DNA from: Opitutaceae bacterium
GTDB lineage: Bacteria; Verrucomicrobiota; Verrucomicrobiia; Opitutales; Opitutaceae
DNA length: 37,784 nucleotides
Assembly: GCA_005792355.1 (NCBI GenBank)
Contig: SXSC01000260.1
Location: 1 to 37,784 of the forward strand
Direction of reading: 5' to 3'
Made by a program: the position numbers and the translations under genes. Positions 1 to 37,784 of this stretch are shown piece after piece. Below the pieces are notes generated by a model. It saw only the letters and a program-made list of their open reading frames with translations, did no database searches and had not been told where the DNA came from. Position 1 is the first letter of the stretch. Every line of letters starts with the position of its first letter.

Positions 1-1204
1 GAAGGACGCTCATGGCCTGGCGCGTTTTGACGACACGCCGCTTTACGAGCACGCCGATCCGCGCCGGAGCGAGAATCTCGAGTGGGGCACGCTGTCGTTC
101 AACCTCGAGCGGGCGGAGGTGGGCGCGTTTCTGCGGTCGAACGCCGTGTTCTGGCTGGAGCAGTATCACATCGACGGCCTTCGGGTCGACGCGGTGTCGT
201 CGATGATCTATCTGGACTATTCGCGGCAGCACTGGGTGCCGAATGTGCTCGGCGGGCGGGAGAACCTCGAGGCGGCGGTTTTCCTGCAAGGGTTGAACGC
301 GCTGGTGCATCGCGAGCATCCGGGCGTGCTGATGATCGCGGAGGAGTCGACGGCGTGGCCGCGCGTGACGGGCCGGGAGATCGCGGACAGCCTCGGCTTC
401 GATCTGAAATGGAATCTCGGCTGGATGCACGACACGCTGCGCTACGCGCAGAAGGATCCGGTGCACCGCCGCCATCACCATCAGGAACTGACCTTCTCGC
501 TCGTCTACGCCTTCAACGAGAATTTTCTTCTGCCCTTTTCGCACGACGAGGTGGTGCACGGCAAACGCTCGATGCTGGCGAAAATGCCGGGCGACGAGTG
601 GCAGCGCTGCGCCAATCTCCGGGCGATTTACGGCTACATGTACGCCCACCCGGGCAAGAAGCTGCACTTCATGGGCAGCGAGTTCGGGCCGGGGAAGGAG
701 TGGAATGAAAACGCGGAACTCGAGTGGACGCTGCTGGCGCACGCGCCGCACCGGCAGCTGCAGGCCTACGTGAAGGCCTTGAACCAGCTCTACCGCACGC
801 ATCCCGCGCTGCACGAGGTCGATTTCAGCTGGGAGGGTTTCCAGTGGATCGACTGCGACGATGCGGATCGCAGCGTGGTCTCTTTCATCCGCCGGAGCCG
901 CCACGCGGCGGAGACGCTCGTGGTCGTGGTGAATTTCACGCCGGTGCTGCGGGCGGAGCATCGTCTCGGGGTGCCATTGGGGGGAAGCTACGTGGAGTTG
1001 CTGAACAGCGACGCCGCCGAGTACGGTGGCGGCGACGTCCGCAACCGCGCCGCGCTCCTCGCCGGGCCGGAACCCATCAATGGACAGCCGCACGCCATCG
1101 TCGTCACGCTGCCGCCGCTGGGAATCGTGGTATTTGGACTCGGCGCGAAGCAGCCGCGGCGGCCCCGCCGGAAGCGGCCGGCGGGCTCATCGACGCGGCG
1201 CTGA
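1..1204 (+). CDS. glgB: 1,4-alpha-glucan branching enzyme, C-terminal part (5' end outside window)
   Basis: The reading frame is open from base 2 and gives about 400 residues, roughly the C-terminal half to 60 percent of a GlgB of about 730 residues. GlgB cuts alpha-1,4 glucan chains and re-attaches them through alpha-1,6 bonds during glycogen synthesis in the cytoplasm. The GH13 catalytic motifs are all visible: [18 protein letters not shown] with the nucleophile Asp, AEEST with the acid/base Glu, and [10 protein letters not shown] with the third Asp. They are followed by the usual C-terminal beta-sandwich (VVVVNFTPV). The protein ends in an Arg/Pro-rich tail that looks non-conserved. The next gene on this strand begins about 360 bp downstream. 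A second, divergent-sequence GlgB gene lies at the other end of the window on the opposite strand. Confidence 0.96.
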
Positions 1205-1562
1205 TTTCACAGCGGTCCGTCGCGGCCTTCGCCAGCGGGCTGAGCCAGGCGCAACTGGTCGGCGCGGTCAGTTTTCCCAGCGGCCACCCCGGGCGCTCCC
1301 CCCACCGGGTTTGCCGCCGCCCCCGTGCGCCACCGCGACATTGACCAAGCTCCACGACCGCTTCCACGAAATCGTCGGCGCGTGTGCCGATGCGGGGAAG
1401 TCCGCGAAAAAGTAGGGTCGCTCGCGGCCAGCCGACGGGGTTCGTCGAGTAACGGAGCTTCACGCACTCATTGTGCCCGCAGATACTCGATCAATCTGAC
1501 GCACCGATGAATCTTCCGGCTTGTCTCCCGCGTCTCGGCGGGAGGCACTCCCGTCGTCCGTC
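1205..1562. other. intergenic stretch without a supported gene
   Basis: Short open frames exist on both strands, but none has a recognisable domain, a convincing start with a ribosome binding site, or a plausible composition. The only structure I can point to is the 7-bp hairpin at 1525-1544, just before the next gene. Confidence 0.5.
1525..1544 (+). promoter_or_regulatory. hairpin in the leader of the PQQ-like gene
   Basis: CTCCCGC and GCGGGAG form a perfect 7-bp stem around a 6-base loop, ending 18 bases before the ATG at 1563. The 3' arm contains a GGGAGG purine run that resembles a ribosome binding site, but it is too far from the ATG to be one with confidence. There is no T-run, so it is not an obvious terminator. 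A role in translation control is only a suggestion. Confidence 0.3.
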
Positions 1563-2972
1563 ATGTCACGTCGCAACAGTTTGTTCTCCGGCTTCCACGC
1601 CCCCGTTTTCGTGGCGGTGGCCGCGATCGCGGCGCTGGTGGTTTGGCTGACGTGGTCCGGCTACGGCGACCTCCAACCCCGCCAGCCCGGCACTGATCGC
1701 GCTCCCGACGGCGAAGGAGCCACGGGCACGAATCCCGTCCTCGCGGGGAAGCGCCTTCCGGGCGAGGCGCAGGCCGCCGCGCTCGAAGGTTCCTGGCCGG
1801 CCTTTCGCGGACCCAATCGCGACGGCGTCAGCCCGGAGCGAACCCCGCTCGCCCGCACGTGGGGACCGGCGGGCCCGCGCGAATTGTGGTCGATCGAGGT
1901 CGGCGAGGGCTATGGCGGCGCGGCGGTGGACCGGGGTCGCGTTTTCCTGATGGATTATGCGCGCGCCGATCGGCAGAGCGCGTTGCGCTGCCTCTCACTC
2001 GCCGACGGTCGCGAGATCTGGCGCTACGCGTATCCGCTGGCGGTCAAACGCAACCACGGTGTGACCCGCACGGTGCCGTCCGTCTCCGATCCGTACGTGG
2101 TGGCGATGGATCCGAAGTGCCACGTCGTCTGCACCGATGCCGCGAGCGGAGAATTGCGCTGGGGCCTCAACCTCGGGCGCGAATACGGCGCCACGGTGCC
2201 GCCGTGGTACACCGGACAATGCCCGCTGATCGATGGCGACAAGGTGATTCTCGCCCCGGCAGGCAACGGGGCTCTGCTAATCGCCGTCGAACTGGCGACG
2301 GGCAAACTGATTTGGAAAACGCCGAATCCCCGCGGCTGGAAGATGACCCACTCCTCGATCATGCCGCTCGAATGGAGCGGACGCCGCATGTACGTCTACT
2401 GCGGCAGCGGCGGGGTGGTCGGCGTGGCGGCAAACGACGGGACGTTGCTCTGGGACACCACCGAGTGGAAGATCAGCATCGCCACGGTGCCGTCACCCCT
2501 CGTGTTGGCGCAGGGCCGCGTGTTTCTCTCCGGCGGCTACAATGCGGGCAGCCTGATGCTCGAGCTGCGCGAAGACGCCGGGAAAATCGTGCCGCACACC
2601 GTCTTTCGCCTGCCGCCGGAAACCTTCGGCGCCACCCAACACTCGCCGGTGGTAGTGCAGGGCCGGCTCTATGGCATCCGGGCCAACGGTCACTTCGTTT
2701 GCCTCGACCCCCAGGGCAAGCTGGTCTGGTCCAGCGGCGCCGCCGGTCAGTTTGGACTGGGCCCATTCCTCGTGGCGGCCGGACTTGGCTTCGCGCTCAA
2801 CGACAACGGAATGTTGAGCCTGTTCGAGGCGCCCGCGGAAAAATTCAACCTGCTGGCAAAGGCCCAAGTGCTCAAGGGCCGCGAATCGTGGGGCCCGATG
2901 GCACTCGCCGGCGGCCGCCTGATTGTGCGCGATTTCACCCGGGTGGTGTGCCTCGACGTTGCGGCGAAGTAA
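1563..2972 (+). CDS. membrane-anchored PQQ-like beta-propeller protein
   Basis: This 469-residue protein begins at the ATG at 1563, which gives a short basic N-terminus and one hydrophobic segment (about residues 13-31). A TTG start at 1521 is possible but would only add a poorly composed extension. After a Pro/Gly-rich linker comes the WPAFRGPNRDG motif that opens many PQQ-like (BamB/quinoprotein-type) propellers in Verrucomicrobiota and Planctomycetota. It is followed by repeated blades of the type 'VVCTDAASGELRW', 'LIAVELATGKLIWKT' and 'VVGVAANDGTLLWDT'. The propeller should lie outside the cytoplasmic membrane. I see no dehydrogenase catalytic residues, so a scaffold, binding or redox-partner role is more likely than an enzyme. 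It precedes the redox cluster by about 300 bp and resembles the propeller protein at 6687. Confidence 0.88.
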   Translation: MSRRNSLFSGFHAPVFVAVAAIAALVVWLTWSGYGDLQPRQPGTDRAPDGEGATGTNPVLAGKRLPGEAQAAALEGSWPAFRGPNRDGVSPERTPLARTWGPAGPRELWSIEVGEGYGGAAVDRGRVFLMDYARADRQSALRCLSLADGREIWRYAYPLAVKRNHGVTRTVPSVSDPYVVAMDPKCHVVCTDAASGELRWGLNLGREYGATVPPWYTGQCPLIDGDKVILAPAGNGALLIAVELATGKLIWKTPNPRGWKMTHSSIMPLEWSGRRMYVYCGSGGVVGVAANDGTLLWDTTEWKISIATVPSPLVLAQGRVFLSGGYNAGSLMLELREDAGKIVPHTVFRLPPETFGATQHSPVVVQGRLYGIRANGHFVCLDPQGKLVWSSGAAGQFGLGPFLVAAGLGFALNDNGMLSLFEAPAEKFNLLAKAQVLKGRESWGPMALAGGRLIVRDFTRVVCLDVAAK

Positions 2973-2976
2973 CCAG

Positions 2977-3159
2977 GATCGCTTTCGCGAAAACCAGGCT
3001 CACCCCAGTCTCCACCTGGAGCGGTTGCGCAACGATTCTCGGGCTTGGTCCGTTCGGGTGACGATCAACTATCGCGCCGTTGCGCGGCGCAACGGGGAGG
3101 AATGGATTTGGGTTTGGATCGGCAGTCACCGTGATTTCCATCGGGAGTTTCCCGCCTGA
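2977..3159 (+). pseudogene. RelE/HigB-type toxin remnant (C-terminal part only)
   Basis: Directly after the stop of the PQQ-like gene, an open frame with no usable start reads F-R-E-N-Q-A-HPSLHLERL, then WSVRVTINYRAVARR, then WVWIGSHRDFHREF, and ends at 3157-3159. The order 'NPxHPSLxxKRL...WSVRIxxxYRA...WxWIGSHxDYxRLL' is the usual C-terminal half of RelE/ParE/HigB-like toxins. The N-terminal half (about 30-40 residues) is absent because the PQQ-like coding sequence occupies that position. No antitoxin gene follows. I read it as the decayed remnant of a toxin-antitoxin module. The family assignment rests on motif recognition alone. Confidence 0.6.
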
Positions 3160-3226
3160 TATCAGTGCGGCCGCAGAGTGAACCACCCTGCCTCCCGCCA
3201 ACATCTGCGGCAAGCTGGGCAACGGG

Positions 3227-3245
3227 TGCGCAGTGAAACTGCGCA
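3227..3245 (+). terminator. hairpin 20 bp upstream of the redox operon
   Basis: TGCGCAGT and ACTGCGCA form a perfect 8-bp stem with a GAA loop, followed by TCATTT. It could terminate transcription coming from the PQQ-like gene and the toxin remnant, or be a leader structure of the next operon. The T-run is weak. Confidence 0.4.
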
Positions 3246-3256
3246 TCATTTGGCAT

Positions 3257-3268
3257 CATGACGTCATG
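3257..3268. promoter_or_regulatory. 12-bp perfect palindrome covering the start codon of the first redox-operon gene
   Basis: The sequence CATGACGTCATG is its own reverse complement, and its last three bases are the ATG start at 3266. Such a dyad at a start codon is placed like a repressor operator. The protein that would bind it is unknown. A chance palindrome of this length is uncommon but possible. Confidence 0.35.
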
Positions 3269-3511
3269 CCCCAGACCGAGTCCCACGCGTCAGCACCACG
3301 CCGGGAGTTTCTCCGCGACGCTCTTCGTTATTCGGTGCTCGCGGGGCTCGGCGCTCTGGTCGCGTCCACCGTCGCCCGTCGCGGCCCGCTCACCGGTTCC
3401 GTGTGCCCGGGATCGGGCGAATGCTCCCAATGCTCCCGCTCCCTTGGCTGCAACCTGCCTCGGAACAAGCGCGCCAACCCAAAACCCCTGCCACCCCTCC
3501 GCCCGCCATGA
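3266..3511 (+). CDS. small Tat-type protein with four clustered cysteines
   Basis: This 81-residue protein is not a recognised family. It starts with a twin-arginine-like signal: Arg-Arg-Glu-Phe-Leu at residues 12-16, then a hydrophobic stretch to about residue 36. The mature part holds Cys47, Cys53, Cys56 and Cys62 (C-x5-C-x2-C-x5-C) in a short Gly/Ser-rich segment, then a Pro/Lys-rich tail. A metal or iron-sulfur site is plausible but unproven. Its stop overlaps the start of the next gene (ATGA), and the following two genes also encode Tat substrates. It is therefore very likely the first gene of the redox operon and may be a small periplasmic component of the same complex. Confidence 0.7.
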   Translation: MPQTESHASAPRREFLRDALRYSVLAGLGALVASTVARRGPLTGSVCPGSGECSQCSRSLGCNLPRNKRANPKPLPPLRPP

Positions 3512-4530
3512 AAACGCCCCCATCCGATCCGTCCTTCTCCCGTCGTCAGTTCGTGCGAAAGGTGGCCCGGGGCGCCATCTGGGCCGGAGCCTCCGCCTAC
3601 GCCCAAACGGCCGCCCATGCCGCCGAAACCAACCCATTCGCCTACGATGTGAAACGATTCAGCCGCACCGATCCCAAGCTGATCGGCTGGCACGAGGTCA
3701 GCCGGCGCACCTGTCCGATCAAAGACGCCCGCCGGCTCGCCATCGGACCCGACGACACGATCTACGTGGCCGCCGGTACGCAGATCCTCCGATGGGCCGC
3801 GACCGGCGAACGCCCCCATCTCGAGCTCGGCGCTCCCGTGCGCTGCATTGGCGTGGCCTTGGATGGCGTGCTCTTCGTCGGGCTCACCGATCGCCTCGCG
3901 ATCTTCGACGCCGCCGGCCGCCGCCAGACCGACTGGCCGGCGCCCGGACCCAAGACGTGGTTCACCGGCCTCGCCGTTTCCGATCGCGACGTGTTCGCCG
4001 CGGATTCCGGCCAGCGCCTCGTCTGGCGTTATGATCGGTCGGGCCGCGTGCTCGGTCGCATCGGCGCCCGCGATCCGGCGCGCGGCGTGCCCGGGTTCGT
4101 GCTGCCCAGTCCGTTCCTGGATGTGAAGCTGCATGCCGACGGTCTGCTGCGGATCAACAACACCGGCCGGCACCGCGTCGAGGCCTACACGATCGACGGC
4201 GATTTCGAACTGGCCTGGGGCGAGGCGTCCGCCGCGATCCACGGGTTCTGCGGCTGCTGCAATCCCATCGCCCTCACCCTGCTGCCGGATGGCCGCACCG
4301 TGACCTGCGAAAAGGGCCTCCCGCGGGTGAAGGTCCACCGCCCCGACGGCACGTTCGAATCGGTCGTCGCGGGCACGGAAACCTTCGCGGAAAACGTGCG
4401 GCAATGTACCAATCCCAACGACTGCACGCGCGGCGGCCTCGATGTCGCCGTCGACTCACGCGGGCGTATCCATATTCTGGACCGCGTGACCGGCGAGGTG
4501 CGCACGTTGCAACCGGGGGCCCGCGCATGA
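3508..4530 (+). CDS. Tat-exported NHL/SMP-30-like beta-propeller protein
   Basis: The ATG at 3508 overlaps the previous stop and gives a 340-residue protein. It has a clear twin-arginine signal: SRRQFVRKVARG at residues 11-22, a hydrophobic core, and an Ala-x-Ala-type cleavage near residue 39. The rest reads as propeller blades of the NHL type: 'RLAIGPDDTIYVAAGTQILRW', 'DVFAADSGQRLVWRYDRSGRVL', 'VKLHADGLLRINNTGRHRVEAY', 'DVAVDSRGRIHILDRVTGEVRT'. A Cys-rich turn, FCGCCNP, lies near residue 250, and two further Cys occur before the last blade. Tat export implies folding, or perhaps cofactor insertion, before transport. The cofactor and ligand are unknown. The stop overlaps the start of the ferredoxin gene (ATGA), so the two are translationally coupled. 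Confidence 0.82.
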   Translation: MKTPPSDPSFSRRQFVRKVARGAIWAGASAYAQTAAHAAETNPFAYDVKRFSRTDPKLIGWHEVSRRTCPIKDARRLAIGPDDTIYVAAGTQILRWAATGERPHLELGAPVRCIGVALDGVLFVGLTDRLAIFDAAGRRQTDWPAPGPKTWFTGLAVSDRDVFAADSGQRLVWRYDRSGRVLGRIGARDPARGVPGFVLPSPFLDVKLHADGLLRINNTGRHRVEAYTIDGDFELAWGEASAAIHGFCGCCNPIALTLLPDGRTVTCEKGLPRVKVHRPDGTFESVVAGTETFAENVRQCTNPNDCTRGGLDVAVDSRGRIHILDRVTGEVRTLQPGARA

Positions 4531-5096
4531 ATGCCGGGTCGGGCGGTGCGCCGGTCAACCGCCGGCAGTTTCTGCGCGCCGGCGCCCGCGCGCTGGCGCT
4601 GGTCGGGGCCGGCGGCCTCGCGGGTCTCCTGGCCACCCGGGCGGGCGCCCAGACGCTGGTGTGGCAGATTGATCCGGCGAAGTGTGTGAACTGCGGCAAC
4701 TGCGCCACCCAGTGCGTCCTGAAGCAATCGGCGGTGAAATGCGTGCACGCCTTCGCGCTGTGCGGCTATTGCCAGCTCTGCACCGGCTACTTCGAGCCCG
4801 AACCCAACGCCCTGACGACCGCCGCGGAAAACCAGCTCTGCCCCACCGCGGCCATCATCCGCACCTACGTCGAGGATCCGTATTATGAATACACGATCGA
4901 CGAGTCACGGTGCATCGGGTGCGCCAAGTGCGTCGAGGGCTGCGCGCGCTTCGGCAACGGTTCCCTCTTCCTCCAAATCCGGCACGACCGTTGCGTAAAC
5001 TGCAACGAATGCGCCATCGCCCGCTCCTGCCCGACCGAGGCCATCCAGCGCGTGCCGGTGGGCCAGCCGTACCGCCTGAAGACGGATGCGCATTAG
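4527..5096 (+). CDS. Tat-exported polyferredoxin, NapG-like
   Basis: This 189-residue protein starts at 4527 (ATGA overlap with the gene before). It has the twin-arginine motif NRRQFLRAG at residues 11-19 and a hydrophobic segment to about residue 38, so it should act in the periplasm. Four cysteine groups follow: CVNCGNCATQC (53-63), Cys72/79/82/85 with Cys105, CIGCAKCVEGC (129-139) and CVNCNECAIARSC (156-168). They are consistent with about four [4Fe-4S] clusters. NapG, which passes electrons from NapH to periplasmic nitrate reductase, has the same build, but no nap catalytic gene is present here. The gene for a NapH-like membrane protein starts 3 bp downstream, which supports a NapGH-like pair. 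It could instead be related to other exported ferredoxins of the NosR or Qrc type. Confidence 0.88.
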   Translation: MNAGSGGAPVNRRQFLRAGARALALVGAGGLAGLLATRAGAQTLVWQIDPAKCVNCGNCATQCVLKQSAVKCVHAFALCGYCQLCTGYFEPEPNALTTAAENQLCPTAAIIRTYVEDPYYEYTIDESRCIGCAKCVEGCARFGNGSLFLQIRHDRCVNCNECAIARSCPTEAIQRVPVGQPYRLKTDAH

Positions 5097-5098
5097 TC

Positions 5099-6448
5099 AT
5101 GCTCCGCCGCGCGCTCTTCTTCCTCGGCCTGGTCTGGGCGCTGGGCGCCGCGGCGCAATCCCGTTTCCCACCGCCGGAGTTCGAGGGCGGTCATCAACTG
5201 CCGGGGACCACCACGCCGGCCGCGCGTTTGGTCGGGTTGCAGTACGTCGATCTCGCGGTCCTCGTCACCGCGCTGGGTGTCGCCACCTGGCTGGCCCACC
5301 GCTCGCGCTCGCGGCGGGGAATGACCGTCCTGTCGATCTTCTCCCTGGGCTATTTCGGTTTCTATCGCGAGGGCTGCATCTGCTCGATCGGTTCGCTGCA
5401 AAACGTCGCGCTGACGCTGTTCGACCGGTCTTACACGATCCCGCTGACCGTGCTCGCCTTCTTCCTCGGGCCGATCGTGGTGGCCCTCTTCGGCGGACGC
5501 ACCTTTTGCGCCGCCGTCTGCCCGCACGGCGCGTTGCAGGATCTGGTGTTGCTTAAACCGCTGCGCGTGCCGGCGTGGCTGGAGCACGGACTCGGGGTGA
5601 TTCCGTTTCTGTTTTTGGGCGCAGGCGCAATCCTCGCCGCGACCGGCTGCGGTTTCATCATCTGCCGCTACGATCCGTTTGTGCCGCTCTTCCGGCTTTC
5701 CGGATCGCTGACCCTGCTCACCCTCGGCGCCGCGTTCGTCGTGGTGGGCATGTTTGTCGGCCGCCCCTACTGTCGTTTTTTGTGTCCCTACGGCGCCTTG
5801 CTCCGGCTCGCCGCCCTGGCGGCGAAGTGGCGCATCCGGGTCACCCCGGATGTCTGCACGCAGTGCCGGCTCTGCGAACACGCCTGTCCCTATGGCGCGA
5901 TGCGCGAACCCACCCCCGCGGGTGCCCCGGCGGAAACGCCGGCCGTGGAGCGCCGGCGCCTCACCTGGTGGTTGCTCGGCCTGCCGCTGCTGATCGCCGC
6001 CGGTGCTCTCCTCGGATCGCGGCTCGGCCCGGCCGCGGCGCAATTGCATCCCACCGTCGCGCTCGCCGAGCGTTACCTCGGCAACGAAAAGTCACCGGCC
6101 AACTTCCCCCCCATGACCGCGGAGGCCCTGTCGCTGGAACGCGCCGCGGTCGATCCCGATACGTTGCTCGCGTCGGCCCGGAACATCCGCCAGCGGATGG
6201 CGCTCGCGGGCTGGCTCTTCGGCGGCTGGGCGGGCCTGGTCGTCGGGCTGAAGCTGATTGCGCTCTCGCTGCGCGTGACTCGCACCGATTTCGAACCGGA
6301 CCGCGGCGCCTGCGTGGCGTGCGCCCGCTGTTTCCTGTCCTGCCCCAACGAACGCCTCCGCCTCGGCCTGCCGCCCGAACCGGCCGGCTCCGCCGCGGCC
6401 GCGGTGCCGGGCGCATCCGCCGGGCCCGCCGCAACCATTGCGACTTAG
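5099..6448 (+). CDS. NapH/NosR-like membrane 4Fe-4S protein
   Basis: This 449-residue protein starts with a signal-like hydrophobic segment (residues 3-20), then has about five to seven membrane segments (near 48-66, 112-133, 166-188, 203-222, 288-305 and 370-392). It carries the two CxxxCP motifs typical of NapH/NosR-type proteins, FCAAVCPHGALQ (136-147) and YCRFLCPYGALL (224-235). A four-Cys ferredoxin motif CTQCRLCEHACP (253-264) and a second, C-terminal one, CVACARCFLSCP (405-416), follow. Relatives move electrons between the quinone pool or cytoplasmic donors and periplasmic ferredoxins. Here the obvious periplasmic partner is the Tat ferredoxin encoded just upstream, 2 bp away. A perfect hairpin terminator follows about 60 bp downstream. 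Confidence 0.88.
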   Translation: MLRRALFFLGLVWALGAAAQSRFPPPEFEGGHQLPGTTTPAARLVGLQYVDLAVLVTALGVATWLAHRSRSRRGMTVLSIFSLGYFGFYREGCICSIGSLQNVALTLFDRSYTIPLTVLAFFLGPIVVALFGGRTFCAAVCPHGALQDLVLLKPLRVPAWLEHGLGVIPFLFLGAGAILAATGCGFIICRYDPFVPLFRLSGSLTLLTLGAAFVVVGMFVGRPYCRFLCPYGALLRLAALAAKWRIRVTPDVCTQCRLCEHACPYGAMREPTPAGAPAETPAVERRRLTWWLLGLPLLIAAGALLGSRLGPAAAQLHPTVALAERYLGNEKSPANFPPMTAEALSLERAAVDPDTLLASARNIRQRMALAGWLFGGWAGLVVGLKLIALSLRVTRTDFEPDRGACVACARCFLSCPNERLRLGLPPEPAGSAAAAVPGASAGPAATIAT

Positions 6449-6506
6449 CCATGGCCATGCTGTCGATGTGCGTTTTACCCCTGAATTCGAAACCACTGAA
6501 AGGTGG

Positions 6507-6530
6507 AACCCGATGTCCTCATCGGGTTTT
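6507..6530 (+). terminator. intrinsic terminator after the NapGH-like genes
   Basis: AACCCGATG and CATCGGGTT form a perfect 9-bp stem with a TCCT loop. The T-run is part of, and just after, the 3' arm (GGGTTTT). This has the classic form of a Rho-independent terminator. It separates the operon starting at 3266 from the genes starting at 6687. Confidence 0.75.
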
Positions 6531-6605
6531 GCGCCGTACGCTCTCCACTCCGCCCGTGGGGGACAACGGGCTCCACCGCTCATTGATTCGATCCGATTTC
6601 TGGAG

Positions 6606-6644
6606 GGGCGCTTGCCAAGCGCCCGGGTGGCTTCGCCGCACCCC
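6606..6644. repeat. REP-like double hairpin
   Basis: GGGCGCTTG and CAAGCGCCC form a perfect 9-bp dyad around a single C (6606-6624). Immediately after it comes a second imperfect hairpin with GGGTG/GCACCC arms around a CTTCG core. Two adjacent GC-rich hairpins in an intergenic gap are typical of REP-type repeats scattered through a genome. No second copy is in this window, so the repeat status is an inference. Confidence 0.4.
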
Positions 6645-6686
6645 GGCAGTTGGAAGCCGTCGATCCAAGAAACCCGCGAACCGACC

Positions 6687-8438
6687 ATGACGCCCCCGTC
6701 ACCCACCACGATTCATCGCGCCGCCGTCGCCACCGCCGGCGTCGCGGCCGCCCTCGTGCTGACGGTCGCCACGGTCCTGCTCACCCTGCACTTCACGGCC
6801 ACGACGAACGATCCGTGGAAATCCCCGCAGCTCCTCGAGCTCAAGGAGCAGTTGCGCCAGGCCCCCAAGGACGAGGCGGTCAAGACGCGTATCCGGGAAC
6901 TGGATTTTCAGTTCCGGCAGAGTTACGTGCGGCGGCTGCGACTGGGAGCGACCGGCGGCTGGCTGCTGCTGGCCGGGACCGTCGTGCTGGTCTTCGCCCT
7001 GCAAACCGCCGGCGAGGCGCGGAAACGCCTGCCGCAGCCCAGGCCCGACCCCGCCGCCGCGGCCAACGCCGCGCGGCGCGCCGCCCACTCCCGGCGCGCC
7101 GTGGTGCTCGCCGCCGCCGCCTGCGCCGGTGGCCTGCTGGCCGTCAGCTGGGGCGTGCGCTCGCAGTTTTCCCGTCCGCCCGGCGGCGGGGCAACCGCCG
7201 TCGCCGGGTCGGCGTCGACGCCTCCCCTGCCATCCGCGGAGGAATTTGCCCGCAACTGGCCGCGCTTCCGCGGCCCCGATGGCGGCGGCACCGCGGCCCC
7301 GGAGGCGCCGTTGCACTGGGACGCGGCGACCGGAGCGGGTGTGGCCTGGAAATCCGCCGTGCCCGTCCCGGGCTTCAATTCCCCGATTGTCTGGGGCGAC
7401 CGGGTGTTTGTGTCCGGCGCGACGCGCGACCAACGGGTGGTGTTCTGCTTCGACACCGCGAACGGGGCCCTGGTCTGGCAATGCGTCATCGCGCTCCCGC
7501 CGGGACCGGGCGCCGCGGCGCTCGATCTGTCGGAGGAGACTGGATACGCTGCGTCGACACTCGCGACCGACGGCCGGCACGTGTACGCGATTTTCGGCCA
7601 CGGCGATCTCACGGCCGTCACCTTCGCCGGCCGGGTGGCCTGGACCAGGCATCTCGGCGTGCCGCGCAATCCCTTCGGCCACGCCACCTCGCTGGCGGTG
7701 TGGCAGGGCCGCGTGATCGTGCAGTATGATCAGGGCGAGAGCGCCGCGAAGCAATCCCGTCTCTTTGCCTTCGACGGCGCCAGCGGCCGCCTGCTCTGGG
7801 AAAAAACGCGGCCGATTTCCAGTTCGTGGGCGACGCCGATTGTCGTCGAGGCGGCGGGCCGGACGCAGATCATCACGCTCGGCGTGCCCCTGGCGATCGC
7901 GTATGCGTTTGCCGACGGGGCCGAGTTGTGGAGCGCGAGGGTGATGGAAGGCGAAGTGACGCCCTCCCCGGTTTTCGCGGGCGGACTCGTCCTCATAATT
8001 AATCCCGAACATTCGCTCATCGCGATCAAGCCGGATGGCGCGGGTGATGTGACGGCGACGCATGTCGCCTGGCATACGGAAGAGAGCATGCCCGACGTGA
8101 CGAGCCCCGTCAGCGACGGCAAGTGGGCCTTCGCCGTGAACAGCGGGGGCGACCTCTTCTGTTTCGAGACCAAGGCGGGCGCGAAAGTCTGGAGCAAGGA
8201 ACTGGATACGGGCGTGCAGGCCTCGCCGGCGATCTTCGGAGGCAGGCTTTATGTCACTGCCACCAACGGCACGACCATCGTGGCGGCGGTGGGCGCGGAG
8301 TACCGCGAGCTCGCCCGCAACGGGCTGGGAGAAAAAGTTTACGCCTCGCCCGCGCTCGCCGGCGGGCGGCTGTACCTGCGCGGTGAGAAGCATCTTTTCT
8401 GCCTGAACGGGAGCGCGACACCCGCCTCCAGACCCTGA
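6687..8438 (+). CDS. multi-span membrane protein with PQQ-like beta-propeller
   Basis: I chose the ATG at 6687; the frame is open further upstream, but that part covers the terminator and the REP-like hairpins. The product has 583 residues. Hydrophobic segments lie at about 12-36, 88-107 and 138-156. Between the first two is a charged helix (LELKEQLRQAPKDEAVK), and after the third a Gly/Pro linker leads into the WPRFRGPDGGG motif of PQQ-like propellers. Blades include 'VVFCFDTANGALVWQCV', 'RLFAFDGASGRLLWEK', 'LAIAYAFADGAELWSARV' and 'LFCFETKAGAKVWSKEL'. It differs from the propeller at 1563 by the three-segment membrane part. The propeller is probably on the outer face of the cytoplasmic membrane. 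Three bases separate its stop from the NuoE-NuoF gene, so it is in one operon with the NAD(H) module. Confidence 0.85.
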   Translation: MTPPSPTTIHRAAVATAGVAAALVLTVATVLLTLHFTATTNDPWKSPQLLELKEQLRQAPKDEAVKTRIRELDFQFRQSYVRRLRLGATGGWLLLAGTVVLVFALQTAGEARKRLPQPRPDPAAAANAARRAAHSRRAVVLAAAACAGGLLAVSWGVRSQFSRPPGGGATAVAGSASTPPLPSAEEFARNWPRFRGPDGGGTAAPEAPLHWDAATGAGVAWKSAVPVPGFNSPIVWGDRVFVSGATRDQRVVFCFDTANGALVWQCVIALPPGPGAAALDLSEETGYAASTLATDGRHVYAIFGHGDLTAVTFAGRVAWTRHLGVPRNPFGHATSLAVWQGRVIVQYDQGESAAKQSRLFAFDGASGRLLWEKTRPISSSWATPIVVEAAGRTQIITLGVPLAIAYAFADGAELWSARVMEGEVTPSPVFAGGLVLIINPEHSLIAIKPDGAGDVTATHVAWHTEESMPDVTSPVSDGKWAFAVNSGGDLFCFETKAGAKVWSKELDTGVQASPAIFGGRLYVTATNGTTIVAAVGAEYRELARNGLGEKVYASPALAGGRLYLRGEKHLFCLNGSATPASRP

Positions 8439-8441
8439 GCC

Positions 8442-10802
8442 ATGTCCACCGTCGAACTCCAACCCGTCGAGGAGGCCATCGCGAAGATCGGACGCAAGCC
8501 GGAGTCGTTGATCCCAATCCTGCAGCGGTTGCAGAACCACTATGGCTACCTGCCGCAGGAGGCGCTGGAGCACGTGTGCGCGCTGACCGAGATCCGGCCC
8601 GCGGACGTAACGGGGGTGGCGTCGTTCTACGACATGTTCCGGCACGCGCCGGTCGGCAAACACCTCGTGCGCGTCTGCAAGGGGACGGCCTGCCACGTCT
8701 CGGGCGCGGATCGGATCGAAGAGGCGCTGCGGCTGCACCTGCACATCCCGGCCGGGACCGACACCGACGCGGCCCGCGAGTTCACGGTGGAGCCCGTGTC
8801 GTGCGTTGGTTGCTGCACCCTGGCACCGGTGGTGACCATCGACGGCACGACCATCGGCCACACCAAACCGGAGCAGGTGCCGGCGATGGTCCGGGAATTT
8901 CTCGCGCAACAGGTGCAGCCCGTCGAGCTGCGTTCAACCGAGGAAGCGGCACCACCGGTGGCCGGAACGAACGCCACCATCCACGTCGGGCTCGGCTCGT
9001 GCTGCATGGCGAAGGGCAGCGACCGGCTGTTTCACGCGTTGCACGACAGCGCGGCCCGCTCGGGAGCCAAGATCAACGTGAAGCGGGTTGGCTGCGTCGG
9101 CATGTGCCATCGCACGCCGCTGATCGAGGTGGCCCTGCCCGGAGGTGGCAAGCGCTTCTACGCCGACCTCACGCCGGATCACGCGAGCGCGCTCATCCGG
9201 CGGCACTTCCAACCGCGCGGCATCGTCGGCCGGGCGACGCAACTCTGGCAGCGGGCGCTCGACGGCCTGCTGCTCGACGTGGCGCCGCCGGGCGAGCAGG
9301 TGGCGCAGGCCGAGCTGACGATGCGCGATCCCGGCGTGAACGCGTTTCTCGGGCGCCAGGTGCACATCGCCACCGAAGATTTCGGCCACCTGGATCCACT
9401 CGACCTCGATGAATACGTCGCCCACGGGGGCTTCGAGGCGCTGCAGCGGGTGCTGGGCGGCCTGCCGCCGGAGGAAGTGATCGCCACCGTGGAGCAGTCC
9501 GGTCTGCGTGGGCGCGGCGGAGCGGGATTTCCGACGGGGCAGAAATGGCGGATCATGCACGGCCAGCCCGGCACGGAAAAATTTGTCATCTGCAACGGCG
9601 ACGAAGGCGATCCCGGCGCGTTCATGGATCGCATGATCCTCGAATCGTTTCCGTACCGCGTGATCGAGGGCATGGCGATTGCCGCGCTGGCCACCGGAGC
9701 GCACGCGGGCATCTTCTACATCCGGCACGAATATCCGCTCGCGGTGCGGCGGGTGCGGACCGCCCTCGCGCTCCTCGATCGCCGCGGCTGGATCGGCGCG
9801 CGATTGCTGGGCACGGACCGGCCGTTCCACGTCTCGATCGTCGAGGGCGCCGGCGCCTTCATCTGCGGCGAGGAAACCGCCCTGATTGAGTCCATCGCTG
9901 GCCGGCGCGGCATGCCCCGGCTGCGCCCGCCGTTCCCCGCCGAATCCGGTATCCAGGGAAAACCCACGTTGGTGAACAACGTCGAGACTCTCGCGATGGT
10001 GCCGTGGATCCTGCGCCACGGCGCCGCGCGCTTCGCCGGCATCGGCACGGCGAAGAGCAAAGGGACCAAGGTCTTCGCCCTGGCCGGCCACGTGCGCCGC
10101 GGCGGATTGATCGAAGTCCCGATGGGCACCACGATTCGCGACATCGTCGAGGAGATCGGCGGCGGGGTCGGGCCCGGCCGCCGGTTCAAGGCCGTGCAGA
10201 TCGGCGGCCCCTCCGGCGGCTGCGTCCCGGCGCGGCTGGCGGACACACCGGTGGACTTCGAGTCGTTGCGCGAAGTCGGCGCCATCATGGGCTCGGGTGG
10301 CCTCGTGGTGCTCGACGACACGACGTGCATGGTGGACATCGCGCGCTACTTTCTGCAGTTCACCGAGGCTCAGTCCTGCGGCAAATGCACGTTCTGCCGC
10401 GTCGGCACCAAGCGCATGCTCGATTTGCTCGAACGCCTGTGCACCGGCCGGGCGCAACGCTCGCACCTCAAGGAACTCGAACGCCTCGCCCACCAGGTGG
10501 GTGCCGGCAGCCTCTGCGGGCTCGGCCGGACCGCACCCAATCCCGTGCTCACGACCCTGCGGTACTTCCACGACGAATACGAGGCCCACCTCCAGGGCCG
10601 CTGCCCCGCCGGCCGGTGCACCGCGCTCATCAAGTACCGGATCACGGACGCGTGCACCGGCTGCACGCTCTGTGCGCAGCACTGCCCGGTGGACGCGATT
10701 CCGCTCACACCGTACGCCCGGCACACCATCGACCTCGACCGCTGCACGCGTTGCGACACCTGTCGCAAAGTCTGCCCCTACCACGCCGTGGAGGTGACAT
10801 GA
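8442..10802 (+). CDS. NuoE-NuoF-ferredoxin fusion, NAD(H):acceptor flavo-iron-sulfur subunit
   Basis: This 786-residue protein joins parts usually encoded separately. Residues 1-155 are NuoE/HydC-like, with the [2Fe-2S] ligands Cys79, Cys84, Cys121 and Cys125. Residues 175-255 are a second thioredoxin-like ferredoxin (Cys187, Cys218, Cys222), as found at the N-terminus of HydB/HndC proteins. Residues 300-720 are NuoF: GRGGAGFPTGQKW at 357-369, the FMN/NADH site NGDEGDPGAFMDR, and the [4Fe-4S] motif SCGKCTFC with Cys692. The end holds two bacterial ferredoxin motifs (CTGCTLCAQHC, CTRCDTCRKVC). It is the NAD(H)-reactive subunit of a complex such as those of bifurcating hydrogenases or NAD-linked formate dehydrogenases. 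Neither catalytic subunit is encoded here. The stop overlaps the next start (ATGA). Confidence 0.93.
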   Translation: MSTVELQPVEEAIAKIGRKPESLIPILQRLQNHYGYLPQEALEHVCALTEIRPADVTGVASFYDMFRHAPVGKHLVRVCKGTACHVSGADRIEEALRLHLHIPAGTDTDAAREFTVEPVSCVGCCTLAPVVTIDGTTIGHTKPEQVPAMVREFLAQQVQPVELRSTEEAAPPVAGTNATIHVGLGSCCMAKGSDRLFHALHDSAARSGAKINVKRVGCVGMCHRTPLIEVALPGGGKRFYADLTPDHASALIRRHFQPRGIVGRATQLWQRALDGLLLDVAPPGEQVAQAELTMRDPGVNAFLGRQVHIATEDFGHLDPLDLDEYVAHGGFEALQRVLGGLPPEEVIATVEQSGLRGRGGAGFPTGQKWRIMHGQPGTEKFVICNGDEGDPGAFMDRMILESFPYRVIEGMAIAALATGAHAGIFYIRHEYPLAVRRVRTALALLDRRGWIGARLLGTDRPFHVSIVEGAGAFICGEETALIESIAGRRGMPRLRPPFPAESGIQGKPTLVNNVETLAMVPWILRHGAARFAGIGTAKSKGTKVFALAGHVRRGGLIEVPMGTTIRDIVEEIGGGVGPGRRFKAVQIGGPSGGCVPARLADTPVDFESLREVGAIMGSGGLVVLDDTTCMVDIARYFLQFTEAQSCGKCTFCRVGTKRMLDLLERLCTGRAQRSHLKELERLAHQVGAGSLCGLGRTAPNPVLTTLRYFHDEYEAHLQGRCPAGRCTALIKYRITDACTGCTLCAQHCPVDAIPLTPYARHTIDLDRCTRCDTCRKVCPYHAVEVT

Positions 10803-12406
10803 GTGCCGTGCCGATTCACATCGACGGCCGTGAAGTGGCCGTGTCCCCCGGGCAAACTGTGCTCGCCGCCGCCCGCCAGCTCGGCCTCGACATCCCCACG
10901 CTCTGTCATCTCGAGCAATGCGGCCCGTTGACGACCTGCCTCGTCTGCCTCGTGAAAATCAACGGCCGACTCGTGCCCTCCTGCGGCGTGGTCGCCACGC
11001 CGGGGATGGTGGTGGAAAGCGAAACCGAAGAGGTGCACACGGCGCGTCGCACCGCGTTGGAATTGCTGTTCAGCGATCACGTCGGCGACTGCCTCTCGCC
11101 CTGCAATTTGCTGTGCCCGCTCCGGCTCAACATTCCCGTGATGATCCGGCAGATCGAGTCGGGCGAACTCGGCGCCGCCACCGCCACCGTGCGCCAGTCC
11201 CTGCCACTGGCGGCCGTGCTCGGCCGGTTGTGTCATCATCCCTGTGAGAAGGGCTGCCGGCGCGGCGCGAACGACGACCCCGCGGCCATCCGGGAAATGG
11301 AACGTCACGTCGCCGATCACGACCTCGCCCAGGCGGAGCCCTACCGGCCGCCGGTGGCGCGCGACGGTGGCCGCTCGGTGGCGGTGATCGGCGCCGGGCC
11401 CACCGGCCTCGCCGCGGCGTGGTTCTTGCGCCGGCAGGGCCATGCCGTCGACCTCTTCGATCGCCATCCCCGCCCCGGCGGTTCGCTGCGCATTTTGGAG
11501 GAAACGGCCTTGCCGCACCACGTGCTCTCGGCCGAGCTCGACGGCGTGATGGCGCTGGGAGTTCGTTTTCACGGCGGAGCGGAGTTGGGCGGGACGCTCG
11601 CGTTGGCCGAGTTGTCGGTTCGCCACGATGCCGTGGTGCTGGCCGTGGGCGAGGAGGCGAAAGCCGACGGCGCGGCCCTGGGCGTGCCAGTGACGGAGCA
11701 CGGCCTCGCGGCGGATCCGAACACCTGCCAGACGACGTTGCCGGGGGTCTTTGCCGCCGGCGCCGCGGTCAAGCCGGTCAAGCACCTTGTCCGGGCTCTG
11801 GCCGAGGGCCGCGCCGTCGCCGACTGCGTTGATCTCTTCCTGCGTGGGGCCACGGTGCGCCGCCCCGACAAGCCGTTCAGCAGCATCATGGGCCGGCTCG
11901 ATCCCGGGGAGCTGAGGACTTTTCTCCAGCACGGAAGTCTTCGCGCCAAAGCGTCGCCGTGCAGTGCGTGCGCGGCGGGCCTGAGCCGGCAGGAAGCCGA
12001 GTGCGAGGCGTCGCGTTGCCTGCATTGCGATTGCCGCTCCTCGGGCAACTGCGTCCTGCAGCACTATGGCCAGGTCTACGGCGCCAACGCCGACCGCTTC
12101 CGCGCGAAACGCCGGCCCTTTGAGGAACAGGTGCAGCTCGGCGGCGTGATTTTTGAGCCGGGCAAGTGCATCCTCTGCGGAATCTGCGTGAAGCTCACGG
12201 AGCTCGCCCGCGAACCGCTCGGGCTGACGTTTGTCGGTCGCGGTTTCGAGGTCCGGATCGGCGCGGCGCTCAACCGCACGGTGGCCGAGGGTCTGCAGCA
12301 GGTCGCCGCCGAGGTCGTGCACCAATGCCCCACCGGGGCGCTGTGCTTCGCCTCGGACCGGGAGAAAAAACCCGGGGCCCCGGCGGTCTTGTCACGTAAT
12401 ACGTGA
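10799..12406 (+). CDS. [2Fe-2S] / truncated GltD-like / NuoG-like iron-sulfur flavoprotein
   Basis: This 535-residue protein is a mosaic. Residues 1-75 are a NuoG-type [2Fe-2S] domain with Cys36, Cys47, Cys50 and Cys62. The region 95-160 has CLSPCNLLC and CHHPCEKGC, the latter typical of the GltD-type Fe-S domain. At 194-222 there is a dinucleotide fold with GAGPTG. The NAD(P)H-binding part expected between the two FAD halves of a GltD protein is missing. The FAD-closing motif, normally GVFAxGD, reads GVFAAGA, so the Asp is lost. The C-terminus (385-520) has several Cys and KCILCGICVK with a later CP, like NuoG. It probably relays electrons between the NuoF fusion and another partner. Whether it still binds FAD is uncertain. 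Confidence 0.85.
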   Translation: MSAVPIHIDGREVAVSPGQTVLAAARQLGLDIPTLCHLEQCGPLTTCLVCLVKINGRLVPSCGVVATPGMVVESETEEVHTARRTALELLFSDHVGDCLSPCNLLCPLRLNIPVMIRQIESGELGAATATVRQSLPLAAVLGRLCHHPCEKGCRRGANDDPAAIREMERHVADHDLAQAEPYRPPVARDGGRSVAVIGAGPTGLAAAWFLRRQGHAVDLFDRHPRPGGSLRILEETALPHHVLSAELDGVMALGVRFHGGAELGGTLALAELSVRHDAVVLAVGEEAKADGAALGVPVTEHGLAADPNTCQTTLPGVFAAGAAVKPVKHLVRALAEGRAVADCVDLFLRGATVRRPDKPFSSIMGRLDPGELRTFLQHGSLRAKASPCSACAAGLSRQEAECEASRCLHCDCRSSGNCVLQHYGQVYGANADRFRAKRRPFEEQVQLGGVIFEPGKCILCGICVKLTELAREPLGLTFVGRGFEVRIGAALNRTVAEGLQQVAAEVVHQCPTGALCFASDREKKPGAPAVLSRNT

Positions 12407-12410
12407 CAAG
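12388..12410. promoter_or_regulatory. 10-bp perfect inverted repeat across the stop codon
   Basis: CTTGTCACGT and its exact complement flank a three-base AAT spacer; the stop codon (12404-12406) lies in the right arm. There is no T-run directly after it, so it is not a standard terminator, although it may stop transcription. It is unusually AT-rich for the region and could equally be an operator for the gene at 12532, about 120 bp away. Confidence 0.5.
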
Positions 12411-12531
12411 TTGATCCGTCGGTTTTTTGGCGAAACGCGAAGTTTCCCGCCGATTCCCGGTTCCGGGCGCACCCCGCCGGACGAGAGAAACGTTGCAGCG
12501 GGACGGCCATTTTCCTCTGCTTGGTTCTCCC

Positions 12532-13410
12532 ATGTCGCGCCCCACGGTTTGCATTTCGCTCGCGCTCTTCGCGTTCGGTGGCTCCCAGGCCGCTGCGATG
12601 AACCTGCGCATGGAAGCCTCGACCGCCTGGGCGGAGAATATCTCGCGTTCCTCGGCCGCCTCCGACTGGCGCGACGCGCAAAAATTCGAAATGAACACCG
12701 CGCTTTCGCTCCTGCGCGAATGGCACACCGGGTTTGTCACCAGCGGCGAGTTGGGCGTCGGTTTCGAGCGCGTGCCGAGATACACCAAGCTCGACACCTT
12801 CACCGCCGGAACCGCCGTGCAGGTGCGCCAGAAATTCGGCTTCGGCGCCTATGCGCCCGTGCTCTCGCTCGACGCCGGGCTCCGCGCCCGCGCCGCCCAG
12901 CTCGACGCCAGCGACGGCTGGACCGCCACCGCCGGCCTGCGCCTCGCCAAGCGGCTCACGCCATCCTGGCGCGTCGCGGCGACCGGTGACTGGCAGCAAC
13001 ATTACGCCCGTAACGCCATCTTCGATACCAAGCACCACCGCGCCTTCGGCACCGTTACCTGGGACTTCAACGAACGTTGGTCGCTCACCCACGGCAACGG
13101 GCGCCTCTGGGGCAGCTTCACCGCCAACGCCTCGGCGGCCGTCTGGTCCCGCGCCCTCTCGGGTGCGCTCGGGAGCAACATCTCCACTTATTACAACACC
13201 ATCCACTGGGGCGTCACCGGCACCTACGGCCCCCGCTGGGTCTCGTACCTCGTCGACGGTCGGATCAGTTTTTGGTGGCTCGAGCTCTCGCCCGCAATCG
13301 GCCGCAATACCTCGCTGCCGCTCCGCTACGACAGTCTCTTTTCGGTCAACAAGGTCGGCGTGAAATACCGGCAGGATGTCTGGACCGTGCAGGTGCTGCA
13401 TCGCTTCTGA
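12532..13410 (+). CDS. outer-membrane-like beta-barrel protein of unknown function
   Basis: The ATG at 12532 gives a 292-residue protein with a signal peptide (about residues 1-22, ending Ala-Ala-Ala). The rest is rich in alternating polar and hydrophobic stretches with many Trp and Tyr, for example 'WRVAATGDWQQHYARNAIF' and 'VKYRQDVWTVQVLHRF'. It ends in Phe, as outer-membrane barrels recognised by BAM do. I do not recognise a named family. About 57 bp separate it from the cupredoxin-like gene, which is in turn fused by overlap to a cyclase gene. A shared operon and a role in the same sensory or copper-related process are likely. A porin or structural role without signalling is also possible. 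Confidence 0.75.
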   Translation: MSRPTVCISLALFAFGGSQAAAMNLRMEASTAWAENISRSSAASDWRDAQKFEMNTALSLLREWHTGFVTSGELGVGFERVPRYTKLDTFTAGTAVQVRQKFGFGAYAPVLSLDAGLRARAAQLDASDGWTATAGLRLAKRLTPSWRVAATGDWQQHYARNAIFDTKHHRAFGTVTWDFNERWSLTHGNGRLWGSFTANASAAVWSRALSGALGSNISTYYNTIHWGVTGTYGPRWVSYLVDGRISFWWLELSPAIGRNTSLPLRYDSLFSVNKVGVKYRQDVWTVQVLHRF

Positions 13411-13467
13411 ACCCGGCCTGCGCTCCTGGACAAGACTGCCCGCAATTCGCCACTCCCTTCCTCCATC

Positions 13468-14121
13468 ATGCGCTTGCCCACCCTCACTCTCCTGGCCTTC
13501 GTCCTCACCCTCCCTGCCGCCGCCGCCACCAACAGCGGCAGTGTGCGCATCGAAATCAAAGACCCCAAGGGTGGGCCGGTCGCCGACGCCGTGGCGTCGC
13601 TCGTGCCGCTCGACGCGGCCCCCGGGCTCACGCCGCCGGCGGAACCACTCGCCGTCACCCAGGAGGGCGAGGAATTCAGACCCTATGTCACCGCCATTGT
13701 CGTGGGCACGCGCGTGGTCTTTCCCAACCGCGACAAGGTGCAGCATCACGTGTATTCCATTTCCAAGACGAAGAAATTCGATCTCCCGCTGTTCCGTGGA
13801 GAGAGCAAGGAGGCCGTGCTCTTCGACCAACCGGGCGTGGTCAGCCTGGGCTGCAACATCCACGACTGGATGTCGGCTTACGTCGTCGTGCTCGCCACCC
13901 CCCACTTCGCGAAAAGCGGCGACCACGGCCTCGTTTCGCTCTCCGGTCTGCCGGCCGGCCGCTACCGGCTCGATGTCTGGCATCCGCGGATCAAGGCCAT
14001 GTTGCAGCGCGAGGTTACCATCGCGCCGAACGACACCGCCACGCAGATTATCTCGGTCTTGCTCGGGGTCGACCGGCGCATCCGGCGGGCGCCCGAGGGC
14101 GGCGCCGGCGGCTACAAGTGA
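13468..14121 (+). CDS. secreted cupredoxin-like protein ('methylamine utilization protein'-type)
   Basis: This 217-residue protein has a signal peptide at residues 1-20. Residues 25-60 resemble a small carboxypeptidase-regulatory-like beta-sandwich start (VRIEIKDPKGGPVADAVASL). The core reads VVFPNRDKVQHHVYSIS with His93/His94 and SLGCNIHDWMSAYV with Cys129, His132 and Met135, the ligand order of a type 1 blue-copper site. Annotated relatives are often called methylamine utilization proteins, but no mau genes are nearby, so that name should not be taken as function. Expected location is the periplasm or cell surface. Its stop overlaps the GTG start of the cyclase gene (GTGA), suggesting coupled translation and that the copper protein may feed the cyclase sensor. 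Confidence 0.85.
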   Translation: MRLPTLTLLAFVLTLPAAAATNSGSVRIEIKDPKGGPVADAVASLVPLDAAPGLTPPAEPLAVTQEGEEFRPYVTAIVVGTRVVFPNRDKVQHHVYSISKTKKFDLPLFRGESKEAVLFDQPGVVSLGCNIHDWMSAYVVVLATPHFAKSGDHGLVSLSGLPAGRYRLDVWHPRIKAMLQREVTIAPNDTATQIISVLLGVDRRIRRAPEGGAGGYK

Positions 14122-15836
14122 AGCTGCGCCCGCGAAGTTTTCGCGCGAAGCTGCTGCTGCTCTTCGTGCTGGTGGTCGTGGCCGCGCAATTCGCCACGTG
14201 GTTGATCGTGTCGCGGGCGCATCGCCGCCAGGCCCGGGATCTGATCGGGGAGGAACTGCTCCGGGCGGCCATGGCGTTCGACCGGGTCGTGGCCGAGCGC
14301 AACGAACTCCTCGCCGCCGCCGCCGCCATCGCCGCGCGCGGCTACGAATTCAAACAGCTCTTCGCCGGCGACATCGACGTGCCCACGCTTCGCTCCGCGC
14401 TGCCCAGCCTGCAGATCTGGACCAAGGCGAGTGTCGTGGCGGCGCTGACGGTCGAAGCCAAACTGCTCGCCTCGACCTCCCCCGCGATGGTGGAGGGCCG
14501 GGTTTATGACCAGCTCGTCGCACGCGCCGAGGCCGACCCGAGCCCCAACCAGACTGCGCACGGCTACGGCTACTTTGACGGCCAGCTCTACTCGCTCGCG
14601 ATTGCACCGGTGCGCGCCCCGGAACCGGTCGCCTGGCTCGTGATCGGTTTCCGCATCGACGCTGACTTCGCCCGGACCCGCAAAGCCGAGACCGGCATCG
14701 AACTCACCTTCTTCGATCACCAGCATCACCCGCTCGCCACCACCTTGCCACCGGCCACGGTCGCCGCACTCGCCCCCGCGCTCCCGTCGCTCGGTGAATC
14801 GAAACTCGGCGTCGCGGTGCCACTGGCCGGCGAGACGGCGTTGGTGGCCACCCGCCGGCTCCCGGCGGGCGACGGCCGGTTTGCCACCCTCGCCCTGCAA
14901 TACTCGCTCGACGAAAAACTGCGGCCCGCCCGCGAAGCGGAAAACCTGCTGCTCCTGACCGCCACCGGCAGCCTGGCGCTCGCGGTCTTCCTCAGCCTCA
15001 GCTTTGCCGGCCACCTCACCCGCCCGATCGAGGCCCTCGTCGGCCACACCCGCCGCATCGCCGCCGGCGACTACCGCGTCCGCAACACGTCCTATCGCGA
15101 AGACGAACTCGGCCGCCTCTCCGAGGCCTTTGACCAGATGTCGCGCGGCCTCGCCGAACGCGACAAGGTGCGCGATCTGCTCGACAAAAACGTCTCCCCC
15201 GAAGTCGCGACGCAACTTCTCCGCGACGGGGCCGCCCTCGGCGGCCAGGAGCGGGCGGTGACGATCCTTTTCGCCGACCTCCGTGGTTTCACCACGCTCA
15301 GTGAAAATCTCACGCCACCCGAACTGCTCGCGCTGCTCAATCGCTACCTCGATCGCATGAGCACCGCCATCGAGTCGCAGGGCGGCGTGATCGACAAATT
15401 CATCGGCGACGCGATCATGGCCCTCTTCGGCGCTCCCGTCGCGCAGGACGACGCGCCCGACCGCGCCCTCGCCGCGGCCGTCGCGATGGAGCGCGCTCTC
15501 GTGACGCTCAACACCGAACTCGCCGCCGAAGGCATCGCCCCGCTCGCGATCGGCATCGGCGTCAACACCGCCCGCGTCGTCGCCGGCAACATCGGTTCGA
15601 CCCGCCGCCTCAATTACTCGGTGATCGGCGACGGCGTAAACGTCGCCTCCCGCCTCCAGTCGCTCACCCGCACTCCGGAATTTCACACCAACATCATCAC
15701 GAGCGCCGCGACCCTGGCCGCCTGCCGGCAGCTTCCGTCGCCCGCCGGGAGCCCGCCGGCCCCGACCACCCGCCCGCTCGGCACCGTTCCGGTCAAGGGC
15801 CGCGCCGAACCGGTGGAAATTTTTGCCGTCGGTTAA
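14118..15836 (+). CDS. transmembrane sensor-HAMP class III adenylate/guanylate cyclase
   Basis: The GTG at 14118 overlaps the preceding stop and gives 572 residues. Order: membrane helix 11-32, a periplasmic sensor of about 245 residues that looks like a double-Cache-type domain, membrane helix 278-297, HAMP 298-350, then a CHD cyclase domain from about 378. Catalytic features are intact: the metal Asp387 in FADLRGFTTLSE, Lys427 and Asp431 in DKFIGDAIMALFGAP, and YSVIGDGVNVASR with the transition-state Asn508 and Arg512. Ser501 takes the position where Thr or Asp usually sits as the second substrate-selecting residue. Together with Lys427, this favours ATP and cAMP. The gene ends an operon with the barrel and copper proteins, so the sensor may read their state. 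Confidence 0.93.
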   Translation: MKLRPRSFRAKLLLLFVLVVVAAQFATWLIVSRAHRRQARDLIGEELLRAAMAFDRVVAERNELLAAAAAIAARGYEFKQLFAGDIDVPTLRSALPSLQIWTKASVVAALTVEAKLLASTSPAMVEGRVYDQLVARAEADPSPNQTAHGYGYFDGQLYSLAIAPVRAPEPVAWLVIGFRIDADFARTRKAETGIELTFFDHQHHPLATTLPPATVAALAPALPSLGESKLGVAVPLAGETALVATRRLPAGDGRFATLALQYSLDEKLRPAREAENLLLLTATGSLALAVFLSLSFAGHLTRPIEALVGHTRRIAAGDYRVRNTSYREDELGRLSEAFDQMSRGLAERDKVRDLLDKNVSPEVATQLLRDGAALGGQERAVTILFADLRGFTTLSENLTPPELLALLNRYLDRMSTAIESQGGVIDKFIGDAIMALFGAPVAQDDAPDRALAAAVAMERALVTLNTELAAEGIAPLAIGIGVNTARVVAGNIGSTRRLNYSVIGDGVNVASRLQSLTRTPEFHTNIITSAATLAACRQLPSPAGSPPAPTTRPLGTVPVKGRAEPVEIFAVG

Positions 15837-15845
15837 CCCGTCGCC

Positions 15846-15862
15846 CATCGGTCCCACCGATG
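15846..15862 (+). terminator. hairpin after the cyclase gene
   Basis: CATCGGT and ACCGATG form a perfect 7-bp stem with a CCC loop, 9 bp after the stop. A run of A rather than T follows on this strand, so it is a weak candidate for forward termination. Confidence 0.4.
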
Positions 15863-15948
15863 AAAATTCCGAGAGTTTAGATGACCGATTCCGGCTTTTG
15901 AATTTTCTGTCGCCACCCGCTTCTCCGCTCCTCTTCTCTCCATCTCCG

Positions 15949-17586
15949 ATGAATTTCCGCTCTCTCCCTGCTTTTCTGCTCGTCGGTCTCGCCTTCCTCG
16001 CCTCTTCCGCCGTCGCCGCCGACCAACCGCCGGCGGTGAGCCTGTCTGCCCTGAGCTCGTCGAACGGGCCGAAGCCGAACATCATCGTCATCCTCTGCGA
16101 CGACCTCGGCTACGGCGACGTGCGGGCAAACAATCCCGCCGGCAAAATCGCCACGCCGCACCTGGATCGCATCGCCCGCGAGGGCGTGCGCTTCACGGAT
16201 GCCCACACGCCGTCGTCGGTCTGTTCACCCACGCGTTACGGGCTGCTGACCGGCCGCTACAACTGGCGCACCAAACTGCAGTCGGGCGTCCTCGGCGGCT
16301 TGTCCCCGCGGTTGATCGAACCGGGCCGCGAAACGATCGCCTCGATGCTGAAAAAGCAGGGCTATCACACGACCGCCATCGGCAAATGGCACCTCGGCAT
16401 GGACTGGGTGAAGCTGCCCGGAAAATCCATCAGCGAGCTCTCCATCGAAACGGCCGAGCAGGTGCGCAATGTCGACTACACCAAGCCCGTCACCAACGGC
16501 CCGACCAGCGTCGGCTTCGACCGCTACTTCGGGATCAGCGCGTCACTCGACATGGTGCCCTACGTGTTCATCGAGAACGACCGCGTCACCGTCCAACCCA
16601 CCGTCGACAAGACCTTTCCCCTCCATCCGGGCTACGACCAGAATTGTCGCGTCGGCCCCGCCGCGCCCGGCTTCGAGGTCGAACAGGTCCTGCCTGAATT
16701 CACCCGCCAGGCGGTGAACACCATCACCGAGCGCGCCCGCACCGGCCAGCCGTTCTTTCTCTACCTGCCGCTCGCCTCGCCCCACACCCCGATCGCTCCC
16801 AACCAGGCGTGGATCGGCCGGAGCGGCCTGAACCTCTACGCCGATTTCGTGATGGAGACCGACTCAGCCGTCGGCGAAGTCCTCGCCGCGCTCGACCGGG
16901 CCGGGGTTGCCGACAACACGCTGGTTGTTTTCACGAGCGACAACGGCTGCTCGCCGTTGGCGAAGATCGAGGTACTCGCCGAAAAGGGCCACGCCGTGAG
17001 CGGCCCGCTGCGCGGCCACAAGGCGGATATCTTCGACGGCGGCCACCGCGTGCCGTTCTTCGTGCGCTGGCCGGCGAAGGTGCAGCCCGCCGTGAGCGAT
17101 CAACTCGTCTGCCTCACCGACGTTTTCGCCACCTGCGCCGAGATCGTCGGCACCCGCGTGCCCGCCACCGCCGGCGAGGACAGCTTCAGCTTCCTGTCCA
17201 ATCTCACCGGCCGGGGAAAATCCGCCCGTGAGGCCATTGTGCATCACACCATCACCGGCGCCTTCGCGATCCGCCGGGGCCCGTGGAAACTTGCGCTCTG
17301 CCCCGGCAGCGGCGGCTGGTCGGCCCCGCGCGATCCCGAGGCGCGCAAACAGGGCCTCCCCGAGACGCAGCTCTACCGCATCGCCGACGGCGACATCGCC
17401 GAGCAGAAAAACGTCGCCGCCGAAAACCCCGGGGTCGTGGACCGTCTCACGAAGCTGCTGGAAAAATTCGTCGCCGACGGCCGCACCACACCGGGCGCCC
17501 CGCAGCAAAACGCCGTGCCGGTCGTCCTACGGAAGCCGGCCCCGGCTGCCGCCCCGCAGGCGGCGAAAAAGAAACAGGACCAATAG
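15949..17586 (+). CDS. secreted arylsulfatase (formylglycine type, S1 family)
   Basis: The ATG at 15949 gives 545 residues starting with a signal peptide (cleavage near residue 23). Metal ligands CDDLGYGD (50-57) and the maturation motif VCSPTRYGLLTGR (91-103) are present; Cys92 is the residue converted to formylglycine. KWHLG, SPHTP and the second metal site TSDNG follow in the normal order, so the enzyme should be active once matured. S1 sulfatases hydrolyse sulfate esters, in this group of bacteria mostly on marine or mucin polysaccharides. The substrate cannot be read from sequence. The C-terminus has a Pro/Ala/Lys-rich tail. It stands alone, about 110 bp after the cyclase, and no sulfatase-maturation gene is in the window. 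Confidence 0.94.
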   Translation: MNFRSLPAFLLVGLAFLASSAVAADQPPAVSLSALSSSNGPKPNIIVILCDDLGYGDVRANNPAGKIATPHLDRIAREGVRFTDAHTPSSVCSPTRYGLLTGRYNWRTKLQSGVLGGLSPRLIEPGRETIASMLKKQGYHTTAIGKWHLGMDWVKLPGKSISELSIETAEQVRNVDYTKPVTNGPTSVGFDRYFGISASLDMVPYVFIENDRVTVQPTVDKTFPLHPGYDQNCRVGPAAPGFEVEQVLPEFTRQAVNTITERARTGQPFFLYLPLASPHTPIAPNQAWIGRSGLNLYADFVMETDSAVGEVLAALDRAGVADNTLVVFTSDNGCSPLAKIEVLAEKGHAVSGPLRGHKADIFDGGHRVPFFVRWPAKVQPAVSDQLVCLTDVFATCAEIVGTRVPATAGEDSFSFLSNLTGRGKSAREAIVHHTITGAFAIRRGPWKLALCPGSGGWSAPRDPEARKQGLPETQLYRIADGDIAEQKNVAAENPGVVDRLTKLLEKFVADGRTTPGAPQQNAVPVVLRKPAPAAAPQAAKKKQDQ

Positions 17587-17787
17587 CCCGGAGGGCAGGG
17601 AGCCGCTCGGCCGCGCCCGCCGGCGGTTTGTCCGCCTGGGGCGTGGTTTCCCAACCGCCGCCGAAGCAGGCTCGCGCCGACCATCCGACGCCAGGCTCCA
17701 GTCTTGCCGCCAACGTTTCGATCGTTGCGACGGGGTCACGCGCCCGCCGGCCCGTCCGCCCGCTCGCGCTGTTCCCGTGCAGACGAC
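17587..17787. other. convergent intergenic gap
   Basis: This gap of about 200 bp lies between the sulfatase (+) and the small minus-strand gene. I see no supported gene in it; overlapping open frames here are composition artefacts. Confidence 0.5.
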
Positions 17788-18051
17788 TCACCGCACGCGG
17801 GCCGCCATTTTCTCCACGTAACAGCAAGTGTGGTACGTCGCCAGGTATTCCAACTCGTCGAGGCTGAGATGGTGAATCCACACCCGGCGCGCGCGAGCCG
17901 GCAGCAGTCGCACTTCACAGAGGGGACATTCGCGGGGATTTGAGAGATCCGCCGGACAAGATTTCGCGAGCTCGAGCGCCCGCCGTTCCAGCGCGACGCG
18001 GCCATCGCCAACCGGGCCGGCGCTTTTATTTTTCGTCGTTGTTGGAGCCAT
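17788..18051 (-). CDS. small cysteine-containing protein, unknown function
   Basis: This 87-residue protein is read from the ATG at 18051. The frame is open further upstream, but that part is low-complexity and Arg/Ala-rich. The N-terminus is basic; then come SCPADLSNPRECPLCEVRLLP and a C-terminal amphipathic part containing LSLDELEYLATYHTCCYVEKM. Cys32, Cys42, Cys45, Cys76 and Cys77 could form a small zinc site. I believe similar short proteins with a 'CPL...R.LP...W...LS.DEL.YLATYH' pattern occur in Opitutaceae, but that is memory, not a search. No strong ribosome binding site is visible. It is isolated, antisense to its neighbours, and its role is unknown. Confidence 0.55.
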   Translation of the reverse strand: MAPTTTKNKSAGPVGDGRVALERRALELAKSCPADLSNPRECPLCEVRLLPARARRVWIHHLSLDELEYLATYHTCCYVEKMAARVR

Positions 18052-18520
18052 AAGAAAGATAGGGGCCGGCCGGCGCGGCGCCGGACCAGCAGGGGACTGC
18101 TTCGGCATTTTAGCACGATTTTCCCGCCCTGACTCACCAGATCTTGGCCAGTTCGCCGGAAATTGTGCGCGGCATTTGCCCACGATTTCATCCGTCGCGC
18201 CGACGGACTCCGCCACTCCTGACGCTGCGCCGGCAGGCACCTTTGGGGCCCGGCGCCGTCGAGCCCGGCACCCATCGGCGTCCAATCAGCACTGGCTTCG
18301 GAATCTCCGGCACCCCGTAGCGGTTGGCGTGGAGTTGCTCAGCCGCGCGATCCACCGTGCCCGCCCCCCCGCAATTTCCGCGTGAGTTTGGTCAAGCAAC
18401 GCGCAGACGCTGGCGGTGGATTGGAGGACGATACGGCTGCGCCGGGCGTTGGCCGCCCGGCAATCCCTTTCTGTCGAAGATTCCTTCTTCTCCCAGCGGT
18501 TCCAGTCCGAGCGCTCCAGC
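18052..18520. other. divergent intergenic region with one perfect hairpin
   Basis: About 470 bp lie between the small minus-strand gene and the DUF1549 gene. The only clear structure is GCCGGGCG/CGCCCGGC, an 8-bp stem with a TTGGC loop at 18441-18461, 60 bp before the ATG at 18521. It may be a leader structure or a REP-type element. No gene is supported. Confidence 0.45.
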
Positions 18521-20266
18521 ATGAAAATTGCACGGTTGTTTCCATTCGTTGCGTTTCTCGCGGTCGCCTCCGCGGCGGGGGTCGGGCCGCCTGGGACCGA
18601 GATCAGCGTTTTTGAAAGCTCGGTCACTCCGATTCCGGCGGGGCAGATTGACGAACTGGTTTTCCGCCAGCTGACGCAGCTGGGCCTTCAGCCGGTCCTT
18701 TGCTCCGATGCCGTGTTTGTCCGGCGCGCCTACCTCGACGTGATTGGCACGCTGCCAACGGCGAAAGAGGCCCGGGAATTCATCCAGAATCCCGACACCG
18801 CGAACAAGCGTCGCCACCTGATCGACCGCTTGCTGGCGCGGGATGAGTTCGCCGACTACTGGGCGATGAAGTGGGGCGATCTGCTGCGGATCAAAGCGGA
18901 ATTTCCCGTCAACCTCTGGCCCAACGCCGCCCAGGCTTATCACCGCTGGGTCCGCGCCTCCCTCGCCGCGAACAAACCCTACGACCAGTTCGCCCGCGAA
19001 CTGCTCACCTCCAGCGGCAGCAATTTCCGCGTGGGCCCGGTCAACTTCTACCGCGCCGTCCAGAACCGGAAACCCGAAGGCCTCGCGTCCGCTGCGGCCC
19101 TGACGTTCATGGGTGCGCGAACCGAGTCCTGGCCGGCCGACCGCCTCGCCGGCCTGGCGGTGTTCTTCTCGCAGGTCGGTTACAAGCCCACCAGCGAATG
19201 GAAGGAGGAGCATGTGTTTTGGGATCCGCTCGGCACGAGCGCGTTAGGGGACAACCTCGCACCAGGCCGCCCCGCGGTCGCCGCGATCGGTCAGACCCCC
19301 GGCAGCGCGACGCCCGCCGGTCCTCCGGCGCAAGCCGCCCGCCGGCCACACCGGGCCATCTGCCCCGATGGCACCGCAGTGGAGTTGCCGCCGAACCGTG
19401 ATCCCCGGGAAGCCTTCACCGCTTGGTTGATCACGCCGGAGAATCCCTGGTTCACCCGCAACATCGCCAACCGGGTTTGGTCCTGGCTGCTCGGCCGCGG
19501 CATCATCCACGAACCGGACGACATCCGGCCGGACAACCCGCCGGCCAATCCCGCCCTGCTGGCCCATCTGGAAAAGGAACTGATCGCGGGCCGATACGAT
19601 CTGCAACGCCTCTACCGCCTGATTCTGAATTCGACGGCGTACCAGCTCTCCTCCATGCCGCGGTTCAACTCGGCGGAAGCCAGTGCTAATTTCGCGAGCT
19701 ATCCGCTGCGCCGCCTGGATGCGGAGGTCTTGATCGATGCGATCAACGCGATCACCGGAACGTCGGACCTGTACACCAGCCCCATCCCGGAGCCCTTCAC
19801 CTACCTCCCGGCGGACATGCCCGCGATTGCCATCGCCGACGGCAGCATCACCAGCCCGTTCCTGGCCCTCTTCGGACGTTCGGCCCGCGCCACCGGCATG
19901 GAGAATGAGCGGGACAACAAGCCCGTCCCCGCGCAGTGGCTGCACCTGCTCAACTCCAGCCACATCCAGCGCAAACTGGAGCAAGGCCCCAAACTGAAGG
20001 CGATCCTGGACTCCGGCCGTAACCAGAAAGGAATTACCGAGGAGCTTTACCTGGCGATCTTGTCCCGTTTCCCGACGCCCGAAGAGTTGAAGATCACCGG
20101 AGCGCTGGGCCAGGTCCAGCCCGTCAAGTCCGCCCCGCCCACCAAGTCGGGCCCGGCGGTCAAGTCCGCCGCGCCGGCCCCAACCGTCGTCGTCAAACGG
20201 CGCGAAGACTGGGCCGACCTCGCCTGGTCACTGCTGAACAGCACGGAGTTCCTGTATCGCCATTAA
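18521..20266 (+). CDS. DUF1549/DUF1553 secreted protein
   Basis: This 581-residue protein starts at the ATG at 18521 with a signal peptide (residues 1-19). A DUF1549 domain runs from about residue 40 (DELVFRQLTQLGL, then FVRRAYLDVIGTLP, LIDRLLARDEFADYWAMKW). DUF1553 follows from about residue 290 (REAFTAWLITPENPWFTRNIANRVW, LLGRGIIHEPDDIRPDNPP, YRLILNSTAYQLSS, LNSTEFLYRH). These domains are expanded in Planctomycetota and Verrucomicrobiota. Their biochemical role is unknown; some members carry a cytochrome c domain, which this one lacks. It is followed by a DUF1501 gene 50 bp away, the usual partner, and then by a pre-peptidase-domain protein. Confidence 0.92.
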   Translation: MKIARLFPFVAFLAVASAAGVGPPGTEISVFESSVTPIPAGQIDELVFRQLTQLGLQPVLCSDAVFVRRAYLDVIGTLPTAKEAREFIQNPDTANKRRHLIDRLLARDEFADYWAMKWGDLLRIKAEFPVNLWPNAAQAYHRWVRASLAANKPYDQFARELLTSSGSNFRVGPVNFYRAVQNRKPEGLASAAALTFMGARTESWPADRLAGLAVFFSQVGYKPTSEWKEEHVFWDPLGTSALGDNLAPGRPAVAAIGQTPGSATPAGPPAQAARRPHRAICPDGTAVELPPNRDPREAFTAWLITPENPWFTRNIANRVWSWLLGRGIIHEPDDIRPDNPPANPALLAHLEKELIAGRYDLQRLYRLILNSTAYQLSSMPRFNSAEASANFASYPLRRLDAEVLIDAINAITGTSDLYTSPIPEPFTYLPADMPAIAIADGSITSPFLALFGRSARATGMENERDNKPVPAQWLHLLNSSHIQRKLEQGPKLKAILDSGRNQKGITEELYLAILSRFPTPEELKITGALGQVQPVKSAPPTKSGPAVKSAAPAPTVVVKRREDWADLAWSLLNSTEFLYRH

Positions 20267-20316
20267 CCGCCAAGAAATTCCCGGACCAGCGCCACCACCC
20301 AGTGAAAGGCAAAATC

Positions 20317-21717
20317 ATGAACCCGCCCCCTCTTTCCCGCCACCCTTCCGCCAGCCCGCTCGGCCTGAGCCTGAGTCTGCCGATGACCCGGCGCGACGCC
20401 CTGCGAGTCGGCCTGTTCAGCACGGCAGGAATGCTGTTGGCCAACACTTCCGCCAGCGGCACCGCCGAACCGACGCCCGCGCCGCCAGCCGCGCCCACGC
20501 CAGCGATCAAGCCCCGGGCCAAATCCGTCATCCAAATATTCCTCTGGGGGGGCATGTCGCACAACGACACGTGGGATCCGAAACCCGCCTCGGGCTACGA
20601 TTACATGGGCGACTTTCGGACCGCGATCCCCACCAACGTGGATGGAATCCAGATGGGGGAACTGTTCCCCCAACTGGCGAAGCAGGCCGACAAGTATTCC
20701 CTCATCCGCAGCATGACCCACCGCAACAACGGTCATGAAACCGCCGCCTACCTGATGCAGACCGCCCACGCGCCCGGCGAGCGGCTGGCCTATCCGAGCG
20801 TCGGGGCCGTGTTCGCGCTGTTCAAGAGCCCGACGTACCAGGGGCTGATCCCGCCGTACGTGGTGCTGACGCAGCCGCAGGGGCGGTTCTCCGAGGAAGG
20901 TTTTTTGGGGCCACGACTGAAGCCGTTTGCCACCGGCGGCGATCCGAACGCGGCCCGCTTCGAAGTGGAAGGCGTTGTCTCCCGCGGCCTCACCGACGCC
21001 CGGCAGAAGGCCCGGCGCGACTTGCTCCGAAAAATGGATACGATGGGCCGCGCGATGGGCGCCAGTCCGCAACTCGTCGCCACCGAAGAAGCGAAGCAAC
21101 AGGCGTACGAGTTGATTCTGGGTCAGGGCAAAGAGGTGTTTGATCTCGCGAAGGAAAAGCCGGAACTGCGCGACCGCTACGGCCGCCACACCTTCGGGCA
21201 GGATTGTCTGGCCGCGCGCCGCATGGTCGGGGCCGGGGTCCCCTACATCGTCATCAACTATCCCGGCGGCTGGGACACCCACAGCAACCACTTCGCGACG
21301 ATGCGCCGGCAGTGTCCGCAGCTGGACCAGGGGCTGGCGATGCTGCTGCAGGATTTGTCGGACCACGGTTTGCTGGAAAGCACCATCGTGTGGTGCTGCG
21401 GCGAGTTCGGTCGCGGCCCGAAGGTGGACTGGCAGCCACCGTGGAATGGCGGGCGCAATCACTACGGCAACGTCTTCACCGCGCTCGTGGCCGGCGGCGG
21501 GTTCAAGGGCGGGCACCTGGTCGGGGCGTCCGACCAGAAAGCCGAGGAGGTGAAGGAACGGCCCGTGTATCCGGTGGACCTGCTGGGCAGCATCTATGCG
21601 TTGGGCGGGATCGACGCCGGCGCGAAACTGCCCCACCCGCTGGGGGCCGAAGCCCGCGTCTTGCCGGCCGCGGCCGACGGCGCGAAGTCCGGCGGACTCC
21701 TGACCGAAATCATGTGA
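20317..21717 (+). CDS. DUF1501 (sulfatase-superfamily-like) Tat protein
   Basis: The ATG at 20317, with GAAAGG about 10 bp upstream, gives 466 residues. A twin-arginine signal, TRRDALRVGLFSTAGML, lies at about residues 25-41, so export by Tat is likely. The DUF1501 core is clear: IQIFLWGGMSHNDTWDPKP, SLIRSMTHRNNGHETAAYLMQT, GWDTHSNHF, WCCGEFGRGPKV and NHYGNVFTALVAGGGFKGG. DUF1501 proteins are distantly related to the alkaline phosphatase/sulfatase fold and keep Asp/His metal-ligand-like positions, but no reaction is established. Its stop overlaps the start of the next gene by one base (TGATG), which argues for coupled translation in a three-gene operon. Confidence 0.93.
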   Translation: MNPPPLSRHPSASPLGLSLSLPMTRRDALRVGLFSTAGMLLANTSASGTAEPTPAPPAAPTPAIKPRAKSVIQIFLWGGMSHNDTWDPKPASGYDYMGDFRTAIPTNVDGIQMGELFPQLAKQADKYSLIRSMTHRNNGHETAAYLMQTAHAPGERLAYPSVGAVFALFKSPTYQGLIPPYVVLTQPQGRFSEEGFLGPRLKPFATGGDPNAARFEVEGVVSRGLTDARQKARRDLLRKMDTMGRAMGASPQLVATEEAKQQAYELILGQGKEVFDLAKEKPELRDRYGRHTFGQDCLAARRMVGAGVPYIVINYPGGWDTHSNHFATMRRQCPQLDQGLAMLLQDLSDHGLLESTIVWCCGEFGRGPKVDWQPPWNGGRNHYGNVFTALVAGGGFKGGHLVGASDQKAEEVKERPVYPVDLLGSIYALGGIDAGAKLPHPLGAEARVLPAAADGAKSGGLLTEIM

Positions 21718-23921
21718 TGAAAGTTAACCGCTCCCTGCTCGCCCTCCTGGGATTTGTTCCCGCGTTGGTGCTGGTGCCCGCAGCGCAGGCGCAGCGGCGG
21801 CCCCACATCGGCTACACCTACCCCGCGGGTGGTCAACAGGCCACCACTGTCCAGCTCAAGCTGGGCGGACAGGATCTCGACGATGTCAACGCGGTGCTCG
21901 TCACCGGTTCGGGCGTCACCGCCAGGGTGGTTGAGTATTATCGGCGTTTGAACAATCAGGAGATCCAGTTGCTGAACGAGCAACTGCGGCTGCTGAAGCG
22001 ACCGGGACCAGCCAGCGCTGGCGCGGCGACCGGGAAAAATGCTCCGACGGGATCAGCACACGCCGCGTCGGGTCCGGAACTGATCGCGCAGATCGAGCGG
22101 CGGACGCGCGAGTGGGTGCAGACGCCCGCGTGCGCTTCGATCTCCAGTCTGGTCTTCGTCGAGGTCACCATCGCACCCGACGCCGAGCTCGGGGTGCGGG
22201 AACTCCGGCTGGCCACGCCCCGCGGCGTGTCGAACCCGCTGCCGTTCCACGTCGGTCAGCTGACCGAGTACGCGCGGACGCCGATGAGCAGCGCCCTCCT
22301 CCAAGTGCTCGGCAAGGAAGCCACGGCCCTCCGCAAACGGCCGGCCGCCGACGCCGAGGCCCGCGTCGCCCTGCCCTGCACGGTCAACGGCCAGATCGCC
22401 TCGGGCGAGGTGAACCGCTATCGGTTCGAAGCCAGCCAGGGCCAGCGTTTGGTGATCTCCACCCAGGGGCGCCAGCTGATTCCCTATATCGCGGACGCCG
22501 TTCCCGGTTGGTTTCAGCCCGTGATTGTCCTCACCGACGCGAAGGGGAGGGAAGTGGCGTTTGCCGACGACTACCGGTTCAAACCCGACCCGGTGATTCT
22601 GTATCAGGTGCCCCAGGACGGAGAATACGTGCTGGCGATCCACGACAGCATCTACCGCGGCCGCGAGGATTTCGTCTATCGCATCACGCTCGGCGAACTG
22701 CCGTTTGTCACGAGCCTCTTTCCCCTGGGCGGGCAGGTCGGCGCCACCTTGCCGCCCGACCTGGCCGGCTGGAATATTCACGACGCCGACCTCGAGCTGG
22801 TCGCGCCGCCTCCGGGCCCGCAGCCGGGGCTGCCGGCGCTCCGCGCGAGCCGGCTGGGCTACGAGTCCAACCACCTGCCCTTCGCCTTGGACAACCTGCC
22901 AAACGCGATTGAAACCGAACCCAACAACTCCGAGGCGACCGCGCAGAAACTCATCCTGCCGGTCGTCGTCAACGGGCGCATCGGCCAGCCGGACGATTGG
23001 GATGTGTTTCAATTCACGGGCAGGGCGAACGATCAGATTGTCGCGGAAGTGCAGGCGCGCCGGCTCGATTCCCCGCTCGACTCCGTGATCAAGCTCACCG
23101 ACGCGACCGGCCGGCTGCTCGCGTTCAACGACGATCGCGAAAATCTCGCCGCGGGCGTGAACCCGCACCACGCGGATTCCTCTTTCACGGCCCGCCTGCC
23201 CGCCGACGGCACCTACTACGTCCACCTCGGCGACACCGCCCGCCAGGGCGGCGGCGAATATGGCTACCGCCTGCGCCTCGGCGCACCGCAGCCCGATTTC
23301 GAGCTGCGCGTGGTTCCCTCCAGCGTCAGCCTTCCGCTCAACGCCACCGCCGCGGTCAGCATCTACGCCGTACGCAAGGACGGATTCACGGGGCCGATCA
23401 AGCTGGCCCTGGACGATCCGCCCGCGGGGGTTTCGGCCACGCCCGTCACCCTGGCCGCCAACCAGACCATGACGCGGCTCAACTTGAAAGGCACGGCGGC
23501 GGCGGCGAAAGCCCCCGTCACGCTCTCCGTCATCGGCAGCGCGAAAATCGGCGGGCAGGAAATCGTCCGCGGCGCCGTGCCGGCCGAGGACCGCATGCAG
23601 GCTTTCCTCTGGCGGCATCTCGTACCCGCCAACGAACTCCAAGCCCTCGTCTTTGATCCACGGCAGCAACCGCCGCCCAAGCGCGTCCCCCCGGCACGAC
23701 CGGCGCCGGCGGTCGCCACCCAGCCGATGGTTGCGGCTGACGTTGCGGCTGGAACCACTGGTGCGGCCGCCACCACTGCGGCGGCGGCGACCGCGAAACC
23801 CAAGTTCACGCAGCAGCAGATCACGGGGCGACTGCGACAGCTCAAGCTCCTGTACGAAGAGGGCCTGCTCACCGAAGATTTCTACGCAGCCAAAGTCGCC
23901 GAATGCGAAACGTCCTCCTGA
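21717..23921 (+). CDS. secreted pre-peptidase C-terminal (PPC) domain protein with SHOCT-like tail
   Basis: This 734-residue protein begins at the ATG at 21717 with a signal peptide ending Ala-Gln-Ala (about residue 26). A first beta-rich domain opens with RPHIGYTYPAGGQQATT. PPC-like domains lie at about 205-330 (NRYRFEASQGQRLVIST) and 395-525 (AIETEPNNSEATAQKL, DWDVFQFTGRANDQIV, ADGTYYVHLGD). An immunoglobulin-like stretch and a Pro/Ala/Thr linker follow. The last 40 residues (GRLRQLKLLYEEGLLTEDFYAAK) look like a SHOCT oligomerisation helix pair, which is unusual at the end of an extracytoplasmic protein. It completes the DUF1549-DUF1501-PPC cassette. The function of the cassette is unknown; binding or assembly at the cell surface is a guess. 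Confidence 0.88.
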   Translation: MKVNRSLLALLGFVPALVLVPAAQAQRRPHIGYTYPAGGQQATTVQLKLGGQDLDDVNAVLVTGSGVTARVVEYYRRLNNQEIQLLNEQLRLLKRPGPASAGAATGKNAPTGSAHAASGPELIAQIERRTREWVQTPACASISSLVFVEVTIAPDAELGVRELRLATPRGVSNPLPFHVGQLTEYARTPMSSALLQVLGKEATALRKRPAADAEARVALPCTVNGQIASGEVNRYRFEASQGQRLVISTQGRQLIPYIADAVPGWFQPVIVLTDAKGREVAFADDYRFKPDPVILYQVPQDGEYVLAIHDSIYRGREDFVYRITLGELPFVTSLFPLGGQVGATLPPDLAGWNIHDADLELVAPPPGPQPGLPALRASRLGYESNHLPFALDNLPNAIETEPNNSEATAQKLILPVVVNGRIGQPDDWDVFQFTGRANDQIVAEVQARRLDSPLDSVIKLTDATGRLLAFNDDRENLAAGVNPHHADSSFTARLPADGTYYVHLGDTARQGGGEYGYRLRLGAPQPDFELRVVPSSVSLPLNATAAVSIYAVRKDGFTGPIKLALDDPPAGVSATPVTLAANQTMTRLNLKGTAAAAKAPVTLSVIGSAKIGGQEIVRGAVPAEDRMQAFLWRHLVPANELQALVFDPRQQPPPKRVPPARPAPAVATQPMVAADVAAGTTGAAATTAAAATAKPKFTQQQITGRLRQLKLLYEEGLLTEDFYAAKVAECETSS

Positions 23922-24463
23922 CCGGCTGACCGGTATTCCGCCCCGCGGCAGCATGATCCTTTTGGCGCGGGCGGGGGAATGGGTCGCAGGGGATTAAATT
24001 CCTTGGCCGTTGCTGACCCCGTGGGATTGGCCGCCGTTGCGGTAGTGGCCCCGGTCTGGAGCGCCGCAATGATGCAAGACGCGGGCGATCAAGAAAACGC
24101 AGCCGCGACTCGACGAGTTTCAATTTTTGATATCCTCGGCAAAATCCGGGCTGGGATGAGGAAAAGATCAGCAGCGTGACCCTGAACCGAACTCGCCAGG
24201 TGCGATGATCAGCGAACGGTTGTTACGATGCAGTTTGCCGTTGCTCGTTTACGGCGGAAATCAGGAGCGGCTTAAGGGTCTTGAACCCGGCTGTCGGACT
24301 CCACGAAGAAGTCCGCGAGGGAAACCGAAGCGGGCGGGCTGATGGCTGCGCAGTCGTAGCGGTCTCGTACGGGCAAACTCATGGTCCGGAGATGATGAGG
24401 AGGATCGACAGTCCAGGCGGCCGCGTTTACAAACTCCGCAGTTCGACCAGGTCCGAAACAGAA
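23922..24463. other. long gap before the fucosidase gene
   Basis: These 540 bp are visibly less GC-rich in places than the flanking genes. Small open frames (for example about 23979-24179, +) have no recognisable content. A 5-bp stem ACCGG/CCGGT with a CTGA loop sits directly after the PPC gene and may be a weak terminator. I see no RNA gene, though the long leader could hold regulatory elements. Confidence 0.4.
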
Positions 24464-26938
24464 ATGAACGCGTCCATGATGAAGACCATTCACGTCCTTG
24501 CCGCTGTGTTGCTGGCCCCATTGGCCGCCGGACCCGCCGCCAGCTCCGCTGCTCCCGTTCCCCCGGTGCCCGTCCGGGGATCCACCGTCGCGCCAAACGG
24601 CGATTGGCTTCTTTGGTACGGCGCGCCCGCCCGGATCTGGGAGGAGGCGCTGCCGGTCGGCAACGGCTTCATGGGCGCGATGGTTCACGGTGGCGTGCCC
24701 ACCGAACACCTCCAGTACAACGAGCACACGGTCTGGACCGGCCAGCCGCGTTCCTACGCGCACCCCGGCGCGGTCAAGGCGCTGCCGCCGCTGCGCACGC
24801 TGCTGCAGGAGATGCGGGCGCTCGAACGGGAGGCGTTCCAGCTCGATCCACTGGGCCGGTCGCCGGCCGCCCGGGAAAAGCTGGCCGCCGCCCGCGCCCG
24901 GCAGAAGGCGGCGGAAGATCTCGGCACGAAGGAATTCATGAGCGAGCCGGTGCGCCAGAAAGCGTATCAGCCATGCGGTGACCTCTGGATCGATTTCACC
25001 GGGCATGAGAATGTGACAGATTACCGCCGCTGGCTGGACCTCGACGCCGGGCTGGCGGTCACCGAATACAAGTCCGGCGCCACCTCTTTCCGCCGCGAGG
25101 TCTTCGCCTCGCATCCCGACCGCGTGGTCGCTCTGCGAATCGTGGCCACCGGGCCGTCCACGCTCGACTGCGTCGTACGGTTGAGCAGCGCGCACCCCGA
25201 TTCGCGGGTGGCCACCGCGGGCGGCGACACGCTGGTGCTGCGCGGGCAGGTCGAGGCCGGGGGCGTTCGCTTCGAGAGCCGGGCCGTGCTCGCGGTGGAG
25301 GGCGGCCGCGTGCAGGCGGAGCCGGCGGGTCTGCAGGTGAGCGGCGCCCGTGAGCTCGTCATCCGCCTCGTCGCCGCCACGAATTTCAAGAACTACCGGG
25401 ATATCTCCGGCGATCCGGCCGCGGGCGCCACCGCGTTGCTGGCGCGTTCGGCGGGCAAATCTTGGGCGCAGTTGCGGCAGGCACACACCGCCGATCATCA
25501 GACGATGTTTCGCCGCGTCGCCCTCGATCTCGGTCGGACGGCGGCCGCGCGGGAACCGACCGACGAACGGATCCGGCAATTCGCGACCGGCAGCGATCCC
25601 CAGCTCGCCGCGTTGATGTTCCAGTATGGCCGCTATCTCTTGATCGGCTCCAGTCGCGCGGGCGGGCAACCGGCAAACCTGCAGGGCATCTGGAACGACA
25701 AGCTGCGCCCCTCTTGGGACAGCAAGTACACCTGCAACATCAATACGGAGATGAATTATTGGCCGGCCGAACTGACGGCGCTCGGAGAATGTCACGAGCC
25801 GCTCTTCACGGCCCTGGCGGATCTGGCGGAGTCCGGACGCGAAGTCGCGCGGGAGCACTACGGCGCGCACGGCTGGGTGGTGCATCACAATTTTGATCTC
25901 TGGCGCGGGGCCGCGCCGATCAACGCCTCCAACCACGGCATCTGGGTGACCGGCAGCGGCTGGATGGCCACGCATCTCTGGGAGCGTTACCTCTTTTCGC
26001 AGGACCGGCAGTTCCTCGAACAGACCGCCTATCCCCTGATGAAGGGAGCCGCGCAGTTCTACGCCGATTATCTCTTTGAGGATCCGCTGACCGGCTGGCT
26101 CATCAGCGGTCCGTCCAATTCACCGGAACAGGGTGGCCTTGTGATGGGCCCGACGATGGACCACGCGATCATCCGCACGCTGTTTCGCCAGACCGCCGAG
26201 GCCGCGAAGATTCTCGGCTCCGATGCCGGTTTCGCCACGCAACTCACCACCCTGGCCGGACGCCTCGCGCCCAACCAGGTTGGTCAGCACGGCCAGCTCC
26301 AGGAATGGCTCGAAGACAAGGATGACCCCAAAAACCTCCACCGTCATGTCTCCCACCTGTGGACCGTTTATCCGGGGGACGACATCACCTGGCGCGATCG
26401 GAAGTTTTTCGATGCGGCCCGACAATCCCTGGTTTACCGCGGCGATGCCGCGACCGGCTGGAGCATGGGCTGGAAGGTGAACCTCTGGGCCCGGTTTCTC
26501 GACGGCGACCACGCGGTGCTCATTCTGCGGAATCTGATCACGCCCACGGGGCTCAAGAAAGGCCAGGGCGGGCTGTATCCGAATTTGTTCGACGCCCATC
26601 CGCCGTTCCAGATCGACGGCAACTTTGGCGCCTGCGCCGGCATCGCCGAGCTGCTGCTGCAGTCGCACCTCCGCACGGAGGACGGCGGTTTCCTGCTGCA
26701 TCTGCTGCCCGCGTTGCCGGGCTCCTGGGGCACGGGCAGCGTCAAGGGCCTGCGCGCCCGCGGCGGCTTCGAGGTGGACCTCGCCTGGGCCGGGGGAAAA
26801 CTCGTTTCCGCCCGGATCAAGTCGGCGGCGGGCGCTCCACTCGGCGTGCGCCTGGGCGACCAGACCGCCACGCCGAAAATCCGCCCGGGTGAGACGATCG
26901 TCCTCGGTGCGCGGCTGGGCGCGCGGGAGGTGCCGTGA
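24464..26938 (+). CDS. GH95 family alpha-L-fucosidase
   Basis: About 824 residues from the ATG at 24464; Met codons at 24476 and 24479 are equally possible starts, and the signal peptide begins at the latter. Family GH95 enzymes hydrolyse terminal, mostly alpha-1,2-linked, L-fucose (some members cleave galactose). The opening [23 protein letters not shown] is the family signature, and the (alpha/alpha)6 catalytic barrel follows an N-terminal beta-sandwich. By analogy with the Bifidobacterium enzyme, the catalytic residues are kept: Asn425 and Asn427 in [11 protein letters not shown], Glu555 in [11 protein letters not shown] and Asp718 in FQIDGNFGA. There is an expanded charged helix at about 120-160. 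Secreted. It stands alone here, without a transporter or fucose-pathway gene nearby. Confidence 0.95.
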
Positions 26939-27177
26939 GGGGCGGATCGCTGCGGATTGCGCTTACCCCTGATTTTGGGGCTTCGGAATCGTGGTCATTC
27001 CCAATTATCGCGAGCTACTTTTCCTCACGATGTTAACCTGTAACAGGCAGACTCCGGCGGATCGCCGTGCCTGCGTGCACGCCGCGGGATCAGAGGTGGT
27101 AGGCACGGATAGCGATTCACGGACCCCATTGGGCCAGCCTGAAAAATGTAAAGCCTGACCTTGCCGACCAACCCCAT

Positions 27178-27462
27178 TCACGCCGCGGTGAATACAACTT
27201 TGAGGCCGAGCGCGGACAGCACGGCGTTGAGGCTCGACAGGCGTGGATTGCCCTCGCGGGAGAAAAAACGATAAAGGCTCTCGCGGTTCAGTTTGCTGAG
27301 TTCTGCCGCCCGACTCACCCCACCCTGTACTTCCACGACGTCGCGCAGTCCGACGAGGAAGACTTCGGGGCCTTCCTCATAACAGGCCGTCAGGTATTCT
27401 GCCGCCCGTTCCGGGTCTTTCAGTTGTGTCTTCAGGATTTTCTTGTAGCTCATTGTTTTCAT
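27178..27462 (-). CDS. XRE-family antitoxin, HI1420/'probable addiction module antidote' type
   Basis: This 94-residue protein begins at the ATG at 27462, which overlaps the toxin stop (ATGA) and has AAGGAG 7-8 bp upstream. The N-terminus (AAEYLTACYEEGPEVFLVGLRDVVEVQGGVSRAAELS) and the helix-turn-helix part (LNRESLYRFFSREGNPRLSSLNAVLSALGLKV) match the addiction-module antidote family partnered with HigB/Gp49-like toxins. It should bind the toxin and repress the operon. The antitoxin frame is intact although the toxin frame is not, which is the usual order of decay because losing the antitoxin first would be harmful. Confidence 0.9.
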   Translation of the reverse strand: MKTMSYKKILKTQLKDPERAAEYLTACYEEGPEVFLVGLRDVVEVQGGVSRAAELSKLNRESLYRFFSREGNPRLSSLNAVLSALGLKVVFTAA

Positions 27463-27793
27463 GACTTTTTCTCCTTGAATTGATGCCAGTACTGTTTGGC
27501 CAGCCGGATGTCTTTTTCCTGAGTGCGCTTGTCGCCACCGCAAAGCAGCACGACCAGAGTCCGGCCCTGTTGACCGAGATACACCCGATAGCCTGGCCCG
27601 TATCCACCCGCAGCTCAGACACCCCGTCTCCGACCGAATTGCAGTCGCCCAAGTTTCCCCACCGCACGCGCACGAGGCGGGCTAGAACCCGTGCGGCGGC
27701 CCTCGCATCGGAGAGATCGCACCGCCACTCGTCGAAGGGCACCCGCCCGTCATCGGTGCGGAACGCGACCATTTTTCTCGGTGTAACGATCAT
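27459..27793 (-). pseudogene. HigB/Gp49-like (HI1419-type) toxin with one-base frameshift
   Basis: From the ATG at 27793 (GGGGGA just upstream) the frame reads a normal toxin N-terminus: VPFDEWRCDLSDARAAARVLARLVRVRWGNLGD and VGDGVSELRVD. The expected C-terminus, YGPGYRVYLGQQGRTLVVLLCGG then DKRTQEKDIRLAKQYWHQFKEKKS, is present in full but in another frame, ending at 27459. Inserting one T (minus strand) after GTGGAT, near 27602, restores an uninterrupted protein of about 111 residues with the usual LRVDYGPGYRVY junction. So the gene has either a one-base deletion or an assembly error here. Read without correction it runs into a nonsense tail through the antitoxin gene. It lies first in the operon, with an inverted-repeat operator upstream. 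Confidence 0.88.
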
Positions 27794-27802
27794 CGTCCCC
27801 CA

Positions 27803-27820
27803 TGTAGCTTTTACGCTACA
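27803..27820 (-). promoter_or_regulatory. toxin-antitoxin operator/promoter dyad
   Basis: TGTAGC and GCTACA form a 6-bp dyad with a 6-base spacer, 10 bp upstream of the toxin start. A HigA-type antitoxin normally autoregulates through such a palindrome overlapping the promoter. On the minus strand the spacer reads GTAAAA, which could include part of a -10 element. Confidence 0.6.
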
Positions 27821-27958
27821 AAGGCGTCATGCGCGTTGCGGCCGAAAGAAACTGACGACCTCTCGGAAGTGCGCCCAATCGCGAACACCGAACGCCCTGA
27901 CCTGGTCGACCACCGTCGTGCTCCGCACTGAACGCGGGCAAATCGTGTTCCGCGCGCA

Positions 27959-28996
27959 TCAGCCGCGGCTTTCTCGCTTCACCACCCCAATGCCCGGGCG
28001 GTCGGGCAGCGTGATCCGGCCGTCGACGATCGTCGCGCCGTCAAAGCAATCGTTGGCGATCAGCACGGCGCCGTCGAGGTCCGCCCAGTCGACCAGCGGC
28101 GAAAGTTGGGCCGCCGCCGAGATCGCACACGAGGTCTCCGTCATGCAGCCGAGCATCACTTTCAAGCCGAGCGCCCGCGCGAGCACGATCATCTGCCGCG
28201 CCTCGCGCAGCCCCGTGCATTTCATCAGCTTGATGTTGATGCCGTCGAAGACCCCGCGCGTTTTTGGCACCTCCGCCAGCCGTTGGACACTCTCGTCGGC
28301 GATCAGCGGCAGCGGGCTGCGTTCGCGCAACCAGGCCGTGTCGTCGAGCAGTTCCTTCGGCATCGGCTGCTCGATGAAAACCACCCCGCGACCGGCCAGC
28401 CATTCGATCAGGCGCAAAGCCTCGTCGCGATCGCGCCAGCCTTGGTTCGCGTCCACCGTGATTGGCTTGTCGGTCACGTCGCGGATCGCGGCGATCGTCG
28501 CGCGATCCGTCGCCGCGTCGCGTCCGAGTTTCACCTTGATGATTTTGTAGATGTCGGCCTCGCGCGTTTTCGCGCGCACGGCCTCGGGCGTGTCGATGCC
28601 GATGGTGTAGGAGGTCACCGGCGCTTTTTGCGGATCAAGCCCCCAGATGCGATACCACGGCGCACCCAGTTTTTTTCCAATCCAATCGTGGAGCGCAATG
28701 TCGACCGCCGCCTTGGCCGCGGTGTTGCCGGGCGCGAGCGCGTCGATCGCCGGCAGGATTTCCTCCCGCTGAAACGGATCGTCCACCGCCGCCAACCACG
28801 CCGCCGTTTGTTCCAGAAACGCCGCCGCGGTCGCCTGGCTTTCACCCAGATACGGCGGCATCGCCGCCTCGCCATAGCCGATGATCCCGTCGCGCTCGAC
28901 CTCGACCATCATCGCCGGCGTCGAGGTGCGGGTGTTGCTCGCAATGCCAAACGCATGCTTGAGCGCGAGCGTGTAGGGCAGAAAGCGGAGTTGCAT
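27959..28996 (-). CDS. dipeptide (L-Ala-D/L-Glu type) epimerase, enolase superfamily
   Basis: This 345-residue protein is read from the ATG at 28996. The longer open frame upstream (to 29404) is the shadow of the PAS gene. It belongs to the enolase superfamily, muconate-lactonising subgroup. Metal ligands: Asp182 in VDANQGW, Glu209 in IEQP and Asp234 in ADES. Acid/base lysines: Lys154/Lys156 in IKVKLG and Lys256 in INIKLMKC. The late MLGCMTE and DLDG motifs are those of dipeptide epimerases, which interconvert L-Ala-D-Glu and L-Ala-L-Glu during murein peptide recycling. Specificity for another dipeptide is possible. The PAS gene lies 22 bp upstream on the same strand, so co-transcription is likely. 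It should act in the cytoplasm. Confidence 0.93.
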   Translation of the reverse strand: MQLRFLPYTLALKHAFGIASNTRTSTPAMMVEVERDGIIGYGEAAMPPYLGESQATAAAFLEQTAAWLAAVDDPFQREEILPAIDALAPGNTAAKAAVDIALHDWIGKKLGAPWYRIWGLDPQKAPVTSYTIGIDTPEAVRAKTREADIYKIIKVKLGRDAATDRATIAAIRDVTDKPITVDANQGWRDRDEALRLIEWLAGRGVVFIEQPMPKELLDDTAWLRERSPLPLIADESVQRLAEVPKTRGVFDGINIKLMKCTGLREARQMIVLARALGLKVMLGCMTETSCAISAAAQLSPLVDWADLDGAVLIANDCFDGATIVDGRITLPDRPGIGVVKRESRG

Positions 28997-29018
28997 CCGG
29001 GGATCGCCCACGCGCTCC

Positions 29019-29627
29019 TCAGGCCGCCACTCCGCGCGCACCGACCGGAGAAGCGGATCGGTCCGCCGGCAACTTCCGCTCCTTCGCCACAAACCACAGC
29101 GGCAGGCCCTCGTCGTCGAGAATCGGCGTGATGGCGACATCGACGCGATAGCGCGAGCCGTCCTTGTGATAATTGACCAGCGTCTCACGGCAGGGACGCC
29201 GGTCGCGCACCGACTCGCGGATGCGCCGCACCGCCGCCGGATCGGTTTCGACTCCCTGCAAAACGTGACCGGGCTTGCGGCCCTTGAGTTCCTCCAGGGA
29301 ATAGCCGCACATCGCCGTGAACGGCGGGCTGACCCACTGCACCAACCCGCCGGTGTCGGTGACCACCACGCCGTCCGGTTCCGTCTGTCGCGGATGGGCG
29401 TCAAGGGCGCCGAGGAGGCGGGTTTTCAATTCCGCCGGCGGCAGTGCCGCGGCCGGCGTCGGGTGCGACATCACGACCGCCGTCCCCACCTGGAGCAGTG
29501 CCGCCACATGCGACTGCAGTTCCTGGTGAAATTCGAGGATGAGTTCGAAGTTCTCCCGCTCCGGCGCGGCGAGGGCGCCGGACACATAGAGTGCGGCGCG
29601 GTCTTGGAGAAGTTCGGAAAGCATCAT
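29019..29627 (-). CDS. PAS domain protein with anti-sigma-like N-terminal helix region
   Basis: Translation from the ATG pair at 29627/29624 gives 202 residues with no signal peptide, so it is cytoplasmic. Residues 4-50 (ELLQDRAALYVSGALAAPE, then FELILEFHQELQSHVAALLQV) resemble the helical N-terminal region of anti-sigma factors ('ELAALYALGALxxxERxxFE'), but without their zinc ligands. Residues about 85-187 form one PAS domain related to LOV domains, with GRKPGHVLQG at 116-125 and VNYHKDGSRYRVDV. The flavin-adduct Cys of true LOV proteins (GRNCRFLQG) is replaced, so no blue-light photochemistry of that type is expected. There is no output domain. It probably works through a partner protein. 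It is divergent from the sialidase-like gene 113 bp away. Confidence 0.8.
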   Translation of the reverse strand: MMLSELLQDRAALYVSGALAAPERENFELILEFHQELQSHVAALLQVGTAVVMSHPTPAAALPPAELKTRLLGALDAHPRQTEPDGVVVTDTGGLVQWVSPPFTAMCGYSLEELKGRKPGHVLQGVETDPAAVRRIRESVRDRRPCRETLVNYHKDGSRYRVDVAITPILDDEGLPLWFVAKERKLPADRSASPVGARGVAA

Positions 29628-29740
29628 GGCGAGGTGAAGGGCACCCCGCCCGCCGGTCAAAGGAGAATTGCGGGCACGCCGTGATCCTTTCCGAATCTTG
29701 CGGTTCGCGGCCCGAGTCTCCCAATGTGGAGCAGCCCCCA

Positions 29741-31009
29741 ATGAAGACCATCCTCCGCGCCTTCGCCGCCATCGGCACGATCTGCCTCCTGACCAGCCTC
29801 GTTCTCGCCCAACCGACCGCGGCGCAAAAGCAGGACACCACGCTCGCACCGCCCAAGAACCTCAAAACCATCCTCGCGCCCGGCTACACGATTCCCACGG
29901 TGGATCTGAGCCGCGAAACCCAGCGGCAGGTGATCGTCGATCGCGAGGCCGGGCAGTATCTCGGCCATCCGACCACGGTCCTGCTGGAGGATGGCCGGAC
30001 CATGCTCATCGTTTATCCGAAGGGTCACGGTCGCGGCGCCATCGTCTACAAACGCAGCACGGATGGCGGCAAATCGTGGAGCGCCCGCCTGCCGACCCCG
30101 AAGTCGTGGGAGACGTCACTCGAGGTCCCCACGCTGCACCGCGTGGTGGATGCGGCCGGGCAGAAACGCATCATCATGTTCAGCGGACTGTATCCCATTC
30201 GGATGGCGGTCACCGAGGACGATGGCGCCACGTGGAGCGAATTGAAGGCGATCGGCGATTTCGGCGGCGTGGTCACGATGGCGACCGTGATTGATCTCAA
30301 GACGGGTCCCGGGGAGTATCTCGCCTTCTTCCACGACGATGGTCGCTTCATCCGTGGCGGCACGGAGGAGCGTTTTCGGATGAAAGGGCCGCACAGCGAC
30401 CACACCTCACCCGCCGCGAAACCGTGGCGCTTCTGGGTGTACACCACGCGGTCGAAAGACGGTGGGATGACCTGGAGCGTGCCCGCGCCCATCGCCATGC
30501 TGCCGGAGGCGAATCTCTGCGAACCGGGGGCGCTGCGTTCGCCCGACGGAAAGCAAATCGCCGTGCTGCTGCGGGAAAATTCCCGCAAATACAATTCGTT
30601 CGTCATCTTCTCCAGCGACGAGGGTCTCACGTGGACGGTGCCCCGCGAATTGCCGGCCGCCCTCACCGGGGATCGCCACACCGCGAAATACGCGCCCGAT
30701 GGCCGCCTCTTCATCAGCTTCCGCGATACGACGCACGTCAGCCCCACCAAGGGCGACTGGGTGGGCTGGGTCGGCACCTATGAGGATATCGTGCGAGGCC
30801 GGGAGGGTCAGTATCGCGTGCGCCTCATGGACAACACCAAGGGCTCCGACTGCACGTACCCGGGCGTCGAGTTACTGCCCGACGGCGCGATCGTCACCAC
30901 CACCTACGGCCATTGGACGGAAGGAGAGCTGCCCTACATCGTGAGCGTGCGTTTCACCTTGCCGGAGCTCGACGCGAAGGCGGCGGCGCAGCGCAACCCA
31001 CGGTCTTGA
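29741..31009 (+). CDS. secreted sialidase/neuraminidase-like (BNR/Asp-box) protein
   Basis: This 422-residue protein starts at the ATG at 29741 with a signal peptide (cleavage near residue 28). At least four Asp boxes (S/T-x-D-x-G-x-T/S-W) mark a six-bladed sialidase fold: STDGGKSW (106-113), TEDDGATW (158-165), SKDGGMTW and SSDEGLTW. GHPTTVLLEDGRTMLIVYP near 75-93 is the first strand region typical of the exo-alpha-sialidase-like group in Verrucomicrobiota and Bacteroidota. I cannot place the three sialic-acid-binding arginines with certainty, so real sialidase activity is not proven; other glycan-cleaving or glycan-binding roles are possible. It fits the polysaccharide-use theme of the sulfatase and GH95 genes. 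Confidence 0.85.
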   Translation: MKTILRAFAAIGTICLLTSLVLAQPTAAQKQDTTLAPPKNLKTILAPGYTIPTVDLSRETQRQVIVDREAGQYLGHPTTVLLEDGRTMLIVYPKGHGRGAIVYKRSTDGGKSWSARLPTPKSWETSLEVPTLHRVVDAAGQKRIIMFSGLYPIRMAVTEDDGATWSELKAIGDFGGVVTMATVIDLKTGPGEYLAFFHDDGRFIRGGTEERFRMKGPHSDHTSPAAKPWRFWVYTTRSKDGGMTWSVPAPIAMLPEANLCEPGALRSPDGKQIAVLLRENSRKYNSFVIFSSDEGLTWTVPRELPAALTGDRHTAKYAPDGRLFISFRDTTHVSPTKGDWVGWVGTYEDIVRGREGQYRVRLMDNTKGSDCTYPGVELLPDGAIVTTTYGHWTEGELPYIVSVRFTLPELDAKAAAQRNPRS

Positions 31010-31217
31010 AGCGCGCGGATGGTCCCGGCGCGGCCATCCCTCCGTGGATGGTCCGGTTCCCGCCCGAACATCTCGCACCGCGGCGCAGGGCCGCAACCAA
31101 AGGAACCCTGCGCGATCCGACGACTTTCCGCCCATGGAGGCGGGGTGCCCTCCGTTTCCGACCCAACGCGTGCCGCTTTGCGCTGTGGCTCTTTTTCTGC
31201 TGGGGTCGCCGGTCAAT

Positions 31218-31754
31218 ATGGAAGACCACGACTCCGCTCCCTCGTTTTTCGCCCGCCTCGGCACGGCCGGCGCGTGTTTTTTCCGCGCCCTCGGCGACGC
31301 CACCTTTGCCCGCGACGCGGCCGCGCTGTTGCAGGATCGGCCTGCCGCCCCCGCCGCCGCCGAACCGCCCGAGCGCGTGCATGCTTCCGGCCTGGCCGTG
31401 CTCGCCATGCTCCAGCGCGAGGGCCGGCTCATCGATTTTCTCCAGGAGGAAATGGCCGCGTTCTCCGACGCTGAAATCGGTGCCGCCGCTCGCGTCGTCC
31501 ACGCCGGCAGCCGCAAGGTGCTCGCCCAATATCTGACCCTCGAGCCGGTGCTCCCGGACGCGGAAGGCGCCACCGTGACCGTGCCAACCGGCTTTGACGC
31601 CCAGCGCATCCGGCTCACCGGCGCCGTCGCCGGCCAGCCGCCGTATCGCGGCGCGCTCAAACACCACGGCTGGGTCACGACCGCCGTGCGCTTCCCCACC
31701 ACCGCCAGCGCCCTCGATCCCCGCGTGCTCGCTCCAGCGGAAGTGGAACTCTGA
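31218..31754 (+). CDS. DUF2760 protein
   Basis: The ATG at 31218 gives 178 residues. The conserved DUF2760 block is clear: GLAVLAMLQREGRLIDFLQE, DAEIGAAARVVHAGSRKVL, VTVPTGFDAQRIRLTGAV, PYRGALKHHGWV and the ending LAPAEVEL. There is no signal peptide or membrane segment, so it is cytoplasmic. The molecular function is unknown. Members of this family are typically followed by two Hsp70-like genes, as here (58 bp to the first). A role as a partner or cochaperone of those Hsp70s is an inference from that linkage. The frame is open upstream to 31044, but that extension has Pro/Arg-rich non-conserved content. Confidence 0.9.
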   Translation: MEDHDSAPSFFARLGTAGACFFRALGDATFARDAAALLQDRPAAPAAAEPPERVHASGLAVLAMLQREGRLIDFLQEEMAAFSDAEIGAAARVVHAGSRKVLAQYLTLEPVLPDAEGATVTVPTGFDAQRIRLTGAVAGQPPYRGALKHHGWVTTAVRFPTTASALDPRVLAPAEVEL

Positions 31755-31812
31755 CCTGCGCTCGCAAACACCCCTCCCCTTTCACCCTCCCTCGCACTTT
31801 TCCCCCACCTTC

Positions 31813-33651
31813 ATGGCCCGCTATTCCATCGGCATTGACCTCGGCACGACCAACTCCGCCGTCTCCTATTTCGATCTCGGCGCCAACGCCTCCCGCGGAC
31901 GCGAACAGACGATGCTCGCCCTTCCGCAGGTGACGTCGCTCGGCGTCGTCGAAAAGAAAACCCTGCTCCCGTCTTTTCTCTACCTGCCGAATGAGCAGGA
32001 ATTTCCCGCCGGCGGCCTCGCGTTGCCGTGGGAAAAGAAAAAGCGCGACGCCGTCGTCGGCGAGTTTGCCCGCGGGCACGGCAGCAAGGTCCCGATGCGC
32101 CTCGTGTCGTCCGCCAAGAGCTGGCTGTCGCACGCGGCCGTCGACCGCCAGAGTGCGATCCTGCCGTGGCAGGCGCCCGCCGATGTCGCGCGCGTCTCGC
32201 CGCTCGCGGCCTCCGCGCAGTTTCTCGGGCACATGCGCGCCGCGTGGGATCACCAATTCAAGGACACGCCGTTCGCCGAGCAGGACGTGGTGCTCACCGT
32301 GCCGGCGTCGTTCGATGCCGCCGCGCGCGAGCTCACCCTCAGCGCCGCGCAGCAGGCCGGGTTGCCCAACGTCACGCTGCTCGAGGAACCACAGGCCGCG
32401 TTTTACGCGTGGACCGAACAGGCGGGCGAGAGCTTCCGCAAACACGTCCGCCCGGGCGACGTGATTCTCGTCGTCGACGTCGGCGGCGGCACGAGCGATT
32501 TCTCGCTGATCGCCGTCAGCGATCAGGGCGGCGAGCTGCAGCTCACGCGCGTCGCGGTCGGCGATCATATTCTGCTCGGCGGCGACAACATGGATCTCGC
32601 GCTCGCCCACTCCGTCAACCAGCGGCTGGCCGCCGATGGCAAAAAACTCGACGCGTGGCAGTTCAACGCCCTCACCTTCGCGTGCCGCACGGCCAAGGAG
32701 GAAATGTTTGCCAGCGCGAAAATGAAACACGCGCCGCTCGTGATTCCCGGCCGCGGCTCATCGCTCGTCGGCGGCACGATCAAGGCTGACCTGACCCGCG
32801 AGGAGCTCACGCGCGTGCTGACCGAGGGCTTCTTTCCCCAGTCGGCCGTCACCGAGCTGCCGCAGACGGCGCGGCGCGGCGGTCTCGCCCAGCTGGCACT
32901 GCCTTACGCGCAGGATGCCGGCATCACGCGCCATCTCGCCGCATTCCTGACGCGCCAGGCCCACGCGCTCGCGACGGCCCACGATGCGCCGGTCAAGGTG
33001 ACCGGACAGGCCTTCGTGCATCCAACCGCGGTGCTGTTCAACGGCGGCGTGTTCCGCGCGACCGCCCTCAAGCAGCGCGTCGTCGACGTGCTCAACCAAT
33101 GGCTCGCCGCCGATCGCGGCCAGCCCGTGAAGGAACTCGAGGGCGCCGAGCTCGACCTCGCCGTCGCCCGCGGCGCGGCCTATTACGGCTGGGCGCGCCA
33201 CGGCCATGGCCTGCGGATTCGCGGCGGCACCGCCCGCGCCTACTATGTCGGGGTCGAGGCTGCGGTGCCGGCGGTTCCGGGCATGGAGCCGCCCGTGCGC
33301 GCCCTGTGTGTCGCGCCGTTCGGCATGGAGGAGGGCACGCAGGCGGATGTGCCGCCGCAGGAGTTCGGCCTCGTGGTCGGCGAGCCCACGCATTTCCGCT
33401 TCTTTGCCAGCTCCGTCCGCCGCGACGATGTCGTCGGCACGATGCTCGAAGATCCGGCGGGCAACGAGGAACTCGAGGAGGTCGCGCCGATCGAGACGAC
33501 CCTGCCCGCCAGGGGCGGCGACGCCGGCAAGCTCATTCCCGTCAACCTGCAGGCGGCCGTCACCGCCATCGGCACGCTGGAATTGCGCTGCCTCGAAAAA
33601 GGCGGCGCCGGCCAGTGGAAACTCGAGTTGAATGTGCGCATGAAGGAATGA
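31813..33651 (+). CDS. Hsp70-like ATPase (non-DnaK), first of a pair
   Basis: This 612-residue protein starts at the ATG at 31813. The actin-fold ATPase motifs are present: GIDLGTTNS (7-15, phosphate 1), LTVPASFD (161-168), LLEEPQAAFY (189-198), VDVGGGTSDF (221-230, phosphate 2), GGDNMD, and FNGGVFRA in the adenosine region. The C-terminal 150 residues form a beta-rich part unlike the canonical DnaK peptide-binding domain with its helical lid, and there is no EEVD-type tail. It belongs to the Hsp70 subgroup linked to DUF2760. Its clients are unknown. The stop is 3 bp from the GTG of the second Hsp70, so the pair is co-translated and may work together. Confidence 0.93.
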   Translation: MARYSIGIDLGTTNSAVSYFDLGANASRGREQTMLALPQVTSLGVVEKKTLLPSFLYLPNEQEFPAGGLALPWEKKKRDAVVGEFARGHGSKVPMRLVSSAKSWLSHAAVDRQSAILPWQAPADVARVSPLAASAQFLGHMRAAWDHQFKDTPFAEQDVVLTVPASFDAAARELTLSAAQQAGLPNVTLLEEPQAAFYAWTEQAGESFRKHVRPGDVILVVDVGGGTSDFSLIAVSDQGGELQLTRVAVGDHILLGGDNMDLALAHSVNQRLAADGKKLDAWQFNALTFACRTAKEEMFASAKMKHAPLVIPGRGSSLVGGTIKADLTREELTRVLTEGFFPQSAVTELPQTARRGGLAQLALPYAQDAGITRHLAAFLTRQAHALATAHDAPVKVTGQAFVHPTAVLFNGGVFRATALKQRVVDVLNQWLAADRGQPVKELEGAELDLAVARGAAYYGWARHGHGLRIRGGTARAYYVGVEAAVPAVPGMEPPVRALCVAPFGMEEGTQADVPPQEFGLVVGEPTHFRFFASSVRRDDVVGTMLEDPAGNEELEEVAPIETTLPARGGDAGKLIPVNLQAAVTAIGTLELRCLEKGGAGQWKLELNVRMKE

Positions 33652-33654
33652 AGC

Positions 33655-36555
33655 GTGGCCGCTTCCTACAGCGTCGGCATCGATCTCGGCACGACCAACT
33701 GCGCGGTGGCGTTTGCGGCCCTGGCCGCGGGCGCTGACGCGGCGGTCGTCGATTTTCCGATACCGCAACTCCAGCGTCCCGGGCAGACGAGCGCCCAGTC
33801 GCTGCTGCCGTCGTGCCTCTACCTCGCCGGCGCACACGAGCTGCCACCGGGATCGACGCAGCTGCCGTGGGATTCGCCCGAGATCACGGGATCACGGGAC
33901 CACAAGACCACAGGACAACGGGACGACAAGACCGCGGGCCAAGCGAGGTCCGGTCGTCCCGTCGTCCCGTCGTCTCTTAGTCCCGTTGTGGCCGGCGAGT
34001 TCGCGCGCTGGCAGGGCGCGCGCGTGCCGGGCCGCCTCGTCGCATCGGCCAAGAGCTGGCTTTGTCACGCGGGCGTCGATCGCTCGGCGCCGATTCTGCC
34101 GTGGGGTGCGCCGGCCGAAGTCGCGAAGCTGTCGCCCGTCGAGGCCACCGCCCGGCTGCTCGCCCATCTCGCCAGCGCGTGGAACCACGCGCATCCCGCC
34201 GCGCCGCTCGCGGCCCAGGATGTCGTCATCACCGTACCGGCGTCGTTCGACGAAGTCGCGCGCGCGCTGACCGTCCGGGCCGCGCGGCAGGCCGGACTGG
34301 AAAAGCTCACGCTCGTGGAGGAGCCGCAGGCGGCGTTCTACGATTTCACGTCGCGGCATCGCCATGATCTCACCACCGCGCTCGCCGGCGTTCGCCTGGT
34401 GCTCGTGGTGGACGTCGGCGGCGGCACCACGGATTTCACCCTCATCCAGGTCGGCCTCACGTCGGGCGGCCCTTCCCTCCAGCGCATCGCGGTCGGCGAT
34501 CACCTGATGCTGGGCGGCGACAACATGGACGCGGCCCTCGCGCGCGAGGTCGAGGAACGGCTCCTCAGCGGCGGACGCAAGCTCGGCGCCACGCAATGGA
34601 CGCAGCTTGTGCAGGCTGCGCGCGCCGCCAAGGAGGCCCTGCTCGGCGCCGAGCCGCCCGCGCGCCACGGCATCGCGTTGGTGAGCGAAGGCAGCCGATT
34701 GTTGCGCGGCGCTCTCTCCGCCGAGATCGATCGCGTCGAGGCGGAACGCCTGATCCTCGAGGGCTTCTTCCCCGCCTGCGCGGCGGACGAGGCGCCACGG
34801 CGGGCGGCACGCGCGGCGTTGCAGGAACTCGGGCTGCCCTATGCGCAGGACGCGGCGGTCACGCGCCACCTCGCGGCGTTTCTCCGCCAGCACGCCGCCG
34901 CGGGAAGCGCGGCGCTGAACGCGGAGCCGGCCGAAAGGCCGCCCGTTTCCGCTGCGCCGCTTCCGCGTCCCGATGCGATTCTCCTCAACGGCGGCGTCTT
35001 CAACTCGCCGCGCATCGCCGGACGGCTGCTCGACGTCGTGTCGGCGTGGTGGCCGGAGTCGCCGCGCATCCGGTTGCTGCGGCACGATTCCCTCGAACTC
35101 GCCGTCGCGCGCGGCGCCGCCTGTTACGGGCTCGTCCGGCGGGGCCTCGGCCAGCGGATTGGCGGCGGCGCGGCGCACGCGTTCTATGTTGGACTTGCCG
35201 CCGACCAAACCGGTGGTTCACCCCGGGCGGTGTGTGTGATTCCCCGTGGGCACGAGGAAGGCCGGGCGCTCGACCTCACGGGCCGGCCGTTCTCGCTCAC
35301 CCTCGGCCAGCCGGTGCAGTTTCCGCTCTTCTCCACCACGGCGGATCGGATCGACCCGCCCGGCGGGGTCGTGACCCTCGGCGAGGAATTTCGGCCGTTG
35401 CCGCCGATTCACACCTTGCTCCGCGCCGCGCACGGGAAGGCCGGGGCCATCCCGGTGCACCTGCGGGCGACTCTCACCGAGCTCGGCACGCTGGAACTGT
35501 GGTGTGTCGCGAACGAAAGCGACGAGCGCTGGCGGCTGGAGTTCGAGCTGCGTGGCGCCGCGGCGAGGACGGCGGCGACGGTCACCGAGTCGATGCCCGC
35601 GGAGTACGGCGAGGTGCGCGCGGTCATCGGCCGGGTCTTTGGCAAAACCCCGCTGATCATCGGCCCCCGGGACGTGAAGCAGCTGGGCTCCACGTTGGAG
35701 GCGGCGCTCGGCGCCCGCGAGACGTGGCGGCTGCCGTTGTTGCGCGAGATGTGGGGCGCGTTTTTTGCCGGCGCGAAAAACCGTCGGCGCTCGCCCGCGC
35801 ACGAGCGGATGTTTTTCCGGCTCGTGGGTTACAGTCTCCGGCCGGGCTTCGGCTATCCACTGGACGAATGGCGCTGCGAGCAGACCTTCCGCCTCTTTTC
35901 CGAGGGCGTGACGGCCCGCGACGAGACGTCGGTGTGGAACGAGTTCTGGGTGATGTGGCGGCGCGTCGCGGGCGGGCTGACGCCGGAGCAGCAGGAGGCG
36001 GTGTGGGCGTTGCTCAAGCCGCACCTGGCCCGGCGCGTGCCGGCGCAGCCCGCGAAAAACGCGGCGCGGCCGAAGGGTGCGCAGCCCGAGGGCCTCGACG
36101 AAATGGTCCGCACTGCGGCGTCGCTCGAACACCTGCCGCCGGTGGAGAAGATCGCGTTGGGCAACTGGATCGCCGGCCGCCTGAAAAGTTCCGCGACGGC
36201 GGGCGGCCCGTGGGCCTGGTCGCTCGGCCGGCTCGGCGCCCGGGTGCCGCTGTATGGCAGCGGCCACCGCACCGTCGACGCGGACTGCGCCGCGGAGTGG
36301 CTGGCGTTTTTGTTGGAGACCGACTGGCGCGTGGTCGACGGCGCCGCGTTTGCCGTCGCGCAACTCGCCCGGCTCACCGGCGACCGCACGCGCGACGTGG
36401 ACGAGGGGTTGCGCACGCGCACCGTCGACGCCCTGCGGGCTGCCGGCGCACCGGCGCGCTGGTGGGAAATGGTGCACGCCGTCGTCGTGCTCGAGGCGGA
36501 TGACGAGGCGCGCGCGCTCGGCGACACGCTGCCGATCGGGCTGAAGTTTCGCTGA
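33655..36555 (+). CDS. Hsp70-like ATPase fused to DUF3731, second of a pair, with repeat insertion
   Basis: This 966-residue protein starts at the GTG at 33655 (MAASYSVGIDLGTTNCA). It has the same ATPase motifs as its upstream paralogue, with VDVGGGTTDF at 252-261 and GGDNMD after it. A C-terminal DUF3731 region of about 320 residues contains GKTPLIIGPRDVKQLGSTLE, EMWGAFFAGAKNRRRSPAHERM and FGYPLDEWRCEQTFRLF. About 32 extra residues (near 77-112, Asp/Lys/Thr/Gly-rich, then Val/Pro/Ser-rich) sit between LPWDSPE and VAGEFAR. They are absent from the paralogue and come from a DNA repeat insertion (33883-33990). The insertion is in frame and falls in a region likely to be a surface loop, so the protein is probably still functional. 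Its role is unknown. Confidence 0.92.
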   Translation: MAASYSVGIDLGTTNCAVAFAALAAGADAAVVDFPIPQLQRPGQTSAQSLLPSCLYLAGAHELPPGSTQLPWDSPEITGSRDHKTTGQRDDKTAGQARSGRPVVPSSLSPVVAGEFARWQGARVPGRLVASAKSWLCHAGVDRSAPILPWGAPAEVAKLSPVEATARLLAHLASAWNHAHPAAPLAAQDVVITVPASFDEVARALTVRAARQAGLEKLTLVEEPQAAFYDFTSRHRHDLTTALAGVRLVLVVDVGGGTTDFTLIQVGLTSGGPSLQRIAVGDHLMLGGDNMDAALAREVEERLLSGGRKLGATQWTQLVQAARAAKEALLGAEPPARHGIALVSEGSRLLRGALSAEIDRVEAERLILEGFFPACAADEAPRRAARAALQELGLPYAQDAAVTRHLAAFLRQHAAAGSAALNAEPAERPPVSAAPLPRPDAILLNGGVFNSPRIAGRLLDVVSAWWPESPRIRLLRHDSLELAVARGAACYGLVRRGLGQRIGGGAAHAFYVGLAADQTGGSPRAVCVIPRGHEEGRALDLTGRPFSLTLGQPVQFPLFSTTADRIDPPGGVVTLGEEFRPLPPIHTLLRAAHGKAGAIPVHLRATLTELGTLELWCVANESDERWRLEFELRGAAARTAATVTESMPAEYGEVRAVIGRVFGKTPLIIGPRDVKQLGSTLEAALGARETWRLPLLREMWGAFFAGAKNRRRSPAHERMFFRLVGYSLRPGFGYPLDEWRCEQTFRLFSEGVTARDETSVWNEFWVMWRRVAGGLTPEQQEAVWALLKPHLARRVPAQPAKNAARPKGAQPEGLDEMVRTAASLEHLPPVEKIALGNWIAGRLKSSATAGGPWAWSLGRLGARVPLYGSGHRTVDADCAAEWLAFLLETDWRVVDGAAFAVAQLARLTGDRTRDVDEGLRTRTVDALRAAGAPARWWEMVHAVVVLEADDEARALGDTLPIGLKFR
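33883..33990. repeat. degenerate 8-bp repeat array forming an inverted repeat inside a gene
   Basis: The left part (33883-33938) is seven consecutive 8-bp units (ATCACGGG twice, ACCACAAG, ACCACAGG, ACAACGGG, ACGACAAG, ACCGCGGG). The right part (33951-33990) is five 8-bp units of the complementary kind (CGGTCGTC, CCGTCGTC twice, TCTTAGTC, CCGTTGTG). Both arms share the consensus GACNACNG when the right one is complemented, so the whole can fold back on itself around about 12 bases. It is inserted in frame in the second Hsp70 gene. Confidence 0.85.
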
Positions 36556-36613
36556 ACAGGCGGAGGATACCTTGACCTGATTCAGGCCGAGCCCAAACAA
36601 CCCACGCCAGCGC

Positions 36614-36877
36614 ATGAGATCATCGAAAAAAACAACGCCGACGCCGGCGGTTCCGGCTCCGCCGCCGCCGCCCACGCATGAGCAGATTGCGCGGGTTGCC
36701 TATGCCGTCTGGGAACGCGAGGGCCGGCCGCACGGCCGCGCGGTGGAACACTGGCGGCAAGCGACGGCACAGCTGGCGCGCGTCGAGCGCGACGAATTGG
36801 TGAAACCGAAACCGTCCTTCGGTCCAAAGCGAAAACTCGGCCTCGTCGAGATCACTCCGGAGCCTGCGACGAAATAA
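36614..36877 (+). CDS. DUF2934 small protein
   Basis: This 87-residue protein is read from the ATG at 36614. A basic, Pro-rich N-terminus precedes the DUF2934 core (HEQIARVAYAVWEREGRPHGRAVEHWRQATAQL), which matches the 'IARRAYELWEAEGRPxGxxxxHWxxAE' consensus of this family of short bacterial proteins. A Lys-rich tail follows. The function is unknown; members are often found in plant-associated and soil bacteria. It lies 58 bp after the Hsp70-DUF3731 gene on the same strand and could be co-transcribed, but such proteins are found in many contexts. Confidence 0.85.
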   Translation: MRSSKKTTPTPAVPAPPPPPTHEQIARVAYAVWEREGRPHGRAVEHWRQATAQLARVERDELVKPKPSFGPKRKLGLVEITPEPATK

Positions 36878-37051
36878 GTCGGGCGCGCTGGCGCCGGTCG
36901 CGATCTTCTTCCTTCTCCCAAATCTCCGCCGACCTTTTGTGGATCGTCGTAATGAAGCCCGAGCCAGGCCACCAGCAAACCGCGAATCCTCCACTCGCTG
37001 GCGCTCGCAGCTACCTGCCGACCGGCGGGCCAAAAAATCAGGAACACCCCC

Positions 37052-37784
37052 CTACACCTCCGCCGTCCACCTGAAGATCGTCGTGCTCAGCGGCGGCAAC
37101 GTGAGCCGGATGCTCTGCCCATGGCCGTCGGCGGCGACGCTTTCCGTCGCGCGGCCGCCATCGTTGCCGGCGCCGCTCCCACCGTAGTACTTACTGTTGG
37201 TGTTGATGACTTCCTTCCAAAAACCGCGGCGCGGAACGCCCACCCGGTAATTTGGCCGGACCACGGGCGTGAAGTGGCAGACTACCGCGAACAGGGTCTG
37301 CTCCGCCGCATCCACCCGCAGGTAGGCGATCACGCTCGCGTTGTCATCATACGTCGCGAGCCACCGGAAGCCCTGCGGATTGAGATCGTTGCCGCCGAGC
37401 ACGGGCTCGCTCGTGTAGAGCTTGTTGAGATCGCGCACGAGCAGGCGCACGCCCTCGTGGTCGGCATATTGCAGCAGATGCCAGTCGAGACTGGCGCCGT
37501 GATTCCACTCGGCGGACTGGCCGAACTCGTCGCCCATAAAAAGCAGCTTCTTGCCCGGCCACGCCCACATGTGCGCGTAGAGGGCGCGCAGGTTGGCGGC
37601 TTTCTCGGGGATGTCGCGGCCGCCCATTTTGAGGAGCAGCGACGCCTTGCCGTGCACCACCTCGTCGTGCGAAAACACCGTCACGAAGTGCTCCGAGTAC
37701 TGGTAGAGCATGCCAAACGTGAGCTCCTTCTGGTGCCATTTCCGGTGGATGGGCTCCTGCTGAAAATAGCGCAGCGTGTCATGC
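37052..37784 (-). CDS. glgB: 1,4-alpha-glucan branching enzyme, C-terminal part (5' end outside window)
   Basis: The minus-strand frame is open to the end of the window and gives 243 residues, the C-terminal third of GlgB. It begins HDTLRYFQQEPIHRKWHQ, followed by ELTFG and the catalytic-Asp motif [10 protein letters not shown], then KKLLFMGDEFGQSAEWNH and the C-terminal beta-sandwich ending in IFRWTAEV. The nucleophile and acid/base motifs lie outside the window. Its sequence is clearly different from the GlgB at the left end (for example FGQSAEWNHGASLDWHLLQ against [18 protein letters not shown]). The two are therefore paralogues of separate origin rather than a recent duplication. Confidence 0.95.
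   Translation of the reverse strand, partial: HDTLRYFQQEPIHRKWHQKELTFGMLYQYSEHFVTVFSHDEVVHGKASLLLKMGGRDIPEKAANLRALYAHMWAWPGKKLLFMGDEFGQSAEWNHGASLDWHLLQYADHEGVRLLVRDLNKLYTSEPVLGGNDLNPQGFRWLATYDDNASVIAYLRVDAAEQTLFAVVCHFTPVVRPNYRVGVPRRGFWKEVINTNSKYYGGSGAGNDGGRATESVAADGHGQSIRLTLPPLSTTIFRWTAEV

Follow-up and report, generated by a model that had tools for sequence, protein, structure and literature searches.

According to Schut et al. 2022 (PMC9304861), enzymes of the HydABC-like Bfu family have a core that carries the clusters B1–B5 and C1. A His ligand of B2 marks the bifurcating BfuB and is missing from non-bifurcating homologues, and the known non-bifurcating homologues lack B2–B5. The third partners known or proposed for the family are H2, formate, NADP, F420, aldehydes, quinones and others, and the article's tree of 57 clades leaves 17 BfuB clades (1–17) without an assigned function. 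For Stn, PMC10482914 reports that an Fe-S chain runs from the NADPH-FAD site of StnC to the bifurcating StnAB core, which is fed in this way. NapGH, NosR and flavinylated NapH-like systems (PMC8238504) combine an exported polyferredoxin with a Fer4_5 membrane protein that has CX3CP and [4Fe-4S] motifs, two of each.

Both kinds of component occur side by side in the locus analysed here. The window, i.e. the whole stretch of 37,784 nucleotides from contig SXSC01000260.1 of an Opitutaceae bacterium, carries eight co-oriented genes of the plus strand between positions 1521 and 12406, as seen from open reading frames and sequence (Table 1). From 3266 on, seven genes follow each other mostly with overlaps of a few bases; a gap of about 290 bases separates them from the first propeller gene. 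The original prediction had named these seven in this order, and all are present on the same strand, with domains that we checked against Pfam and PDB sequences. Its count was one short, as the propeller at the start is an eighth conserved member: many related loci have a propeller gene for about 480 aa immediately before the NHL gene. Neither the NHL propeller nor the small Tat four-Cys protein gave a Pfam match, and the former was identified from its predicted fold; Tat signals of the window proteins were assigned by eye. The gene before the set, presumably glgB-like, and the genes after it were not seen within the recurring order. The latter comprise 12427–13410 (no Pfam match), a CarboxypepD_reg protein, a HAMP-guanylate cyclase, a sulfatase and DUF1501/PSD1 proteins.

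Table 1. Genes of the conserved set in the window
Feature	Position	Strand	Basis and details
PQQ/BamB-like beta-propeller, upstream member	1521..2972	+	483 aa, TTG start; PF13360 E 1.9e-26
Small Tat protein, four Cys, C-x5-C-x2-C-x5-C	3266..3511	+	ORF, sequence; Cys spacing checked
Tat-exported six-bladed NHL propeller, invariant GCCNP motif	3508..4530	+	Predicted fold
Tat-exported polyferredoxin, NapG-like in role, 16–17 conserved Cys	4527..5096	+	Pfam Fer4
NapH/NosR-like membrane Fe-S protein	5096..6448	+	GTG at 5096, ATG at 5099; PF12801 57.1 bits
Membrane-anchored PQQ/BamB-like propeller, separable N-terminal membrane domain	about 6687..8438	+	PF13360
BfuC-BfuB (HydC-HydB, StnA-StnB) fusion, NuoE-Trx[2Fe-2S]-NuoF-2x[4Fe-4S]	8442..10802	+	
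StnC/BfuA-like Fe-S protein (StnC')	10799..12406	+	[2Fe-2S], Fer4_20 Cys, GltD-like FAD half, NuoG-like [4Fe-4S]

The last two genes had been regarded as a generic NuoEF/NuoG module. The PDB sequences nearest to the NuoEF fusion are instead B subunits of Nfn-Bfu/Stn (688, 685 and 666 bits), with NiFe-hydrogenase HydB (627 bits) and other HydB chains behind them. The fusion consists of a NuoE [2Fe-2S] domain, a Trx-like [2Fe-2S] domain, an FMN/NADH domain, a [4Fe-4S] site, the B2 [2Fe-2S] ligands and a C-terminal 2x[4Fe-4S] domain. We mapped the B2 ligands to C629, C667, H716, C721 and C726, positions assigned by order and spacing from the relevant part of PMC9304861 and not by structure alignment. 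All 64 aligned NuoEF rows, of which 63 are distinct, keep C629, H716, C721 and C726; position 667 varies, with Cys in 58, Thr in four and Arg in two. The FMN loop and the [4Fe-4S] Cys of B1, B3 and B4 in the BfuB domains, and the Cys of C1 and of the fused NuoE domain (BfuC [2Fe-2S]), are likewise present in 64/64 rows. The B5 cluster of the Trx domain has its four Cys in the window and in 52/64 rows, and Ser at two of these positions in the remaining 12. Judged from ligands and nearest relatives, the cytoplasmic half is a Bfu-type (HydBC/StnAB) core, accompanied by an eroded StnC/BfuA, and not a generic NuoEF/NuoG module. Since it is specifically of the Bfu/Stn type, ferredoxin is a probable third party.

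An alternative would be a non-bifurcating NADH dehydrogenase in which electrons pass from NADH to NapH and on to the periplasm, with ferredoxin uninvolved. The altered B5 ligands in 12 rows and the loss of the StnC' flavin site in several relatives would fit such an enzyme, but every row conserves the B2 His, three of the B2 Cys and each Cys of B3 and B4, which argues against it, as these are among the clusters that the known non-bifurcating homologues lack; we consider it quite unlikely. With the Bfu family as presented in PMC9304861, the set shares the core ligands, including the B2 His, and the attachment of a third partner via a BfuA-like subunit. It differs in having a NapH-like protein, an exported polyferredoxin and propellers as that partner. 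The words ‘NapH’ and ‘PQQ’ have no occurrence in the main text of PMC9304861. As 17 clades are left unassigned in that study, the BfuB of this set may be among them and may have been seen there without interpretation.

For both the fusion and StnC', the nearest PDB relatives belong to the StnABC/Nfn-Bfu transhydrogenase (8oh5, 9bov, 9n5u), which has the same layout of [2Fe-2S], GltD-type and NuoG-like Fe-S sites. In contrast to that enzyme, the A- and B-type subunits are fused here and membrane and periplasmic partners are added. StnC' aligns to StnC/NfnA chains in its N-terminal and middle parts, with a jump from residue 288 to 417 of 9bov_A, so that the NADPH-binding Rossmann domain of the GltD part is gone from the window protein. 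The alignment ends near residue 672 of the 1178 of the chain, and the FdhF-like C-terminus is consequently absent as well. Among 61 full-length StnC' rows (60 distinct), kept from 65 matches, the NADPH domain is absent from 57, the window included, and retained in four (L096, L105, L108 and L111). The flavin part is shrunken or gone in six of the 61 (L048, L054, L058, L066, L067 and L068), and the StnC' of genome G180 is a further copy without the flavin domain. The window protein has GVFAAGAAV at its second FAD motif, where the four full-length relatives have GGD or AGD; it keeps GxGxxG, so FAD may still bind. All 61 rows retain 18 Fe-S Cys, four of them for the [2Fe-2S] cluster and fourteen in the GltD-type and NuoG-like sites. 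In four loci (L156, L158, L159 and L160) the Fer2 and NuoG-like ends alone remain, fused to the end of NuoEF.

A quick NuoEF tree with midpoint rooting places three of the rows that retain the NADPH domain (L111 is not in the tree) among the short ones, a position compatible with either loss or regain of the domain. The eroded rows are spread over three of its parts, in some cases on long branches. Given this scatter, erosion of the StnC' domains looks repeated. NADPH may still be a partner where its full domain is kept, in four proteins of which three are nested among short ones. Because the NADPH domain is mostly absent and the flavin part eroded in some while the 18 Cys are kept, StnC' looks like an Fe-S relay to the NapH-like protein. 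The simplest reading would make it an electron relay that links the Bfu core to another protein. Erosion of this kind amounts to a natural experiment in which an enzyme is turned into a wire.

The membrane part begins with the NapH-like protein, which matches PF12801 (Fer4_5) at 57.1 bits against a cut-off of 22 and has several predicted membrane helices. Hydropathy and charge topology place its two CX3CP and two [4Fe-4S] motifs on the predicted cytoplasmic side, and C94, C96 and C190 on the predicted periplasmic face (residue 1 being the codon at 5096). The motif Cys and these three are found in 101–102 of 102 rows (98 distinct), and the AlphaFold model has a pLDDT of 87.7. Despite the general likeness to NapGH, NosR and flavinylated NapH-like systems, the set is far below the curated cut-offs for NapH (TIGR02163, 38.9 against 213.05 bits) and MauM/NapG (TIGR00397, 22.2 against 178.85 bits), has no FMN-binding domain among its Pfam matches and shows no recurring reductase among the neighbours covered. 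The conserved C94, C96 and C190 would be a further difference from those systems. The polyferredoxin has 16 Cys in 33/33 rows of its alignment (A1) and a 17th in 31/33. The membrane propeller is weakly nearest to BamB (E 5.7e-5), followed by a methanol dehydrogenase (1.9e-4). PqqC matches were obtained in 0/48 and 0/12 genomes, in a search whose positive control gave no signal either. No CXXCH-coding site occurs in the window, and the set is consequently without a c-type haem motif, unlike multihaem systems for extracellular electron transfer.

The order PQQ-(Tat4C)-NHL-polyFd-NapH-PQQ-NuoEF-StnC' recurs across families and phyla (Verrucomicrobiota, Planctomycetota and others); tens of loci belonging to other families and phyla share it, which argues against chance. 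Whether the genes stay together in related genomes was a check set beforehand, and its outcome did not refute the original prediction. Loci were mapped with profiles, because a crude gene finder had missed real genes. In 288 genomes of the window's phylum, the NHL propeller search gave 55 genomes at E ≤1e-3 and 34 at ≤1e-18, and the polyferredoxin profile gave 48 at 1e-20, with every best match ≤1e-58. Around NHL matches, 36 stretches from 33 genomes (three genomes gave two each) were inspected: NHL, polyferredoxin and NapH-like genes are together in 30/36, and NuoEF then in 15/36. Several stretches without NuoEF end at contig edges and in some others the core stands alone; in some genomes NuoEF-StnC' is on a different contig from the polyferredoxin. 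Within the window's genus, the polyferredoxin is present in 5/27 genomes. Across the phylum it occurs in 29/30 genomes with a short StnC' among the matches listed, against 19/258 others. These 30 were selected by eye and exclude the fused type (L156, L158–L160). They include a borderline entry, G180, which is a true copy (propeller-NuoEF-StnC') cut by a contig end. A genome in which the contig ends beside an unfused core (G261) was left uncounted and has no polyferredoxin.

A wider survey gave at least 556 relatives, of which the best 80 were examined by name; being the best by similarity, these are biased towards close relatives. The record titles name Verrucomicrobia, Planctomycetota, Lentisphaerae, Kiritimatiellaeota, Bacteroidota, Spirochaetales, Omnitrophota, KSB1, Poribacteria and others. 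MAGs make up nearly all of the 80, which also include a cultured carrier, Sunxiuqinia elliptica (L129). Where these named loci include enough DNA, NuoEF follows in 50/59 and StnC' in 44/52. By contig, four pairs of loci overlap (L052=L142, L055=L138, L056=L140 and L057=L133).

Could this simply be an ordinary accessory set whose hydrogenase or formate dehydrogenase is encoded elsewhere? About half of the Bfu cores are hydrogenases and others are formate dehydrogenases, according to PMC9304861. By eye, no hydrogenase, formate dehydrogenase or reductase recurs in the 25 largest neighbour clusters of the 80 loci. A Pfam scan of 95 flanking ORFs gave 124 families, and the 25 commonest of these contain none either. 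The latter scan took 95 ORFs from a list of 113, itself drawn up without minus-strand upstream ORFs and ORFs ≥1300 aa. The flanks encode ABC transporter and FtsX genes, HlyD, GFO/IDH and glycosyltransferase families, all in low counts. A hydrogenase or formate dehydrogenase gene in the same operon elsewhere, which would have refuted the original prediction, was not seen to recur among these neighbours, and we consider the accessory role very improbable.

A different kind of neighbour was found in 8/36 loci, in which a gene cluster lies, whole or in part, near the core. It encodes a fusion of DUF116 and polyprenyl synthase (c7), a radical SAM protein, a two-cluster Fe-S protein and two squalene-cyclase/prenyltransferase-like proteins. 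One of the last has a DADDT motif, presumably that of class II cyclases. Among the 288 phylum genomes, c7 is present in 51 (strong matches), the polyferredoxin in 48 and both in 41 (Fisher p 7e-33), i.e. c7 is found in 41/48 polyferredoxin genomes against 10/240 others. The 51 were taken from 54 matches with a cut-off chosen post hoc, which dropped G084, G198 and G282 (E 1e-27 to 1e-32). In nine families in which both vary, 28 co-occurrences compare with a mean of 11.6 in within-family shuffles, and 0/20,000 shuffles reach 28; RnfC gave 11 against 11.8 in the same test. Family membership for the shuffles was transcribed by hand. The c7 gene occurs in 16/144 loci, representing 14 distinct genomes, and in 11/14 of these the isoprenoid and core genes adjoin on one strand. 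NuoEF is part of the same one-strand stretch in six (L054 and L156–L160), and in L071 the core is represented by the NHL and propeller genes alone. By occurrence and adjacency, we show that the module is genetically linked to the isoprenoid cluster in relatives.

This link is not strict. Seven genomes have the polyferredoxin without c7, and ten have c7 without the polyferredoxin, six of the ten belonging to one family in the window's class. Among 30 further module genomes, in which G290 duplicates G317 and in which G346 and G118 give the same c7 match, c7 is clear in 17, partial in two and absent in 11, among them the genome of the window. The four other module carriers found in the window's genus all have c7. 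These observations bear on a reading in which the whole module makes or modifies an isoprenoid lipid: its redox half would feed the radical SAM, DUF116 and squalene-cyclase-like enzymes or their product, and transmembrane transfer would serve as an anchor only. The strong co-occurrence, the shuffle test and the shared strand speak for it, but c7 is missing from 11/30 module genomes, the window's among them, and ten genomes have c7 without the polyferredoxin. Tat export of the polyferredoxin and propeller would also be superfluous for a cytoplasmic pathway. We regard it as possible but rather unlikely.

The set could be a membrane-anchored member of the Bfu (HydABC-like) family in which a periplasmic partner replaces H2, formate or NADP, a proposal that we consider evenly balanced on these genomic grounds. 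The best reading of the third partner of this Bfu variant would be a periplasmic or lipid one. In the BfuC-BfuB fusion, FMN would be the site of electron exchange with NADH, and the C-terminal 2x[4Fe-4S] domain that of exchange with ferredoxin. Electrons would then pass through the Fe-S relay of StnC' to the cytoplasmic clusters of the NapH-like protein and across the membrane to the Tat-exported polyferredoxin; the propeller and four-Cys proteins on the outside would be their destination or their source. From the gene order we infer that the proteins may form one complex; the core would confurcate NADH and reduced ferredoxin, and the acceptor would be a periplasmic or lipid substrate. The original prediction of an NAD(H)-to-periplasm conduit without a hydrogenase, formate dehydrogenase or classical reductase is supported as to the conserved set and the lack of a recurring catalytic gene among the neighbours covered; it missed the Bfu core, the eroded StnC', the eighth gene and the isoprenoid link. 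More specifically, this might be a new bioenergetic system in which the confurcated electrons of a flavin-eroded Bfu enzyme cross the membrane to reach a dedicated isoprenoid, either redox-active or modified by reduction. The DUF116-polyprenyl synthase, radical SAM and squalene-cyclase-like cluster, which many carriers encode in the same gene run, would make this isoprenoid, and the propellers would be its handling site in the periplasm. This is a possible though doubtful extension.

The Rnf complex couples NAD, ferredoxin and the membrane. Among the matches listed for the seven proteins, none to an Rnf model came up to the curated cut-off. RnfC is also present in 35/48 module genomes, so the module is not a simple Rnf substitute. 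Fe-S carriers are usually low in potential. A net outward flow of electrons is weakly favoured, as a matter of plausibility, by these carriers, by the fact that no linked periplasmic dehydrogenase or haem protein was seen, and by the availability of Rnf in the 35 carriers for NAD-ferredoxin exchange. The main alternative is the same complex operating in reverse, taking electrons from the periplasm or a lipid and bifurcating them inwards to NAD+ and ferredoxin, so as to serve electron uptake or a low-potential oxidation. This would need a periplasmic donor near -400 mV. No dehydrogenase recurs among the neighbours (25 clusters of 80 loci; 25 of 124 families), and the window has no c-type haem motif. 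Bfu enzymes are nevertheless reversible (PMC9304861), and NapH-like modules can work with oxidases too, not only with reductases (PMC8238504); on balance, we consider reversed flow unlikely.

Each half of the outward-directed module proposed here is of a known kind. Their combination, the eroded BfuA and the isoprenoid link appear new, as none of the three was recognised in the part of the open-licence literature covered, nor in that of PMC11406978. If the proposal is true, a third partner beyond the membrane would extend Bfu chemistry to the periplasm. The conserved operon and the cultured carrier make it testable, and the isoprenoid cluster found alongside it in relatives suggests a product to look for.

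Some members of the set vary in form. At the position of the membrane propeller, two loci (L040 and L070) encode the membrane domain alone. An open frame that fits RR-x-[FLV]...C-x(3-9)-C-x2-C-x(3-8)-C, corresponding to the small Tat four-Cys protein, is found near the polyferredoxin gene in 56/80 loci, and in L139 the Tat four-Cys pattern sits inside the polyferredoxin frame itself.

The last module gene encodes StnC', an StnC/BfuA-like Fe-S protein, and its copies at four related loci in other genomes (L096, L105, L108 and L111) keep a full NADPH domain. The three of these copies that could be placed are nested among copies devoid of the domain, and the domain may possibly have been regained through gene replacement.

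At L064 and L065, a single open frame of approximately 765–799 aa matches the NHL propeller as well as the PQQ-type propeller normally encoded upstream of it, and the two proteins are apparently joined. In L139, the Tat four-Cys pattern lies inside the polyferredoxin frame, at its start, an arrangement that looks as if the two proteins were fused. Two loci carry a membrane propeller gene cut down to its N-terminal membrane domain (Table).

Among the best 80 of at least 556 relatives, a selection biased to close relatives, two neighbour clusters, named by eye, each recur at 11 loci: a large permease-like gene located 5' of extra propellers (e.g. L113 and L130) and an ABC ATPase-like gene. A Pfam scan of 95 flanking ORFs gave an FtsX match in four. 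An isoprenoid-type gene run (Fe-S protein, radical SAM protein, DUF116-polyprenyl synthase fusion, prenyltransferase-like and squalene-hopene-cyclase-like proteins) is present at 11 loci (L040, L043, L046, L054, L070, L071 and L156–L160), with some members not picked up in some of them. No description of such a Fe-S/radical SAM/DUF116-polyprenyl synthase/cyclase-like run was found among the open-licence papers listed.

In the window itself, one gene encodes a GH95-type glycoside hydrolase and another a sulfatase, which suggests that the host degrades polysaccharide. Each window end carries a stretch that we take to be glycogen-branching-enzyme-like, and the two share 45% identity over the aligned part.

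Coordinates of other window genes and of shortened membrane propeller genes
Feature	Location	Strand	Remark
Glycogen-branching-enzyme-like stretch 1	window 119-1204	opposite to stretch 2	
Sulfatase	window 15823-17586		
GH95-type glycoside hydrolase	window 24281-26938		
Two Hsp70-like genes, side by side	window 31594-36555		DUF3731 'DNA-K related' domain in one
Glycogen-branching-enzyme-like stretch 2	window 37052-37783	opposite to stretch 1	Alpha-amylase_C
Membrane propeller gene, N-terminal membrane domain only	L040:11583-11954		
Membrane propeller gene, N-terminal membrane domain only	L070:7831-8226
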